NCBI GenBank assembly: GCA_029237775.1 | Contig: JAQZBR010000001.1 | Location: forward strand, 124,001-188,000 | Direction: 5' to 3' | DNA: 64,000 nt | From: Bacteroidota bacterium | GTDB lineage: Bacteria > Bacteroidota > Bacteroidia > 2-12-FULL-35-15 | Part shown: positions 1-64,000 of the stretch, piece after piece | How the letters are laid out: each line of letters begins with the position of its first letter | How positions within the stretch are numbered: position 1 is the stretch's first letter | Position numbers and translations under genes: made by a program | The notes under the pieces: model-generated | The model's database searches: none | Told to the model about the DNA's origin: nothing | What the model saw: only the letters and a program-made list of their open reading frames with translations

Positions 1-1
1 A

Positions 2-433
2 AGGGACAATAATCCGCACATGAAACCAACAACGGTTGATGATTACAGAACTAAACCGGTTGACCGCGGGAGCATGAATTCGAAGCCGGTATCGCCTGCT
101 CACAGGGGTGACAATAACAATGTCAATACGCGTCCTGATAATTCAGTTACTCCGGAAAGAACTAAGCCGTCACGTAATGACAGGCCGGTTTATAACGACC
201 GTCCAAGCGTTACTCCTTCAAAAGAGAAACCTGCCGACAAGCCACGTGATAATAACCAGCAGTCGCGCCCGGCAGAGAGAAATGAGCGCCCGCAGCAACG
301 TTACGACAATAAGCCGGTTGAAAAACCGAATTATGAGCAACCACGCCAAAGTACTGCTCCGGCTTCAAGTCCGGCACCATCTAATAGCAATCCAAGAAAT
401 CAGGGTTCCACCTCAGGGCCAAGAAAGAGATAA
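2..433 (+). CDS. C-terminal part of a disordered Pro/Arg/Asn-rich protein (5' end outside window)
   Basis: The frame is open from the left edge of the window, and the first ATG (position 20) has no stop before it, so the true start is probably outside. The visible part, about 143 residues, is low complexity: rich in Pro, Arg, Asn, Lys and Ser, with recurring 'KPV', 'NDRP' and 'ERP' units and no hydrophobic core. That is typical of a disordered tail of a secreted or envelope protein. It ends 12 bases before the OmpP1-like gene and may share its transcript. No domain is recognised and no function is proposed. The frame is probably real because it is open to the edge and ends just before the next gene. 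Confidence 0.5.
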   Translation, partial: RDNNPHMKPTTVDDYRTKPVDRGSMNSKPVSPAHRGDNNNVNTRPDNSVTPERTKPSRNDRPVYNDRPSVTPSKEKPADKPRDNNQQSRPAERNERPQQRYDNKPVEKPNYEQPRQSTAPASSPAPSNSNPRNQGSTSGPRKR

Positions 434-445
434 ACAATACTTAAC

Positions 446-1894
446 ATGAAGAAAATAATCTTTACAGGAGGTTTTGGATTGTTATGTTCCATCTTCTCCT
501 TTGCTCAAAATGATATCGATGCGATGCGTTATTCCCAAACCACTTTTGGTGGCACAGCACGCTTTAATTCCATGGCAGGATCGATGGGAGCCATTGGCGG
601 TGATTTTTCAACCCTAAGCTTCAACCCTGCCGGGATCGGAGTATTTCGCAGATCAGAATTTTCGTTTACTGCGCCCTCGTTGGTATATAAAAATACTTCA
701 TCCAGTTACCTTGGAAAGAATGCGGGTGATACAAAACTGAGTGTAAACATCGGAAACATAGGTTTGGTGGGAACGATCGTTTTAAAAGACACCAGCAGCG
801 GGTGGAAATCTGTTAATATCGGTGTCGGTTATAACAGGACTAATGATTTTAATTACAGAATGGATATCACCGGGAATAATAAAGAGAGTTCGCTCCTGGA
901 TGTATTTGCAGCTGATGCGAACAACACAGTTGATCCTGATAAATTCGATGGATTTTCTACAGGACTTGCCTGGACCACTTATCTCATCAATCCCTCTTTC
1001 CTTGATACAACACAATACGATCATGTAATTTATAACTACGGCCAGACTCAAAGAAAAACGGTAGAATCAAGTGGACACATGGGAGAATTCACTGCGAGCT
1101 TTGGCGGAAACTATAAGGAGAAGTTAATGGTTGGCGCAACAGTCGGGCTTATAAAGGCCCGATATGAGGAAGAATCCAACTACCAGGAATATGATGAGTT
1201 TGATTCGATTCAGTATTTTGAGTCGTTCAACTATGTGAATAAGCTATCAAGTGTAGGAACGGGAGTAAATGTTAAACTTGGGATGATCGTAAAACCGAAC
1301 GACTGGCTGAGATTGGGATTGGCATTCCATACACCGGGCGCTATTTGGTTCAGCGATCATTACAGCAGCACAATGAATTCCGATCTTGAAGATGGTTACA
1401 CGTATGCTGACAGTTCGCAGGACGGATCGTTCAGATACTCTGTTATTACCCCATACAGGGCAATAGCAAGTGCGGGATTCATAATCAATAAAACTGCTTT
1501 GATCAATATTGATTATGAATATGTTGATTATTCCACAGCACAGCTCAATTCTCATCCTAATGTTTTCACGGACGTAAATTCCGGAATCCGTTCAAAATAC
1601 AAGGCCACCGGAAACCTGCGTGTAGGGGGTGAAGTTCGCTTGGATCCAATCGCACTTAGAGCGGGTTACGCTATGTATGGCAGCCCTTTCCGCAACGGTG
1701 ATAACAGCACCGCTTTCAGATCAAGCTATACGGCAGGGATCGGATACCGGTTAAACCATTTTTTCATGGATTTCGCCTATGTGCTTGGCAAATATTCCGA
1801 AACCAGCTATTTGTATGACCCTGGCATTTCTAAGCCGGTAAGAAGCAATTATAGAAGCTCGTCTTTTATTCTGAGCCTCGGTTTTCGCTGGTAA
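446..1894 (+). CDS. OmpP1/FadL/TodX-like outer-membrane barrel protein
   Basis: A 482-residue protein with a cleavable signal peptide (MKKIIFTGGFGLLCSIFSFA, then Q). The mature N-terminus has the pattern seen in FadL/OmpP1-type channels of Bacteroidetes: 'ARFNSMAGSMGAIGGDFSTL' followed by 'NPAGIGVFRRSE'. The rest is alternating amphipathic beta strands ending in an aromatic C-terminal residue (SLGFRW), as expected for insertion by BAM. The family moves hydrophobic molecules across the outer membrane, but many Bacteroidetes members have no assigned substrate. It is followed by its own hairpin terminator at 1917-1952. Family assignment is fairly sure; substrate is unknown. Confidence 0.8.
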   Translation: MKKIIFTGGFGLLCSIFSFAQNDIDAMRYSQTTFGGTARFNSMAGSMGAIGGDFSTLSFNPAGIGVFRRSEFSFTAPSLVYKNTSSSYLGKNAGDTKLSVNIGNIGLVGTIVLKDTSSGWKSVNIGVGYNRTNDFNYRMDITGNNKESSLLDVFAADANNTVDPDKFDGFSTGLAWTTYLINPSFLDTTQYDHVIYNYGQTQRKTVESSGHMGEFTASFGGNYKEKLMVGATVGLIKARYEEESNYQEYDEFDSIQYFESFNYVNKLSSVGTGVNVKLGMIVKPNDWLRLGLAFHTPGAIWFSDHYSSTMNSDLEDGYTYADSSQDGSFRYSVITPYRAIASAGFIINKTALINIDYEYVDYSTAQLNSHPNVFTDVNSGIRSKYKATGNLRVGGEVRLDPIALRAGYAMYGSPFRNGDNSTAFRSSYTAGIGYRLNHFFMDFAYVLGKYSETSYLYDPGISKPVRSNYRSSSFILSLGFRW

Positions 1895-1916
1895 ATTTTG
1901 TTGTTTGTGATTGCAG

Positions 1917-1952
1917 GAACGCCTCTCTGAAATCAGGGAGGCGTTCTTGTTT
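1917..1952 (+). terminator. Rho-independent terminator after the OmpP1-like gene
   Basis: A 14-base stem (1917-1930 paired with 1933-1946, one G-T type mismatch) closes a 2-base loop and is followed by a T-rich run. It lies 22 bases after the stop of the OmpP1-like gene. Confidence 0.75.
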
Positions 1953-2023
1953 AAATAAAATGTTAATAACTTTTGTTTTTGTTAATAAATAGTTTAATTT
2001 TATTATATCAAAAACCTATTAAC

Positions 2024-2803
2024 ATGAAAATCAACATCTTTGTAGTAGCAGTTTTTCTTACTCCTTCTCTCTATTCTCAGCCAAAGCAGTTAGGTAAACC
2101 AGGTGATTGGTCGAATACAATAAAAGCCGTTGAATCAAACGGTAAGATCTACGCGGTAGAAAATTCCGGAACTTTAACGGTAACCGATCTATCCTCAGGT
2201 GTTATAAAACCTCTTGGACATCCGGACTACCAAAGCACGAATTTGATATTCGCAAATAATAATCAGCTTTACACCATTGACACGGGCGGAACACTATATT
2301 CTGTTAGTACGGTGGACGGCTCCTGGAAGCGCGTTGTGGAAGAGGCTAATTGGCCTAACACGGTCACAGCTGCCGTATTGGGCAATAAATTATATACGGT
2401 TAACAAAAAAGGGGTACTGACAGCCACTGATCTTTCAAATGGAGCTCAGGTTCAGGTCGGGAATGTCGATTTTCTCGAGATAATCAGGTTATGGTCTGCA
2501 AATGGCAAGCTATACAGCCATGATAAGAGTGGAACCTTGTATGAGGTAAATATTATGGATGGGAGCTCCAAACAGATTGGAGCGACTGAGGGATGGGCCG
2601 ATACAAAAACCGGAGTAGTAATTAATAATATGTTGTATACAGTTGAATCAAGTGGTACACTATATGAAACTGATCTGACGACCGGAAAGTGGAAGCAAAT
2701 AGGAAATTCCGAGTTTCAAAACACTCTTTTAATGACGGGTGCCGGAAGCAGGATCCATACAATTGATTCATTTGGATCCCTCAACGAAATCGCAATCCAA
2801 TAA
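2024..2803 (+). CDS. Secreted protein of six ~41-residue propeller-like repeats
   Basis: The frame opens at 1973, but ATG 2024 is preferred because it starts a clear signal peptide (MKINIFVVAVFLTPSLYS, then Q). The mature 241 residues are six consecutive units of about 41 residues with the pattern 'xxLYTVxxxGTLYxxDLxxGxxKQIG'. Units 1, 3 and 5 begin with a Trp-containing turn (GDWSN, ANWPN, GWADT), while units 2, 4 and 6 carry an aromatic at the same place (PDYQS, VDFLE, SEFQN). The protein therefore looks like three copies of a two-repeat block. This suggests a six-bladed, lectin- or LVIVD-like beta propeller exported to periplasm or surface. No CTD or lipobox is seen. No specific function is proposed. 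Confidence 0.75.
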   Translation: MKINIFVVAVFLTPSLYSQPKQLGKPGDWSNTIKAVESNGKIYAVENSGTLTVTDLSSGVIKPLGHPDYQSTNLIFANNNQLYTIDTGGTLYSVSTVDGSWKRVVEEANWPNTVTAAVLGNKLYTVNKKGVLTATDLSNGAQVQVGNVDFLEIIRLWSANGKLYSHDKSGTLYEVNIMDGSSKQIGATEGWADTKTGVVINNMLYTVESSGTLYETDLTTGKWKQIGNSEFQNTLLMTGAGSRIHTIDSFGSLNEIAIQ

Positions 2804-2879
2804 CCCATTAATATTCCGTTTTTATTAGCATGAAATGGCCATTGAGCCATTATCCATCTATCTCCTGCTGTTCTCTTCG

Positions 2880-2887
2880 TAACTTTG
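2880..2887 (+). promoter_or_regulatory. Bacteroidetes -7 box (TAACTTTG)
   Basis: Exact match to the Bacteroidetes sigma-factor -7 consensus TAnnTTTG, 25 bases before the ATG at 2913. No convincing -33 TTTG element is seen at normal spacing, so this rests on the -7 box and its position. Confidence 0.4.
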
Positions 2888-2912
2888 TAGAAACATTCAG
2901 AAAGGGAGAATT

Positions 2913-3347
2913 ATGAAAACGAATGCAAAATCAATCATGGCATTTTCTATTGCACTTGCCGCTTTAGCTTTTCTGGCCTTTAAAAAATCAGAAAACAAGA
3001 GGCTGAGTGAAGTTAGATCTCTGATCACACAAGGAAAATGGAGGGTTAATCTATACCGTGATAATGGTGCAGACGAAACCAACAATTTTACCGGTTATGA
3101 ATTTCAGTTTAAACCTAACGGTACACTTGTAGCTTTTAAAGAAAACACAAAGATGAGTGGTCACTGGAAGAGTATTCTTGAGGATCGAACTCCGAGATTG
3201 TATATTGATTTTGATTCTGCTTCACATTTGGATGAATTATCCGAGGACTGGCAGGTCAAACAACACGGCTCTGATACACTTGAGTTGGAAGATATAACAA
3301 CCGGACATGGAGGCACAGATTATTTAAGCCTTCAGAAGATCTCATAA
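2913..3347 (+). CDS. Lipocalin-like conserved Bacteroidetes protein
   Basis: 144 residues with an N-terminal hydrophobic segment (residues 8-24), likely a signal anchor or uncleaved signal. After it comes a compact beta-rich domain with 'GKWRVNLYRDNGADET', 'YEFQFKPNGTLVA' and 'LEDITTGHGGTDYLSLQK'. This arrangement (a W after a short helix, a field of strands, and a C-terminal 'GGTDYL' strand) is common in Bacteroidetes proteins described as lipocalin-like. A purine-rich AAGGGAGAA precedes the ATG. It stands alone between two hairpins and converges on the zinc-ribbon gene. Ligand unknown. Confidence 0.7.
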   Translation: MKTNAKSIMAFSIALAALAFLAFKKSENKRLSEVRSLITQGKWRVNLYRDNGADETNNFTGYEFQFKPNGTLVAFKENTKMSGHWKSILEDRTPRLYIDFDSASHLDELSEDWQVKQHGSDTLELEDITTGHGGTDYLSLQKIS

Positions 3348-3370
3348 CTGATAGTTTAATAAAAACCAAA

Positions 3371-3399
3371 GCGCCCATCTTTAAAGGATGGGCGCTTTT
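3371..3399. terminator. Bidirectional terminator between convergent genes
   Basis: Perfect 9-base stem GCGCCCATC (3371-3379) with GATGGGCGC (3387-3395), 7-base loop, T run on the plus side and an A-rich stretch on the other. It serves both the lipocalin-like gene (+) and the zinc-ribbon gene (-). Confidence 0.85.
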
Positions 3400-3416
3400 A
3401 TTGTATTTAAGTTTTG

Positions 3417-4181
3417 TTATGCTTTAACGGGCTTTCCTGTCAGGATGTCTGCGTCTACCAGGATTCTTCCGCAATGTTCACATACAATAACTTTTTTATG
3501 TGTACGGATGTCCAATTGACGCTGTGGCGGGATCTTGTTGAAGCATCCACCGCAAGCGTCACGCTCTACAGTAACAACACCTAATCCGTTCATTACATTT
3601 CCGCGGATACGCTTATAAGCATTTAATAAACGATCTTCGATCATAGATTCGGAATTCTTGGATTTCTTCAATAAAGATTCCTCTTCTTTTTCCGTTTCAG
3701 CAACGATCTCAGCAAGTTCTTTTTGCTTTAATTTCAGATCTTTCTGTCTTTCTTTTAATTCTTCTTCAGAAGTTTCAATGATCTCTTTTTTAGCGATCAT
3801 GTTCGCTTTGAATTCTTTGATACGCTTCTCAGCCAGCTGGATCTCAAGATTTTGGAATTCGATCTCTTTAGTGATAGCATCGTACTCACGATTATTACGA
3901 ACCTTACCTTGCTGTGCTTCGTATTTTTTGATCAGGGCAGCTGCATCCTTCATCACATTCTTTTTATCAGCTATCCCATCTTCCATTGCTTTTAACTCCT
4001 CAGTAAGATTGTTCACACGCGTTTCAAGGCCCGCAACAATGTCTTCAAGGTCTCTTACTTCCAAAGGCAACTCCCCTCTTACAGTTCTGATCTTATCAAT
4101 TTTTGAGTCGATCTGTTGTAATTCAAACAATGTTCTCAATTTTTCTTCTACAGAAATATCGTCAGTTTTAGCTTTTGCCAT
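3417..4181 (-). CDS. Coiled-coil protein with C-terminal C4 zinc ribbon (CT398-like)
   Basis: 254 residues. Residues about 12-190 are almost entirely heptad-like and highly charged (long alpha-helical hairpin). The C-terminus carries a four-cysteine zinc ribbon: 'CGGC' about residue 211 and 'CEHC' about residue 235, with the conserved 'IPPQRQLDIR' between them. This is the family of zinc-ribbon proteins with an extended coiled coil thought to bind nucleic acid, often beside Nif3-like genes in Bacteroidetes. Here it starts 2 bases after the stop of the Nif3-like gene, so the two are almost certainly one operon. Molecular role is not established for the family. Confidence 0.85.
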   Translation of the reverse strand: MAKAKTDDISVEEKLRTLFELQQIDSKIDKIRTVRGELPLEVRDLEDIVAGLETRVNNLTEELKAMEDGIADKKNVMKDAAALIKKYEAQQGKVRNNREYDAITKEIEFQNLEIQLAEKRIKEFKANMIAKKEIIETSEEELKERQKDLKLKQKELAEIVAETEKEEESLLKKSKNSESMIEDRLLNAYKRIRGNVMNGLGVVTVERDACGGCFNKIPPQRQLDIRTHKKVIVCEHCGRILVDADILTGKPVKA

Positions 4182-4183
4182 TT

Positions 4184-5281
4184 TTATAAATAGTTTATTG
4201 GATTTGTATTAATTTTTGACAAATGGAGTGCAAATGTACTAAATTTTTTCTTTAATATATCATAAAATAGCTCGGCAGTGAACTGCTCGCTTTCGTAATG
4301 ACCAACATCAGCTATAACCAATTGATTTTCAGCATCAAAGAACTGATGGTATTTGAAGTCTGCGGTAACAAAAACATCCGCTCCAGACCTCATAGCATCC
4401 TTCAGCATAAAACTTCCGGAACCTCCACAAACCGCAACCTTCCTGACCTTCTTGTCTCTCAGCGCAGTGTACCTGATACAATCTGCTTTCATTTCCCGCT
4501 TCAGGAGCTGAAGAAAGGCCATTTCATCCATTTCCGTGATCTCCCCTATTATTCCACCGCCTACATACTGATTATGATTATGCAGAGGGATCAAATCATA
4601 GGCAACTTCTTCATACGGGTGAGCCTTGATCATTGCAGAAAGTACACGGTTCTCCAGATGAGACGGTAAAATCGTTTCTATTTTTGTTTCCTTCTCATGA
4701 TGCTGCTCTCCCGGCTTGCCCACGTAAGGATCAGCGTTTTTTCCTGCTTTAAAAGTTCCCGTTCCGCTTGTATTAAAGCTGCATTCGTCATAGTCACCGA
4801 TAGCACCCGCACCGGCATTAAACAGCGCTTTCCTTACCACTTCCGCTTTATCATCCGGACAGAATGTTATTAATCGCTTTAGTTTATCTTTTGCAGGAAT
4901 AAGAATCCTGCAGTTTTTTAATCCAAGCTTTTCAGCTATTTTCCCATTCACCCCTTCCGGTATATTGTCGAGATTCGTATGTGCGGCATAAATTGCTATG
5001 TTATTGCGAATAGCTTTTATGATCACTCTTTCAACATAATTTTTGCCGTTAAACTTCTTTAATCCCGAAAAAACTATTGGATGATGCGCGATTACAAGGT
5101 TACAGTTCAGCGAAATTGCCTCATCGATAACGCTTTCAATACTGTCGAGACAGATCAATGCCCCGGTGATCTCCATATCAGGTTCACCGCAAATCAGACC
5201 TGCGTTATCGTAACTTTCCTGATATGCAAGCGGAGCTATTGACTCCAGATGTGAGGTGATCTCTCTTAATTTTAGTTTCAT
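4184..5281 (-). CDS. Nif3-like dinuclear metal-centre protein
   Basis: The frame is open to 5368, but the ATG at 5281 begins the normal family N-terminus (MKLKLREITSHLESIAPL), so 29 residues of upstream read-through are left out. The protein is 365 residues. Metal-ligand motifs of the family are visible: 'LVIAHHPIVFSGLKK' and 'AAHTNLD' near the N-terminus, 'GHYESEQF' near the C-terminus. The middle (roughly residues 130-225) is the extra PII/CutA-like domain of the long Nif3 form. The family forms hexameric toroids with two metal ions per subunit; its substrate is unsettled and it has been suggested to act as a GTP cyclohydrolase-like or nucleotide-related hydrolase. First gene of a two-gene operon with the zinc-ribbon protein. 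Confidence 0.92.
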   Translation of the reverse strand: MKLKLREITSHLESIAPLAYQESYDNAGLICGEPDMEITGALICLDSIESVIDEAISLNCNLVIAHHPIVFSGLKKFNGKNYVERVIIKAIRNNIAIYAAHTNLDNIPEGVNGKIAEKLGLKNCRILIPAKDKLKRLITFCPDDKAEVVRKALFNAGAGAIGDYDECSFNTSGTGTFKAGKNADPYVGKPGEQHHEKETKIETILPSHLENRVLSAMIKAHPYEEVAYDLIPLHNHNQYVGGGIIGEITEMDEMAFLQLLKREMKADCIRYTALRDKKVRKVAVCGGSGSFMLKDAMRSGADVFVTADFKYHQFFDAENQLVIADVGHYESEQFTAELFYDILKKKFSTFALHLSKINTNPINYL

Positions 5282-5387
5282 AACCATTAAATAAATAATT
5301 GCAAATGTATCAATTTGAACCGGAAGATGATCCTGTGCAGAACATTCGCAGATATTCACATTCCACATTAATTCGTATTTTTAAGCT

Positions 5388-6482
5388 GTGAAGTTTTTAC
5401 GCATTATAGCTTTTCCTTTCTCGATTGTTTACGGCCTGATCCTGGGAATCCGTAATAAGCTCTATGATTTTGGTGTACTCCCTTCTAAAGAATTCAAAAC
5501 TCCAATAATTTCGGTCGGAAATCTCTGTGTAGGGGGCACAGGCAAAACACCACATATTGAATATCTCATCCGTCTGCTTAAAAGTGAATTTTACATCGCC
5601 ACCCTCAGCCGGGGATATGGACGTAAAACAAACGGGTTTATTATTTCCGACATGAACTCAACCGCGAATGAAATTGGCGATGAGCCTTTGCAATTCAAGC
5701 GAAAATTCAATAACGTCCGTGTTTCTGTGGATGCTAAAAGAGTGAGAGGAATTCAAAAACTTAAAGAAAACTACCCTTCGCTTCAAGCCATTTTACTCGA
5801 TGATGCTTTTCAGCACAGAGCTGTAAAGCCGGGACTTTCCATCCTCCTTACAGATTACAGCAAGCTTTATGTAAATGATTTTATAATGCCGAGCGGTAGT
5901 TTACGCGAGTCGAAAAAAGGTGCTATCCGTGCCGACATCATAGTGGTCACAAAGTGTCCGGTCATACTTTTACCGATCGAACGCAAGAGGCTTATCAATG
6001 AACTGAAGCCAATGCCTCACCAGAGGATTTACTTTTCTTATATACGGTATGGGGACTTCCAGCCTTTGTGCAGCGATGAAAAGAATCCATTCACCAAAGA
6101 GTATTATTTCGAACGAAATTACTCGGTGCTTTTACTTACTGGAATTGCCAACACTTCACCTTTAGAATACTACCTGAAAGATAAGATCAAGAATATTCAT
6201 AGAGCCAAATATCCTGACCATCATCACTTCAGCAGAAGCGATATGGAAAATATTAAAAAAATATTTGATAATATTGCAGCCCCGAATAAGATCATCTTAA
6301 CCACTGAAAAAGATGCGATGCGCTTGCGAAGTCCTGAATATACAGATGCTTTAAGAGGCCTTCCTGTTTTTTACATACCGATCGAGATCGACTTTCATGA
6401 CAAGGATAAAGAACAATTTAATGAACAGATAATACACTATGTTAGAGCAAATCAAAAGTACAGCAACGTATATACAAAGTAA
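5388..6482 (+). CDS. lpxK: Tetraacyldisaccharide 4'-kinase
   Basis: 364 residues. LpxK phosphorylates the 4' position of the tetraacyldisaccharide-1-phosphate precursor of lipid A at the inner membrane. The N-terminal hydrophobic membrane-associated helix (residues 1-25) is followed by the P-loop 'VGNLCVGGTGKTPH' (GGTGKT at 49-54), 'LSRGYGRKTNG' and 'AILLDDAFQHRAV', the LpxK DDxxQH signature. The start is a GTG; no ATG gives a complete N-terminus. It is divergent from the Nif3 gene, and its last 44 bases overlap the purine nucleoside phosphorylase gene, so translational coupling is likely. lpxH of the same pathway lies 9 kb downstream. Confidence 0.93.
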   Translation: MKFLRIIAFPFSIVYGLILGIRNKLYDFGVLPSKEFKTPIISVGNLCVGGTGKTPHIEYLIRLLKSEFYIATLSRGYGRKTNGFIISDMNSTANEIGDEPLQFKRKFNNVRVSVDAKRVRGIQKLKENYPSLQAILLDDAFQHRAVKPGLSILLTDYSKLYVNDFIMPSGSLRESKKGAIRADIIVVTKCPVILLPIERKRLINELKPMPHQRIYFSYIRYGDFQPLCSDEKNPFTKEYYFERNYSVLLLTGIANTSPLEYYLKDKIKNIHRAKYPDHHHFSRSDMENIKKIFDNIAAPNKIILTTEKDAMRLRSPEYTDALRGLPVFYIPIEIDFHDKDKEQFNEQIIHYVRANQKYSNVYTK

Positions 6483-7251
6483 GATCGGGTTTGCGCCTGA
6501 GATCGGAATTATACTGGGCACTGGCCTTGGGGGGCTTGTTAAAGAAATAAACATCCAACATACTATCCCTTATGAAGAGATCCCGAACTTCCCTGTATCT
6601 ACAGTGGAAGGTCATTCAGGAAAACTTATTTTCGGTGAGCTCGGAGGCAAAAAAGTTGTAGCGATGCAGGGACGGTTTCATTTTTACGAAGGCTACAACA
6701 TGCAACAGGTAACATATCCTGTACGTGTCATGAAGTTTTTAGGGATTGAAAAACTTTTCGTTTCAAACGCATCGGGAGGTGTCAATTCAGCGTTTGAAAT
6801 AGGAGACCTTATGATCATCAACGACCATATAAATTTTTTCCCTTCACATCCACTTACAGGTAAAAACATTGCTGAGCTTGGCCCACGCTTTCCAGACATG
6901 AGCGAGGCATACAGCAAGGAACTCATAACAAAAGCAAAAAAAGTTGCAGCAGCAAACAAGATCAAAGTTCAGGAAGGAGTTTATCTCGGTTTGTCGGGAC
7001 CAACATTCGAAACCCCCGCTGAATACAGAATGGTAAAAATCCTGGGCGCTGATGCCGTTGGAATGAGTACCGTTCCTGAAGTTATAGTAGCACGTCACAT
7101 GGGGATTCCTTGCTTTGCCATCTCGATTATTACCGACCTGGGTGTTGAAGGAAAGATCGTTGAAGTGACGCATGAGGAGGTTCAGCATGTTGCTTCTCTT
7201 GCAGAGAAGAAAATGACGCTTATTATGAAGGAATTGATGAAGGAGTTATAG
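6439..7251 (+). CDS. Purine-nucleoside phosphorylase
   Basis: 270 residues, full length for the trimeric PNP family. It cleaves (deoxy)inosine or guanosine with phosphate to give base and ribose-1-phosphate for purine salvage. Motifs in order: 'IGIILGTGLGGLVKEI' (phosphate loop), 'VEGHSGKL', 'QGRFHFYEGY', 'SNASGGVN', 'GLSGPTFETPAEYR' (base-binding region with the conserved Glu) and 'GMSTVPEVIVARH'. The start lies inside the end of lpxK (44-base overlap in another frame) and no later ATG keeps the N-terminal helix, so the overlap is probably real. Paralogous MTA phosphorylases share this fold; motif details fit PNP better. Confidence 0.92.
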   Translation: MLEQIKSTATYIQSKIGFAPEIGIILGTGLGGLVKEINIQHTIPYEEIPNFPVSTVEGHSGKLIFGELGGKKVVAMQGRFHFYEGYNMQQVTYPVRVMKFLGIEKLFVSNASGGVNSAFEIGDLMIINDHINFFPSHPLTGKNIAELGPRFPDMSEAYSKELITKAKKVAAANKIKVQEGVYLGLSGPTFETPAEYRMVKILGADAVGMSTVPEVIVARHMGIPCFAISIITDLGVEGKIVEVTHEEVQHVASLAEKKMTLIMKELMKEL

Positions 7252-7624
7252 TACTTCCTTTTTGACAAAAGCTAAGTAAAATGAAAATCAAGGCTGAACG
7301 ATTCCTTCCCGCCTCTTCTGATTGTTTCGAAGTTCTAAACTTCGAGGACTAAAGCTCGAAGCAGGCCTTCTGAAATAATCAGTTTCACCCTTATCGACAT
7401 CGCGTTCAGCCGTGGCCCGCCCTCGCCTCCGTAGTTATTTTATGAATAAAAAGATTCCACTATTCAGAACTTAGGCCTTTGATTTGGAACAGGCATGCAT
7501 CTCATAACGGGCTTCGGGGTAAGAATAAAGAAAATGAACGGCTTGTAATTTCAAATTCAACTACACAGTCAAATCATTACTTATACCCTTATATTTTATA
7601 TCTTTATATACCAAACATCGCAAA
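7252..7624. other. 373-base gap with one short hairpin and no gene
   Basis: No convincing reading frame. A 7-base inverted repeat, TCGAAGT (7328-7334) with ACTTCGA (7340-7346), lies mid-gap without a T run, so it is not a good terminator. The last 60 bases before the next ATG are AT-rich and contain TATCTTTA, a 7-of-8 match to the TAnnTTTG box, a plausible promoter for the M1 peptidase gene. Confidence 0.5.
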
Positions 7625-9568
7625 ATGAAAAAACTCTACTGCCTTTTTTTCAGCCTGATTTCTCTGGGCCTTTCTTCTCAGAATAATTCTTACAACACCA
7701 CCGAAGAAATTTCATGTATGGAAGCGAAAGCTCACGCGAACATGTTCAGGTCCGTTCAAAGTGGAGCGCAAAACACCTACGATATAAATTATCACCGCTG
7801 CGAATGGAATATAGATCCCGGTGTAAGGTATATCAAAGGGGCTATCACTACCTACTTCAAACCAACCACATCGAATTTTAATTCGATGCAATTCGATCTT
7901 CAGACCAGCTTAACTATTGACTCGATCCTGTACCATAATATTTTATTGACCTACACTCAAACTGCTCCCGCTCTCCTTCAAATAAATTTACCTGGCGTAC
8001 TTCCGATGTCTGTTCTTGATTCAATAACGGTTTTTTATCAAGGCGTGCCTCCGGTAACCGGTTTTGGATCTTACGAGAATACTACTCACGGAACAGCTGC
8101 AACACCGATAACCTGGACCTTATCGGAACCGTTTGGTGCACAGGACTGGTGGCCTTGTAAGCAAGATCTGAATGACAAGATCGATTCAATCGATATAATT
8201 GTTGAAACGCCCCAGGCGTATCGCGTTGCGAGTAATGGAGTTCTTGTGTCAGAGCTCCAGTCAGGCATCAACAAATTCTATCATTGGAAAAGCCGACACA
8301 GAATCGCTGCTTATCTTATAGCAATAGCGATCACCGATTATGCTGTGTATTCCGACTTTGTTCCTTTAAGTGCCACCGATTCGATAGAGGTTTTAAATTA
8401 CGTTTACCCGGAAGACCTTGTGACAACCCAATTGTATTCACCCGATATTATAAACACCATTAAATTGTTTGACAGTCTCACAATCGTTTATCCTTTTGCT
8501 GATGAAAAGTATGGTCATGCCCAGTTCGGCTGGGGCGGTGGAATGGAACATCAGACAATGAGCTTTGTTGTCGGATTTAATCATGGACTACTTGCACATG
8601 AGTGCGCACATCAATGGTTTGGCGATCACGTTACATGCGGCAGCTGGCAGGACATATGGCTTAATGAAGGTTTTGCGACATATTTTGAGGGCTTAACGGA
8701 AGAACGTTATTTTCCTTCCACATGGCAGACATGGAAACAGGATAAGATCAATCATATCACTTCAAATCCGGGAGGCTCCGTTCTTTGCGATGACACCACA
8801 TCTGTAGGAAGGATCTTTGACGGTCGACTCAGCTATAACAAAGGAGCATACCTGGTTCATATGCTTAGATGGAAATTGGGGGACTCTGTATTCTTTGCGG
8901 GATTAAAAAATTATCTGACCGCTCCCGGAATCGCTGCTAACTATGCAAAAACCCAGGACCTTAAAGCAATACTTGAATCAACAAGCGGACAAAATCTCAC
9001 AAACTTCTTTAATCAGTGGTATTATAATCAGGGCTATCCATCCTACCAGGTCGGCTACACGCAAAATTTAAATACTCTAAATGTGATAATTACACAAACT
9101 CAGTCACACCCATCTGTTTCCTTTTTTGAAATGCCTGTCCCGATAAAGTTCACCGGTGCAGGTCAGGACACAACAATTGTTTTTGACAATACTTACTCCG
9201 GTCAAACCTTCACAACTACTCTTGACTTTCCCATCATTTCTGCGCAGTTCGATCCTGAGTTATGGATCCTCTCGAAGAATAATACGATCATCGGTATTGA
9301 AGAACGACCAGGCAGTTTTAACAATGTATCGGTATATCCAAACCCTGCATCTGATAAGCTTTCTCTAATGTTCGATTTGAAAAGCAAAGAAGATGTACGC
9401 ATTGATCTTTTTGATATAAGCGGCCGGCTTGCATTGTCTAAAACCTTTAGCATGAATACCGGAAAGTCAACAGAAAGCCTTGACCTGAGCGGAATTAATT
9501 CCGGAGTTTATCAGCTACAGGTACTCAGCGATTCCTTCTCACACACTCAGAAACTCATCAAAAAGTAA
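7625..9568 (+). CDS. M1 family aminopeptidase with T9SS sorting domain
   Basis: 647 residues: signal peptide (residues 1-19), N-terminal beta domain, gluzincin catalytic domain and C-terminal T9SS CTD. The zinc site is complete: H325-E326-C-A-H329, then E348 in 'LNEGFATYFE', exactly the HExxHx18E spacing. The substrate-binding loop is 'GGGMEHQT' (GGMEN-type). The last ~80 residues (VSVYPNPASDK ... SGVYQLQVL ... KLIKK) are a type A CTD that directs export by T9SS and surface attachment. It probably releases N-terminal amino acids from peptides outside the cell. It stands alone between non-coding stretches. A second, differently built M1 protein is encoded at 12267-15287. Confidence 0.93.
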   Translation: MKKLYCLFFSLISLGLSSQNNSYNTTEEISCMEAKAHANMFRSVQSGAQNTYDINYHRCEWNIDPGVRYIKGAITTYFKPTTSNFNSMQFDLQTSLTIDSILYHNILLTYTQTAPALLQINLPGVLPMSVLDSITVFYQGVPPVTGFGSYENTTHGTAATPITWTLSEPFGAQDWWPCKQDLNDKIDSIDIIVETPQAYRVASNGVLVSELQSGINKFYHWKSRHRIAAYLIAIAITDYAVYSDFVPLSATDSIEVLNYVYPEDLVTTQLYSPDIINTIKLFDSLTIVYPFADEKYGHAQFGWGGGMEHQTMSFVVGFNHGLLAHECAHQWFGDHVTCGSWQDIWLNEGFATYFEGLTEERYFPSTWQTWKQDKINHITSNPGGSVLCDDTTSVGRIFDGRLSYNKGAYLVHMLRWKLGDSVFFAGLKNYLTAPGIAANYAKTQDLKAILESTSGQNLTNFFNQWYYNQGYPSYQVGYTQNLNTLNVIITQTQSHPSVSFFEMPVPIKFTGAGQDTTIVFDNTYSGQTFTTTLDFPIISAQFDPELWILSKNNTIIGIEERPGSFNNVSVYPNPASDKLSLMFDLKSKEDVRIDLFDISGRLALSKTFSMNTGKSTESLDLSGINSGVYQLQVLSDSFSHTQKLIKK

Positions 9569-9658
9569 AAGGGTTCAGGCTCTTTAATACGAGGCTTTAA
9601 AAAACGGGAGAAGCATGAAATTTCGTATCTTTCGTGCTTTAAATTTTGTTCCGAGATA

Positions 9659-11107
9659 ATGAATATTTACGATAAGTACGAAGCGGTAATTGGTTTAGAG
9701 ATTCACGCACAACTTTCAACAAAAAGCAAAGCTTACGCTGCCGATTCCACCGAATACGGAGTATTGCCTAACACCAATGTAAGTCCGATCACTCTCGGCC
9801 ATCCCGGGACATTGCCACGTTCCAACAAGCGGGTCATTGAATATGCTGTGAGATTAGGCCTGGCTGTAAAGAGTGACATTCGTGAAGTGAACGAGTATGC
9901 GCGAAAAAATTATTTCTATGCCGATCTTCCAAAAGGATATCAGATCACCCAGGATAAAACTCCGATCTGCACCGGTGGTTATATCACGATCAAGCAGGAA
10001 GACGGGACTGAAAAAAACATAAACATTACGAGAATCCATATGGAGGAAGATGCAGGAAAAAGCATCCATGATATTGATCCTACCGATTCACTCATCGACC
10101 TTAATCGTGCAGGCGTTGCGCTTCTTGAAATAGTAAGCGAACCAGAGATCCGCAGCGGTGAGGAAGCTTACAAATATGTTACAGAAGTGCGCAGACTTGT
10201 TCGTTATCTTGACATATGTGATGGCAATATGGAAGAAGGAAGCATGCGGTGTGATGCCAATGTTTCCGTGCGATTGAAAGGCTCAAAAGAATTTGGAAAG
10301 CGCACGGAAACGAAGAACATGAACTCCATGCGAAATGTTCAGCGTGCGATCGAATATGAGATCAAACGTCAGATAGATGCAATTGAAAGAGGTGAAGTAA
10401 TCTCGCAGGACACTATGAATTTTGATGCAGTAACAGGAACTACATCCGTATTGCGCAGCAAGGAAATGGCTAATGACTACCGTTATTTCCCGGAGCCGGA
10501 TCTTCAACCAGTGCTTGTTACCCAGGAATATGTAAATGAAGTAAAAAGAACATTACCTCCGCTTCCAAACGATCTTTACAAAAAATATATCAGCCTCGGC
10601 TTATCAGATTATGATGCAGGTGTTCTTACTGATTCAAAAGAGATCGCATTATATTTTGAAGAGATCATTTCGAAAACAAAGAATGTAAAATCGGCATCGA
10701 ACTGGCTCACGGTGCAGGTGAAATCTTTTTTGAACGACAATGCAATTCATATCAGTGATTTTAAAGTGAGACCTGAAAGAATCGCACAGCTAGTTGATTT
10801 TATTGACTCAGGCAAAGTAAGCCACACGATGGCCATTCAAAAGATCTTCCCTAAAATGATGGAAGAGCTGGAAAAAACTCCCGCACAAATAGCTGAAGAA
10901 AATAACTGGATCCAGGAAAGCAATACAGATGCATTGGCTGAACTCGCAAAACAGGCAATTTCAAAGTTCCCTGAAAAGGTAGCGGAATACAAAGCAGGGA
11001 AGACAAGTCTTCTTGGACTCTTCATGGGAGAAATGATGAAGCTTTCAAAAGGCAAAGCAGATCCTAAAGTGGCGAGCGACCTTGTAAAAAAACTTTTAGA
11101 CGAATAA
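9659..11107 (+). CDS. gatB: Asp-tRNA(Asn)/Glu-tRNA(Gln) amidotransferase subunit B
   Basis: 482 residues, normal GatB length. Subunit B of GatCAB holds the misacylated tRNA and uses ammonia from GatA to amidate Glu-tRNA(Gln) or Asp-tRNA(Asn). Signature residues: 'AVIGLEIHAQLST' at the N-terminus, 'YFYADLPKGYQITQ', 'RIHMEEDAGKS', 'DLNRAGVALLEIVSEPEI' and 'MRCDANVSVR'. The C-terminal helical YqeY-like tail (about 330-482) is complete. gatA and gatC are not in the window. A 7-of-8 match to the -7 box (TATCTTTC, 9626-9633) precedes it. Confidence 0.97.
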   Translation: MNIYDKYEAVIGLEIHAQLSTKSKAYAADSTEYGVLPNTNVSPITLGHPGTLPRSNKRVIEYAVRLGLAVKSDIREVNEYARKNYFYADLPKGYQITQDKTPICTGGYITIKQEDGTEKNINITRIHMEEDAGKSIHDIDPTDSLIDLNRAGVALLEIVSEPEIRSGEEAYKYVTEVRRLVRYLDICDGNMEEGSMRCDANVSVRLKGSKEFGKRTETKNMNSMRNVQRAIEYEIKRQIDAIERGEVISQDTMNFDAVTGTTSVLRSKEMANDYRYFPEPDLQPVLVTQEYVNEVKRTLPPLPNDLYKKYISLGLSDYDAGVLTDSKEIALYFEEIISKTKNVKSASNWLTVQVKSFLNDNAIHISDFKVRPERIAQLVDFIDSGKVSHTMAIQKIFPKMMEELEKTPAQIAEENNWIQESNTDALAELAKQAISKFPEKVAEYKAGKTSLLGLFMGEMMKLSKGKADPKVASDLVKKLLDE

Positions 11108-11127
11108 CAAAATTAAATATATCCCAA

Positions 11128-12261
11128 ATGAAATTAAAGAACATCCTTCTGCTATTACCTTTTACCGTTCTACTTGCATGCTCAAATACTGGGACCTCGT
11201 CCACCGGACTTGAAATAAAAGGAACACTTACAAATGCTCACGGGGAGAAAATATACCTTGAGCAACTTACACCCGAAGCGGTAAAACCACTGGACACTGC
11301 CCAGGTGAATGAAAAAGGCGAGTTCACAATTGATTCTCCTGTTACTGAAGCCGGCTTTTACCGTTTAAGGATCAGCGATAAAAATTTTGTTACACTTATC
11401 CTTGATGCCGGTGAAAAAGTAATGATCACAGGTGATGCACAGGATCTGGGTAACACTTACACGGTTAAAGGCTCTCCTGATTCTGAATTGTTCTGGCAAC
11501 TTAACCAGCGCTCTGCCACTAACTACCGCCAACGCGATTCACTTCAAAAAGCATTTCAGGCATTTGTAAATGTTGCAAGAATGGATTCAGTACGTATTGA
11601 CTCCATGAGCAATGCACTTGAAAAACCATATATGAATCTGATCGCTGAACACAATAAATACCTTCAGAATTTCATTGAAAAGAACAGCTCTTCTTTTGCA
11701 TCACTTGCAGCCATTCAGCAATTACAGGTTGAAGAATATCTTCCGACTTATGTTAAGCTTGATGAAGGGCTGATGAAAAAATATCCTAATTCAGCGTACG
11801 TGAAATCATTTCACAACACTGTTTTGTCTCAGAAAAAATTAGGTCTCGGTTCGGAAGCACCCGAGATCAGTATGAATACCCCGGAGGATAAGCCCCTTGC
11901 TTTAACTTCATTAAGAGGAAAGGTTGTGCTTGTCGATTTCTGGGCATCGTGGTGCGGGCCCTGTCGCGCAGAAAACCCAAACGTTGTAAGGGCATATAAC
12001 AAGTATAAATCAAAGGGCTTCGATATTTACAGCGTGTCGTTGGATAAGGACAAGGACAAATGGATCGCTGCAATTCAGAAGGATGGCCTCGCCTGGAAGA
12101 GCCATGTAAGCGATTTTAAGCACTGGCAATCGCCCGTGGTGCAACTTTATAATTTCAGCGGTATTCCGTACAATGTTCTGTTGGATAAAAAAGGTAACAT
12201 CATCGCCAAAAATCTGCGCGGTGAAGATCTTGAGAAAAAGCTTGCTGAAATTCTTAAATAG
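11128..12261 (+). CDS. TlpA-family thioredoxin-like lipoprotein with DUF4369 N-terminal domain
   Basis: 377 residues. Lipobox LLAC at Cys18, so the mature protein is lipid-anchored. Residues about 27-125 form the DUF4369 beta domain ('GTLTNAHGEKIYLEQL', 'NFVTLILDAGEKVMI'). A helical linker follows, and from about 245 a thioredoxin fold with 'VDFWASWCGPCRAENP' (redox-active CGPC) and a cis-Pro near 'SGIPYNVLLD'. The family reduces periplasmic disulfides, for example in cytochrome c maturation, but Bacteroidetes have many copies with unknown partners. It starts 20 bases after gatB and ends 5 bases before the next peptidase gene, so 9659-16493 may be one transcription unit. Confidence 0.9.
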   Translation: MKLKNILLLLPFTVLLACSNTGTSSTGLEIKGTLTNAHGEKIYLEQLTPEAVKPLDTAQVNEKGEFTIDSPVTEAGFYRLRISDKNFVTLILDAGEKVMITGDAQDLGNTYTVKGSPDSELFWQLNQRSATNYRQRDSLQKAFQAFVNVARMDSVRIDSMSNALEKPYMNLIAEHNKYLQNFIEKNSSSFASLAAIQQLQVEEYLPTYVKLDEGLMKKYPNSAYVKSFHNTVLSQKKLGLGSEAPEISMNTPEDKPLALTSLRGKVVLVDFWASWCGPCRAENPNVVRAYNKYKSKGFDIYSVSLDKDKDKWIAAIQKDGLAWKSHVSDFKHWQSPVVQLYNFSGIPYNVLLDKKGNIIAKNLRGEDLEKKLAEILK

Positions 12262-12266
12262 GCTTT

Positions 12267-15200
12267 ATGAAAAAAATACATTTCACTTTATTCCTGCTTC
12301 TTTTAAGCGTTCTTGGATCTTCCCAGGTATATTTTCAGCAGGAAGTGAATTATGTGATCAATGTGAAGCTTGATGATGTAAGAAATGAACTCAGTGCTGA
12401 CGAAAGCATTGAATACATCAACAATTCACCGCACACGCTCGGCTATATCTACATGCATCTATGGCCGAATGCTTACAAGGATAATAACACGGCCCTTGCA
12501 AAACAAAAGCGTGAGAATGGCGAAACTAATCTTTACTTTTCGAAGGAAGAAGAAAGAGGCTACATCGACATGCTGGATTTTAAAGTGGACGGCAAATCTG
12601 TAAAGTGGGAAACTTTAAAAGACAGCATCGATATCTGCAAGATCTACCTCAATGAACCTTTAAACAGCGGTTCAAAAATAACTATCACTACTCCCTTTCA
12701 TGTTAAGCTCCCTTCCGGTGAATTTTCCCGTCTCGGACATATCGGCCAGTCATATCAGATCACACAATGGTACCCAAAGCCGGCAGTGTTTGACAGAAAT
12801 GGCTGGAACCAGATGCCTTACCTGAATCAGGGTGAATTTTATTCTGAGTTCGGAAGCTTCGATGTAAGTATCACACTGCCGAAAAATTATGTTCTTGGCG
12901 CTACCGGTGACATGGTGAATGGAGAAGAAGAGCTAAAATGGCTTCAGACAAAAGTAGAAGAAACACAAGCTATAGAATATTACGATACCAAAGACCTTTC
13001 ATTTCCGAAATCGGACAGCCTTACAAAAACCCTTCGTTTCAAGCAAAGCAATGTTCATGATTTTGCATGGTTCTGTGATAAGCGGTACCATGTATTAAAG
13101 GGTGAAGTGACCACACCCCATACGAAGCATGTTGTTACTACCTGGGTAATGTTTACGAATAAAGAAGGAAATCTCTGGAAGAAAAGTATCCCATACATGA
13201 ATGATGCGATCCATTATTATTCATTATGGAATGGCGATTACCCTTACAATCATTGCACCGCAGTTGATGGGACAATAAGTGCGGGTGGCGGAATGGAATA
13301 TCCTAACATAACTGTTATCGGTGCTTCAGGAAGTGACTTCCAGCTGGATGTTGTTATCACGCATGAGGTAGGACACAACTGGTTTTACGGAATGCTCGGA
13401 TCAAATGAGCGTGAACACCCCTGGATGGATGAAGGGCTTAATTCCGCGAATGAATTAAGATATGTAGAAACTAAATATCCCGGAAGAAAATTAACTGAAG
13501 ACTTTATAGCGATCATCGGAAAGGCGCTTCACATCAACAGCTTTCCCCAAAAATTTCAATACTACCTTTCTTACTTTTTGCCTGCTGCAGTGAACGAAGA
13601 TCAACCGATTGAAACTGCCGCACATAAATATACCGAGCTCAATTATGGCGGAGTGGTTTACTCAAAAAGCGCGATCAGTTTTGATTACCTGAAAAAATAT
13701 CTCGGTGATGAAGTTTACGATGCAGCTATGCAGAAGTATTTTAATGAATGGCACTTTAAGCATCCAATGCCGGATGACTTGAGAAAAATATTTGAAAGGG
13801 AAACGGGAAAAGATCTGGGATGGTTCTTTAACGATCTTATCAAAACAACAAAGAAGCTCGATTATAAAATAGCTTTCGCAAAACAACGTAATGACGGAGC
13901 TTGGGATATTGGAGTAAAGAATAAAGGACAGGTCAAAGGGCCTGTTGTGATCTATGGTTTGAAGGATGATAAGATCGTGGGTGAAGTAATGTATGATGGC
14001 TTTGAGAAAAAAGCATTGCTCGGTTTTCCATCTGCTGAAGTTGATAAATTCAAGATCGACCAGAATGAAAACATGCCGGAGATCAACCGGAACAATAATA
14101 CAATTCGGACGAGGGGTCTCTTCAAAAAAATGGAACCTGTAAAATTACAGTTGCTTGGAAGCATTGATCATCCCGATAAAACGCAGATCTATTACACTCC
14201 TGTTGTTGGATGGAACAATTACAACAAATGGATGTTCGGCTTAGCGTTCTACAATAATTTATTTCCTGAAAAGAAATACGAGTACCAGATCATGCCGATG
14301 TATAGTCATTCAACAAAGTCGTTTACCGGCTATGGTCATGCTGCCTTGAACTTCTTTCCCAAAAACAGTGCGGTATTTCAAAAGATCAGTATTGGCGGAA
14401 CATTTACCAGGTATGCGTATTCAAACAAACCATTTGATCTGTTTTTTAATAAAATTTCAGAAGAAGTGAATATTGAATTCAAAAAGAAAATAGCTCGCAG
14501 TCCATATACACATAGCGTAAATATCCGACCCTATATTCTTATTCTGAAGGATGATTACCGCTATAATATTTCCGTTGACTCCTTCGGTTCATCTTACACT
14601 ACCGAAAAAAAATCTGTAACCGAAAGCTATAGTGATCTCACTTACAAATTTTCAAAACGCGATGCAATCACTCCTTATGATGTCAGCTTGAACCTGCAGA
14701 ATGGGTTCTTTATGACAAAAGCATCTATAACAGCTAATTACAGTTATAAGTTCAAGAATAAGAACAAAAGCTTTGATGTAAGATTCTTTGCCGGATCTTT
14801 CATCGGGCCGATGACATCTGCTGCAGGCGCGTACCGTTTTCGCATGAGCGGCTGGAGAGGCTACCAGGATTATTTATATGACAATATTTATCTGGGACGA
14901 ACAGAAACGGATGGCATTCTGGCAAATCAGTTTACAGAGAACGAAGGAGCATTTAAATTTTATTCACCTGTAGGACAATCAGCAAAATGGCTTACAGCGC
15001 TCAATTTAAAATCAACTCTTGGAAACATGAAGATCCCTCTGGCGCTTTACGCGGATATCGGAACATGTGATAATGACGGACTCATAACAGATAAAATTCT
15101 GTATGATGCAGGAGTTTGCCTTACACTGAGAAAGAATATTTTTGAAGTGTACTTTCCTGTTCTGATCTGTAATGATTTCCAGAAATATAAAGATGCGAAC

Positions 15201-15287
15201 GATCTTCAATACGTGGAAACCATTCGTTTTACACTTAACATCAACCTGCTCAATCCATTTAATCTTGCGAAAAACTTCAGCTTATAA
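12267..15287 (+). CDS. M1-like metallopeptidase with long C-terminal beta-barrel-like region
   Basis: 1006 residues, much longer than a usual M1 enzyme. Signal peptide 1-19. Catalytic domain with the zinc site H366-E-V-G-H370 ... E389 ('HPWMDEGLN'), HExxHx18E spacing, and 'SAGGGMEYPN' as the substrate loop. From about residue 620 onward the character changes to a series of long amphipathic strands with tight turns ('YYTPVVGWNNYNKWMFGL', 'SFTGYGHAALNFF', 'GGTFTRYAY'), ending in 'RFTLNINLLNPFNLAKNFSL'. There is no T9SS CTD. My reading is a peptidase carrying its own outer-membrane barrel of about 380 residues; the barrel is an inference from strand pattern. Confidence 0.85.
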   Translation: MKKIHFTLFLLLLSVLGSSQVYFQQEVNYVINVKLDDVRNELSADESIEYINNSPHTLGYIYMHLWPNAYKDNNTALAKQKRENGETNLYFSKEEERGYIDMLDFKVDGKSVKWETLKDSIDICKIYLNEPLNSGSKITITTPFHVKLPSGEFSRLGHIGQSYQITQWYPKPAVFDRNGWNQMPYLNQGEFYSEFGSFDVSITLPKNYVLGATGDMVNGEEELKWLQTKVEETQAIEYYDTKDLSFPKSDSLTKTLRFKQSNVHDFAWFCDKRYHVLKGEVTTPHTKHVVTTWVMFTNKEGNLWKKSIPYMNDAIHYYSLWNGDYPYNHCTAVDGTISAGGGMEYPNITVIGASGSDFQLDVVITHEVGHNWFYGMLGSNEREHPWMDEGLNSANELRYVETKYPGRKLTEDFIAIIGKALHINSFPQKFQYYLSYFLPAAVNEDQPIETAAHKYTELNYGGVVYSKSAISFDYLKKYLGDEVYDAAMQKYFNEWHFKHPMPDDLRKIFERETGKDLGWFFNDLIKTTKKLDYKIAFAKQRNDGAWDIGVKNKGQVKGPVVIYGLKDDKIVGEVMYDGFEKKALLGFPSAEVDKFKIDQNENMPEINRNNNTIRTRGLFKKMEPVKLQLLGSIDHPDKTQIYYTPVVGWNNYNKWMFGLAFYNNLFPEKKYEYQIMPMYSHSTKSFTGYGHAALNFFPKNSAVFQKISIGGTFTRYAYSNKPFDLFFNKISEEVNIEFKKKIARSPYTHSVNIRPYILILKDDYRYNISVDSFGSSYTTEKKSVTESYSDLTYKFSKRDAITPYDVSLNLQNGFFMTKASITANYSYKFKNKNKSFDVRFFAGSFIGPMTSAAGAYRFRMSGWRGYQDYLYDNIYLGRTETDGILANQFTENEGAFKFYSPVGQSAKWLTALNLKSTLGNMKIPLALYADIGTCDNDGLITDKILYDAGVCLTLRKNIFEVYFPVLICNDFQKYKDANDLQYVETIRFTLNINLLNPFNLAKNFSL

Positions 15288-15290
15288 ATT

Positions 15291-16055
15291 TTGAAAGCAA
15301 ATAAAAAAATATATTTCGCATCTGATTTTCATCTTGGCGTGCCCGATTTTGAATCAAGCCTGAAGCGCGAGAAACTTATTGTACAATGGCTTGATGAAAT
15401 CAAAGATACGGCAGAAGAAATATTTCTGATGGGCGATGTATTTGATTTCTGGTTTGAGCACAAGCATTCGGTCCCTAAAGGCTTTGTAAGACTATTGGGA
15501 AAGATTGCCGAGATCACTGATTCAGGAATTCCGGTGCATATGTTTACCGGTAATCACGACATGTGGATGTTCGATTATTTGCCGAAAGAGCTCGGAGTTA
15601 AGATCTACCGTGAGCCTGTAACAAGAACTTTTGCAGGGAAGAAATTTTTTTTAGGTCATGGCGATGGGCTCGGCCCCGGAGATCACGGTTATAAATTCAT
15701 AAAAAAAGTGTTCGCGAGCAAGATCAGTCAATGGATGTTTGCAAGAATTCATCCGAACCTTGGTTTTGGAATGGCGCATTTCTGGTCACAAAAGAGCCGT
15801 GTTTCTAACGGACCGAAAGATGAACAGTTTCATGGAGAAGAAAATGAATGGCTCGCGATCTTCTCAAAAGAGGTCTTAAAAAAAGAACACTTCGATTATT
15901 TTATTTTCGGCCACCGCCACCTTCCGCTCGATCTCAAGCTTTCCGGAAACAGCCGCTATATCAACCTTGGCGAATGGGTAAATTATAATAGTTATGCTGT
16001 TTTTGATGGTGAGAACGTGGAATTGAAAGCCTACGGAAAATCTCAAGTGGTGTAA
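15291..16055 (+). CDS. lpxH: UDP-2,3-diacylglucosamine diphosphatase (LpxH-type)
   Basis: 254 residues, calcineurin-like phosphoesterase. It removes UMP from UDP-2,3-diacylglucosamine to give lipid X in lipid A synthesis, at the cytoplasmic face of the inner membrane. The metal-site blocks are all present: 'SDFHLG' (residues 11-16), 'LMGDVFDFWFE', 'FTGNHDMWMFDY', 'LGHGDGLGPGD' and 'IFGHRHLPL'. The start is a TTG 3 bases after the stop of the peptidase gene; the next in-frame ATG would remove the first metal ligands. Sits with lpxK in the same window. A Bacteroidetes-type LpxH is more likely than LpxG/LpxI because of the length and motif order. Confidence 0.88.
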   Translation: MKANKKIYFASDFHLGVPDFESSLKREKLIVQWLDEIKDTAEEIFLMGDVFDFWFEHKHSVPKGFVRLLGKIAEITDSGIPVHMFTGNHDMWMFDYLPKELGVKIYREPVTRTFAGKKFFLGHGDGLGPGDHGYKFIKKVFASKISQWMFARIHPNLGFGMAHFWSQKSRVSNGPKDEQFHGEENEWLAIFSKEVLKKEHFDYFIFGHRHLPLDLKLSGNSRYINLGEWVNYNSYAVFDGENVELKAYGKSQVV

Positions 16056-16067
16056 GACTTTTTGTCT

Positions 16068-16493
16068 ATGAATATCCAGGAACAGATCAAAGAGTACATA
16101 AGCTCTCAGCCCGAGCCAAAACAGACTGAGATGCAGGAGCTGCATCGCCTCATTTCGAAAATTAAACCCGAATGCAAATTATGGTTCCTGGATGGGAAGA
16201 ACAGTGAGAACAAAACTGTCTCCAATCCGAACATCGGTTACGGACTTCAAACCATGAAGTATGCCGGTGGAAAAACGAGAGAGTTTTATCAGATCGGGCT
16301 GAGTGCAAACACGAGCGGGATTTCTGTCTATATCCTCGGACTTGATGATAAAACGTACCTGGTAAACACGTATGGAAAAAAAATTGGTAAGGCGAGTATA
16401 ACCGGGTATTGCATCAAGTTCAAAACGCTCAAAGATATAAACCTGGATATACTTGAAGCAGCTTTAGGTGATGGGTTTGAACTCCGGAATTGA
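16068..16493 (+). CDS. DUF1801 (YdhG-like) domain protein
   Basis: 141 residues from ATG 16068; the frame also allows a TTG two codons earlier. The fold signature is that of DUF1801/YdhG proteins: an N-terminal helix ('IQEQIKEYISSQPEPKQTEM'), 'LHRLISKIKPECKLWF', a central 'IGYGLQTMKYAGGKTREFYQIGLS', and 'SGISVYILGLDDKTYLVNTYGKK'. The family is cytoplasmic, small and of unresolved function, related in fold to iron-chaperone frataxin-like proteins. It follows lpxH by 12 bases. Confidence 0.8.
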   Translation: MNIQEQIKEYISSQPEPKQTEMQELHRLISKIKPECKLWFLDGKNSENKTVSNPNIGYGLQTMKYAGGKTREFYQIGLSANTSGISVYILGLDDKTYLVNTYGKKIGKASITGYCIKFKTLKDINLDILEAALGDGFELRN

Positions 16494-16543
16494 TAACGTA
16501 ACAAAGTATAACCATCCCGAAATATCATAAAAAATTAAATTAT

Positions 16544-16945
16544 ATGACGCTGTCAAAAAAACTCCTCATAATCATTCCACTGGCAGTAATTATTCTTGGC
16601 GGAATTTATGGCGTCATTTCAAAAGGTTCCGATGAAGAGAAAATCAAAAAGGATCCGAAACAAACGACAGGCACAATCGTGGAATATGATAATCTGAGGG
16701 AATACAACACCAATGGCTGCTGGATCTATTATGAATATTCTGTTGACGGAAAATCCTACAAGCATTGTCAGAAATATCACGGCTGGAACAAAGAAGATAA
16801 TTTTTTTATGCACTATACATTTCCGGTTGTTTATTCAAATGAAGATCCGGATCTAAGCCGCTTGCTTATAATAGAAGAAGAATTTAAGAACTTTGGTCTT
16901 ACACAACCCGACAGCCTGAAAAAATACAACGGGAGGATATTGTGA
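16544..16945 (+). CDS. Small membrane-anchored protein with DUF3592-like outer domain
   Basis: 133 residues. A single N-terminal transmembrane helix (residues about 6-24, 'LLIIIPLAVIILGGIYGVI') is followed by a ~100-residue soluble beta domain ('TGTIVEYDNLREYNTNG', 'IYYEYSVDGKSYKH', 'FPVVYSNEDPDLSRLLI'). The pattern of a variable 'vqG.Vvey' strand, a 'y.Y.V.Gk.Y' strand and 'V.Y...nP..s.l' resembles DUF3592-type proteins. It contains two cysteines (residues about 59 and 76) that could pair outside the cytoplasm. No function is known; the family match is tentative. Confidence 0.65.
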   Translation: MTLSKKLLIIIPLAVIILGGIYGVISKGSDEEKIKKDPKQTTGTIVEYDNLREYNTNGCWIYYEYSVDGKSYKHCQKYHGWNKEDNFFMHYTFPVVYSNEDPDLSRLLIIEEEFKNFGLTQPDSLKKYNGRIL

Positions 16946-17006
16946 TGATATTTTACCACATGCTCGCGGCTTAAATTTTGAATGTTTTCTGCAAACCCAA
17001 AAGACA

Positions 17007-18797
17007 ATGAAAACTCTGATCCTAACTTTAATTTCTTTTATGTCCATATTAACCATTGGTAACTCCCAAACATCTGTCCCGGGCGGAGCAGTGAGCGGAG
17101 TCTGGGACCTTTCCGGATCTCCTTACCTGATCCAGGGAAATATTATGGTGCCTGATAATCTGACCCTGACAATAGAACCAGGTGTAACGGTAAATTTTCA
17201 GGGAACATATAAGCTTTATGTGCTTGGAAGAATTCTTGCCACTGGGACTGTACAGGACACTATTACTTTTACTGCAGCAAATATATCCACCGGCTGGAGA
17301 GGAATAAGATATGAAAACACAACTTCAACGAATGATACTTCACGATTTACATATTGTAAAATTCAATATGGCAAAGCAACGGGAACTGCCCCTGAGAACG
17401 ATGGCGGAGCGTTTTATTTTTCGAACTTTTCAAAAGCGGTAATATCAAATTGTGATATAACTAAATGCTCATCTAATAACAATGGTGGCGCAATTTGCTG
17501 TAGCAGCGCAAGCCCGGTTATAAATGATAATAACATCTCATACAACAACGGGGGCTATGATGGAGGAGCAATTTTTTGCACTTATAATTCCAATCCATCA
17601 ATAAAGAATAATATTATTTCTCACAATACCACCCCTGCATATGGCGGAGGAATTTGCTGCTATTATACAAGCCCCGTTATCATAAATAACAGTATAATTT
17701 ATAACACCGCTGGCAATGGTGGCGGTATTGCATCAGATTCGGGCAATCCAACAATTTCTGAGAACAATATATTAAATAACACTGCGGCTGCCCATGGAGG
17801 TGGAATTTATTGCCAGGTGGGAAGCCCTGTAATATCCGGAAACTCTATTGCATATAATACAGCCTTATATGGTGGCGGAGTGATGTTTGATACCGGTTAT
17901 TCCAATTTCATAAAAAAACTGTTTGCAAACCACATCTCTAATAACTCCTCATCGGAAGGGGCCGGACTTTATCTTCGTGATGAGAATACGTCTACGGTCA
18001 TTTCAAATAATATCATAACAAACAATTCAGTTGGAAATAACGGAGGTGGAATTTATTCAACCGGCAGCTGCTGCTCAATCATAAACTGTACTGTTTCAAA
18101 TAATTCAGCTGTAAACGGAGGAGCTCTTTTCTGCATTAGTGGTTCAGACCTTATTTTTAAAAATTCTATCTTATGGGGCAATTCCGCAACCGGAAGCGGC
18201 TCCGAGGTGTTTTTATCAGATGAGGCAAGCGATCCGAATTTTCATTATTCGGATATTCAAGGCGGTGCCGCAGCATTTGGGACGAATAATTATTTTTTCA
18301 CCGGCTTTTATACAGACAACATCAATTCTGATCCTGACTTTGTTGCACCATCTGCAAATAGCGGAAACGGTTTTAATGGGATTGTAGCTGACTGGTCATT
18401 AAACAGTTCATCACCGGTGATCAATGCAGGCGATCCTTCCGGAAATTATAGCATAAATGACTTTGCGGGAAATCCAAGAGTGTCTGGAGGTGTCATCGAT
18501 ATGGGTGCGCTTGAGTTTCACACAGCCTTAGGAATCCCGGCAAATGTTAAAAGTAACTCATACAGTGTTTATCCTAATCCGTTTAACTCAACGGCTACCA
18601 TCCAATTTTCCGGATCAGTAAATAACGCGGAGATTAATCTCTATAATGTTTGCGGTCAAAAAGTAAGAACGTCAGTCGTGAAGTCCGGAAGTTCAACAAC
18701 CCTTAACCGTGATGATTTGCCGGAGGGGGTATATTATCTTCAACTAAAGCAGGAAAAAGAAATCACTACAGTGAAGCTAATAATAACAAGCAATTAA
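17007..18797 (+). CDS. Right-handed beta-helix protein with T9SS sorting domain
   Basis: 596 residues: signal peptide (1-20), N-terminal cap with 'LTIEPGVTVNFQGTYKLYVL', then about a dozen parallel beta-helix coils between residues ~110 and ~420. Each coil carries an 'N.I..N....GGGI' turn; Asn and Gly ladders and paired cysteines ('GGAICCSS', 'GGGICCYY') are clear. A 'YSDIQGG ... NSDPDFV ... GDPSGNYSINDFAGNPR' block closes the helix. The CTD (SVYPNPFNSTATIQF ... PEGVYYLQLKQEKEITTVKLII) marks T9SS export. Such proteins are surface adhesins or polysaccharide-binding/lyase-like factors; no lyase active site is evident. Converges with gap. Confidence 0.9.
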   Translation: MKTLILTLISFMSILTIGNSQTSVPGGAVSGVWDLSGSPYLIQGNIMVPDNLTLTIEPGVTVNFQGTYKLYVLGRILATGTVQDTITFTAANISTGWRGIRYENTTSTNDTSRFTYCKIQYGKATGTAPENDGGAFYFSNFSKAVISNCDITKCSSNNNGGAICCSSASPVINDNNISYNNGGYDGGAIFCTYNSNPSIKNNIISHNTTPAYGGGICCYYTSPVIINNSIIYNTAGNGGGIASDSGNPTISENNILNNTAAAHGGGIYCQVGSPVISGNSIAYNTALYGGGVMFDTGYSNFIKKLFANHISNNSSSEGAGLYLRDENTSTVISNNIITNNSVGNNGGGIYSTGSCCSIINCTVSNNSAVNGGALFCISGSDLIFKNSILWGNSATGSGSEVFLSDEASDPNFHYSDIQGGAAAFGTNNYFFTGFYTDNINSDPDFVAPSANSGNGFNGIVADWSLNSSSPVINAGDPSGNYSINDFAGNPRVSGGVIDMGALEFHTALGIPANVKSNSYSVYPNPFNSTATIQFSGSVNNAEINLYNVCGQKVRTSVVKSGSSTTLNRDDLPEGVYYLQLKQEKEITTVKLIITSN

Positions 18798-18809
18798 TTT
18801 CACACGGTC

Positions 18810-19808
<999 letters not shown>

Positions 19809-19862
19809 TTATTTTTTTGTAAAGATAAAATGAAATAAACACAACGAACTGAAAACTACGGC

Positions 19863-19900
19863 ACAAAAAAAAGCTCTTCCCGAGAGAAGAGCTTTTTCTT
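19863..19900. terminator. Terminator of the M43 protease gene
   Basis: Stem AAGCTCTTC (19871-19879) with GAAGAGCTT (19886-19894), loop CCGAGA. On the minus strand it is followed by a run of eight T, so it terminates the 19914-22592 gene. Confidence 0.85.
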
Positions 19901-19913
19901 AACCAATATTTTA

Positions 19914-22592
19914 TTACTGTGTAATGATCAGCTTTTTAGTTGTCGATCTGTCTTCAACTGAGAACTTCACAAAGTAGATCCCGTTTTTCAGGCTCAAAGC
20001 CTGTTTGGAGATCAGAACAGTGTAATCACCTTCAGCTTGTCCGCTGTTTGACTGCACAAAAACTGTTTTACCTAAAACATCAACCACTTCTACTTTTGTG
20101 TTCGATTTTTTGTTCAGGTGATAAGCAATTGTGCTCGACTCGTTAGCAGGGTTTGGATAGATCGCAAGGCTTGAAGCAGCATTACTGTTCTCATCAATTC
20201 CTACAACACCATTGATGTTAAGATTATCAAGATAAATGTTATTGCTTTCTGCACCTGTTTCGTATTCAAATCTGAATCTAACATTTCCAACATTGTATGT
20301 TGAAGCCAGATTAATTGTTTTCAGGCTCCAGTTGCTTGAAGGAGTTGGTGTGAAAGCAGTTGGATAATAGCCATTATTGATCAGCGTGCTATCACTGTAA
20401 GTTGCTAAAAGCGACCAAGTTGTTCCACAGTTCTTTGATGCATATACTTTCAGAACATCATTCACCTCAGCAGCAGAACCGCCATGAGAAGCTGCAGCCA
20501 CTCTGAATGTCATAATATTTCCGCTTGTAAAGGAGAAATCGTAAGACGGAGTATAAAGATCATCCATATCATACTGATAATTTCCGAAACCTTCCATTTT
20601 CATGCAGGTATTGCTCTGGTAACCAGCACTTGTGAAACGAGTCCATGTTTTATTGTTATCGTAATTATTGATCGACCAGATTCCGTAAAAACGGCTTGGA
20701 TCTTCGAAAGTCTCATAGAAACCTCCGTTATAATCGATATCTGCCCAGGTAGGATCAACACGGATATAATCCGTTTTTGTAAGTGAATCTGTTCCTGCAG
20801 CATTGTAAGTAGTAAGCGTCACTTTGTAGATACCCGGATTAGCATAGGTAACATTAACCGGTGTCATTGAATTGGATGTAAATGGCGTACCTCCGTAAAA
20901 AGTCCATCTAACACTGTCAGCAGTTCCGACCTGAGTATTCTTTGTAAACTTTACGATATCACCTGCACAAACACGGTTTTTGTTTGAGAAGAAATCTGCT
21001 TTCGATACGCAGGTTTGTGGTGAAAGAACGCCTGTCGCTGCAAGATTAGCATCTGACCAAAGATTGTTACGATCCGCAACAGGGCTCTCCAAAGCAGTTC
21101 TCATTCTTAGAGCCTGGCCTTTTGTGAACATCATTGTACAGCTAGAGTAATCCATATAATTCTGAACATTTTCGATCATGTCACTGGAACCAATGAAATT
21201 CACACTGTCCAGATTAAAAGTTCCGGTTGAATCTTCAGCATTCCATCCGTAGAAACGGAATGTCACCGGCATTGTATCATTGATATAAAGAGAACCTACC
21301 AAACCAATCTTTGCAGAATTAACTGAAAGAGTTGTATCGTTCTTCAGGAAAAAGATATTACCTGTCTGAACCGACATGTTAGCAGCATCAGCTGCAGGAA
21401 CAGATGCAGTTCCAATGTTAGCAGTAAAATTATCCCTGCTTGAACGCACCGCGAAAGTTCTCACACCCGTTGCATTTCTGCTGAATCTGAAATTTATGGT
21501 TGTGTATTTCATATTATAACCATACTGCGGGGTAAATTTCACCTGATAATACTTTGATGTGTTTATACTCCCTGTTAATGAAGCATAAGAAGTTGCACCG
21601 TTAGGTGCACCGGTTCCCCAGTTAGAAAACTGTAATGCACCATTTCCTGACGAGTTCGCAGAAACACCTACAGCAGAAAAACCGGTTGAGGTAACTGCAA
21701 CAATTGGTAAATTATGTGTTGTATCAATATTTCCTGAAGTGGTGGTAACATTGTCAAATTTAAAATTTGCGGTGAAAGGATTTGTTGTACAAGGTGCATC
21801 TAAAAGAGGACATGTAGAAAAATGTCCTTTTGTGTAAGGGGTGTCATCCACAAGATCGTCTCCGCAGGCAACATTTGGCTCATTGGTAGATCCCCAGGTA
21901 TGCTGAAGATTTAGCCAGTGGCCAACTTCATGCGTAAGAGTTCTTGAGCTTCCGTTAACTGAACTGTAAACAGCTACTATTCCGTCATAAGGAAACAAAG
22001 GTCCGTTTACATCAGAAGGGAATTGTGCATATCCGAGGATCGTTGAAGTTGAAGTACTTCCTGCAATATCATGAACTACCCAAATGTTCAGATATTTTTC
22101 TCTTGGCCACTGATTTAATTTTGAATTGTTATCAGCCTGAATGGATTTGTGTGAATAAATCCTCTCAATACCGTTGGTACAGTTACCATTTGGATCTAAC
22201 TGGGCAAGTCTGAATTCAATCTTGACATCTGCTGCCAGCGTGTCGAAACGACTAACAATTGCAGAAGTATCCGAATTCATTTTTCTGTAATCTTCATTCA
22301 TGCGGTTAACCTGTGCGAAGACCTGAGCATCAGAAATATTCTCAGGACCATTGACATGAATTATATGAAACACTACAGGAATAATGTAAGTGACATCAGC
22401 ACTGCGGTTTGCGTTCGCAGATCCGCTCATGCTTTGATTGTAATCATTGAATTCCTGAACCAGCTGCGGATATTGGATTCTCAGCTTCTTTGTGATATCA
22501 TCTGTTCCGCATGGCTGAACCTGTGCTTTCATTGACATAATTGCGCCACAAAAGAATAAACTCAAGCCAATAATTTTGTAAATGTTTTTCAT
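19914..22592 (-). CDS. M43 (pappalysin-type) metalloprotease with T9SS sorting domain, copy A
   Basis: 892 residues. Signal peptide 1-23. Zinc motif H221-E-V-G-H225-W-L-N-L-Q-H231 in 'LTHEVGHWLNLQHTWG', then 'DDLVDDTP'. The Met-turn 'NYMDYSSCTMMFTKGQ' (Met480) is about 250 residues further on. The long spacer (about 265-470) is a beta-rich, Ser/Thr-rich module ('NWGTGAPNGATSYASL', 'FRFSRNATGVRTFAVRS') that looks inserted into the protease domain. A PKD-like domain (about 530-620), a jelly-roll-like region and a type A CTD ('LAIYPNPANESSTIAYHL ... KLIITQ') follow. Predicted to be a surface or secreted endopeptidase. Copy B lies upstream in tandem. Confidence 0.9.
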   Translation of the reverse strand: MKNIYKIIGLSLFFCGAIMSMKAQVQPCGTDDITKKLRIQYPQLVQEFNDYNQSMSGSANANRSADVTYIIPVVFHIIHVNGPENISDAQVFAQVNRMNEDYRKMNSDTSAIVSRFDTLAADVKIEFRLAQLDPNGNCTNGIERIYSHKSIQADNNSKLNQWPREKYLNIWVVHDIAGSTSTSTILGYAQFPSDVNGPLFPYDGIVAVYSSVNGSSRTLTHEVGHWLNLQHTWGSTNEPNVACGDDLVDDTPYTKGHFSTCPLLDAPCTTNPFTANFKFDNVTTTSGNIDTTHNLPIVAVTSTGFSAVGVSANSSGNGALQFSNWGTGAPNGATSYASLTGSINTSKYYQVKFTPQYGYNMKYTTINFRFSRNATGVRTFAVRSSRDNFTANIGTASVPAADAANMSVQTGNIFFLKNDTTLSVNSAKIGLVGSLYINDTMPVTFRFYGWNAEDSTGTFNLDSVNFIGSSDMIENVQNYMDYSSCTMMFTKGQALRMRTALESPVADRNNLWSDANLAATGVLSPQTCVSKADFFSNKNRVCAGDIVKFTKNTQVGTADSVRWTFYGGTPFTSNSMTPVNVTYANPGIYKVTLTTYNAAGTDSLTKTDYIRVDPTWADIDYNGGFYETFEDPSRFYGIWSINNYDNNKTWTRFTSAGYQSNTCMKMEGFGNYQYDMDDLYTPSYDFSFTSGNIMTFRVAAASHGGSAAEVNDVLKVYASKNCGTTWSLLATYSDSTLINNGYYPTAFTPTPSSNWSLKTINLASTYNVGNVRFRFEYETGAESNNIYLDNLNINGVVGIDENSNAASSLAIYPNPANESSTIAYHLNKKSNTKVEVVDVLGKTVFVQSNSGQAEGDYTVLISKQALSLKNGIYFVKFSVEDRSTTKKLIITQ

Positions 22593-22691
22593 AGTGTTAA
22601 AAAAATATTGTGAATAGGATGCAAAGCAAATATAATCATTTTATCTTTTGTAAAAAACTTTTTAGATACCTTCTGTAAAACCGGAATTCAT

Positions 22692-22720
22692 AAAAAAAGG
22701 CCCTGTGACAGGGCCCTTTT
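22692..22720 (-). terminator. Terminator of M43 protease copy B
   Basis: GGCCCTG (22699-22705) pairs with CAGGGCC (22709-22715) across a 3-base loop. The minus-strand product ends in a run of seven T. It separates the two tandem protease genes, so they are probably transcribed independently. Confidence 0.8.
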
Positions 22721-22740
22721 AATCAAATTTTCAAGTCTCT

Positions 22741-25455
22741 TTATTCTGAGATCACCAACTTTTTTGTTGTTGATTTATCTTCAACAGAGAACTTCACAAA
22801 GTAAATTCCGCTTTCCAGATTCAATGCTTGCTTTGAGATGTGCACTGTGTAATCACCTTCTGCCTGGCCGCTGTTAGACTGCACAAAAACCGCTTTACCA
22901 AGGATGTCGATCACCTCCACTTTTGTGTTAGCTTTCTTATTCAGGTGATAAGCAATGGTGCTCGATTCGTTTGCAGGATTTGGATAGATTGCAAGGCTTG
23001 AAGTTGCATTGCTGCTCTCATCGATCCCTACAACACCTGTAATATTGAGGTTGTCAAGATAAACGTTGTTGCTTTCTGCACCGGTAGTGTATTCAAATTT
23101 GAATCTTACATTTCCGGTATTAAAAGTTGACGGTATAGCGATTGTTTTCAGACTCCAGTTGCTTGAAGCTGTTGGTGTGAAAGCATTCGGGTAGTAACCA
23201 TTGTTGATCAACGTACTGTCGCTGAAGGTACCTGATGGTAAAATAGTCCATGTTGTTCCGCAATTTTTAGATGCGTAAACTTTCAATACATCATTGACCT
23301 CAGTTACAGATCCACCATGAGAAGCCGCTGCCACTCTGAATGTCATGATATTTCCGCTTGTCCATGAAAGATCATAAGAAGGTGTATATAGATCATCAAC
23401 ATCATATTGATAGTTTCCGAATCCTGCCATTTTCATACATGAATTGCTTTGATAACCTGCACTTGTAAAACGCGTCCATGTGTTATTATTGTCGTAATTA
23501 TTGATTGACCAGATTCCATAGAAATGGCTTGGGTCTTCAAATGTTTCAGAGAAAGCCCCGTTATAATCAACATCAGCCCAGGTAGGATCAACTCGGATAT
23601 AATCAGTTTTTGTAAGTGAATCGGTTCCTGCTGAATTATAAGTGGTAAGGGTTACTTTGTAGATGCCTGCGTTTGGATAGGTCACATTCACCGTGGTCAT
23701 TGAGTTGGAATTAAATGGTGTTCCACCATAGAATGTCCATTTTACACTGTCGGCAGTTCCGAGATGTGTATTCTTTGTAAACTTAACAATATCACCTGCA
23801 CAAACACGGTTCTTGTTTGAGAAGAAATCAGCTTTTGACAAACAGTTCTGTGGAGTTAGAACACCGGTTGCAGCAAGATTAGCTGCTGACCATAAATTGC
23901 TTCTGTGAGAAACGGCACTTTGTAATGCAGCACGCATTCTGTCTTTCTGACCCAGTGTATACATCTTTGAACAATATGAATAATCCATATAGTTCTGTGT
24001 GTTTTCGATCAACCCGGCAGTTCCCTGGATAAACAAACTGTCGATCCCGAAAGTCCCTGTCGAATCTTCGGCATTGTATGCATAGATCCTGAATGTAACA
24101 GGTGTTATTCTGTTCACATAATTAGCACCTGACAAGGCGAATTTTGATCCCTTTTGAGTGTTTGTATTATCTGAATTCATGAAAATTACAGATGCAGTAC
24201 TCTGAGTGGAAAGGTTAGTATTTGCCGGTGTGACCGAAGCTGTAAGGTTGGTGGCGTAATTATTCACGCTTGAACGCACTGCCCAGGTTCTTGGTCCAGT
24301 CGCGTTTCTGTCAACATTGAAAGTGATTCCTGTCAAATTCATTGTATATTCATTTGAAGCAGGTGCTATAGTAAATTCGTAATACTTCGAAGTATTTAAA
24401 GTTCCGGTCATTGAAGCGTATGTTGTAGCTGCATCCGGAGCTCCGGTTCCCCAGGTGTTAAAAGAGAATTTAGCATTCACAGATGTGGCAGAACCAACGC
24501 CTACTGCAGAAACATCCGAAAAATTCCATCCGGTAACGGCAACCGTGTCGATTGTATCTGTTGTACCGTGAGCAGAAGTGAAGTTATCAAACTTATTTGC
24601 TATGAAGGGGTATGTAGTGCAATTAGGAGTATTCAGATCCGCAGATGTACAAGCGGTATGTCCTTTCGTTGGAGGAGTGTCATTCACGCCATCATCACCG
24701 CAAACAGTTCCCGGATCATTATTATTTCCCCAAGGATGCTGAAGATTCAGGTAATGTCCAATCTCATGAGTCAATGCTCTTGAACTGAAAACAGCTCCGG
24801 TTCCTATACTTCCGATGTAATCATTAAGGATAATAATCCCGTCAGCTGGCGCCAGAGGACCTGCTGTTGCAGAAGGATAATACGCATAACCAGCCACCCC
24901 TGCAGATCCGATTGTATTCACCACCCAAACATTAAGATATTTATCACGTGGCCAAGGGTTTAATTTTGAACCGTCATCCGCAAAGTTTGTTTTGTGAGAA
25001 TAAATTCTGTCAATCCCGTTTGTACAATTACCATTAGGATCAAGCTGAGCCAGTCTGAATTCAATAAAACAATCTGCAGCCAGATTTTTGAATGGCGGAA
25101 GGATCTTTCCTGAAGTCGTGCCTATTGTGTCGGCATAGTTTCCAAAGCTATAATCGCGATTTAAAATATTGATCTGATCGAATATCTGTGCATCTGAAAT
25201 GTTTTCTGTACCGTTCTGATGAATTATATGAAATACAACAGGAATAATATAAACAGTGGAATCCCCGGGAGCCCTGTTCTGAAGCAACTGCGAAATTTCT
25301 GCATTATGAGCCGCATAAGCAGCCGCCAGGTTGGGGTTAGCATCAAAAACCTGCTGATTAACGTGTGAGCTTCCACAATTCAACTGAGCATGAGCGTTGA
25401 AGGCCAAAGATCCTAATACCAAACCAAGAGTAAGTTTGTAAAATTTATTTTTCAT
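22741..25455 (-). CDS. M43 (pappalysin-type) metalloprotease with T9SS sorting domain, copy B
   Basis: 904 residues, the same architecture as copy A. Signal peptide 1-23, zinc motif H230-E-I-G-H234 with the third His in 'LQHPWG', 'DDGVNDTPPTKG', a ~200-residue beta-rich insertion, Met-turn 'NYMDYSYCSKMYTLGQ', PKD-like domain and CTD. From 'SKADFFSNKNRVCAGDIVKF' to the end the two copies are nearly identical in protein sequence. The N-terminal third and the insertion differ much more, which fits a duplication followed by divergence of the substrate-facing part or by gene conversion of the 3' half. Own terminator at 22692-22720. Confidence 0.9.
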   Translation of the reverse strand: MKNKFYKLTLGLVLGSLAFNAHAQLNCGSSHVNQQVFDANPNLAAAYAAHNAEISQLLQNRAPGDSTVYIIPVVFHIIHQNGTENISDAQIFDQINILNRDYSFGNYADTIGTTSGKILPPFKNLAADCFIEFRLAQLDPNGNCTNGIDRIYSHKTNFADDGSKLNPWPRDKYLNVWVVNTIGSAGVAGYAYYPSATAGPLAPADGIIILNDYIGSIGTGAVFSSRALTHEIGHYLNLQHPWGNNNDPGTVCGDDGVNDTPPTKGHTACTSADLNTPNCTTYPFIANKFDNFTSAHGTTDTIDTVAVTGWNFSDVSAVGVGSATSVNAKFSFNTWGTGAPDAATTYASMTGTLNTSKYYEFTIAPASNEYTMNLTGITFNVDRNATGPRTWAVRSSVNNYATNLTASVTPANTNLSTQSTASVIFMNSDNTNTQKGSKFALSGANYVNRITPVTFRIYAYNAEDSTGTFGIDSLFIQGTAGLIENTQNYMDYSYCSKMYTLGQKDRMRAALQSAVSHRSNLWSAANLAATGVLTPQNCLSKADFFSNKNRVCAGDIVKFTKNTHLGTADSVKWTFYGGTPFNSNSMTTVNVTYPNAGIYKVTLTTYNSAGTDSLTKTDYIRVDPTWADVDYNGAFSETFEDPSHFYGIWSINNYDNNNTWTRFTSAGYQSNSCMKMAGFGNYQYDVDDLYTPSYDLSWTSGNIMTFRVAAASHGGSVTEVNDVLKVYASKNCGTTWTILPSGTFSDSTLINNGYYPNAFTPTASSNWSLKTIAIPSTFNTGNVRFKFEYTTGAESNNVYLDNLNITGVVGIDESSNATSSLAIYPNPANESSTIAYHLNKKANTKVEVIDILGKAVFVQSNSGQAEGDYTVHISKQALNLESGIYFVKFSVEDKSTTKKLVISE

Positions 25456-25513
25456 AGAATAACAGATATGATGAAGGGATGTGAATTACAAATATAAAAA
25501 AATAATCAAAAAA

Positions 25514-26386
25514 TTAAAAAATATGCTTCTCCGCGTGATAGGATGACCTTACAAGAGGTCCACTCTCTACAAACCGGAAACCTTTTTTCAGACCGGCCTC
25601 TTTGTATTTAGCAAAAGCTTCAGGACGAATAAACTCAGCAACCGGAAGATGTTTCGGTGTAGGCTGAAGGTATTGGCCCATTGTCAGAACATCACACCCT
25701 GCAGCGCGAAGGTCATCCATCGTTTCGTATATCTCTGCCTCTGTTTCTCCAAGCCCAAGCATTATTCCCGACTTGGTTTTAACACCTGCATCATGAAGTC
25801 GTTTTATCACCTCCAGGCTTCGGTCGTACTTTGCCTGAATCCGCACCTGCTTTGTAAGCCTTCTTACAGTTTCAAGATTATGAGAAACAATATCAGGATT
25901 TACATCAATAATTCTCTGTAAATTCTCCCATTTCCCCTGAAAATCTGGTATAAGGGTTTCAAACTTGGTTTGGGGACTTGCTTTTCTGATAGCATTGATC
26001 GTTTCCACCCATATGATCGATCCACCATCTTTCAGGTCATCCCTGTCCACCGAAGTGATCACACAATGCTTAATGTTCATCAGGCGTACCGACTCAGCCA
26101 CTCGTTCCGGTTCTTTAAGATCTGCCGGGAGCGGACGTCCGGTAGCAACTGCACAGAAGCCGCACGACCTTGTACAGATATTACCAAGGATCATGAACGT
26201 TGCAGTACCTGCGCCCCAGCATTCACCCATGTTGGGACAATTACCGCTTTCGCAGATCGTATGAAGCTTGTGAGTGGATACTATTTTTCGAACCTCGGCA
26301 TACTCTTTACCGGTAGGCAATTTAACACGAAGCCAATCCGGCTTACGCTTAAAAATAGGTGTTTCAGTAATTGTAGTTTCAGACAT
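25514..26386 (-). CDS. lipA: Lipoyl synthase
   Basis: 290 residues, normal LipA length. This radical-SAM enzyme inserts two sulfurs into the octanoyl group of lipoyl domains. Both iron-sulfur sites are visible: the auxiliary-cluster motif '[13 protein letters not shown]' and the radical-SAM motif '[10 protein letters not shown]' (CxxxCxxC). The '[11 protein letters not shown]' C-terminus contains the conserved RSSYHA with the Ser ligand of the auxiliary cluster. Clients are likely the two lipoyl domains of PdhC encoded at 54463-56124. Transcribed apart from its neighbours. Confidence 0.97.
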
Positions 26387-26432
26387 CTCTGATTATTCTC
26401 CTGTGTAATTCTATAACAATAATGCTATTGCA

Positions 26433-27197
26433 TCAGAACCATTTTTTGCCCCACATGATCTTCAGATACAGGGAAGCAAAAGCTTGTTGGTTTCTATTAT
26501 GTGCCATCATTGGTAATACTTTAGGGTACAGGTCGAAGATCAACCCCGTTTCAATTGCTTTGATACTGTTATATCTGTCAGCATACTCAAAGCTAAGTGC
26601 GATTTTTGCGTAGCCTCCCGGAATAATCCGGGTTTTGTCCATGCCTTTGAAAAAAGGAGCTTTTCCATAGATCTCATCTATGGTATGAATTTGCGGATCA
26701 TATCGCTCAGTAGACACTGAACCTTCCGACCGGTCTTTTATTATTTCGAGATACACCGGTTTTGCAAAAGCCAATGCTGCTCCGAGGTAGTATGAGTAAC
26801 GGATCTCCACACTTTTCTTATCACTCTTCTGATAAAGTATGTTCTGATAACCAACACCGGGGCGAATAATTAAAAAGGAATTGAGCTTACCGTAATTGAA
26901 CCCTTTGGAATTTTCGAAGTAAGAGTTAACGGTTTTCACCTCTTTGGGATGCTTGAAGTTCTGCACCTCCACTTCCATCATTCTTTTTCTTTTCACATTC
27001 ATCTGCTGGCCCCTTCTGTAAGAAAGGCCAATACCACCCGCACTGTGAACATATACTCCGAATGAAGATTCATTTCTGTAAAGCACATTGAGATCCTCAC
27101 CATTTTGTAAACGGGTAAGGTCATCTTTCAACTCCTGAGCCAACAGAACTGAAGATAAAAATGGCATTGCCAGAAGTATGAGAATCTTCTTAAACAT
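26433..27197 (-). CDS. Secreted beta-rich protein, probable outer-membrane barrel (unknown function)
   Basis: 254 residues with a signal peptide (1-20, MFKKILILLAMPFLSSVLLA). The mature part has alternating strands with many aromatic residues ('SFGVYVHSAGGIGLSYRRG', 'FLIIRPGVGYQNILYQ', 'EIRYSYYLGAALAFAKPVYLE', 'IETGLIFDLYPK'), ends in 'SLYLKIMWGKKWF', and resembles an 8-strand barrel. I recognise the general type as a conserved Bacteroidetes envelope protein but not a named family. A -7 box on the minus strand (27223-27216, TACATTTG) lies just before the start. Confidence 0.7.
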   Translation of the reverse strand: MFKKILILLAMPFLSSVLLAQELKDDLTRLQNGEDLNVLYRNESSFGVYVHSAGGIGLSYRRGQQMNVKRKRMMEVEVQNFKHPKEVKTVNSYFENSKGFNYGKLNSFLIIRPGVGYQNILYQKSDKKSVEIRYSYYLGAALAFAKPVYLEIIKDRSEGSVSTERYDPQIHTIDEIYGKAPFFKGMDKTRIIPGGYAKIALSFEYADRYNSIKAIETGLIFDLYPKVLPMMAHNRNQQAFASLYLKIMWGKKWF

Positions 27198-27256
27198 TCA
27201 ATATCTTTGTTATTACAAATGTACCAATTTAAACTAAGAAAGCATAAAATATCTCC

Positions 27257-27661
27257 ATGACAACATCAATAATTATTTACAAAGGAAATCTCAGGACAGA
27301 AGCCGTACATAACCGTTCCGGACAAACGATCATCACCGATGCCCCAATCGATAACAATGGAAAAGGAGAAGCTTTTTCCCCTACCGATCTACTGGCAACT
27401 TCTTTGGGTAATTGCATGCTTACCATAATGGGTATTGTTGCTGGGCGAAATCAACTCGACATTGAAGGAACAATGGTTGACATAACAAAGGTCATGGCTG
27501 AGAACCCAAGGAGAGTGGCTGAAATAATTGTTGAATTCAAAATGACCGGAAAGAATTACAGCGAAAAAGACAGAACTTTGTTAGAAAATGCTGCAAAAAC
27601 GTGTCCGGTGGCGAAAAGCCTTCATCCCGACCTGAAACAAACAATATCCTTTAATTATTAA
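27257..27661 (+). CDS. OsmC-family protein
   Basis: 134 residues, full-length OsmC/YhfA-type protein. Both conserved cysteines are present: one in 'TDLLATSLGNCMLTIMG' (residue about 54) and one in 'AAKTCPVAKSLHPD' (residue about 117), so a peroxidatic thiol pair can form. The family reduces organic hydroperoxides or acts as a related thiol hydrolase in the cytoplasm. TATCTTTG at 27202-27209 is an exact -7 box match, 48 bases before the ATG. Its last 11 bases overlap the end of the convergent ytxJ-like gene, linking two thiol-stress genes. Confidence 0.9.
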   Translation: MTTSIIIYKGNLRTEAVHNRSGQTIITDAPIDNNGKGEAFSPTDLLATSLGNCMLTIMGIVAGRNQLDIEGTMVDITKVMAENPRRVAEIIVEFKMTGKNYSEKDRTLLENAAKTCPVAKSLHPDLKQTISFNY

Positions 27662-27998
27662 TGATAGTTAGAATTTCTGAATATGAAATCTCCGAATGAC
27701 TTGCCGTATAAATTACTTTACCCTCTTTGAGAATGATCAGCTGTGGTGATTCATGCCGAACATTGAATTCATCTGCAATCTTATTTGAAAGGGGCCTTGC
27801 TGTGAGAACATCCACATAAAAAGCAGGATAAGTATCAGTATCCAGTTTCCAGCTTCTTTCCAGCCGATCCTTTGCCACTGAACTTATAGAGCAGCGGGTA
27901 CTATGCTTGAAAATAAAAAGTGCTTTTACAGATGGATCAAATGATTTTTCACGAAGCAGGGATGCGTCAGTTTCATTTGAAATAACAGACCAATTCAT
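27651..27998 (-). CDS. Bacillithiol-system monothiol protein (YtxJ-like, DUF2847)
   Basis: 115 residues, thioredoxin-fold. The key motif 'FIFKHSTRCSISSVAKDRL' has the redox Cys followed by SIS, as in YtxJ, a member of the bacillithiol-linked bacilliredoxin-like set. Downstream are 'YPAFYVDVLTARPLSNKIAD', the cis-Pro 'ESPQLIILKEGKVIY' and a final helix. It probably reduces S-bacillithiolated proteins in the cytoplasm; Bacteroidetes use bacillithiol. It is the last gene of a minus-strand group with two tiny lipoprotein genes directly upstream. Confidence 0.88.
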   Translation of the reverse strand: MNWSVISNETDASLLREKSFDPSVKALFIFKHSTRCSISSVAKDRLERSWKLDTDTYPAFYVDVLTARPLSNKIADEFNVRHESPQLIILKEGKVIYTASHSEISYSEILTIINN

Positions 27999-28003
27999 TC
28001 AGA

Positions 28004-28144
28004 CTAAATAGACTTTTCGGTCTTGTCAGCTTTAACTTTGATAACTTTTGAATAGGCCTGGCAGTTTGGGCCGTGAGATTTGCATGCAAAAAGGAAGGAG
28101 CAGAGAAAAAGTGCAGTGCAGGCAATAAGAAACGATTTTTTCAT
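28004..28144 (-). CDS. 46-residue lipoprotein with CxSHxxxCxAY motif, copy 1
   Basis: Translated by hand. MKKSFLIACTALFLCSFLFA is a signal peptide with lipobox LFAC; Cys21 is the lipidation site. The mature part is only 26 residues: Cys-Lys-Ser-His, then a second Cys in 'NCQAYSKV', then a Lys-rich tail ending in 'TEKSI'. It stops 5 bases before the ytxJ-like start and lies 19 bases after the stop of copy 2, so the three genes look like one operon. The match to copy 2 in residue pattern, not only composition, argues that both are real. No family is recognised. Confidence 0.7.
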   Translation of the reverse strand: MKKSFLIACTALFLCSFLFACKSHGPNCQAYSKVIKVKADKTEKSI

Positions 28145-28163
28145 CGACATGGAGTATTTATGA

Positions 28164-28316
28164 TTAGATAGAACGTTCAGATTTTACAGAGATTGATTTT
28201 CCAGTATCTATCTTGTTTATCTTTCCATATGCAGCGCAGCGCTCATGACTTCTGCAAGACGACATTGCAACGCTTACGAAAACAAAAGATATAAAAATTA
28301 TCAAGCCTTTTTTCAT
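28164..28316 (-). CDS. 50-residue lipoprotein with CxSHxxCxAY motif, copy 2
   Basis: Translated by hand. Signal peptide with lipobox MSSC and Cys21 as lipidation site. The mature part, 30 residues, starts Cys-Arg-Ser-His and has a second Cys in 'RCAAYGKI', then a Lys/Ser-rich tail ending in 'SERSI'. Relative to copy 1 the shared pattern is C-[KR]-S-H-x(2,3)-C-x-A-Y-[SG]-K-[VI], with a similar charged tail. It is probably anchored in the inner or outer membrane with a single exposed cysteine. Function unknown; a thiol or metal role is suggested only by the neighbouring osmC and ytxJ-like genes. Confidence 0.7.
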   Translation of the reverse strand: MKKGLIIFISFVFVSVAMSSCRSHERCAAYGKINKIDTGKSISVKSERSI

Positions 28317-28439
28317 GATAGTCGAATAAAGTTGTTTCTTAAAACTATATGTTGAAGTGCAAAATTAAGATAATTATACATTTATCCAAGTTATATACAA
28401 ATAATTTTTACAAAACATCTGTGCCACTCCTGGATATGT

Positions 28440-28447
28440 TACATTTG
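28440..28447 (+). promoter_or_regulatory. Bacteroidetes -7 box (TACATTTG) for ung
   Basis: Exact TAnnTTTG match 13 bases before the ATG of ung; implies a very short leader. No clear -33 element. Confidence 0.4.
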
Positions 28448-28460
28448 AAAACAGAACCAT

Positions 28461-29150
28461 ATGAGCACCTCAATAGAAAATATAGATCCCTCGATCCACG
28501 AGAGCTGGAGGGCGATACTGGCCACTGAATTCCAATCTGAATACTTTCAAAAACTGAAAAAATTTCTAGTCGCGGAAAAGAAATCATTTCTTGTTTACCC
28601 TCCCGGCAACCTTATCTTTTCTGCGTTTAACCTTACACCATTTGAAAAGGTTGAAGTGGTCATACTCGGGCAGGATCCTTATCATGGACCCGGCCAGGCA
28701 AACGGGCTCAGCTTTTCTGTGAATCCCGGAGTGAAACAACCGCCTTCCCTCAAAAATATTTTTAAAGAACTTAACACTGATCTCGGAGTGCCCCTGCCTT
28801 ATAGCGGAAATCTAGAGCCCTGGGCAAAACAAGGGGTTCTGCTTCTGAATGCAACACTCACTGTCAGAGCTAACACTCCCTGCTCCCATCAGAAAAAAGG
28901 CTGGGAAATATTTACAGACGCAGTAATAAAAAACATTTCGGACCATAAAAAAGGAATTGTGTTTTTACTCTGGGGTAATTTTGCACAAAGCAAAGAAAAC
29001 CTCATCGATGCAAACAAGCATTACATTCTTAAAGCAGCACACCCCTCACCTCTTGCACGGGGCGCATTTTTTGGCTGTAAACATTTTTCAAAGACCAACA
29101 AGATCCTCATTCATGATGGCCGCCAGCCTATCGACTGGAAAATTGAATAA
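28461..29150 (+). CDS. ung: Uracil-DNA glycosylase (family 1)
   Basis: 229 residues, normal length. It removes uracil from DNA to start base-excision repair. The active-site block 'VVILGQDPYHGPGQANGLSF' contains the catalytic Asp72, 'LLLNATLTVRANTPCSH' the uracil-binding region, and 'LKAAHPSPLARGAFFGCKHF' the catalytic His and DNA-intercalation loop. It converges on the esterase gene, whose stop is only 4 bases away. Confidence 0.96.
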   Translation: MSTSIENIDPSIHESWRAILATEFQSEYFQKLKKFLVAEKKSFLVYPPGNLIFSAFNLTPFEKVEVVILGQDPYHGPGQANGLSFSVNPGVKQPPSLKNIFKELNTDLGVPLPYSGNLEPWAKQGVLLLNATLTVRANTPCSHQKKGWEIFTDAVIKNISDHKKGIVFLLWGNFAQSKENLIDANKHYILKAAHPSPLARGAFFGCKHFSKTNKILIHDGRQPIDWKIE

Positions 29151-29154
29151 ATAG

Positions 29155-30531
29155 TTAATCCTTTATGAATTTCTTTGTAGTGGTTTTGTCATCACCTATC
29201 AATTGAATACAATATAATCCCGGCACAAGCAAACCCACATCAAGCACTGTTTCAAACCCTTCTGTTTCGGAGCGTCTAAATTCATGCGTATCTATCTCCA
29301 CTCCTGAAGCATCAATGATTCTAATTGTCATCTTTTTACAATGCGTACCCGCAATCTTTATTAACATCCGTTCCTTCACCGGATTTGGGGAAAGGAACAT
29401 CAATGCACTGTTAGTACTACCATCCAACCCCGATGGAGCGATACTTATCACGTTGGAAACAAATTCGCATGTTGATGATAAATAACTTACGGAAACATAA
29501 TAATTTCCGGGAACTGTTGCGCTAAGAGTCTGATTTGTTTCAGCCGTAATAGGATTTCCATCAAGGAACCATTGATAATTTGCAGCACCGGTTGATTGCA
29601 ATACCCCTCCATTATTCGTAATAACGGGAGTCATATTTCCAGAGCATGACTGCACCGCATTTATTCGCGGGGATGAAGCCAAAGAATCATTGAAATGATC
29701 AATTGCGAAACAATCATCTTTTAGATAATAAGCGAGCCAGAGATTCAAAAGATCAGACACCACATCCTTTTGTGCAGCCCCTGAAATTGCAGGCTGAGGC
29801 GAACATGTGGATTGCCCGAAGGAGCAATTGAAGTTATAGTCGGCAAACTCACAGTGCGCTCCGCCCTTAATACCAATATATGCTTTGCAGGATGAAGCCA
29901 GTGAATCATACATAGGAGTTTGATGAGTGGCCGGAGGCGCAACACAATCATTTTCTGCCGCAAATATTAAAGTTGGTATTGTAATGCCAGATGCAGCATC
30001 AATTGAAGAAGGAGTCGTATTGGCTGCAGCAAAACTAACCATTGTAGTCACATTAACATTGTTTTCCACAGCAAGGAATGCGCTCCCTCCACCCATTGAA
30101 TGACCCATTATTGCTGAATGCAGTGATATGTGATTATAAAAAACAGAGGAAGCGACAGCACCTTCCGACTGCAGCTTGTTCACCAGAAATGCCAAATCTT
30201 TTCCAAACTCTGAATGGACTGGAGAAAAGTTGCCTTCCGTTCGTGGGAAGGCGATGATATACCCTTTCGGGACAAGGTCGTTCCAGAAATTTCCATACGC
30301 GTCCCAACTCATTACAAAGCCGTGCCCGAATACGATAACCGGAAATGCCCCCGGAGCAACCGCAACAGATGTTCCTGCAGTGGAAGCGGGATAATAGATC
30401 TCGGTTAAAATACTTCTTCCGCCTCTGGCAGGATCTGTATAAGTGACCGAAGTGTGTCCGACAGAATACGTCTGCGCCACTGCACTAAAGGCCGGTAACA
30501 ATAAAGCAATTAACAGTTTCAATTTTCTCAT
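29155..30531 (-). CDS. Alpha/beta hydrolase (dienelactone hydrolase/PAF-AH-like) with T9SS sorting domain
   Basis: 458 residues from ATG 30531 (the frame also opens at 30546, but the signal peptide starts at MRKLKLLIALLLPAFSAVAQ). Residues about 25-285 are an alpha/beta hydrolase: 'PVIVFGHGFVMSWDAYGNFW' (oxyanion region), nucleophile Ser in 'MGHSMGGGSAF', acid in 'IFAAENDCVAPP', and His in 'IGIKGGAHCEFADY'. An Ig/PKD-like module ('GNYYVSVSYLSSTCEFVSN') comes next, then the CTD ('FLSPNPVKERMLIKI ... PGLYCIQLIGDDKTTTKKFI'). The chlorophyllase/PETase/PAF-acetylhydrolase-like layout suggests an exported esterase, with surface location through T9SS. Substrate unknown. Confidence 0.88.
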   Translation of the reverse strand: MRKLKLLIALLLPAFSAVAQTYSVGHTSVTYTDPARGGRSILTEIYYPASTAGTSVAVAPGAFPVIVFGHGFVMSWDAYGNFWNDLVPKGYIIAFPRTEGNFSPVHSEFGKDLAFLVNKLQSEGAVASSVFYNHISLHSAIMGHSMGGGSAFLAVENNVNVTTMVSFAAANTTPSSIDAASGITIPTLIFAAENDCVAPPATHQTPMYDSLASSCKAYIGIKGGAHCEFADYNFNCSFGQSTCSPQPAISGAAQKDVVSDLLNLWLAYYLKDDCFAIDHFNDSLASSPRINAVQSCSGNMTPVITNNGGVLQSTGAANYQWFLDGNPITAETNQTLSATVPGNYYVSVSYLSSTCEFVSNVISIAPSGLDGSTNSALMFLSPNPVKERMLIKIAGTHCKKMTIRIIDASGVEIDTHEFRRSETEGFETVLDVGLLVPGLYCIQLIGDDKTTTKKFIKD

Positions 30532-31111
30532 GTTTTTTTTCGCCAAAGCTATTGCCTTGTGCAGGCGAATAAAATTCTTCTTCGCCCAGGCGTATCAGAT
30601 GCTTATTCTGAAGTTAAAAAGTCAGCGATTACTTCTGAGCCTACATTCTGAAAGAATTTAAAATTTATTTCACGCTGCTGTCCGAAATGATATCAGACCG
30701 AAAAAAAATATTTCCTTCTGCGGAAGAAGATTTAATAAAAAAAATCAACCGGAATTATTCGATGTTTAAGGACGCAGACATTTTTTTGCAATGTCCCGAG
30801 AAAAAAATTATTAACATGTTTTTAGAGAGGCCTTGCATTTAGATTATTTTCTTTTCGATTTCACTGAAAAGAAAAAACATGTCTCAAGGAAACGAAAAAA
30901 AACAAATCTGCAACAACATGCATTTATACGCTGCCCAAGATGGAAACAAAAAATAAAAAGCGATGTAATACGCAGCACTATTGCATTTTAGGGCGCATCA
31001 AAAACCAAAAATCAGACAATGACTATTATCGTTTTTTCATCAACAGTCGCTCATATACTACTATCTTTTACAGTTTTTTTTTTGTACATTCGAAGTTCAC
31101 ACATTATTGTT
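30532..31111. other. 580-base AT-rich divergent intergenic region with a perfect hairpin
   Basis: No supported gene. It holds a perfect 10-base stem, TTTTCTTTTC (30847-30856) with GAAAAGAAAA (30866-30875), loop of 9, and several A runs. Two 'AACATGT' half-palindromes flank the hairpin region. The reading frame of the next gene is open from 31019, but that extension looks like translated leader, not protein. Confidence 0.4.
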
Positions 31112-32623
31112 ATGCTAAGTATCCAAAAAGTTGTTTTGCTTCTGGATGACTATCATTTTAATGAATTTAAAAATCATTTAAAAGATAGCAATGCGGAGCT
31201 GCCTTTAAAACTTATTACTCAAATCCGCAAGGATGAATGGGAACAGAAGGAGTCTGATACCCTTTGCAAGTCGGTATATGGTTCAAAAGATGAAAAAAAC
31301 AAAAAGAAGTTCTTTCAGCTTGTGCATTATACTTTCCGACTCACCTCTTACTTAAGCAGGAATCACCCCTGTTATCTGCATCATAATGTATGCGTTATTG
31401 AGCAGCATATCAATAAGGGAGAACTGGAAAAGGCAAACAATGTTGCTGAAATACTCCTTGACATAGCGGAAAAAATAGAAGATTTCTATACCTCAATAGC
31501 AGTTTTAAAGTATTATGCGCAGCAGGCCTTCATAACAGAGAATAAAACACAAGCAATCAAATATCATCAGAAGATCAGCGAACATCTTAAGTGTGAGCAC
31601 ATCGTTAATCAGATCTATCTGTATATGCGACAAAATCTCAATTTTAAGGGAAAGAGCTCCTTAACCGATAAAGAGATGCATGAGAATCTGAATTTTTATG
31701 ATAAATATCGTAAAAGCGAAACGTTAAGCATTCAGCTTCTCAGTCGTTTTGCATATTGCCAGACTCTGAATTACCTTAATGACAGCCGTTTTTATGATGA
31801 CGAAACTGCAAGCGAACTTGATTCACTTACTGATGATCTTGAGAAAAATGGCTTTGTGATATTTTCTTTTTCTGACGATATCCAGTTAAATGTTGACTAT
31901 CTCAAACTAAAACATCTTATCTATAAACTTGATAAGGATGAATTGCAGAAAGAGGCAGCAAGCCTTATCAAAAAACGGGAATCACTTCGTTTCTGGAAGA
32001 ATTATGTGAATACTCCGGAGATCATATACCTAAGTATTCAGGCCAGTTATTTCCTTACGCATTATTGTTACGGCTACAGAAAAGATTATAACGAAAACCT
32101 GCCTAAGGAGGTTAAGAATCAGATTGCATTTTACAAAAAGAGATGTGAGGAGATCCTCGCCAAACCGATCTGGAACGAAGGCTTATATGTACGCTACATT
32201 AACCTTAATAATATCTATTGCGGATTTCTTCTTTTAGGCACTAAGGACGAAGTTAAAAAGGCTGTCACGCAGCTGGAATCAGTTCTTGTCAACTTTCAGC
32301 AGATAGCATTTCAGCGATTGTACGATGCGCTTTTCGCAACATTGATGATCGGTTATTTCTACCTGAATGATCAGGAAGGTATTCAGGAATGTTATAAGCG
32401 TTACGAAAAGCTCACTGCAGGCGCGAGCAAGAATACCGAGAACGACATGACCATTAAGGCCATTTATTATACATCACAGTGGGTTAACACTCAGCGTAAA
32501 CAGTATGTTGAAAAGCTTCAGGCTATTTACCAGAAATCATTGGAAAACGATAAGCTGAAAAACACACAAGCTTTCATTAAGGATCTAATGGAATATTTTG
32601 ATGTAACATTAGCAGTCAAATAA
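31112..32623 (+). CDS. Large alpha-helical (TPR-like) protein of unknown function
   Basis: 503 residues from ATG 31112. The frame opens at 31019, but the first 31 residues there are hydrophobic and unlike the rest, so the later ATG is preferred. The whole protein is predicted helical: repeated helix pairs with the pattern of degenerate TPRs ('KANNVAEILLDIAEKIEDF', 'LKYYAQQAFITENKTQAI', 'YLNDQEGIQECYKRYEKL'), no signal peptide and no catalytic motif. It is probably a cytoplasmic scaffold or regulator. It is preceded by an unusually long AT-rich region and closed by a very strong terminator. I do not recognise a named family. Confidence 0.75.
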   Translation: MLSIQKVVLLLDDYHFNEFKNHLKDSNAELPLKLITQIRKDEWEQKESDTLCKSVYGSKDEKNKKKFFQLVHYTFRLTSYLSRNHPCYLHHNVCVIEQHINKGELEKANNVAEILLDIAEKIEDFYTSIAVLKYYAQQAFITENKTQAIKYHQKISEHLKCEHIVNQIYLYMRQNLNFKGKSSLTDKEMHENLNFYDKYRKSETLSIQLLSRFAYCQTLNYLNDSRFYDDETASELDSLTDDLEKNGFVIFSFSDDIQLNVDYLKLKHLIYKLDKDELQKEAASLIKKRESLRFWKNYVNTPEIIYLSIQASYFLTHYCYGYRKDYNENLPKEVKNQIAFYKKRCEEILAKPIWNEGLYVRYINLNNIYCGFLLLGTKDEVKKAVTQLESVLVNFQQIAFQRLYDALFATLMIGYFYLNDQEGIQECYKRYEKLTAGASKNTENDMTIKAIYYTSQWVNTQRKQYVEKLQAIYQKSLENDKLKNTQAFIKDLMEYFDVTLAVK

Positions 32624-32650
32624 ACCGGAACAAAGGTTACACATAAATAA

Positions 32651-32690
32651 AAAGAGCGGCCCTTCAATTTTGAAGGGCCGCTCTTTTTAT
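32651..32690. terminator. Very strong bidirectional terminator
   Basis: A perfect 17-base stem (32651-32667 with 32670-32686) with a 2-base loop, A run on the left and T run on the right. It lies between the convergent TPR-like gene and gldJ and marks the 3' end of the gldJ transcript. Confidence 0.92.
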
Positions 32691-32705
32691 TTATGTTCTT
32701 TTGAA

Positions 32706-34277
32706 TTATCTTCTTCCGCCTAAACCTACAGGGCTACCAACACGTGTCATTGCACAACGGAAACCTAACCATGCAGTTGACTGGCGCTGATCAAGGTAAC
32801 GTCTTGTGCCCGGAACCATCCAATATGCACGGTCTTTCCAGGATCCACCTTTGTAGACACGAGCTTTGTCGTTGATCATAGACGTTAAAGCAGGATCTTT
32901 ATCATCCGGTTTGATTGGAGCATTATACATACCACTGCTCTCAGGTTTACCTACTGTAGCTGCATCATAAGGATCTGACCAAGCATTTCCGCTTAATCCT
33001 TCAACCTGTGATAAAACATCTCCATCCTGGAAGTTGATGTTATCAGCATATTTATAGTTTCGCCTTTCATCCAGGTTATCATCCGGAACAGAGATACTTA
33101 CATCTCTCCAGCGAACCATACCCGGGATGCTTACGATATTACTATCGCTGTCATATTTAATTGTATCGTTGATCATGATACCGTCTACGTCACGCTCCTG
33201 CGTTTTAAATACATTTCCACGGAAAGGACGGAAATCAGATTTATCTTCAGGAGATAAAGGACGGTAAACATCCATTACCCACTCAGAAACGTTACCTGCC
33301 ATGTTATACAATCCGTAATCATTTGGCCAGTATGAGAATACAGGAGTTGTGATATCACCCGCATCATTCAATGCACCTGCAGTACCCATCATATCTCCGT
33401 TTGAACGCTGATAGTTAGCTAGCATCTGACCGAGGTATTTCTGATCAGGGTTACGTGTACCATGTCCGTTCCATGGATATAATCTTCTGTCAGTGATACG
33501 CTCACCGATTGTATTTCCAATTAAGCCGTAAGCAGCAAATTCCCACTCAGCTTCTGTCGGAAGTCTGTAACGTGGCAAAAAGATACCGTCTTCCATTCTA
33601 ACCAAACGATCACCTCCATTAGGAGACATTGAAGGGATTGGAGTTACGACAGTACCTGTCCATTTCCCGGCAAGATATTCATCCGTATTAAAATAATCAG
33701 TTTCAGTCGGAGAAGGGTTGTGTTCAAGAATACCTTCGCGAATAAGGATGAACTCATTCACGCGGTCAGAACGCCATGCACAGAAATCGGAAGCCTGAAG
33801 CCAGTTTACACCTACTACAGGATAATCCCTATAGGAAGGGTGACGCAGGTAATATTCAACGTAAGGCTCATTAAAAGCCAAACGATCACGCCAAACTAAA
33901 GTATCAGGCAAAGCCTTTTTAACGATATCAGGAAAGTTAACGGCAAATACCGCTTCCGTCCAATGTAAATATTCAAGATAATCAAGGTTACGAACCTCTG
34001 TCTGATCCATATAGAAAGAAGAAACAGTTACCCTTCTTGGAATTGAGTTCCAGTCATAAGTAACATCCTGTTCAGCTCTTCCCATTGTAAATGTTCCACC
34101 TTCTACCAATACTAATCCCGGACCGGTCTCCTGTTCTTCATAAGGCCCAACTTCGAATCCTCCGTTCTTAGGATTATTATATTCCCAAGCAGTTACCGGA
34201 GAGCGTTCCTTCTGACAGGATGCAAATGCTGCAACTGCAACTCCGAGTAATAATAATTTGCCGGTTGATGTTTTCAT
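32706..34277 (-). CDS. gldJ: Gliding motility / T9SS lipoprotein GldJ
   Basis: 523 residues. Lipobox in 'AAFASCQKERS' (Cys20). The rest is a formylglycine-generating-enzyme-like (SUMF1/EgtB) fold: 'EQETGPGLVLVEGGTFTMG', 'SFYMDQTEVRNLDYLEYLHW', 'YPVVGVNWLQASDFCAWRSD', 'YRLPTEAEWEFAA', 'GLYNMAGNVSEWVMDVYRP' and 'RVYKGGSWKDRAYW'. The 'EQETGPGL...GGTFTMG' opening and 'YLEYL.W' are GldJ-like, as I remember them from Flavobacterium, more than GldK-like. The lipoprotein stabilises other Gld proteins and is needed for gliding/T9SS. It is transcribed after porP (81-base gap), back to back with porU, a neighbourhood that also supports GldJ. Confidence 0.9.
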   Translation of the reverse strand: MKTSTGKLLLLGVAVAAFASCQKERSPVTAWEYNNPKNGGFEVGPYEEQETGPGLVLVEGGTFTMGRAEQDVTYDWNSIPRRVTVSSFYMDQTEVRNLDYLEYLHWTEAVFAVNFPDIVKKALPDTLVWRDRLAFNEPYVEYYLRHPSYRDYPVVGVNWLQASDFCAWRSDRVNEFILIREGILEHNPSPTETDYFNTDEYLAGKWTGTVVTPIPSMSPNGGDRLVRMEDGIFLPRYRLPTEAEWEFAAYGLIGNTIGERITDRRLYPWNGHGTRNPDQKYLGQMLANYQRSNGDMMGTAGALNDAGDITTPVFSYWPNDYGLYNMAGNVSEWVMDVYRPLSPEDKSDFRPFRGNVFKTQERDVDGIMINDTIKYDSDSNIVSIPGMVRWRDVSISVPDDNLDERRNYKYADNINFQDGDVLSQVEGLSGNAWSDPYDAATVGKPESSGMYNAPIKPDDKDPALTSMINDKARVYKGGSWKDRAYWMVPGTRRYLDQRQSTAWLGFRCAMTRVGSPVGLGGRR

Positions 34278-34358
34278 TTTTATTGATTTGGTTAATTACT
34301 TAAAATCTTAGCGTATTATAACTGTGTATCGATTTAAAAATTGCTTGTTATTGAATAT

Positions 34359-35315
34359 TTAGAAAGACGGACAGCTAACAGTTCTGAACTTTTTCTTTTT
34401 CGGCTTACATTCAAACTGAAGTGAAAAAGAGATCTCATGAGAACCGGCAGTAGCGTTAGTCAGTTTAGAAACTGTAACGTCATAACTGTAACCGATCTTA
34501 AAAAAATGTTGAGTGAATCCGATAAGTGCAATGAAAGAATCCTGGTTACGATACCACAGACCGCCTACAATTGAGCCTTTATTAACGTACACTCCCAGAT
34601 TAAGCTGCTGAAAATCTTGTTGTTTCTGATATAAGACGTTAGGAGAGATCATAGTTTCATTTCCTTTATCCCCAACAGGTAGAACAGCACCCGCGTGAAC
34701 GGTCATTTTCATTGGAAGCTTGCTTGGCCCGATCAACCCTTCATCAGGCTGTGTTAAATGGTGAGCGGCAAATCCGAAGAAATAACGCTTGCTGTAACCT
34801 AAAAGACCTGCAGAAAGATCGACATTTGATTTTTGAGAAACGCCCGGAACTTCATTGGTATTGTATACAAATCCTCTACGTTCATCAATCATATCACCAA
34901 AAGTAAGCTTGCTCCAGTCGATGCTCTTTTGAAAGTAAGTCGCCTGAAATCCAAACTTCATTGAAAATTCACGGTTGATATTCAGCTGATAAGAATACAT
35001 CGCTGAAACATTTGTAGTGGTAAGGGTTCCCTGCCCGGCCTTGTCGTTGGTAACCAGAAGGCCTAAACCACCTTTGATAGCATCAAAATGCTGATCGTAA
35101 GAAGCGGAATAAGTAACATAAGTCCCTGAAATTGCCGGCCATTGATTTCTATAGTTCAGACAGATTCGTGGACATCTTGCCGTTCCTGCGAATGCAGGGT
35201 TCAAATAAAGAGGATTAGCGTAAAACTGTGTAAATTCGGGATCCTGAGCGAATGACTCCTTGCCAAATCCTAATGAAAACAGTACAGTTAAAATTAAAAC
35301 AACTCGTTTTAACAT
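34359..35315 (-). CDS. porP: PorP/SprF family T9SS outer-membrane protein
   Basis: 318 residues: signal peptide (1-23), the family start 'QDPEFTQFYANPLYLNPAFAG', then repeated amphipathic strands of a barrel ('GGLGLLVTNDKAGQGTL', 'FGFAAHHLTQPDEGLIG', 'GLWYRNQDSFIALIGF') and a terminal Lys-rich 'KKKKFRTVSC' tail. PorP/SprF proteins link the T9SS ring (PorK/N) or adhesin export to the outer membrane. Many genomes have several copies; this one pairs with gldJ, not with gldKLMN. The tail with a late Cys is typical of PorP-type copies. Which partner it serves cannot be told from sequence. Confidence 0.88.
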   Translation of the reverse strand: MLKRVVLILTVLFSLGFGKESFAQDPEFTQFYANPLYLNPAFAGTARCPRICLNYRNQWPAISGTYVTYSASYDQHFDAIKGGLGLLVTNDKAGQGTLTTTNVSAMYSYQLNINREFSMKFGFQATYFQKSIDWSKLTFGDMIDERRGFVYNTNEVPGVSQKSNVDLSAGLLGYSKRYFFGFAAHHLTQPDEGLIGPSKLPMKMTVHAGAVLPVGDKGNETMISPNVLYQKQQDFQQLNLGVYVNKGSIVGGLWYRNQDSFIALIGFTQHFFKIGYSYDVTVSKLTNATAGSHEISFSLQFECKPKKKKFRTVSCPSF

Positions 35316-35508
35316 AATTACTTTATTTTAATGGGACACAATTATACAATAAATTTTGATAAAAAGTTTCACAAACAGCAATTATTCGAAATTTCCGATG
35401 CAATATAGAAGGTGGTTTTACGTTATTCTGCGTATTTTTAAAAAAGCTACTGATACACAAATTTAATTAAAAATTGATATCTCCCAATAAATATGCATAA
35501 TATTTAAT

Positions 35509-35516
35509 TAAATTTG
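35509..35516 (+). promoter_or_regulatory. Bacteroidetes -7 box (TAAATTTG) before porU
   Basis: Exact TAnnTTTG match. It overlaps the TTG at 35514, and transcription would begin near 35523, so a start at 35514 is unlikely and ATG 35538 is favoured. Confidence 0.45.
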
Positions 35517-35537
35517 AAACTTATGACAAGTTCATTT

Positions 35538-38500
35538 ATGAAAACCGGAAAATTATTCTTCTTCTTTTTCTTCCTTCCTCTGAGTATTTTTTCTCAAACT
35601 AAAGTAGCGGCTTCAAAAACTGCAGGAACTCATCTTAAATGGGCGCAACCTATCCGCATCAGCATGTTAGAGGGTGCAAATGCTAAAACTATTTATTTTG
35701 AAGGTGCTGATTATAACTACACCGATCATTTCCTTCCGAGATATTCAAAAAGAATTGAATTGAACGGAAACGAAAATAACTTGAGCGCAACCCTTGTCAA
35801 CACTGTTTATGAACCACTTACGGATGAAGAAGTTACAGCCTTACCTGCCAAAGCTGTTATTCCGTCAGAAATAAATCCGACCACTTCTGTAAGTATTCAG
35901 CGCAAACAACCGTACGGCATAATATCCTTCATACCTGTCAGAAAAAACAACGCAACCGGAAAATACGAAAAACTGGTTTCATTCGATGTTCAATCCAAAC
36001 CATATGTTACGAGTATCCGCTCGGGAAGCCGCAGTCAAACCTACGCAGCCAACTCAGTTTTGCAGAGCGGAAAATGGTATAAGATCGCCACAACCTCTAA
36101 TGGCATTTATAAGTTATCATATACTTTTCTTCAGGACCTGGGAATCAACATGACCTCGGTAAGCCCTCAAAATTTAAGAGTTTATGGAAATGGTGGTGGT
36201 ATGCTCCCTGAACTAAGTTCTGCGCCCCGGTTAGACGATCTTGCCGAGATAGCGATCCACATGCAGGATAACGGAGATAGCGATTTCGACCCTAATGAAT
36301 ATGCTTTGTTTTATGGAACGGGAGCTGACACTTGGACTTATAACGCCACCTCCTGCCCCAACTTCAGTCACATAAAAAATCTTTATTCAGATTCAGCTTA
36401 TTATTTCATCACCTTTGATCTTGGCGCTGGAAAGAGAATTCAAACACAGGCATCCTCTACTGCTACTCCCACAGATACCGTGACTTCCTTTGATGATTAT
36501 GCATTCACGGAAAATGACAACATCAGCTTTATCAAGTCGGGACGCAACTGGTATGGTGAACACTTCGATAATATTTCATCCTATAGTTTTTCATATACCT
36601 TCCCGAATATTGTAATGAGCGCAAGTGCCGGAACTGCCAAAGTTCAGCTGGCCTCACGCTATGATAACAATGGTGCAGGAGAATCGAACTACTCCGTATC
36701 ATGTCAGGGAGGAAGCACCTTTATCAGCCCTGCTGAAATAGTAAGTGAAAGTCCGTATGATGACTATGCTATCATCGATAACGGCTGCTTTACCTTTACA
36801 CCAAACAGTCCGATAGTGAACGTGACCACCACCAAACTTACCGCAAATGCACTCGGATGGATGGATTTTGTTGAAGTGAATGTTCGGAGAAACCTGATCA
36901 TGTCGGGTCCACAAATGATGTTTCGGGATTCGAGATCCACAGGTCCGGGACGTATAGCATCCTACAATCTTGCGAGCTCATCTCCCGTACAAGTATGGGA
37001 TATCACGGATCCAACGAATATAAAATTACAATCGGGCAATTTCACAGGCGGAGTGTTTCAATTTACTTTACCATCTTCAACGTTAAATCAATTTCTTGCT
37101 TTCACTGCCACTTCGTTTAACACTCCTATAAAATCAGGCTCTGTTGCTAATCAAAACCTTCACGCCCTCAGCACAAAGAAGATGATCATTGTGGCTCATC
37201 CTAACTTTATGGCGGAAGCAACCCAACTTGCAGGGTATCATGAGTCGCATGATACCATCTCAACGCTGATTGTTACACCTCAGCAGATTTACAATGAGTT
37301 CTCTTCTGGCGCCCAGGATATTTCCGCGATTCGTAATTTCATAAAAATGTTTTACGACAGAGCCACCACTGACGAAGAAATCCCTAAATATCTGTTGCTC
37401 TTCGGTGATGGTTCATATGACAATAAAAGACGCTTTACGAACAACACGAATTTTATTCCCACTTATCAGTCGTTCAACTCCACTGTAACAACACTCTCTT
37501 ATGTTTCTGATGATTTCTACGGACTTCTCGATGATAACGAGGGCGTTTGGGAAGAATCAGCCGACAACGATGCAGTGGATCTCGGCATAGGTCGCTTTCC
37601 CGTTAAAACCAAAGCGGAGGCTCAGATCGCGGTGATGAAGATCCTCACCTATAACAAGACAGGCGTTCCACCGACCACTTCCAATAACAGTTCCTGCAGT
37701 GAGACTGCCAGCTCTCCGTTTGGAGACTGGAGAAACACCGTTTGTTTTGTCGCGGATGATGAAGACAGCGACTTACATGTTGTTCAATCCAACACTTTGG
37801 CTCAAAAGGTGGACACTGCTTATAACAATTACAACGTTGATAAAATTTATATTGACGCTTATCCGCAGGAAACAACTCCGGGCGGTAACCGTTATCCGAC
37901 CGTTACTGATGCGATCACAAAAAGAGTTCAGAAAGGGGCACTTATAATAAATTATACCGGGCATGGCGGAGAAGTGGGGCTGGCGCATGAGCGTATTGTT
38001 GAAGTTGCTGATATCAACCGTTGGAGTAACATAAACAATATGCCTTTATTTTTTACCGCCACGTGTGAATTCAGCCGTTATGACGACCCGGAAAGGACTT
38101 CAGCAGGTGAGTATGTTTTCTTAAATCCAAATGGTGGCGGTATTGCATTGTTGAGTACGGTGCGACTTGTATTCGCATCACCGAATTTTGTTCTGAACCA
38201 AAGCTTTTACAATTCGGCATTCACTCCAATCAATGGTAAAATGCCAACCCTTGGCGATCTGTATTATTACATGAAGAATCAGCTGGGAGGAAACTCCGTT
38301 AACAGCAGGAATTTTACATTGTTAGGTGATCCTGCTTTACGCTTAGCTTATCCGAAGTATAATGTTTCAACGGATACAGTAAATATGAATGCAGTAATCA
38401 GTGCAAGTACCGATACCCTGAAAGCACTATCTATGGTTACCGTTAGCGGACATGTACGGTCAAAATCAGGTGCAGTACTTACTTCTTATAATGGTGTGTT

Positions 38501-39464
38501 ATATCCAACCGTATATGATAAGCCTCAGAATATAACCACTGTTGCCAATGACCCTTGCCCTCCACCTCCCGGAGGATCCTGCAGTCAGCCATACACATTT
38601 CAGTTGCAAAAGAATGTGTTATATAAAGGAAAAGTAAGCGTTACGAATGGTTATTATAAATTCAGCTTCATCGTTCCAAAGGACATTGCATATCAGTACG
38701 GAACCGGAAGGATCAGTTATTATGCTGAGAATGGATCCGAAGATGCAAACGGCTTTTATGAGAAAATAATTATTGGTGGATCAAATGATTCTGCTGCCAT
38801 CGACAATAACGGCCCTGAGATCAGACTTTACATGAATGACACCAAGTTTGTTGAAGGAGGACTGACAGATGAGAATCCGGATCTGTTTGCGCTTTTACGC
38901 GATGAGAACGGAATCAACACTGTAGGGAATGGAATCGGCCATGATGTGACGGCCGTTGTGGATGCCAACACTGAACATGCAATTGTGCTGAATGATTTTT
39001 ACCAGGCGGATCTTAACAGCTATAAAAGCGGAAGTGTCCGTTATCCTTTTGTGGATATGACGGAAGGCAAGCACACGCTCGACCTTAAGGTGTGGGATGT
39101 TTATAATAATTCAGCAAAGGCGCATACGGAATTTATCGTTGCGAAATCAGCTGAGCTGGCGCTGCTTCATGTGATGAATTATCCGAACCCGTTTACGACC
39201 CGCACCACTTTCTATTTTGAGCAGAATCAGTGCTGTCAGTCTTTACATGTGGAGCTTCAGATCTTTACTGTTTCAGGAAAGCTGGTTCGTAATTTCAGTC
39301 AGTTCGTTTACGCAGAAGGCTACCGATCCAATCCAATAGAATGGGATGGCCGTGATGATTTTGGAGACAAGATCGGGAAAGGGGTTTATATATATCGCTT
39401 GAAAGTGAAGACGGATCTGGGTACTACCGCAGAAAAATATGAGAAGCTTGTCATTTTAAATTAA
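35538..39464 (+). CDS. porU: T9SS sortase PorU (C25 cysteine protease), catalytically intact copy
   Basis: 1308 residues from ATG 35538; the frame is open to TTG 35514 and ATG 35523, but a -7 box overlaps that stretch and the signal peptide MKTGKLFFFFFFLPLSIFSQ starts here. PorU cleaves the CTD of T9SS cargo and joins it to A-LPS at the cell surface. N-terminal propeptide-like region ('SVLQSGKWYKIATTSNGIYK'), C25 domain about 540-920 with 'LLLFGDGSYDNKR', catalytic His809 in 'NYTGHGGEVGLAHERI' (codon 37962-37964) and Cys843 in 'FTATCEFSRYDDP' (codon 38064-38066), spaced 34 residues. C-terminal CTD-like domain ('NYPNPFTTRTTFYF ... GVYIYRLKVKT'). First gene of a plus-strand run with a second porU-like gene and porV. 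Confidence 0.93.
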   Translation: MKTGKLFFFFFFLPLSIFSQTKVAASKTAGTHLKWAQPIRISMLEGANAKTIYFEGADYNYTDHFLPRYSKRIELNGNENNLSATLVNTVYEPLTDEEVTALPAKAVIPSEINPTTSVSIQRKQPYGIISFIPVRKNNATGKYEKLVSFDVQSKPYVTSIRSGSRSQTYAANSVLQSGKWYKIATTSNGIYKLSYTFLQDLGINMTSVSPQNLRVYGNGGGMLPELSSAPRLDDLAEIAIHMQDNGDSDFDPNEYALFYGTGADTWTYNATSCPNFSHIKNLYSDSAYYFITFDLGAGKRIQTQASSTATPTDTVTSFDDYAFTENDNISFIKSGRNWYGEHFDNISSYSFSYTFPNIVMSASAGTAKVQLASRYDNNGAGESNYSVSCQGGSTFISPAEIVSESPYDDYAIIDNGCFTFTPNSPIVNVTTTKLTANALGWMDFVEVNVRRNLIMSGPQMMFRDSRSTGPGRIASYNLASSSPVQVWDITDPTNIKLQSGNFTGGVFQFTLPSSTLNQFLAFTATSFNTPIKSGSVANQNLHALSTKKMIIVAHPNFMAEATQLAGYHESHDTISTLIVTPQQIYNEFSSGAQDISAIRNFIKMFYDRATTDEEIPKYLLLFGDGSYDNKRRFTNNTNFIPTYQSFNSTVTTLSYVSDDFYGLLDDNEGVWEESADNDAVDLGIGRFPVKTKAEAQIAVMKILTYNKTGVPPTTSNNSSCSETASSPFGDWRNTVCFVADDEDSDLHVVQSNTLAQKVDTAYNNYNVDKIYIDAYPQETTPGGNRYPTVTDAITKRVQKGALIINYTGHGGEVGLAHERIVEVADINRWSNINNMPLFFTATCEFSRYDDPERTSAGEYVFLNPNGGGIALLSTVRLVFASPNFVLNQSFYNSAFTPINGKMPTLGDLYYYMKNQLGGNSVNSRNFTLLGDPALRLAYPKYNVSTDTVNMNAVISASTDTLKALSMVTVSGHVRSKSGAVLTSYNGVLYPTVYDKPQNITTVANDPCPPPPGGSCSQPYTFQLQKNVLYKGKVSVTNGYYKFSFIVPKDIAYQYGTGRISYYAENGSEDANGFYEKIIIGGSNDSAAIDNNGPEIRLYMNDTKFVEGGLTDENPDLFALLRDENGINTVGNGIGHDVTAVVDANTEHAIVLNDFYQADLNSYKSGSVRYPFVDMTEGKHTLDLKVWDVYNNSAKAHTEFIVAKSAELALLHVMNYPNPFTTRTTFYFEQNQCCQSLHVELQIFTVSGKLVRNFSQFVYAEGYRSNPIEWDGRDDFGDKIGKGVYIYRLKVKTDLGTTAEKYEKLVILN

Positions 39465-39514
39465 GGCTATCAGCCACGCCATAAATTATTAACGCTTCTA
39501 AAACATAAAGAATC

Positions 39515-42500
39515 ATGCGGATCTCTTTTGTGTTATTACTCTGCCTGTCACAATTTATTTATGGCCAAAGAAGTTATAATCCGAGGGCAGATGACATTGA
39601 AATGATTGTCTGGCAATTACCACAACCCATTATTCCTTCGATCGCAGAAAACAGGCAAGCCTTATATTTCGCAGGAGCTCATAACAACACTGAAGACCTT
39701 TTTCTACCGCGTTATTTTCAAAAGATCAGTTCCGGTAATTCGTTTAAAGCAAACATAAGTTTAACAAATCAGTTATTTACTGATCTTAGTATAGATGAAT
39801 TGGTGTTGCTTCCTAAAAACTACAATCTTAAAAATGAAATCGACATCAGGATCGAAGATCTTATAAGCAAAAAAGAAAGCTATACTGTCGTTTCATTTAT
39901 TCCGCTGCGCAGGAACATGCTCACAGGAAAAATCGAAAAGCTTATCTCCTTTAAGTTGCAGGTGACCCCTTCCGTGGAAAGAAAAGCCGAAGAAAACAGA
40001 AGCCCTATGTATGCCGCAAATTCAGTGCTTCAGAGTGGTAACTGGCATAAAATTTCCGTTGCGAATGATGGGATCTTCAAGCTCGACCAAACGTTTCTTC
40101 AAAGTATAGGAATGAATACAAATTCCATCGACCCGAGGAATATCAGGATCTATGGAAACGGTGGCGGAATGCTTCCTGAACTTAATTCCATTAGCCGTAT
40201 CGATGACCTTGCCGAAAACGCGATCTATGTAGAAGGAGAAAATGACGGAGTGTTCAACAGCGCGGATTATGTATTATTTTATGGGAAAGGACCGGATGCC
40301 TGGAATTATGATTCCGGAGCTTGTCCTAAATTTTCACATGTTAAAAATATTTTTTCCGATTCGAGCTATTACTTTATCACCTCGGATCTTGGGCCGGGTA
40401 AAAGAATTCAATCACAAGCCTCAACATCCCTAACTCCTACGAATAACGTTTTCACTTTTGACGATCATGCATTTCACGAAAAAGAAGATGTCAATTTACT
40501 GAAATCAGGTAAAGAATGGTATGGTGAATATCTGGACCTTGTAAATTCATATAATTTCCCATTTAGCTTTCCAAACATAGATCTCAGTTCGCAGGGAACT
40601 GTGAAAGTGAGACTTGCCAGCCGATATGATAATAATGGAAACGGGGGAGCTGTCTATAACGTCAGTGCTTCCGGAACCACGACAGCAATTTCTACCGATG
40701 AAATCGTCAGTGAAAACACCTATAGTGATTATGCAAGTATAGGAAGCGGATGTTTCACTTTTTCTCCTATCAATTCTTCAGTTAATGTTAGCGTGTCAAA
40801 ACAAACACCTAACGCAACCGCCTGGATAGATTATTTAGAGGCTAACGTCAGGCGTGGGTTAAACGTGACAGGCAGCCAACTTTCTTTCCGTGATGCTCTG
40901 TCGATGGGAACGGGCAACGTTACAAAATTCAACCTGACCAGCCAGGGTTCACTTCAGATCTGGGAGGTTACTGATCCGCTAAATGTGCGAAAGCAGAGCC
41001 TGAATGTTAATGGAAGCAACTATGATTTTACCCTAAGCACGGACAATCTTCGTGAGTTCGTAGCCTTCAATGGTTCATCATTTTTCATACCCGGTAAATG
41101 CGGAAAAGTTTCAAATCAAAACCTCCATGCTATCTCAGGTAAAGATCTGATCATTATCACTGCGCCTGAATTTAATAGTGAAGCTTCAAGACTCGCTTCG
41201 CATCATGAAACAAAAGATTCTTTGCGCACTATAGTTGTGACTACATCCCAGATATACAATGAATTTTCCTCCGGCTCACAGGATGTAGCAGCACTCAGAG
41301 ATTTTGTGAGAATGTTATATAAGACTGCTTCAGCACCGTCTGAAATCCCTCGCTATCTGTTGCTTTTCGGGGATGCATCGTACGACTATAAAAAAAGAAT
41401 CACTAATAATACGAACCTTGTTCCTGTTTACGAATCAGACAATTCACTTGACGTTCTTAACAGTTATTGCACTGATGATTTCTTTGGCTTGCTTGATGAT
41501 AATGAAGGTTTGTGGACAGCAGATGCAATTGACCTTGGTATAGGACGTATTGTAGCTAAAACAAAACAAGAAGCAACTGAAGCGGTCAACAAGATCCTAC
41601 TTTATACTCAAACGGGAATCATCAACTCCGGTGCAGAATTAAATTCATGCTCCGCCACTGCCCCACCAAATCCATTTGGCGACTGGCGGAATTACATTTG
41701 TTTTGTCGGTGACGATCAGGACAATAACGTGCATCTTGCTCAAACAAATAATATGGCAGCGAAAGTGGATACTCTCAATAACAACCTGAATATTGAGAAG
41801 ATCTATCTTGATGCTTATCAGGAAATTCAAACAAGCCAGGGTAACCGCAATCCTGACGCAACCAAAGCGATCGAAGACCGGATCTCAAAAGGATGTCTGA
41901 TATTAAATTTTACAGGATATGGCGGACGAACAGGATGGACCAATGAACGTGTTTTGGAAACGAGCGAAATTGATGATTTCCGCAACAGAGACAAATTACT
42001 CTTTTATTACGCGGCAACGGCTGAGTTCAGCCGCTTTGATGATCCCGGAATGACTGCAGGAGGGGAAGTTTTTGTCCTTAATCCGAACGGAGGCGCAATT
42101 GCAGGCATTTCAGCAACTCGGCTTACATTCTCCGGTCCAAACTTTGCGCTTAACAATAATTTTTATTCCTCCGCCTTTCTGCCGGTAAATGGACGAATGC
42201 CGCGATTAGGGGACATTTACAAATCTTTTAAAAACTCATTGGGTGGAAACAGCACAAACAGCCGTGGATTTGTCCTGTTGGGAGATCCCGCCTTAAGGCT
42301 TGCCTATCCCCTGCATAAAATAATAACAGATTCAATTAACAGTATATCAGCCACGATAACTGACACTACCAAAGCATTAGCTTCTGTAACAGTGAATGGC
42401 CATTTAACCGATAACAGCGGGAATATCTTAAACACTTACAACGGTGTTTTGTACCCTACTGTATTCGATAAAAAGAAAAACATCACGACCCTTTCGAACG

Positions 42501-43390
42501 GTGGACCGGCAACTAATCCACCCTACACTTTCAGCCAGCAAACGAATATTCTTTTTCGTGGAAAAGTAAGCGTAACACACGGACGATTTTCTTTCAGCTA
42601 CATTGTTCCAAAAGATATCGATTCCACGTATGGCTTTGGCAGAATAAGCTATTATGCCGATAATGGGACGACAGATGCCAGCGGTGCTTATGAGAATTTT
42701 TACATAGGCGGTAAAGACATGAATGCAGTGACAGATAATACCGGCCCTGAAATCCGGCTGTACATGAATGATACAAAGTTTGCATTCGGTGGATTAACGG
42801 ATGAAAATCCGGATCTCTTTGCATTGCTGAAAGATGAACACGGCCTCAACACGTATAACACTACAACTCCCTTAAAGGTGATCCTTGATGCAAATACACC
42901 AAATGCTATCAATCTTAATGATTATTACCGATCAGATCTTAATACCTACAAAAGCGGTTCTGTCAGATATCCGTTCAGTCAGCTTTCAGACGGAAAGCAC
43001 ACTCTCGAGCTACACGCTTCTGACGTTTATAATAACACCTCCAAAAGCTACCTGGAATTTGTTGTGGCGAAGTCGGCAGAGTTTGCATTGACTCATATCC
43101 TTAATTACCCGAATCCATTTACAACGCATACCACTTTTTATTTCGAACAAAACCGCTGCTGTCAAGCCCTCCAGCTCGAACTTCAAATATTTACCATTTC
43201 AGGGAAGCTTGTGCGCAATTTTAATCAGCCTCTTTACGTTGAGGGCTACCGTTCGGATGCGATCGAATGGGATGGCAGGGATGATTTTGGAGATAAGATA
43301 GGCAAAGGCGTTTATATATATCATCTCAAAGTAAAGACTATGGAAGGACAGACCGCAGAAAAGTATGAAAAACTCGTTATTTTAAATTAA
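39515..43390 (+). CDS. PorU paralogue with both catalytic residues replaced (predicted pseudo-sortase)
   Basis: 1291 residues, signal peptide MRISFVLLLCLSQFIYG then Q. It is co-linear with the upstream PorU along its whole length, including the N-terminal 'SVLQSGNWHKISVANDGIFK', C25 domain and CTD-like end ('NYPNPFTTHTTFYF ... GVYIYHLKVKT'). At the active site the His is Tyr802 ('NFTGYGGRTGWTNERV', codon 41918-41920), the Cys is Ala836 ('AATAEFSRFDDP', codon 42020-42022), and the second nearby His is also lost; spacing (34) and all flanking motifs are kept. It cannot be a C25 peptidase by known chemistry. The frame is intact and motif-level conservation outside the dyad argues against decay. 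It lies 50 bases after porU and before porV, so a structural or regulatory role in the attachment complex is my inference. Confidence 0.92.
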   Translation: MRISFVLLLCLSQFIYGQRSYNPRADDIEMIVWQLPQPIIPSIAENRQALYFAGAHNNTEDLFLPRYFQKISSGNSFKANISLTNQLFTDLSIDELVLLPKNYNLKNEIDIRIEDLISKKESYTVVSFIPLRRNMLTGKIEKLISFKLQVTPSVERKAEENRSPMYAANSVLQSGNWHKISVANDGIFKLDQTFLQSIGMNTNSIDPRNIRIYGNGGGMLPELNSISRIDDLAENAIYVEGENDGVFNSADYVLFYGKGPDAWNYDSGACPKFSHVKNIFSDSSYYFITSDLGPGKRIQSQASTSLTPTNNVFTFDDHAFHEKEDVNLLKSGKEWYGEYLDLVNSYNFPFSFPNIDLSSQGTVKVRLASRYDNNGNGGAVYNVSASGTTTAISTDEIVSENTYSDYASIGSGCFTFSPINSSVNVSVSKQTPNATAWIDYLEANVRRGLNVTGSQLSFRDALSMGTGNVTKFNLTSQGSLQIWEVTDPLNVRKQSLNVNGSNYDFTLSTDNLREFVAFNGSSFFIPGKCGKVSNQNLHAISGKDLIIITAPEFNSEASRLASHHETKDSLRTIVVTTSQIYNEFSSGSQDVAALRDFVRMLYKTASAPSEIPRYLLLFGDASYDYKKRITNNTNLVPVYESDNSLDVLNSYCTDDFFGLLDDNEGLWTADAIDLGIGRIVAKTKQEATEAVNKILLYTQTGIINSGAELNSCSATAPPNPFGDWRNYICFVGDDQDNNVHLAQTNNMAAKVDTLNNNLNIEKIYLDAYQEIQTSQGNRNPDATKAIEDRISKGCLILNFTGYGGRTGWTNERVLETSEIDDFRNRDKLLFYYAATAEFSRFDDPGMTAGGEVFVLNPNGGAIAGISATRLTFSGPNFALNNNFYSSAFLPVNGRMPRLGDIYKSFKNSLGGNSTNSRGFVLLGDPALRLAYPLHKIITDSINSISATITDTTKALASVTVNGHLTDNSGNILNTYNGVLYPTVFDKKKNITTLSNGGPATNPPYTFSQQTNILFRGKVSVTHGRFSFSYIVPKDIDSTYGFGRISYYADNGTTDASGAYENFYIGGKDMNAVTDNTGPEIRLYMNDTKFAFGGLTDENPDLFALLKDEHGLNTYNTTTPLKVILDANTPNAINLNDYYRSDLNTYKSGSVRYPFSQLSDGKHTLELHASDVYNNTSKSYLEFVVAKSAEFALTHILNYPNPFTTHTTFYFEQNRCCQALQLELQIFTISGKLVRNFNQPLYVEGYRSDAIEWDGRDDFGDKIGKGVYIYHLKVKTMEGQTAEKYEKLVILN

Positions 43391-43508
43391 TCATTACATT
43401 AGCAACCCTAAATATTTTCAAAATATGATTTTTGCGACCCGGAGGCATGAAAATTTAGACACAAATTCAGTTATGGCAGTTTCCATTGAAATAAAAAAAT
43501 ATTCGAAA

Positions 43509-44777
43509 ATGAAAGATTTAAAGCCCTGCAACAAAAGTTATTTCCTGCTCTTCCTTTCCTTAATAGCCGGTTCAGCGCTGAATGCGCAAAACCAGGCTCA
43601 GAGAGCCAGCGAACTTCAACTTAATACGATCACTACAGCTGTTCCGTTTCTTCTGATCACTCCGGATTCACGTGCCGGTGGTATGGGAGATGTAGGTGCT
43701 GCATCAACACCTGACATCAGCTCGATTCACTGGAATCCTTCAAAGCTGGCATTCGTAGATAAAAAAATGGGACTTGGTGTTTCTTACACTCCATGGTTAA
43801 GGGCACTCGTGCCGGATATTAACCTTGCATACCTTTCAGGTTATTACAAAACCAAAAAAAGCGGTACAATCGGAGCTTCCTTACGTTACTTCTCTCTTGG
43901 GGATATTACTTTTACAGATGCGAATGGTAATACTGTCGGCCAGTTCCGTCCGAATGAATTTGCACTTGATGTTGCATATGCCACTAAACTTTCAAAAGAG
44001 TTCTCAGTTGGAGGGGCCGTTCGCTTTGTGAATTCTAACCTTACCGGAGGTGCATTAGTGGAAGGTGCACAGACCAAAGCAGGGCGTGCTATCGCGGTAG
44101 ATATCTCTGCCCTTTACAGAAAAGAGAAGCTGAAGCTTGGTGATAAAAAAGGTATTGGTGCTATTGGTTTAGCGATCACAAATATTGGTAACAAAATGTC
44201 TTATTCTGACCGTGGAGGCACTGACAATGCAGATTTCATCCCTATCAACATGCGTCTGGGAGGTGCTTTAACCGTTCAGCTTGATGATTATAACTCTATT
44301 GGTTTTATGGCAGACGTTAATAAGCTGCTTGTTCCTACCCCGGCTATTTACAAGCATAATTATGATGCATCCGGAAAAGACCTTGGAATTGCTTACGATG
44401 CAGACAATAATCCGATCATTGAAAAAGGAAAAGATCCAAACCGCGGTGTTGCAGAAGGTATGTTTGGCTCATTCAATGATGCACCTGGTGGCGGAAAAGA
44501 AGAGCTGCGTGAGCTTAACTATTCCATCGGACTGGAATACTGGTACAATAAATTATTCGCAGTAAGAGCAGGTTATTTTTACGAGCATCCGACAAAAGGT
44601 AACCGTCAGTTCTTCACATTAGGTGCGGGAGTTAAATACAACGTGTTCGGACTTGATTTTGCTTACCTGATCCCGACTCAACAAAGAAATCCTTTGGAAA
44701 ACACTTTAAGGTTTACGCTTACTTTCGACTTTGATGCTTTCAAAGCTCAGAATGATGAGAATAAAACCACAGAATAA
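43509..44777 (+). CDS. porV: T9SS outer-membrane protein PorV (LptO)
   Basis: 422 residues from ATG 43509; the frame is open to 43425, but the signal peptide (YFLLFLSLIAGSALNAQ) starts after Met 43509. FadL-like barrel: 'VPFLLITPDSRAGGMGDVGA', 'SSIHWNPSKLAFVDKKMGLG', 'YLSGYYKTKKSGTIGASLRY', 'VGGAVRFVNSNLTGG', ending in 'LRFTLTFDFDAFKA'. PorV is a shuttle that picks up CTD cargo from the SprA translocon and hands it to PorU. It follows the two porU-type genes in the same direction, as expected for the gldJ-porU-porV neighbourhood. Confidence 0.95.
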   Translation: MKDLKPCNKSYFLLFLSLIAGSALNAQNQAQRASELQLNTITTAVPFLLITPDSRAGGMGDVGAASTPDISSIHWNPSKLAFVDKKMGLGVSYTPWLRALVPDINLAYLSGYYKTKKSGTIGASLRYFSLGDITFTDANGNTVGQFRPNEFALDVAYATKLSKEFSVGGAVRFVNSNLTGGALVEGAQTKAGRAIAVDISALYRKEKLKLGDKKGIGAIGLAITNIGNKMSYSDRGGTDNADFIPINMRLGGALTVQLDDYNSIGFMADVNKLLVPTPAIYKHNYDASGKDLGIAYDADNNPIIEKGKDPNRGVAEGMFGSFNDAPGGGKEELRELNYSIGLEYWYNKLFAVRAGYFYEHPTKGNRQFFTLGAGVKYNVFGLDFAYLIPTQQRNPLENTLRFTLTFDFDAFKAQNDENKTTE

Positions 44778-44790
44778 TATTCATTTACTT

Positions 44791-44824
44791 TTTTTGATCC
44801 CGCCTGAACAGCGGGATTTTTTTA
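44791..44824 (+). terminator. Terminator after porV
   Basis: ATCCCGC (44797-44803) pairs with GCGGGAT (44811-44817), loop of 7, followed by a run of seven T. It separates the porU/porV transcript from ispF. Confidence 0.8.
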
Positions 44825-44835
44825 TATCCTGATTT

Positions 44836-45315
44836 ATGAAGATACGAGTAGGCTTTGGCTTTGATGTTCATCAGCTAAAAGAAGGCCGCGAATTCTGGCT
44901 TGGAGGTATCAAGCATGAACACAGTAAAGGTGCCCTGGGCCATTCTGATGCAGATGTTTTGATCCATGCGATATGTGACGCTTTATTGGGGGCAGCAGGC
45001 CTTCGTGATATTGGATTTCATTTCCCGGATACATCCTCCGAATTCAAAGGAATAGATAGCAAGATCCTTCTGGAAAGAGTTGTTAATTTGCTTAAAGAAA
45101 AAAATTATACTATCGGAAATGTAGATTGCACTCTTGTGCTTGAGAAGCCGAAGATCAATCCGCATATAGATGCCATGAAAACGGTGCTTGTTCCGATCAT
45201 GGATATAGAAATGGAAGACCTGGCTATAAAAGCCACCACCAACGAAAAAATGGGGTATGTAGGACGTGAAGAAGGAGTTTGTGCTTATGCGGTTGCCCTG
45301 ATCCAGAAACTATAA
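44836..45315 (+). CDS. ispF: 2-C-methyl-D-erythritol 2,4-cyclodiphosphate synthase
   Basis: 159 residues, normal length. The enzyme makes MEcPP in the non-mevalonate isoprenoid pathway. Zinc ligands are visible in 'GFGFDVHQLKEG' (Asp, His) and 'HSDADVLIHAICDAL' (His), with 'DIGFHFPDT' and the final 'KATTNEKMGYVGREEGV' (CDP-binding TT and the conserved EGV). Its 3' end overlaps the end of the convergent DUF2490 gene by 6 bases. Confidence 0.96.
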   Translation: MKIRVGFGFDVHQLKEGREFWLGGIKHEHSKGALGHSDADVLIHAICDALLGAAGLRDIGFHFPDTSSEFKGIDSKILLERVVNLLKEKNYTIGNVDCTLVLEKPKINPHIDAMKTVLVPIMDIEMEDLAIKATTNEKMGYVGREEGVCAYAVALIQKL

Positions 45316-45993
45316 GGAAAGGGTATACTCAATTCCGACAATATAAAGGTATTGAGGTGTCGGAACCTCGAATTCTCTCTGCATCAGATAATATAATCCA
45401 AATGTATGCTTGTCGCTCTTTTTATAATCGATACCGGCAATGTAACGTGCACGATGCCATAACCCGTCTGATTCCTGCATACGCGGGTTAACGATCTGAT
45501 ATCGTAATTCCGTGGCGATATAAGGTTGTATGGGCTTATCCAAATCAACCTTAAGAGTAAACTTATGTCTCGAATACCATTCAGGCAGATACCCATCCTC
45601 GCTCGTCTGAACATCACGCACTTCACGTTGCGTCCGGAGGCGGTATGCAAGTATCACTTTTCCGAATTTCTTTCTTAAAGTTAAATCCAGAGTTAGGCGA
45701 TGGCGAAAGCCGATGTTATCATCAATCAAACTCTTTCCGATAAACCTGTAAGACAGTGCAGCTTTAAATACCTTTACAGGCCTGTACTCAACGCCCAAAT
45801 CAGTGTAGAACAGATTGACCCTTGAAAAATTCTCTCTTAAGCGAAACTCCTGGGTTGCAATCAAAGAAAACTTTTTATTCAGTGTCTTATCGAGATTAAA
45901 GGTTGCCCATAAGCCCGCATCATGTGAAATCTGCGCAAAGCTGCTCAGCACGAATGCCGTTGAAATTAAAAGAGCAAATATTTTTTTATTCAT
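45310..45993 (-). CDS. DUF2490 outer-membrane barrel protein
   Basis: 227 residues: signal peptide (1-20), then alternating strands with a recurring 'F..RF...R..Y' pattern: 'ISHDAGLWATFNLDKTLNKK', 'SLIATQEFRLRENFSRVNLF', 'AALSYRFIGK', 'RHRLTLDLTLRKKFG' and a terminal 'QYLYIVGIEYTLSL'. DUF2490 proteins are predicted ~10-12-strand outer-membrane barrels of unknown cargo. Last gene of the seven-gene minus-strand operon that starts with CotH; 19 bases after the DUF4956 gene. Confidence 0.82.
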   Translation of the reverse strand: MNKKIFALLISTAFVLSSFAQISHDAGLWATFNLDKTLNKKFSLIATQEFRLRENFSRVNLFYTDLGVEYRPVKVFKAALSYRFIGKSLIDDNIGFRHRLTLDLTLRKKFGKVILAYRLRTQREVRDVQTSEDGYLPEWYSRHKFTLKVDLDKPIQPYIATELRYQIVNPRMQESDGLWHRARYIAGIDYKKSDKHTFGLYYLMQREFEVPTPQYLYIVGIEYTLSL

Positions 45994-46012
45994 AATTCTG
46001 AGTTTAACGCTT

Positions 46013-46639
46013 CTATTTTGTGTTGTCGTTATAGAACACTCTGATCACAGCAACATCTTTCAAAAAGTCGATCTTTCCAATAGCTATCCTGTTAATCTTG
46101 ATTCCCATTCTATTCTCCAGATCAGCCATAAGAGCTTCACGGTGAATGGGCTTGATCATCTCAATATTCTCATACTGGATATTCTTTGAAACCTCTTTCT
46201 TCATCAGGAACGTAGTTTCCAATGCGAACGTTGATAACAGTATGATCGCGTTGATAAATGCAAGCTCCACCCAGGTTCCCTTACTCAATGCGGTTATCAG
46301 ACCCATCGCAATAACAAGGAAAAGATAGGTCATGTCCTTTGAAGAGATCCCTTCAGTTCTGTATTTAAGCATGGAGAATACAGCGAAGAGACCAAAGGCC
46401 GCACCCATACTCATATCAGATTTGTTAAGAATGAACGTGATCAGGAAGATGATCAGGTTGAAAATAAACAAGGTGAAAAAATTCTCACGGTTCTTATAAA
46501 CCGGGAAATACAGAAAACGGATCAGAATAAAAACCGAAATAAGGTCGATCGTTAATCGGATAAAAAATTTCGGGCCCAGTTTGTCAAACATTGTAAAGTT
46601 TGACAAATTCTCATCATTAATGACTTGCAATAGTACCAT
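46013..46639 (-). CDS. DUF4956 multi-pass inner-membrane protein
   Basis: 208 residues. Four to five transmembrane helices between residues about 28 and 140 ('FIRLTIDLISVFILIRFLYF', 'LFIFNLIIFLITFIL', 'MTYLFLVIAMGLITALS', 'LAFINAIILLSTFALETTFL'), a charged loop with 'GAAFGLFAVFSMLKYRTEGI' between, and a C-terminal cytoplasmic domain of ~65 residues ('MADLENRMGIKINRIAIGKI'). In many bacteria DUF4956 genes neighbour VTC-domain and CotH genes. Here its start overlaps the VTC gene by 23 bases, so the two are probably co-translated. A role as membrane partner or channel for polyphosphate, as VTC1 is in yeast, is inferred, not shown. Confidence 0.87.
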   Translation of the reverse strand: MVLLQVINDENLSNFTMFDKLGPKFFIRLTIDLISVFILIRFLYFPVYKNRENFFTLFIFNLIIFLITFILNKSDMSMGAAFGLFAVFSMLKYRTEGISSKDMTYLFLVIAMGLITALSKGTWVELAFINAIILLSTFALETTFLMKKEVSKNIQYENIEMIKPIHREALMADLENRMGIKINRIAIGKIDFLKDVAVIRVFYNDNTK

Positions 46640-47381
46640 TGAGTATCTTTTTAATTGTTATTAATTTTGGTTTGAAATTATTGTATTTAACTCTGTCGAA
46701 TAAACTGATCACCCCGTAGCAATACTTGCTCATTGAGCCTTCACGGATATGATGCTTCTTCATTAGCCTGATAAAAGAAGAGACCAGCGCTTTGTCCTGC
46801 TTCACCTCCGCTATCACAAGATTATGTATTGTTTTATCAACCTGTTCATTCTTAAATGTAAGATCCACATCGATTGTTACGCGCTCAGGCGAATTCCTGT
46901 TCACCAACGTGATCCGTGAATAATTCACCCAAAGCTTCGCCTCAAGATTAGCAGCCTGCAAAGGTGTTTTTTCTTTTAAAAGATCCTCTGCAGAATCCAC
47001 AATTAATCCATCGATCTTTTTCTGCTTAACGCGGTCTTTTATAGTACGGCCTTTATTATTCTTGTATTTCACTTCAAAAAAATGAAGCTCCGATTCAACA
47101 TATTTCCTGCATCGTACCTTATATCTTCCCGGCTTGCCGCGATGATGACATAAATAGAGATCAAAATTCTTTGTATCAAAATAAAGCGACTCATAACGAC
47201 TGATACGGTGACCGTTTACATCAAGCACACGGTAATCATCCTTTATTGCTTCAAGGAACGCGGGAAGGTTATCGAGACGAAAAACATATTTGGTATCGGT
47301 GCGATCCATAAGCTTTACATTGTCCATCTCCTTCAGGGTGATGGACGTAAAACTGTTTAATATCTCGTGCACTTTATCCAT
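46617..47381 (-). CDS. VTC-domain protein (predicted polyphosphate polymerase)
   Basis: 254 residues, cytoplasmic tunnel-fold enzyme of the triphosphate-tunnel (TTM) superfamily. Substrate-binding basic residues are in place: 'LMDRTDTKYVFRL' (R27, K31), 'ESLYFDTKNFDLYL', 'GRYKVRCRKYVESELHFFEV', 'KYKNNKGRTIKDRVKQ', 'RVTIDVDLTFKN' and 'LVIAEVKQDK' (acidic/basic lid). Yeast Vtc4 uses this fold to polymerise ATP gamma-phosphate into polyphosphate. No SPX domain is attached. Overlaps the DUF4956 gene by 23 bases, giving a two-part polymerase/membrane unit. Confidence 0.88.
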   Translation of the reverse strand: MDKVHEILNSFTSITLKEMDNVKLMDRTDTKYVFRLDNLPAFLEAIKDDYRVLDVNGHRISRYESLYFDTKNFDLYLCHHRGKPGRYKVRCRKYVESELHFFEVKYKNNKGRTIKDRVKQKKIDGLIVDSAEDLLKEKTPLQAANLEAKLWVNYSRITLVNRNSPERVTIDVDLTFKNEQVDKTIHNLVIAEVKQDKALVSSFIRLMKKHHIREGSMSKYCYGVISLFDRVKYNNFKPKLITIKKILNGTIASH

Positions 47382-47396
47382 TATTCGTATTCGTAA

Positions 47397-47963
47397 TTAG
47401 TATTCGTAAGTATATTTTTTCACAGCAATGACAGCTCCATTTGCATCTGTCGTTTTCTTTTCGATCTTCATTCCGTTCTTATCGTATGTATAGATCGACT
47501 TTTTAATCATCTTTCCTGATTCATCCATAGAGATCTCATACGTATGATCGCCTTTTGCACTGTAACCATGCTGAATTTTCTCGATCAGCTTTCCACGGCC
47601 GTCATAAACGGTTTCAATCGTTTTATCCTTATTCGAATTATACTCGGTCAGAACTTTTTTCTTAACATTTCCTTTCTCGTCATAGATCACATCTTCTATC
47701 GGATCGTCATTCTTATTGAACCTGTGTGACTCTTTCTTCTTAAAAGTACCGTCTTTATTATATTCCATCAGCTCGATCACATTACCCGCATTGTCGTATT
47801 TCTCATAAGAATCGGTGCGCGACTTTTCTTTTCCATCCGTCATTTCAGTTACATTCACGGTGATGGATTTAATTTTATACTTTTTTATCTTCTTGCTCTG
47901 CGCGTTTCCAATGGAAAACGACAGAAGAAATAAAAGAGCGGTTATGCTGAGTTGAAATTTCAT
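47397..47963 (-). CDS. Secreted YD/MORN-like repeat protein
   Basis: 188 residues: signal peptide (1-21) and then about seven short repeats of the type 'Y.YDxxGNxIExxxYxxDG': 'DSYEKYDNAGNVIELMEYNK', 'DVIYDEKGNVKKKVLTEYNS', 'TVYDGRGKLIEKIQHGY', 'YTYDKNGMKIEKKTTDANG'. Such repeats resemble RHS/YD or YwqK-type beta strands, and Bacteroidetes often use them in periplasmic or surface proteins. It starts 3 bases after the stop of the upstream lipoprotein gene. No enzymatic motif. Confidence 0.75.
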   Translation of the reverse strand: MKFQLSITALLFLLSFSIGNAQSKKIKKYKIKSITVNVTEMTDGKEKSRTDSYEKYDNAGNVIELMEYNKDGTFKKKESHRFNKNDDPIEDVIYDEKGNVKKKVLTEYNSNKDKTIETVYDGRGKLIEKIQHGYSAKGDHTYEISMDESGKMIKKSIYTYDKNGMKIEKKTTDANGAVIAVKKYTYEY

Positions 47964-47966
47964 AAT

Positions 47967-48401
47967 TTATTGGTATGTAAAAATTTGAATGCTCCCTGCG
48001 TCTACAGCTTCTTTTTTGTCACTGATCTTTACTTCCTTGATTATAGCAAACTTAGGAACATCTACATTTCCGGTCGAATCTTTTGAATAAGCGTAGATCT
48101 TATAATTTCCGGGACGCAGATATTTGAATTCAAATTTCCCTTCCCCATTCGTCTCAACTTTATCACCATATGCGAACTCATTGCCGTAAATTATATAAAC
48201 ATCCTCGAAAGCGGCCACGTAATCATGCCACGTTCCGGGTGTATAGAAAGGAGGTAATATAGGAGATGTTATTCTTTTTTTTCCTACTACCATTCCGTGG
48301 ATAGAGGCTTTACCACCTGTTCCCTCTTCTTTTTTACAGGAGCTGGCGCTCAACAGGAAGGTTATCGATAGAAGGCTGATCAGTGATTTATATATGTTCA
48401 T
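47967..48401 (-). CDS. Lipoprotein with carboxypeptidase-regulatory-like fold, paralogue 1
   Basis: 144 residues. Lipobox SASSC at Cys22 ('KKEEGTGGKASIHGMVVGK' follows). The mature part is a single beta-sandwich: 'FEDVYIIYGNEFAYGDKVET', 'GEGKFEFKYLRPGNYKIYAY', 'IKEVKISDKKEAVDAGSIQI', the pattern of transthyretin-like/CarbopepD_reg domains ('dG.F.f..L.pG.Y.i'). Close to the next gene upstream in motif and order, so a tandem duplicate. Partner of the CotH/VTC operon; ligand unknown. Confidence 0.8.
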   Translation of the reverse strand: MNIYKSLISLLSITFLLSASSCKKEEGTGGKASIHGMVVGKKRITSPILPPFYTPGTWHDYVAAFEDVYIIYGNEFAYGDKVETNGEGKFEFKYLRPGNYKIYAYSKDSTGNVDVPKFAIIKEVKISDKKEAVDAGSIQIFTYQ

Positions 48402-48415
48402 AATGCTGATTTGAT

Positions 48416-48826
48416 TTAATTATAAATAACAATAACTCCCAGGTCTTTTGCCCCTTTTTTGCTAAGGTCAACGGTTGTTTTGATACTTGTAATCCCAGAA
48501 ACGGAAGTACGAGTTGTATCTTTAGATTCAAGATATACCGTGTAAGAGCCTGCACGCAGATAGTTGAATTCAAATGAACCGTCAGGGCCGCTTTTTGTTT
48601 TAGCACCGTAACCAATGTCGTCACCGAAGATCAGGTATACATCTTTTTCAACACCCGCGTATTCGCTCTTAAGAACGTATTGATCCTCCGGATCATTGAG
48701 CGTGTTATAATTCTCGATCCACACTTTTCCTTTGATGGAGGCCTTACCGCCCTCTCCGGGACCTTTGTTACAGGAGACTATCGTAAGTGCAATGAACAGC
48801 AACGATAAGTACAGAATTTTCTTCAT
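48416..48826 (-). CDS. Lipoprotein with carboxypeptidase-regulatory-like fold, paralogue 2
   Basis: 136 residues. Lipobox TIVSC at Cys19, then 'NKGPGEGGKASIKGKVW'. Shares with paralogue 1 the 'GGKASIxGxV' start, the 'DVYLIFGDDIGYGAKTKSG' strand pair, and 'DGSFEFNYLRAGSYTVYLES'. It sits between CotH (79 bases upstream) and paralogue 1 (14 bases). Two copies with the same anchor and fold but different loops suggest two surfaces for binding, an inference only. Confidence 0.8.
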   Translation of the reverse strand: MKKILYLSLLFIALTIVSCNKGPGEGGKASIKGKVWIENYNTLNDPEDQYVLKSEYAGVEKDVYLIFGDDIGYGAKTKSGPDGSFEFNYLRAGSYTVYLESKDTTRTSVSGITSIKTTVDLSKKGAKDLGVIVIYN

Positions 48827-48905
48827 AGATCTATTTTTAATTATCAGTCTTTAATAAATTGTAATTACAATATTAAATAAATTCCGACTGGTTTTAAGCT
48901 TTCAT

Positions 48906-51900
48906 TTAATTCCCGGAAGTTTTTATAAGTTTTATTATTTCCGAATTATCATCCGTTTTAAACTCTATAAAGTAGACTCCCTGGGCAAGAGCAAGGTTTT
49001 CAGCTTCAAACCTTACAGTATAGCTTCCTGCCTTTTGATTTACCGGAGAAACCATCTCGGCAACTTCCTGCCCAAACACAGTATATAACTTTATGCCAAC
49101 CTTGGAATCAACTGCCAGCTGATAGTTCAGGGTGAGGTCGCTGCTGAAAGGATTTGGAAACACATTGATTCCTGCCTCCAGGGGCGAGAAATAAGCGATG
49201 AACGTATCATCATTTTCGATATTCAGATTAATTGAGCTTGCCGGATCGTTCTGGCTGAGATTTGAATTAGCACCCCAGTATTTAAAATTATAACCTGCAT
49301 TGGGGCTCGCGGTAATGGTCACAGGCACCCCGTCAAAATACACCCCGCTCCACGGAAACGTTTCCGGAGTGATCGTACTGATCTTAATTGTTCCTGCACC
49401 CGCAGGGGAAACATCCAGAGTTACATCCACCTGTTTTACAAGGCCGAATTGTTCCATGATCTGAGTTCTTGCAATGCTGATCCTCGCGTCCGAAAATTGA
49501 AGCATTGTATCGATTTCCGATCTCCATTCCGGAACATCATCAGCCCTTCCGACAAACAAAGGAAATGGTGAACTATTTCCCCAACGATCAAAATGTCTTT
49601 CCATTTCAGGTTCCATTTCATCCCGCAGATCAAAGGCGGTTTTACGTATTGCCGAAGGCTGAAACATAGTATTCATGAGGTCTGCGTAGCGATCAACAAA
49701 ATAATTTCGAAAAGTTGTGTTACCCAGCATACCTTTAAGTATACCGGAGTGGGGGTTCGCTGTCGGAGGATCAATAGCTACTCGGAGGAAATTGGTTGTA
49801 TCAGCCGCAACCGGTGAAAATGATTTTGCAAAACCAAGTGAAAGATCCGTATCCCATAATATATATCTCCACTTACCTGCCGGCTCATTTGGCCGCCAGA
49901 ATTTAATATTATTTGTATAAGCACCCAACCAGTCAATATTGATGATATACGTTTCTGTGATCATATAATCGCAGAAGTTCTCAATGTCCAGCATTGATTC
50001 CGCCTTGCTGTAGTTCGAATCAACCGACATATCACTCGTCCGGATGAAACCGGCCATATTTAAGAATGCGGTGTTTGAGCCCTCAATGATGTCTCCGTCA
50101 AACTGCAGAAAATCTATATCGTTTTCAGAAACTCCGCTATTGCTTTCAATATAATGTTTGTCCTGGCGCTCCCGGATCTCATACACTCCCCAATACTTTC
50201 CATTTATAAACAATACACAGGGCTCACCATCCATCACATCAAGATGCGTACTTTTCAATGCATTCTTTTGATTGAACCTGTCGCGCATGTGCGCTGTGTT
50301 CCAGTCAGAGCCGGCATTTCTGATGTTAAATGTTTTATACTTGGTTATGCCGGGCTTGTCAGGAAACAAACGGTAATTCACCGTGGAGCCTTTATAGTTG
50401 TCACTTGTTTTCACAGTGAAACCTTTCTGCGGCCATGCTTTTGAATAGTTCCCCTGTATTGCGATCGAAGATGGCGTTTCAAAACCTATATCTCCGTCCT
50501 TTTCAAAATACTCAATATTTGCAGGCCTTTCCCATCCTTTCCAAAAGTTGGCCCCGGCAAATGGTAAGTTCACAGTATCTGCTCCGGGCCCCATTTCATA
50601 GATGCCATAATTATAATCGAACAGATTATATGGGTCACTGGTCAATGAAATTACCGGCAAGGAAATATCCTCATTGATGAAATAAGTGTTCGTCATTACC
50701 TCACCCGGTAATGCAAAAGGATTGGAAGAATAAACACGGGCTCTAACCACAGTTGTTGAATCTATTTGCAATGGAGAAGAATAGATCTGAGAGCTTTGTT
50801 TCGGATCTGAACCATCGGTTGTATACCTCACGATTCCTGATGAAGAGGCCAATGAAGTGGTTTGTGCTGAATTATAAAATCCGGGAGGCAATGAAAACAC
50901 AGGCCTTCCCATATAGTTAGTATAGAAATTTGAAATGGTGTTTGTTGTATCAGGGCTGGGAGTTTCAAAATAATATTCGCTGACCGCCCCATCAGGCCTT
51001 CTTCCGTAAGTATTATTAATCTGCATATCAGGAATTGTATCTAAATCCTTTATGTTTCCGGATGCATCTGTAAGCTTAAGAATTTGTCCGGTGCTCTTCA
51101 GATCGAAATCAGTGTGAAGGTTCACATCAGCCGGAAAAGGAAAGTAGGTTACGGTTGTATCATTCACTCCAATAAGAAAATAAGGAATCGCAGAAAGGTC
51201 ATCCAGTCCGTTTGAAGTGCTGTGCACCTGAATGCTGAAAACATTCAGTCCCGGCTTTAACGCAGAATCGATCAGAGCCGGAGAAACAAAATATGCTCCT
51301 GAGAATTGGCCATTCTGGTAGGACGTAGCTTCGTGTTCATCATAAGCCAGCGTATTGAAGTCTGGATGATCACCGTAAACACCTATATTTGAACGTGCGA
51401 TCTCCACATCATTCAGATATGCGACAAAACCATCATCATAGTCAAGCAGTATCAACGCGGTGGGGATCTTGCTTGTATCTGCCACAGTAAAAGCTTTACG
51501 CATAAAGACTGAATATGCAGGTGCGATAATCGTTGAATCATCGCCATCACCATAACCGATTCCACCGGCACCTGTTTGCCAGGATGCGTCATTAAAACTT
51601 ATGGAGCGCCAGTTAGCGGGAGGGTTTGCAATTGTGCCGCGAAAATATTTCCATGGATTATTTGCATACACCGGGACTTCCCAATGATCGAAATAAGCTT
51701 TATGATTCTTACCTGAACAGAAAACTGTAAGGTAATCGTGAGGCTTGATGATGACAGCAGGGAATGTCCAGGAGTTAGTATTGGTCTGCTCTGTGCGTGA
51801 AATCGTATAACCTTGCATGTTCACAGGAAGCGAAGAAGTATTGTAGAATTCGATCCAGTCCTCCTGGTCACCATCCTCATCTATGTAAGATGAAACCGTG

Positions 51901-51992
51901 GCGCTTGAAACTTCATTGATGACGATCTGAGCCTCGGATGAAAGCGATGAGAATAAAGCAAGAAATAGAATTGCGGTGTAGTTTTTTACCAT
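48906..51992 (-). CDS. CotH kinase-family protein with lamin-tail domain and T9SS sorting domain
   Basis: 1028 residues. Signal peptide 1-21; lamin-tail domain about 22-120 ('IVINEVSSATVSSYIDEDGD'); beta module with 'YFRGTIANPPANWRSISFND'; a chitobiase-like domain ('RYTTDGSDPKQSSQIYSS'); the CotH domain about 455-790 with 'WGVYEIRERQDKHYIESNSG', catalytic-type Asp687 in 'NIDWLGAYTNNIKFW' and metal-type Asp714/Asp716 in 'ILWDTDLSLGF'; an InlB-type repeat; and a CTD ('INVFPNPFSSDLTLNYQ ... GVYFIEFKTDD'). Spore-coat CotH phosphorylates coat proteins with ATP. The CTD predicts export to the surface, where ATP is scarce, so the true phosphate donor is an open question. First gene of the operon. 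Confidence 0.9.
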   Translation of the reverse strand: MVKNYTAILFLALFSSLSSEAQIVINEVSSATVSSYIDEDGDQEDWIEFYNTSSLPVNMQGYTISRTEQTNTNSWTFPAVIIKPHDYLTVFCSGKNHKAYFDHWEVPVYANNPWKYFRGTIANPPANWRSISFNDASWQTGAGGIGYGDGDDSTIIAPAYSVFMRKAFTVADTSKIPTALILLDYDDGFVAYLNDVEIARSNIGVYGDHPDFNTLAYDEHEATSYQNGQFSGAYFVSPALIDSALKPGLNVFSIQVHSTSNGLDDLSAIPYFLIGVNDTTVTYFPFPADVNLHTDFDLKSTGQILKLTDASGNIKDLDTIPDMQINNTYGRRPDGAVSEYYFETPSPDTTNTISNFYTNYMGRPVFSLPPGFYNSAQTTSLASSSGIVRYTTDGSDPKQSSQIYSSPLQIDSTTVVRARVYSSNPFALPGEVMTNTYFINEDISLPVISLTSDPYNLFDYNYGIYEMGPGADTVNLPFAGANFWKGWERPANIEYFEKDGDIGFETPSSIAIQGNYSKAWPQKGFTVKTSDNYKGSTVNYRLFPDKPGITKYKTFNIRNAGSDWNTAHMRDRFNQKNALKSTHLDVMDGEPCVLFINGKYWGVYEIRERQDKHYIESNSGVSENDIDFLQFDGDIIEGSNTAFLNMAGFIRTSDMSVDSNYSKAESMLDIENFCDYMITETYIINIDWLGAYTNNIKFWRPNEPAGKWRYILWDTDLSLGFAKSFSPVAADTTNFLRVAIDPPTANPHSGILKGMLGNTTFRNYFVDRYADLMNTMFQPSAIRKTAFDLRDEMEPEMERHFDRWGNSSPFPLFVGRADDVPEWRSEIDTMLQFSDARISIARTQIMEQFGLVKQVDVTLDVSPAGAGTIKISTITPETFPWSGVYFDGVPVTITASPNAGYNFKYWGANSNLSQNDPASSINLNIENDDTFIAYFSPLEAGINVFPNPFSSDLTLNYQLAVDSKVGIKLYTVFGQEVAEMVSPVNQKAGSYTVRFEAENLALAQGVYFIEFKTDDNSEIIKLIKTSGN

Positions 51993-52138
51993 GAAGAAAT
52001 GTTGTATAAGTAAATTTACAATATATAATTGTCATTTGCCATAAACATTGGTTATTGGGCGATCAATTGATATTGAGAATGTCATTTCTACGAGGTAACT
52101 AACGATGACGAATAAGAGCTAAGAAAAAAGAAAATCAA

Positions 52139-52146
52139 TATCTTTG
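52139..52146 (+). promoter_or_regulatory. Bacteroidetes -7 box (TATCTTTG) for cdd
   Basis: Exact TAnnTTTG match 19 bases before the ATG of cdd. The -33 element is not evident. Confidence 0.4.
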
Positions 52147-52165
52147 AGAGAAATACTGGTAGAAT

Positions 52166-52657
52166 ATGAGAAAACGTGAACTAAAAATAACATACGCGGA
52201 ATTTGACACTGAAAATGATCTTAAACCGGAAGATCATGAATTATTAAAACGGGCGAGGTCTGCAGCCGAGAGAGCATACGCACCCTACTCTAACTTTTAT
52301 GTCGGTGCAGCATTACGCTTAAAGAACGGTGAAATCATCACAGGAAACAACCAGGAAAATGTAGCTTATCCGAGCGGCTTGTGTGCCGAAAGAGTTGCTA
52401 TCTATGCAGCCGGTGCGCGTTATCCGGATTCAGCTATTGATACAATTGCGGTGACATGCAAATCGAAAGCTTTTGAAGTGAATGAGCCTTTATCGCCTTG
52501 CGGGGCTTGCAGACAGGCAATTGCAGAATATGAGATGAGACACAAAACAAATATCCGCATTCTATTGGCAGGAGAAAAAGGGATCATCAGAATGGTAGAA
52601 AGCATTTCGGATCTTTTGCCATTTATGTTTAAAGCTGAGGAGTTGAAGAAAAGTTAA
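52166..52657 (+). CDS. cdd: Cytidine deaminase
   Basis: 163 residues, tetrameric-type CDA. It deaminates cytidine/deoxycytidine to uridine for pyrimidine salvage. Zinc ligands and catalytic Glu: 'YPSGLCAERVAIYAAG' (Cys-Ala-Glu) and 'SPCGACRQAIAEYE' (two Cys). N-terminal 'YAPYSNFYVGAALRLKNGEI' is the substrate loop. In flavobacterial gldJ-porU-porV loci cdd and pdhA follow porV, as I recall; here the order is the same but the CotH/VTC operon lies between. Confidence 0.95.
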   Translation: MRKRELKITYAEFDTENDLKPEDHELLKRARSAAERAYAPYSNFYVGAALRLKNGEIITGNNQENVAYPSGLCAERVAIYAAGARYPDSAIDTIAVTCKSKAFEVNEPLSPCGACRQAIAEYEMRHKTNIRILLAGEKGIIRMVESISDLLPFMFKAEELKKS

Positions 52658-52980
52658 TAGTTGATAGTTCGTGGTTCGTAGTTCGTAGACGGGTAAGGCA
52701 ATGTTCCGAAATTCTTAGGTTGGAGTTGGTAGTTCGGAGTTCGTAGACGGTAACGGAATGTTTTCAAATCCTTAAAATAAGAATATTTGTCGGAATGATT
52801 AAAGAGCATCTTCCCTTACTACAATCAGCTCCCTCCTTTCAGGAGGGTTGGAGTGGTGGAAGACGAAATAAAATTACAGGAGTGATTTCCAGGTGTAAAT
52901 AAAGGATTTCCGGGCCGGAAATAAGTGTTTAGAATTTAGGATTATTATTGTTAAATTTGTGATCCTACACAAATCAGCAA
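52658..52980. repeat. 323-base non-coding gap with direct repeats and a hairpin
   Basis: No gene. AGTTCGTAGACGG occurs exactly at 52680-52692 and 52738-52750, and the ~25 bases after each copy are similar (TAAGGCAATGTTCC.. and TAACGGAATGTTTTC..), giving a decayed ~58-base direct repeat. CCCTCCT (52831-52837) pairs with AGGAGGG (52841-52847) as a 7-base stem with no T tail. The end of the gap holds the pdhA -7 box. Confidence 0.6.
52952..52959 (+). promoter_or_regulatory. Bacteroidetes -7 box (TAAATTTG) for pdhA
   Basis: Exact TAnnTTTG match 21 bases before the ATG of pdhA. Confidence 0.45.
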
Positions 52981-54027
52981 ATGGAAAAAGTAGCAAGCAA
53001 AACGAAAAAAGCAGAAGCAGTGGCAGACAGCAAATCAAAGACAAAATTCAGCAAGGAAACATACATCAAATGGTATGAGTCGATGCTCTTAATGCGCAAG
53101 TTCGAAGAGAAAACAGGGCATTTATACATTCAGCAAAAGATCAGAGGCTTCTGCCATTTATACATCGGACAGGAAGCTTTGGTAGCAGGAGCTGTTTCGG
53201 CAATTCGTCCTGAAGACCGTATGATCACAGCTTACCGCGATCACGCACATCCGATAGGGCGCGGAATGCATCCTAAATATGTGATGGCAGAAATGATGGC
53301 AAAGATCACCGGATGCTCAAAAGGTAAAGGTGGTTCGATGCACATTTTCTCGAAAGAGTTTAACTTTTTTGGCGGACATGGGATCGTGGGCGGACAAATT
53401 CCTTTAGGAGCCGGAATCGCTTTCGCAGATAAATACAACGGGAATGATAACGTGACTTTATGTTACATGGGTGACGGAGCTGTACGCCAGGGTGCTTTAC
53501 ACGAAGCATTCAACATGGCCATGCTTTGGAAATTACCTGTGATCTTCATTATCGAAAACAACAATTACGCGATGGGAACATCCGTAGAACGTACTTCAAA
53601 CGTGCACGAACTTTATAAGATCGGTGCAAGTTATGAAATGCCTTCGAAAGCTGTTGACGGCATGAGCTGCGAAACAGTTCATGAAGCAATAGAAGAAGCG
53701 GTAACCCGTGCACGCAAAGGCGATGGCCCTACTCTACTTGAGATGAAGACATACCGTTACAAAGGCCACTCTATGAGTGATGCACAGACGTACAGGACAA
53801 AAGACGAAGTAAAAGAATACCAAGCAAAAGATCCAATTGAAAAAGTTCTTGCGACAATCAAAAAGAACAAATGGATGAGCGATGCAGACATCGAAGCAGC
53901 AGAAAAAAAGGTAGATGATATCGTTGCAGAGTCGGTTCAATTTGGTGAAGAGTCTCCGTATCCTACACCGGATGAATTGTTCAAGGATGTTTATGATCAA
54001 AGTGATTATCCTTATATAGTTGATTAA
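52981..54027 (+). CDS. pdhA: Pyruvate dehydrogenase E1 component, alpha subunit
   Basis: 348 residues. With E1-beta it decarboxylates pyruvate on thiamine diphosphate and passes the acetyl group to the lipoyl arms of E2. Signatures: 'RKFEEKTGHLYIQQKIRGF', 'YIGQEALVAGAVSAIRPEDR', the ThDP fold 'CYMGDGAVRQGALHEAFNMA', 'IIENNNYAMGTS' and the phosphorylation-loop region 'TYRYKGHSMSDAQTYRTKDE'. The first ~20 residues are Lys-rich and disordered. pdhC follows after a foreign-looking insertion. The E1-beta gene is not in the window. Confidence 0.96.
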   Translation: MEKVASKTKKAEAVADSKSKTKFSKETYIKWYESMLLMRKFEEKTGHLYIQQKIRGFCHLYIGQEALVAGAVSAIRPEDRMITAYRDHAHPIGRGMHPKYVMAEMMAKITGCSKGKGGSMHIFSKEFNFFGGHGIVGGQIPLGAGIAFADKYNGNDNVTLCYMGDGAVRQGALHEAFNMAMLWKLPVIFIIENNNYAMGTSVERTSNVHELYKIGASYEMPSKAVDGMSCETVHEAIEEAVTRARKGDGPTLLEMKTYRYKGHSMSDAQTYRTKDEVKEYQAKDPIEKVLATIKKNKWMSDADIEAAEKKVDDIVAESVQFGEESPYPTPDELFKDVYDQSDYPYIVD

Positions 54028-54033
54028 TGAATG

Positions 54034-54058
54034 GAATTATAAATGATGAATTATAGAT
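54034..54058. repeat. Left arm of inverted repeat flanking the four-helix-bundle gene
   Basis: The 25 bases match the reverse complement of 54423-54447 at 22 positions. It sits 6 bases after the pdhA stop and 12 bases before the ATG of the inserted gene. Confidence 0.75.
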
Positions 54059-54070
54059 TATAAATTACTT

Positions 54071-54421
54071 ATGCCGAAAGACAATTTAATCATTAATAAA
54101 ACATTTGACTTTTCATTATCTACCATCAAATTATACAAGCACTTAACTGAACAAAGAGAATACGTTCTTTCAAAACAATTACTTAGATCCGGTACAAGTA
54201 TCGGAGCTAATGCAGAAGAAGCTGTGGGGGCTATATCAAAAAAAGAATTCACTTCTAAAATGGGAATCTCATTGAAAGAAGCACGTGAATCAAAATACTG
54301 GCTGCGTCTATTAGACAAAAGTCAGATCGTAGAATATAATTATTCTACCCATTTAAAAGACATTGAAGAGATTGTAAATATCTTGACCGCAATCGTAAAA
54401 ACTTCTCAAGGAAACAATTAA
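54071..54421 (+). CDS. Four-helix-bundle protein (S23 / 23S rRNA intervening-sequence family)
   Basis: 116 residues, entirely alpha-helical. The family pattern is clear: 'NKTFDFSLSTIKLYKHL', 'EYVLSKQLLRSGTSIGANAE' (the conserved 'LRS.TSI.AN.EE'), 'SKKEFTSKMGISLKEARESK' and 'YWLRLLDKSQIVEY'. Members were first seen as ORFs in intervening sequences of 23S rRNA genes, and scattered copies are frequent in Bacteroidetes; their function is unknown. The gene is bracketed by 25-base inverted repeats and breaks the pdhA-pdhC pair, so it is probably a small mobile cassette. Confidence 0.9.
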   Translation: MPKDNLIINKTFDFSLSTIKLYKHLTEQREYVLSKQLLRSGTSIGANAEEAVGAISKKEFTSKMGISLKEARESKYWLRLLDKSQIVEYNYSTHLKDIEEIVNILTAIVKTSQGNN

Positions 54422-54422
54422 C

Positions 54423-54447
54423 ATTTATAATTCACAATTTATAATTC
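54423..54447. repeat. Right arm of inverted repeat flanking the four-helix-bundle gene
   Basis: Begins 1 base after the stop of the four-helix-bundle gene; pairs with 54034-54058 (22 of 25). It ends 15 bases before the ATG of pdhC, so it also sits in the pdhC leader. Confidence 0.75.
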
Positions 54448-54462
54448 ATAATTTTTTAAGGT

Positions 54463-56124
54463 ATGGCTGAAGTAGTAAGAATGCCCAAATTGAGTGATAC
54501 CATGACAGACGGTGTTGTTGCAAAATGGCATAAAAAAGTAGGCGACAAAGTTAAATCGGGTGAAGTGCTTGCTGATATTGAAACAGATAAAGCAACCATG
54601 GAGTTTGAGTCATTCCAGAATGGAGTTTTACTTCATGTTGGAGTACAGGAAGGTAAAGGCGCACCGGTAGATTCTATCCTTGCGATCCTTGGAAAAGAAG
54701 GTGAAGATATTTCAGCTTTACTTGCAGGAGAAGCGAAGGAAAATTCAGGCGCGAAGGAAGAACTTTCTTCCAACAAAAAAGAGGAAAAAGAAGAAGGAAA
54801 AGAGAAGCAAGCAGACAGTAAAGAAGAAACAAAAAAACCTGCTGCTGAAGTTAAGATCCCGGATACAGTACAGATCGTTCGTATGCCTAAGCTTAGCGAT
54901 ACAATGACGGAAGGTGTTGTTGCTAAATGGCACAAGAAGGTTGGAGATAAAGTGAAATCCGGTGAATTGCTTGCAGATATTCAAACCGATAAAGCAACGA
55001 TGGAATTCGAATCTTTCCAGGATGGAGTGATCCTTCATATTGGGGTTGAAGAAGGAAAAGGCGCTCCGGTAGATTCTATTTTAGCGATCCTTGGAAAAGG
55101 CGGAGAGGATGTGAAAGCAATCATTGAAGCGGAGAAGAATGGCGGAGGGAATAAAGAGGTGACACCGGAGAAGAAAGAAGAAAGCAAAGAAAAGTCGACA
55201 ATAGACAATAGACAAGCAGCACCGGTTAAACAAGAACAACAAACAACAAATAACAAACAACAAGCAAACAATTCTGATCGAATGAAAATTTCTCCTCTTG
55301 CTAAGAAGCTTGCGGAAGAAAAAGGGATCAGCGTGAATATGCTGAAAGGCAGCGGTGACGGAGGAAGAATTGTAAAGCGTGATATTGACAACTTCAAATC
55401 GAATGGTAACATGCCAGCGTTTGTTGGTGTTGAGAGCTTCCGCGAAGAGCCTGTATCACAAATGCGCAAAACAATTGCGAAACGTTTAGGTGAAAGCAAA
55501 TTCACTGCACCTCACTTCTATCTGACAATGGAAATTGATATGGATGAAGCGATCAAAGCACGTGAAGCGATCAACACAATTGCAGGAATCAAAATATCTT
55601 TCAACGATCTTGTGATCAAAGCTGTTGCAGCAAGCTTACGTAAACATCCAAAAGTGAATTCTTCATGGCTGGGTGATCGTATTCGCTACAACGATCATAT
55701 CCATATTGGAGTGGCAGTTGCAGTGGAAGAAGGATTGCTTGTCCCTGTAGTTCGTTTCGCTGATGGAAAAACTTTAACGCAGATCGGAACAGAGGTTCGT
55801 AATTTCGCAGTGAAAGCAAAAGATAAAAAGCTTCAGCCTAGCGATTGGGAAGGAAATACATTCACCATTTCAAATCTCGGGATGTTCGGTATAGAAGAAT
55901 TTACCGCGATCATCAATACACCAGACTCATGCATCCTTGCAGTCGGTGCCATTAAGCAAACCCCTGTTGTGAAAAATGGAATGATCGTTCCGGGAAATAT
56001 CATGAAGGTAACTTTATCATGTGATCACAGAACTGTAGATGGCGCTGTAGGATCGGCCTTCTTACAGACATTGAAACATAATTTAGAGAATCCGATCTTG
56101 ATGTTGGGAGCAGGAAGCATTTAA
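54463..56124 (+). CDS. pdhC: Pyruvate dehydrogenase E2, dihydrolipoamide acetyltransferase with two lipoyl domains
   Basis: 553 residues. Two nearly identical lipoyl domains (about 2-78 and 137-213), each with the lipoylated Lys in 'ETDKATMEFE' (Lys43) and 'QTDKATMEFE' (Lys177), joined by a Lys/Glu-rich linker. An N/Q/T-rich linker (about 245-270) comes next, then the E1/E3-binding domain ('ISPLAKKLAEEKGISVNML'), then the acyltransferase core ending in the catalytic 'SCDHRTVDGAVGSAFL' (HxxxDG). It transfers acetyl from lipoyl to CoA. The lipoyl arms need LipA, encoded at 25514-26386. It follows pdhA, separated by the four-helix-bundle cassette. Confidence 0.96.
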   Translation: MAEVVRMPKLSDTMTDGVVAKWHKKVGDKVKSGEVLADIETDKATMEFESFQNGVLLHVGVQEGKGAPVDSILAILGKEGEDISALLAGEAKENSGAKEELSSNKKEEKEEGKEKQADSKEETKKPAAEVKIPDTVQIVRMPKLSDTMTEGVVAKWHKKVGDKVKSGELLADIQTDKATMEFESFQDGVILHIGVEEGKGAPVDSILAILGKGGEDVKAIIEAEKNGGGNKEVTPEKKEESKEKSTIDNRQAAPVKQEQQTTNNKQQANNSDRMKISPLAKKLAEEKGISVNMLKGSGDGGRIVKRDIDNFKSNGNMPAFVGVESFREEPVSQMRKTIAKRLGESKFTAPHFYLTMEIDMDEAIKAREAINTIAGIKISFNDLVIKAVAASLRKHPKVNSSWLGDRIRYNDHIHIGVAVAVEEGLLVPVVRFADGKTLTQIGTEVRNFAVKAKDKKLQPSDWEGNTFTISNLGMFGIEEFTAIINTPDSCILAVGAIKQTPVVKNGMIVPGNIMKVTLSCDHRTVDGAVGSAFLQTLKHNLENPILMLGAGSI

Positions 56125-56168
56125 GCTATTCTACAACTAAGGCACTAAGATCACTAAGAATAAAATTA

Positions 56169-56201
56169 AACGCTAAACAGAAATGTTTGGCGTTTTTTTA
56201 T
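56169..56201 (+). terminator. Terminator after pdhC
   Basis: AACGCTAAACA (56169-56179) pairs with TGTTTGGCGTT (56184-56194, one G-T pair), GAAA loop, followed by a T run. Confidence 0.8.
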
Positions 56202-56298
56202 TATGGCACTTACCTCTTCTTGTAATGATAGAATAATAATAAGCATTAGATTTTTCATTAAATTAGCCACACTTACATAGAAACATAAAAAACATAAC

Positions 56299-57288
56299 AT
56301 GAAAAAAATAATACTCCTTTTTATCGGATTGTCATTACTGTCTATGACAAATCAGGCACAGACGGTAACTGATGTTCAAGGAAACGTTTATAATACCATT
56401 GCCATCGGAACACAACTGTGGATGAAAGAAAATCTAAGGACAGGCAAATACAACGATGGAACACCAATTACTTATCCGGGAGTAAATAATACTTTATGGC
56501 AAAATAATACCAATGGAGCGTATGCCTGGTTACAGAACGATTCCAGCACTTACGCTGTCACCTACGGTGCTTTATACAATTGGTTTGCTGTGAGTCCGAC
56601 AACAAACGGTGGAAAAAACATTTGTCCACTTAACTGGCATGTACCGACTCATAATGATTTTACGACACTGGAGAGGGCTCTATGCACAAGCGGAACCTGT
56701 GTGACAGATTTCCCTTTTGATTTGTCAACTATAGGCTACAGAGGTACGAACGAAGGAAATAAGATGAAAGAATCGGGAACTATCCACTGGAACAGTCCCA
56801 ATGCAGGAACTAACAGCAGTATGTTTACGGGCTTGCCGGGTTGCAAGCGTGATAATGCCGGAGCCTTCTCAACTACACCCGGAACTTTTGGGCTCTGGTG
56901 GACTTCCACTTCTTATGATGCAACCTTTGCATTTAACAGAGCGCTAAGCTATAACAATGCAGGTGTGAGTCGCGCTCATGGATATCAAAAAAGCAATGCT
57001 TTTTCGGTTCGTTGTGTATGTGATTTTACTATAGGGGTTGAGGAGATCGAATTTGAAAATAAAATTCAAATTTATCCAAATCCGGCAGTTGAGAAGCTGA
57101 CAATTGACTTTGACCTTACACAAGACCTGGAGATGAACCTTTATAACATTATTGGAAAGCTCGTTATTCAGAAGAACTTAAGCTCAGGCAGGAATGATAT
57201 TGACATCAGTTCATTGCCCAAAGGAATTTATTTGATCAGAATAAGTTCCGATGCGCATGCTTTTCAAAGGAAATTAGTAATTCAGTAA
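56299..57288 (+). CDS. FISUMP-domain protein with T9SS sorting domain
   Basis: 329 residues: signal peptide (1-20), then the Fibrobacter succinogenes major paralogous (FISUMP) domain, a C-type-lectin-like fold: 'VTDVQGNVYNTIAIGTQLWM', 'NLRTGKYNDGTPI', 'YGALYNWFAV', 'CPLNWHVPTHNDFTTLERAL', 'GLPGCKRDNAGAF', 'LWWTSTSYDATFAFNRALSY' and 'SVRCVCD'. CTD at the end ('IQIYPNPAVEKLTIDF ... PKGIYLIRISSDAHAFQRKLV'). Probably a surface protein that binds a ligand; no enzyme motif. Tracts of Asn/Thr/Gly are normal for the family. Confidence 0.92.
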   Translation: MKKIILLFIGLSLLSMTNQAQTVTDVQGNVYNTIAIGTQLWMKENLRTGKYNDGTPITYPGVNNTLWQNNTNGAYAWLQNDSSTYAVTYGALYNWFAVSPTTNGGKNICPLNWHVPTHNDFTTLERALCTSGTCVTDFPFDLSTIGYRGTNEGNKMKESGTIHWNSPNAGTNSSMFTGLPGCKRDNAGAFSTTPGTFGLWWTSTSYDATFAFNRALSYNNAGVSRAHGYQKSNAFSVRCVCDFTIGVEEIEFENKIQIYPNPAVEKLTIDFDLTQDLEMNLYNIIGKLVIQKNLSSGRNDIDISSLPKGIYLIRISSDAHAFQRKLVIQ

Positions 57289-57426
57289 GTTTTTAAGATG
57301 CCTGCGCACTATAAATCAGAAATGAATTTTCCGGAGTATTTTCGAGATGTGATTTTTTTAAAATTATCTTCGGGTGAAGTTAGATAAGGATGATTTCCAA
57401 ATTCAAAAACTTTCTCTTCGATAATC

Positions 57427-57675
57427 ATGCAAGCTAAAGCCGCACAAAGTCTTTGTGATGAGTATACATTGATCTTTGAGGAGAAAGATGTAGAAAATCC
57501 CATCAATCAGGAAAAGTTCTTTTTAAACTCTCTTGAGGTAGTTCATCGGCCGCCTTACAATGAAACAAGCTATGAAGTTATAGTATATGCTATAAAAGAA
57601 GGGAAGGTAATTGAATTCAAGTTACAAGATGCTATTCGTCTTTTTGGTAAGGGGGATAAAAAGAGTGGGAAATAG
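57427..57675 (+). CDS. Small hypothetical protein
   Basis: 82 residues, no signal peptide, mixed alpha/beta: an N-terminal helix ('QAKAAQSLCDEYTLIFEEKD'), a central 'FFLNSLEVVHRPPYNETSYE' and strands 'VIVYAIKEGKVIEFKLQDA', Lys-rich tail. A 7-of-8 match to the -7 box (TATCTTCG, 57365-57372) precedes it. No family recognised. Strand arrangement and codon use look protein-like, but the evidence is only the open frame, so it is tentative. Confidence 0.5.
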   Translation: MQAKAAQSLCDEYTLIFEEKDVENPINQEKFFLNSLEVVHRPPYNETSYEVIVYAIKEGKVIEFKLQDAIRLFGKGDKKSGK

Positions 57676-57758
57676 TTTGTTCAAGTATCAAAAAATACGA
57701 TACATATTACGGTGAGGCATTTATAGATTCAGCTTTATATAACATTCCTTTGCCTATT

Positions 57759-59138
57759 TCACCTTTTTGGTATTTCGATACCATTTTTATCAATTGTCAT
57801 TTGCTTATTTGCAGAAACAACATTCGCTTTTCCGTCAACAAAACGGCTGGCAGAGATGTAAATAATGGGAATCACCACTTTCCCCTCTTTATCAACATAT
57901 CCCCACTTATCTCCTACAGCAACAGCTGCCCTGTCCTCTGAAAAACGATCGGCACGATCATATATACAGGGAATTACTTCTTTGCCTGTGCTGTCCGCAA
58001 AACCGAATTTTTTAGTATCCCCTTCCATTCTCATCACTTTCAACATGCCATCATAATAATGATCTATTCCAACATAACGGATCGGAAGGATCACTTTACC
58101 GGTCGTGTCTACTCTCCCGGATAGTCCATTTAACTTAACACCGGCATACCCTTGCGGAGCAAAATCGTTTGTCTGTTCGTAAATGAGCGGAGTAGTGATC
58201 TCATTCTTTTTATTTATATGTCCCCATTTTTTATTCTTGCTTACATATGCGCGGCCCAGATTAAAACTGCCTGCGTGATCATACTCAAATGGTATTATTA
58301 CATTACCTGCCATATCAATATAACCGTACTTTCCATTTTGTCTGGCGACCGCAACACCATCTTTATAATAGCCCAGACTCTCATAGGCAGCTGCAAGAAC
58401 CTCTTTACCATCGTTATCAATTATACCCCACTTACCATCTTTTTTCACTTTTGCTGTAACACCAAAACCGGTAGCATCTTCATAAATAATGGGTATCACT
58501 ATTTTACCTTTGCTGTCGATAAATCCCCATTTACCGTCTTTATTAACACGAACGGGAGTTGTTGTCATTTGATCTACATGATTATATACCAGTGGTATTA
58601 CAACCTTTCCATCCTTATCAATAAACCCCTGTTTTCCATCCTTAGAGACCATTGCGAGTCCCTGATTCCACACTCCAATTCCCTGATACAAAAATTCGGT
58701 AACCTGCTCACCATTCCTTTTAAAGAGTGCATAGTGCTGGTCATTTTCAATTACAAGGAGGTCATTAAAACGTGTGCTGCGATAGAACCATGAATCAACA
58801 GCATCATAAACAGCCGGGATCACTTCTTTACCTTTACTGTTAATAAAGCCATATTTTTCATCACCATCGTTCCAAACCGATACCATTGAGAGTCCATCTG
58901 AAAACCCTTCAACCTGGTGATATTTTGGTTCAGCGATTATATTTCCAAGTGTATCTACTATGCCATATTCCAGGCCCTGATGGAAGGCTGCAAGTCCTTC
59001 ACGGAATTCTCCTACCTGGTAGTTACCTTCGGGAGCAAATTTTTTTGTGATACGATCGTATGATCCTTTGATCTTTTTCTGAGCGTAAATTCCGCTGCAG
59101 AAATAAAGACATAATTGAAATAGAAGTAATTTTTTCAT
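57759..59138 (-). CDS. Exported WG-repeat protein
   Basis: 459 residues: signal peptide (1-19), then about twelve WG repeats of 33-38 residues, e.g. 'DGKWGFIDSKGKIVIPIIYE', 'DGKWGIIDNDGKEVLAAAYE', 'NGKYGYIDMAGNVIIPFEYD', 'GDKWGYVDKEGKVVIPIIYI'. The repeat is a beta-rich unit found in surface and periplasmic proteins, probably binding or scaffolding. Repeats 3 and 8-9 are degenerate. Lies alone between two convergent genes. No enzyme role. Confidence 0.92.
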   Translation of the reverse strand: MKKLLLFQLCLYFCSGIYAQKKIKGSYDRITKKFAPEGNYQVGEFREGLAAFHQGLEYGIVDTLGNIIAEPKYHQVEGFSDGLSMVSVWNDGDEKYGFINSKGKEVIPAVYDAVDSWFYRSTRFNDLLVIENDQHYALFKRNGEQVTEFLYQGIGVWNQGLAMVSKDGKQGFIDKDGKVVIPLVYNHVDQMTTTPVRVNKDGKWGFIDSKGKIVIPIIYEDATGFGVTAKVKKDGKWGIIDNDGKEVLAAAYESLGYYKDGVAVARQNGKYGYIDMAGNVIIPFEYDHAGSFNLGRAYVSKNKKWGHINKKNEITTPLIYEQTNDFAPQGYAGVKLNGLSGRVDTTGKVILPIRYVGIDHYYDGMLKVMRMEGDTKKFGFADSTGKEVIPCIYDRADRFSEDRAAVAVGDKWGYVDKEGKVVIPIIYISASRFVDGKANVVSANKQMTIDKNGIEIPKR

Positions 59139-59223
59139 ACCGGAAACAGTTAATATCTCTTAAGCCACGTTTTTATAATTATCAAATCTATTGTTAAGTG
59201 CTTCATGCAGATGCTGAAATATT

Positions 59224-59237
59224 CCGATAGCTATCGG
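59224..59237. repeat. Perfect palindrome CCGATAGCTATCGG
   Basis: 14-base perfect inverted repeat without loop, extended on both sides to ATTCCGATAG/CTATCGGGAT with one G-T pair. It lies in the 132-base gap between the WG-repeat gene and the flavoprotein gene. No T run follows, so it is not a standard terminator. It could be a protein-binding site or an extragenic repeated palindrome. Confidence 0.55.
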
Positions 59238-59270
59238 GATCAGGATAACGGCTATGGGCGCTAACCGTTT

Positions 59271-60479
59271 CTATAAAGACCGATTCAAATGCTCTGCAAC
59301 CCACGCCCCCATACTAAAACACCCCTGCAACAAATAACCTCCCGTTGGGGCGTCCCAATTCAGCATTTCGCCAATTACATATGTGCTTGGTATTTTAATC
59401 AGTTCAAAGTTTTCATTCACTTCCCTTAATGTAACCCCACCTACAGTAGAGATGGCTTCATCAATATCGGCCATTCCCGTTATTCTAACAGGCAAAGCTT
59501 TGATTTTATCCGCCAGCTTTTCAAGATCAGTGAATTCTTCTTTCGTGAGTGAATTTTTTAGCAGACTGATATGTGCGTCCGTAAAGCTAAGTCGGTCTTC
59601 CAAAAGCTTTTTTATTGAGCGATTTCCGCGCTTGCTAAATTTATCTTTGATCTGCTGCACGGTGATCCCCGGTTTCAGGTCCATGAGGATCTTCGCTTTC
59701 CCTTTTTCATTCAGCTGCTTGCGGATAGGTGCGCTTAATGCATAGATCGCGCCCCCTTCCATCCCGAATTTTGTGATCACTACCTCCCCTGCTTTTTCTT
59801 TGTCATCACACTTCAGAACCACATTCTTTATTGGCTCACCTTCAGCTCCAATGATGAATTCAGAATTCCATTCTATTTTAAATGCACAGTTCGAAGCCTG
59901 GAAAGGGACCGTCCGGATTCCCTTTTGCTGAAACAGCTCCAGCCATCCTCCATCCGACCCTGTTACCTTCCAGCTGGAACCTCCTAAGGCAAAGACAATT
60001 ATATCAGCTTTGACAGCGATTTCTTTTTCGCCATTTTCAAATATCAGATCGTTATTTTCATTCCAGCCTTTCCATGTATGCTTCGTATTTACCGCTACAT
60101 TCTTTTCTTCAAGCCGTTTTAAAAAGGCGCTCAGTACTTCTATTGGTTTTATTCCTTTTACTGGAAACACTCGTTTGCTTGATCCTACATAGGTTTCAAT
60201 TCCTATCTCCAGTAAAAACTTACGCAGTTCATCATTGGTAAAAGCGGTCAGGCCCTTTTCCAGGAAAGTGACCGGAGTGTATCTTTTGATGAAAGATTCC
60301 ATGTCTTCGGAATGTGTGAGATTAAAACCTCCGTCACCGGCTACCAGAAACTTTCTGCCTAAAGCCGCATTTTTTTCATAGATCGAAACCTGAAATTTAT
60401 TAGTATCCAAATGAGCCGCCAGCATCAAAGCTGAGGCGCCTCCGCCAACGATGGCAACAGTCTTTTTATCCTTTTCCAT
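59271..60479 (-). CDS. NAD(P)/FAD-dependent oxidoreductase of the HI0933/YhiN family
   Basis: 402 residues from ATG 60479; the frame also opens at 60485. N-terminal FAD-binding Rossmann fold 'VAIVGGGASALMLAAHLDTN' and the family block 'ALGRKFLVAGDGGFNLTHSE'. Later 'ADIIVFALGGSSWKVTGSDG', 'TKFGMEGGAIYALS', and the FAD-end 'TYVIGEMLNWDAPTGGYLLQ' with 'GCFSMGAWVAEHLNR' are typical of this family (BaiN/YhiN). Substrate not known; some members reduce bile acid or aminoacetone-like compounds, which cannot be inferred here. Divergent from the cls gene. Confidence 0.92.
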   Translation of the reverse strand: MEKDKKTVAIVGGGASALMLAAHLDTNKFQVSIYEKNAALGRKFLVAGDGGFNLTHSEDMESFIKRYTPVTFLEKGLTAFTNDELRKFLLEIGIETYVGSSKRVFPVKGIKPIEVLSAFLKRLEEKNVAVNTKHTWKGWNENNDLIFENGEKEIAVKADIIVFALGGSSWKVTGSDGGWLELFQQKGIRTVPFQASNCAFKIEWNSEFIIGAEGEPIKNVVLKCDDKEKAGEVVITKFGMEGGAIYALSAPIRKQLNEKGKAKILMDLKPGITVQQIKDKFSKRGNRSIKKLLEDRLSFTDAHISLLKNSLTKEEFTDLEKLADKIKALPVRITGMADIDEAISTVGGVTLREVNENFELIKIPSTYVIGEMLNWDAPTGGYLLQGCFSMGAWVAEHLNRSL

Positions 60480-60543
60480 TGGCATAAAATTAACAATATT
60501 AAAGCGGGTTCAATCAATAAAGCGGAAAAGAAGGGTATCAGTT

Positions 60544-61728
60544 ATGCAAGGCTTAAAAAAGACTACTAAATACAGGCCTTATCAGTCGGCCGAACACGTT
60601 CAGCTTGTCTACAGCGGGAAAGATTACTTTCAGCGCCTTGAGAAAATCATCTCTTCCGCGAGGTATGAATTACACATTCAAACCTACATTTTTGATAATG
60701 ACGAAACAGGAAAAAGTATTGTAGAACTTTTAAAGCAAGCTGCAGCGAGAGGTGTGCAGATCTTTATACTTCTCGACAGCTTTGGTGCATCATCCTTTCC
60801 TAAAAAAATTTCAAGGGAACTTTCCGAAGCAAATATTCATCTCCGTTTTTTTGCACCATTCTTTTCCACCAATTCATTTTATTTAGGAAGAAGGCTGCAT
60901 CACAAAATTATCGTGGCCGACAAACGCGTTGCTCTTATCGGAGGAATCAACATTGCCGACAAATACAAAGGCAATGACCACGAACTGCCATGGCTTGACT
61001 ATGCGGTTGAAGTACGCGGCAGCATTTGTTCCGGTATCCAGGAGTTCTGTTTTAACATTTTCCACAAGCGTTCTTACCGGAAGATCGGTGATCTGAATAC
61101 GAGGATGCAGACAGGAAATATACCCGTAAGAATAGCACTCAATGATTGGGTCAACAACAAGAATGAGATCAGCAAAGGATATTTGCATGCGATCAGAAAT
61201 GCTAAAAAAGAAGTGATCATTGTCGGAGGTTATTTCATTCCGGGAAGGCGATTAAGAAAGGAGTTAACGGCAGCAAGCAAAAGAGGTGTGAAGGTGAAGA
61301 TCATCCTTGCCGGAATTTCAGATGTGGCATTGGTTGCCAGAGCAACGCGTTTCTTTTATTCATTCCTCCTGCGAAACAATATTGAGCTGCATGAATGGAG
61401 GCATTCTGTCCTACATGGCAAAGCAGCAGTGGTCGATAATGAATGGTCGACTATCGGATCATTTAATCTGAATCACCTGAGCGCGTACGCAAGCATAGAA
61501 ATGAATGTTGAAGTGCGGTCTGAAAAATTCGCAAATGTATTTTCAAATCATCTTTACCATATAATGAGCCGCTGTCGCGTCATCAACCGCGTTAAATATG
61601 AAAGTAAAAACAAGTGGTTCAATAAACTTGTGAATTGGACAGCATTCCGCTTGATCCGTGTTTTCTCTTTTATACTTACTATCTCATCTTATCATAGATT
61701 GTTCAGGAGATATTTTCTGAATGCGTGA
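60544..61728 (+). CDS. Phospholipase-D-type cardiolipin synthase
   Basis: 394 residues from ATG 60544; the frame is open to 60451, but the upstream part overlaps the divergent flavoprotein gene and is unlike the family. Two HKD motifs: 'LHHKIIVADKRVALIGGINI' and 'LHGKAAVVDNEWSTIGSFNL', each with the S/GGxN ending. The N-terminus lacks transmembrane segments, so it is closer to ClsB/YbhO than ClsA; a C-terminal hydrophobic stretch is present. It joins phosphatidylglycerol (or PE) to make cardiolipin at the membrane. Two-domain PLD nucleases are a less likely alternative. Confidence 0.85.
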   Translation: MQGLKKTTKYRPYQSAEHVQLVYSGKDYFQRLEKIISSARYELHIQTYIFDNDETGKSIVELLKQAAARGVQIFILLDSFGASSFPKKISRELSEANIHLRFFAPFFSTNSFYLGRRLHHKIIVADKRVALIGGINIADKYKGNDHELPWLDYAVEVRGSICSGIQEFCFNIFHKRSYRKIGDLNTRMQTGNIPVRIALNDWVNNKNEISKGYLHAIRNAKKEVIIVGGYFIPGRRLRKELTAASKRGVKVKIILAGISDVALVARATRFFYSFLLRNNIELHEWRHSVLHGKAAVVDNEWSTIGSFNLNHLSAYASIEMNVEVRSEKFANVFSNHLYHIMSRCRVINRVKYESKNKWFNKLVNWTAFRLIRVFSFILTISSYHRLFRRYFLNA

Positions 61729-61738
61729 TCTCTATTAA

Positions 61739-61778
61739 CCGCAGAGAGCGCGGAAACTTCGCAGAGAGCCGCGGAGAA
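61739..61778. repeat. Short imperfect tandem repeat CGCAGAGAGCGCGG-type
   Basis: Two copies of about 20 bases (CCGCAGAGAGCGCGGAAACT and CGCAGAGAGCCGCGGAGAAT) immediately after the cls gene. GC-rich compared with the region. Looks like a decayed extragenic repeat. Confidence 0.5.
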
Positions 61779-61842
61779 TTTGGGAGCTGTCAGATTGTTC
61801 GGGGTGTGTCGGTGTTACCTCGGAGCTAGATCACAGCCCTAT

Positions 61843-61957
61843 CGTCATTCCGTGCTACGACACGGAATCTGTTAATCAGAATTGTAAACATTTATGAAGA
61901 TCCCGTGTCCCCGTATCGCGTACGGGGCAGGCGGGCACGGGATGACGTTCTGATTAA
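61843..61957. repeat. Extragenic repeat-like element with nested inverted repeats
   Basis: Several nested pairs are seen. CGTCATTCCGTG (61843-61854) is the reverse complement of 61936-61947 with one mismatch. ATTCCGTG/CACGGAAT (61847-61854, 61861-61868) forms one hairpin. ATCCCGTG (61900-61907) with CACGGGAT (61936-61943) encloses CCCCGTA/TACGGGG (61909-61915, 61921-61927). TTAATCAGAA (61872-61881) is matched by TTCTGATTAA (61948-61957). It lies between the convergent cls and ubiD-like genes. No ORF. Confidence 0.7.
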
Positions 61958-61986
61958 AACGCAGATAAAAGAAACATCTCACACAG

Positions 61987-63822
61987 CTATATTATCCCAT
62001 ACAACGATTTCCCTTTTTCTCCCAAAGCATCCACACGCTTTTCAATTGCAGGATCTTTAATTAAAGGTGGCGCATGATGCGGCTTGATGCGTGCATCAAT
62101 GACCAAGGAACCATTGCATCCCCAATGCTTGTTGGCGATAAAGCTATCAACTCCGTGTATATCATGCGAAGGATTGCTTCTTGTGAATGTTACCCAAAGA
62201 AAATTATTTAGTGTTTTTGAAACAAAATCGCTGTCGTCACAAACGATCAATAAAGGAAATGTAGAAAGGTCAATGCCTGAATTCGACAGATGAGAGCTCA
62301 GGTAAAAAATGTCTTTATCACCGGAAGGCTTATCAGCATACTTATTTGCTGTGATCGCGATCACACCTGGCATTACAACTTTCGGATTGCTAAAGCCATC
62401 AGGCAGACTGAAATTTTTCAATTCTGTTCCGAGTTCCCGTAACTTTTCACCTGCAGCAGCAATCACAACTTTACTTCCACTGTTCAGGTCTTCTCCGCTA
62501 TAATCTAATGTATCGATTGTTGTTCGTGTATAAAAATGAAGATCACGTGTGAGATCCACCCTTTCTAAAACATGTTTGAAATAATCAGCAACATCATGTG
62601 TTGTCAGCTTTGGATTATCCTCCCCGGCAATGATGAATAAATATTTCGCAAGACTTAATTGTCCGCTTCCTAAAATATGATTTGCAATTGTAAGTATTTC
62701 AGCGGGCTTCCTGTTATTGTTATATGGAGTATAACGCTCACTTCCTATCGCCAGCAATAACGGATGAACACCGGAAGCATCCACAGCATGCACATCTTTT
62801 AAACCGGGAATCTCTTTTGGAATCGCATTTCCGGTCAGCTCATGAATAAGATTTCCAAAGGCCGTATCTTCCTGTGGCGGGCGACCGACAACCGTAAATG
62901 GCCAGATCGCATCATTTCGATGATATACTTTATGAACTCGCATTAAAGGAAAGTCATGCTTTAAGCTGTAATATCCGAGATGATCTCCAAATGGTCCCTC
63001 CGGCTTATTTTCATTCGGATACACTTCACCGGTGATCACGAAATCAGCATCGGAAGCAATACCGTAACCATCTTCATAAGAATACCGGATCCTTCTGTTT
63101 CCCAATGCTCCGGCAAAAGTCAGTTCGCTCATCCCTTCCGGTAATGGCATTACTGCGCCAAGTGTAAGTGACGGAGGGCCTCCCACAAAAATACTCACCT
63201 TTAAAGGTTTTCCTTTTTTGTTTGATTTTGTCTGATGAATTCCAATCCCACGATGCAACTGATAATGCAAGCCGATCTCCTTATCTTTTATGTAATCGTT
63301 TCCGCTGAGCTGAATACGGTACATTCCAAGATTGGAATTCATAACTCCGGGCTTATCAATATCCTCAGTATATACGAGTGGAAGAGTGACAAATGCACCA
63401 CCGTCATCGGGCCAGCATTTGATCTGCGGTAAATGCGAAATGGTCGTCTGATTTTGAAGCACCGGATTAAAACTCGTCTTTCTTGGCAGAGATGAAAATG
63501 CGGTCATGCCGACATTCGCATATTTAAAAGGATGCTTAATTGCTTCCAGTGGATCGTTCTTAAGATCGATCAGTGTTTTGATCTTCTCCAGTGTATCGCG
63601 GAAAATAAATTTACTGCGATTGGTATCACCGTAAAGATTGGATACCGCTTTGAACTTGCATCCTTTTATATTTTCAAATAAGATCGCAGGTCCATTATTT
63701 TCGAATACACGAAGATGGATCGCAGCCATCTCCAGATCAGAGCTCACTTCTTCTTTTATTCTAACGAGATGACCATTTTTTTCAAGATCATTGATGCAAT
63801 CAAGCGTGCTTTTATATCCCAT
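61987..63822 (-). CDS. UbiD-family prenylated-FMN-dependent decarboxylase
   Basis: 611 residues, the normal length for the bacterial UbiD (3-octaprenyl-4-hydroxybenzoate-type or menaquinone-pathway) decarboxylases of Bacteroidetes. Motifs: 'SDLEMAAIHLRVFENNGPAI', 'FVTLPLVYTEDIDKPGVMNS', 'HRGIGIHQTK', 'GAVMPLPEGMSELTFAGALG', 'EVYPNENKPEGPFGDHLGYY' (with the conserved E..R-type acid/base region) and 'YTPYNNNRKPAEILTIANHI'. The family needs prenylated FMN made by a UbiX partner. In a menaquinone-using Bacteroidota a role in quinone synthesis (futalosine or classical route) is plausible, but another aromatic acid cannot be excluded. Confidence 0.9.
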   Translation of the reverse strand: MGYKSTLDCINDLEKNGHLVRIKEEVSSDLEMAAIHLRVFENNGPAILFENIKGCKFKAVSNLYGDTNRSKFIFRDTLEKIKTLIDLKNDPLEAIKHPFKYANVGMTAFSSLPRKTSFNPVLQNQTTISHLPQIKCWPDDGGAFVTLPLVYTEDIDKPGVMNSNLGMYRIQLSGNDYIKDKEIGLHYQLHRGIGIHQTKSNKKGKPLKVSIFVGGPPSLTLGAVMPLPEGMSELTFAGALGNRRIRYSYEDGYGIASDADFVITGEVYPNENKPEGPFGDHLGYYSLKHDFPLMRVHKVYHRNDAIWPFTVVGRPPQEDTAFGNLIHELTGNAIPKEIPGLKDVHAVDASGVHPLLLAIGSERYTPYNNNRKPAEILTIANHILGSGQLSLAKYLFIIAGEDNPKLTTHDVADYFKHVLERVDLTRDLHFYTRTTIDTLDYSGEDLNSGSKVVIAAAGEKLRELGTELKNFSLPDGFSNPKVVMPGVIAITANKYADKPSGDKDIFYLSSHLSNSGIDLSTFPLLIVCDDSDFVSKTLNNFLWVTFTRSNPSHDIHGVDSFIANKHWGCNGSLVIDARIKPHHAPPLIKDPAIEKRVDALGEKGKSLYGII

Positions 63823-63825
63823 AAA

Positions 63826-64000
63826 TTAATGCGAAACAATAAATTTACTTCTCGCTATTCTGTTATCTGACGTTCTTATATTCACAAAATAAATTCCGTT
63901 GCTGTAATTCGTAGTGTTGATCAATACTCTTTCCTGTCTGTCATTCAGTGTTTCAACAGCAACCTTTTTACCGGTAACATCAGTGATCACCATCACCGAT
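63826..64000 (-). CDS. 3' end of a T9SS cargo gene (C-terminal sorting domain, 5' part outside window)
   Basis: Translated by hand from the right edge: 58 residues, 'SVMVITDVTGKKVAVETLND' at the left edge, then 'NYSNGIYFVNIRTSDNRIAR' and the end 'SKFIVSH'. This is the second half of a type A CTD (the 'GKKV...NGIYFV...KFIV' pattern), so the protein is a T9SS client. The catalytic or binding part lies beyond 64000. It stops 3 bases before the ubiD-like start, so it may be co-transcribed with it. Confidence 0.8.
   Translation of the reverse strand, partial: SVMVITDVTGKKVAVETLNDRQERVLINTTNYSNGIYFVNIRTSDNRIARSKFIVSH

Follow-up and report, generated by a model that had tools for sequence, protein, structure and literature searches.

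Why would a genome keep, directly behind an intact sortase gene, a second full-length copy without the catalytic residues? The question arises in the window, a 64,000-nucleotide stretch of a Bacteroidota bacterium genome (GCA_029237775.1, contig JAQZBR010000001.1, positions 124,001 to 188,000, forward strand). The original prediction described two full-length PorU genes of 1308 and 1291 residues, 50 bases apart, the first with the His and Cys of the catalytic dyad and the second with Tyr and Ala, at the same spacing of 34 residues. Both frames are open with that gap between them, and the codons read at all four positions give these residues (809/843 in copy 1, 802/836 in copy 2; Table 1). The next gene is porV, whose true start is probably 43509, an in-frame ATG preceding a stretch that looks like a signal peptide when the sequence is read by eye; genes for PorQ and PorZ are also present in this genome (G000). 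A consensus scan for terminator-like sites, weak at 12 found against 10.2 expected by chance, supplied the stem 3' of porV and listed nothing on the plus strand either between copy 1 and copy 2 or between copy 2 and porV.

Table 1. Coordinates of the tandem porU locus and its neighbours, in positions of the window.
Feature	Position	Strand	Evidence
gldJ	32706..34277	-	TIGR03524 470.1 bits, cut-off 458.2
PorP/SprF-type gene, divergent neighbour	34359..35315	-	TIGR03519 255.8 bits
porU copy 1, active-type PorU sortase, 1308 aa	35538..39464	+	NF033707, PF01364, dyad, structure model
Catalytic His809 codon CAT, copy 1	37962..37964	+	aligned to 6za2 GHGG
Catalytic Cys843 codon TGT, copy 1	38064..38066	+	aligned to 6za2 TATC
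porU copy 2, predicted pseudo-sortase, 1291 aa	39515..43390	+	NF033707, PF01364, model, G028 ortholog
Tyr802 codon TAT, catalytic His column, copy 2	41918..41920	+	His in 147/147 other PorU counted
Ala833 codon, copy 2, conserved Thr three residues before catalytic Cys column; Gly in G028 ortholog	42011..42013	+	
Ala836 codon GCT, catalytic Cys column, copy 2; also Ala in G028 ortholog	42020..42022	+	Cys in 147/147 others
Ala867 codon, copy 2, near-invariant Thr column downstream of dyad; Gly in G028 ortholog	42113..42115	+	
porV	43425..44777	+	NF033710 495.5 bits, cut-off 250
Terminator-like stem with T tail, 3' of porV	44796..44818	+	consensus scan, weak

Both proteins are PorU by profile and by fold. 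Against NF033707 (curated cut-off 420 bits) copy 1 scores 1344.7 bits and copy 2 1258.9 bits, the latter over positions 1-1095 of the 1095 in the profile and reaching residue 1290, and PF01364 (Peptidase C25) is matched with 362 bits by copy 1 and 334 bits by copy 2 (residues 546-929). Modelling with the C25 fold, proposed as a check along with the prediction, gave a mean pLDDT of 90.5 for each copy (residues 161-1308 of copy 1; residues 161-1291 of copy 2, 1131 in all), and the copy 2 model shows a PorU/gingipain fold that matches RgpB (1cvr) with Z 38.7 over 326 residues and rmsd 2.5. Of 1288 aligned positions the two proteins share 712 (55%); they are least alike in the first 200 alignment columns (0.30 and 0.38) and alike in the last hundred residues (0.76, 0.77 and 0.90 in three parts). 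Copy 2 is not listed by TIGR04183 alone, a profile that does not discriminate here because the active copy of G028, a genome of the same genus, also falls under its cut-off (20.2 of 23 bits). Copy 2 has the score, the C25 domain and the C-terminal T9SS domain of a PorU and lacks the Cys-His catalytic dyad.

In an alignment with P. gingivalis PorU (6za2), the GHGG and TATC motifs fall on the dyad columns of both copies, and both dyad residues are kept in all 147 other PorU sequences counted, no two of which are more than 97% identical. These alignments rule out a wrong dyad column, and true catalytic residues lying intact elsewhere in copy 2, the outcome named as fatal to the pseudo-sortase reading, were not found. 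The count omits fragments below 900 residues (L044, L128, the second frame of L064 and the short frame of L125), the PorU2 frame L131, repeat fetches (L060 of L039, L061 of L058, and shorter cuts), the split genes of G049, G099, G102, G126, G222, G227 and G292, and G011, where PorU is divided between two contig-end pieces, both with GHGG and the one reaching that far with TATC. The search for PorU pairs in other genomes yielded 19 genomes with two PorU, in all of which both copies keep both residues (38 readable copies), so that duplication as such is ruled out as a cause of dyad loss; the second PorU of G019, a fragment (L043) with the dyad intact, belongs to the 147 and is excluded from the 19 genomes.

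Copy 2 shares with PorU (NF033707; P. gingivalis PorU, 6za2) a full-length profile match above the cut-off, the C25 fold, the Ig-like part, the CTD and a place before porV; it differs in the Cys to Ala and His to Tyr changes and in adjoining a porU gene that is itself intact. PorU2 (NF052324, a putative second sortase) is likewise a PorU-related C25 protein, and this genome encodes one (L131, 780.9 bits), but L131 carries His and Cys in the corresponding columns, whereas copy 2 reaches 169.1 bits against a cut-off of 450. Neighbouring PorU pairs elsewhere in Bacteroidia (G080, five genomes of family f12, and G229, where the genes are 1.4 kb apart) show the same order of two porU genes and then porV, as read in G080, G176, G122, G150, G046 and G229; unlike the present pair, they carry His and Cys in both copies in 7 of 7 genomes and fall in clades apart from copy 2. 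The earlier reader knew of no pseudo-PorU, and none is described in the papers that we searched.

In G028 an ortholog of copy 2 (1286.9 bits against NF033707) occupies the corresponding site between porU and porV. Its catalytic Cys is replaced by Ala as in the window but its His is retained, and a new Cys lies four residues past the lost one (GATADFSC), where copy 2 of the window has Arg. The recurrence of Cys to Ala in another genome rules out sequencing error as its cause. The claim that both residues were lost can be carried over to the ortholog for Cys, whose loss these sequences indicate to be a shared event, and not for His, whose loss this genome alone shows. Of the 36 genomes of the genus, 2 yielded a copy 2 (G008 and G018 gave no PorU whatever), and the near relatives G009 and G032 are cleanly without it. 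Two trees date the duplication differently: in an 89-row tree (LG+G4) copy 2 branches outside all other PorU sequences of the genus (SH-aLRT 94), and a 38-row mixture tree from a quick search puts it beside the PorU of G032, G028, G000 and G009 (SH-aLRT 97), where its absence from G009 and G032 implies two losses. The AU test rejects copy 2 within the G000-G009-G028 group (p 0.016). In a check for gene conversion, no in-register stretch of exact identity between the G000 copies reaches 20 bases, and the G028 copies share one of 21 bases.

The reading of copy 2 as a pseudo-sortase also depended on its not decaying neutrally. NG86 gave no dS for 7 of 8 pairs, and fourfold-site identity and a simple simulation were used instead. 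Fourfold sites of copy 2 and its G028 ortholog are saturated (107/310 identical, 35%), yet the proteins are 63% identical with no stop in either, and each of 50 simulated decays under equal random substitution acquired at least 12 stops (mean 26). Neither the frame breaks nor the neutral substitution of a decaying pseudogene is found; on this sequence evidence neutral decay is excluded and the frame is under selection. With the dyad columns correctly placed and an ortholog also without the Cys, the pseudo-sortase reading is supported; the roles suggested with it in the original prediction (scaffold, CTD binder, regulator) are putative. Copy 2 departs from the consensus at 4 of 69 near-invariant PorU columns and its ortholog at 3, all within positions 795-875 around the dyad, a stretch containing 12 of these columns (Fisher p 0.0006 for copy 2) and picked after the changed columns had been seen. 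Of 44 CTD columns conserved in the genus, 4 are changed in one ortholog and none in both; the contrast between the CTD and the rest does not reach significance (p 0.06).

In the genomes that retain copy 2, copy 1 shows a larger number of private changes (G000 128 vs G009 75; G028 131 vs G032 95). This comparison is not clean, because a change of outgroup weakens the excess (p 0.017 and 0.058) and because the neighbouring PorP shows a similar imbalance, with 12 private changes in G028 vs 1 in G032. An excess in the Ig part of copy 1 (18 vs 3, p 0.013) was one of several looks and is a hint only. A missing PorQ or PorZ as a correlate of copy 2 is unsupported, since each is present in 8 of 8 genomes.

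Our leading, though tentative, reading, to which we give somewhat less than even weight, is that copy 2 is a catalytically dead PorU paralog working as a non-catalytic partner. It would be exported through the T9SS, given an N-terminal signal-like stretch (by eye) and the conserved C-terminal domain, and would be held on PorV at the cell surface like PorU. Lacking the nucleophile, it should neither cut nor join cargo. According to a review, P. gingivalis PorU is inhibited by dimerisation, with a second PorU bound (PMC10202324), and the title of PDB entry 6za2 is also cited for this; by analogy, copy 2 may take the place of the second PorU on the active one, where the dead protomer would hold the active enzyme in a latent state or protect its CTD, setting the number of live sites. 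The more specific proposal that this lineage has a two-subunit sortase, with live and dead PorU paired on PorV and the dead one a dedicated regulatory subunit in the latency role of the second, identical PorU of P. gingivalis, we regard as conceivable but doubtful. Dead paralogs reported to regulate an active partner include the prozyme of trypanosome AdoMetDC (PMC5201418) and a deoxyhypusine synthase paralog (PMC3663545); as described there, they too are retained beside the active enzyme, but the enzymes are unrelated to PorU, and the partner role measured in them is inferred for copy 2. In the account of the P. gingivalis C690A mutant (PMC5562754), PorZ and PorQ appear in a smaller complex that lacks PorU and PorV, so that an inactive PorU would not simply replace PorU in the full complex. 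Copy 2, being absent from G009 and G032, is dispensable, which also counts against the partner reading.

Copy 2 could instead be a receptor on PorV that binds cargo CTDs uncut, so that some cargo stays uncut or awaits active PorU. The retained C25 fold, with most near-invariant columns of the catalytic domain, and the large CTD cargo set of the genus (at least 150 matches in 6 of 8 genomes) are compatible with this, but four of those six genomes have no copy 2, a comparison in which the ceiling of 150 hides finer differences. Moreover, the changed columns are those around the dyad, and at positions 833 and 867, where Thr is conserved, one ortholog has Ala and the other Gly, a sign that substrate binding may no longer constrain the cleft; we consider a receptor unlikely. 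We give slightly less credence to a structural protein of the cell surface that relies on the CTD/PorV route alone and is no longer connected with PorU or its cargo. Its well-kept CTD and divergent first 200 columns would fit such a protein; the whole PorU fold predicted over 1131 residues and the constant position between porU and porV in both genomes would not.

The view of copy 2 as a functionless duplicate in the course of being lost is nearly refuted: the two losses on the 38-row tree and a rate above that of copy 1 (NG86 dN 0.303 vs 0.217 between G000 and G028, dS not estimable in either) agree with it, but stop-free orthologs at saturated synonymous sites and changes in near-invariant columns confined to 795-875 speak against it. 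Slightly harder still to credit is an enzyme using another nucleophile, for which the G028 ortholog, with its His and new Cys, would be the candidate; the Arg and Tyr at these positions in the window mean that the orthologs share no replacement.

For annotation the locus is a caution, since NF033707 would name copy 2 a sortase despite the missing nucleophile. The non-catalytic partner reading bears on P. gingivalis, where control of PorU and the escape of its own CTD from cleavage are tied to PorU dimers: in a naturally occurring pair of which one member is dead, partnering and cutting would fall to different proteins, and the question becomes directly testable. Copy 2 would also add a component of a secretion system to the pseudoenzymes that adjoin a live paralog.

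The original prediction of two full-length porU genes in tandem was borne out: both translated frames exceeded the curated cut-off along the whole PorU model, matched the C25 peptidase family in a family search and, over an alignment of 1288 positions, shared 712 identical residues. We refer to the active-type gene as copy 1 and to the adjoining one as copy 2. As listed, porV probably begins 28 codons too early (43425-43511); by eye, an in-frame ATG at 43509 leads into a signal-peptide-like stretch. The window also carries at least three more genes whose T9SS cargo products bear type A CTDs (hits C5:143923, C5:146750 and C5:181070 among the matches listed).

Coordinates of the porU locus and of further genes in the window
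Feature	Position	Strand	Remarks
porU copy 1	35538-39464	+	1308 aa; PorU model 1344.7 bits (cut-off 420)
porU copy 2	39515-43390	+	1291 aa; PorU model 1258.9 bits (cut-off 420)
porV	43425-44777 (open frame)	+	start probably 43509
ispF		+	putative
PorP/SprF gene and gldJ	upstream of porU copy 1	-	
CTD cargo gene	19914-22592	-	type A
CTD cargo gene	22741-25455	-	type A
CTD cargo gene	56299-57288	+	type A

Copy 1 holds the catalytic dyad as His809 and Cys843, and the same columns of copy 2 are occupied by Tyr802 and Ala836, with a spacing of 34 residues. Alignment to P. gingivalis PorU (PDB 6za2) left the dyad columns of both copies unchanged, and His and Cys were each kept in 147 of 147 other PorU sequences (87, including the copies 1 of the window genome, G000, and of its congener G028, plus 60 further), no two of which exceed 97% identity. 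The predicted substitution of the dyad in copy 2 alone of the two genes was thereby confirmed. The set includes 19 genomes with two readable PorU genes, and dyad loss was seen in none of them, all 38 copies being intact. Six of these pairs are directly adjacent (G046, G122, G176, G199, G150 and G080), one has its genes 1.4 kb apart (G229) and twelve have them on different contigs. Adjacent or near pairs with both copies intact occur in other Bacteroidia families at L102 (G080), L103-L106 and L040 (family f12) and L107 (G229). At L102, three PorV-type genes surround the two porU, two upstream and one downstream. All eight f12 genomes sampled hold two PorU, which form two clades of eight, so the f12 duplication is old.

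Among 36 genomes of the genus examined, 34 gave a PorU match, and copy 2 was present only in G000 and G028, the latter a metagenome-assembled Bacteroidetes genome (JAJTCJ010000086.1). An intact-dyad PorU was read in the remaining members, G011 included, except G008 and G018 (76% and 64% complete), which gave none. In G028 the ortholog (L039 3400-7281, -) likewise lies between porU and porV; in the close relatives G009 and G032, which lack copy 2, porV directly follows porU. In the G028 copy 2 the catalytic Cys is replaced by Ala and the His is kept; loss of the nucleophile is thus shared, and loss of the His was seen in the window copy only. Recurrence of the substitutions held for Cys to Ala but not for His to Tyr. 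A new Cys lies four residues past the lost one in the G028 ortholog. In a 38-protein tree copy 2 of G000 and that of G028 group together (support 100) beside the PorU of G032, G028, G000 and G009 (97), which would place the duplication before these four genomes, with later losses in G009 and G032; a larger tree under a simpler model differs, copy 2 branching apart from the remaining PorU of its genus.

Fourfold-degenerate sites were identical at 107 of 310 positions in the copy 2 pair and 125 of 375 in the copy 1 pair, a low and similar agreement indicating saturated silent sites. Despite this saturation, the copy 2 frames contain no stops and encode proteins 63% identical, whereas each of 50 decays simulated by equal random substitution down to a matching level of identity acquired at least 12 stops (mean 26); the neutral decay that would have spoken against the pseudo-sortase reading was not seen. 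Amino-acid-changing divergence was 0.303 for copy 2 versus 0.217 for copy 1. Copy 2 thus evolves faster than copy 1, yet under clear constraint.

The model of copy 2 (residues 161-1291, mean pLDDT 90.5) matched PorU 6za2 (Foldseek E 1.1e-77, Z 30.2) and gingipain R (E 1.7e-19, Z 38.7), as did the copy 1 model (mean pLDDT 90.5). Superposition on 6za2 gave an rmsd of 12.4 over 870 residues, indicating a different domain placement, and the C25 domain alone fitted gingipain R with an rmsd of 2.5 over 326 residues. Across 87 active PorU, 69 columns show a constancy of 97% or more; copy 2 alters four of them (His802, Thr833, Cys836 and Thr867) and the G028 ortholog three (Thr833, Cys836 and Thr867). 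All fall within residues 795-875, home to 12 of the 69 (Fisher p 0.0006 for copy 2, a descriptive value, the stretch having been chosen after the altered columns were known). When active rows were left out one at a time as a control, none of those with at least three changes had all of them there; three very diverged active rows had 1-3 there among 8-14. A stricter set (145 active rows, one of them, L191, read in the wrong frame; 98% threshold) comprised 41 columns, of which copy 2 alters two, the dyad. Genus-conserved columns altered in both copies 2 numbered 13/138 in the C25 domain, 12/104 in the Ig part, 3/69 and 0/15 in the N-terminal parts and 0/44 in the CTD.

PorU is reported to be inhibited by dimerisation, in which a hairpin of one molecule binds its partner's proteolytic domain, and to retain its own CTD and remain PorV-bound (PMC10202324). 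For a P. gingivalis C690A mutant, uncut cargo is reported together with PorV, as is a smaller complex that contains PorZ and PorQ (PMC5562754). As a dead PorU with fold and CTD kept, copy 2 would be suited to serve as second member of a PorU pair. Copy 1 has accumulated more private changes in G000 than in G009 (128 vs 75, p 0.0002, outgroup G028; p 0.017 and 0.058 with G032 and G023) and in G028 than in G032 (131 vs 95, p 0.017). For the pair G000 and G009, no such excess was seen in GldJ, PorP, PorV or IspF; for the pair G028 and G032, with GldJ off the G028 contig and excluded, PorV (24 vs 24) and IspF (5 vs 3) were alike and PorP differed (12 vs 1). An excess in copy 1 where copy 2 is kept fits co-changing partners, and would also fit lineage effects or a slightly relaxed copy 1. 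The active PorU (35538-39464) is 76% identical to that of the nearest relative, G009, falling to 57-58% in the first 200 alignment columns; PorP, GldJ, IspF and PorV stand at 97, 94, 88 and 85%.

G000 encodes no fewer than 150 proteins with type A CTDs, one PorQ over the cut-off and one PorZ, at least one of each being present in all eight genomes tested. PorU2 is encoded by a further, separate gene of G000 (L131, C3:196000-210000; 780.9 bits against NF052324), which lies some 0.5 kb from a PorV/PorQ-type gene and carries His and Cys in the aligned columns.

The dyad loss, the Cys-less ortholog and the constraint lend good support to the pseudo-sortase reading. The open-access papers among the matches listed described no Cys-less PorU. 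Such a copy is so far known from two species of one genus. Copy 2 is very probably a selected, non-cutting PorU paralog and, by analogy with the PorU dimer, a partner mechanism is the likeliest of several roles, at a little under even odds.
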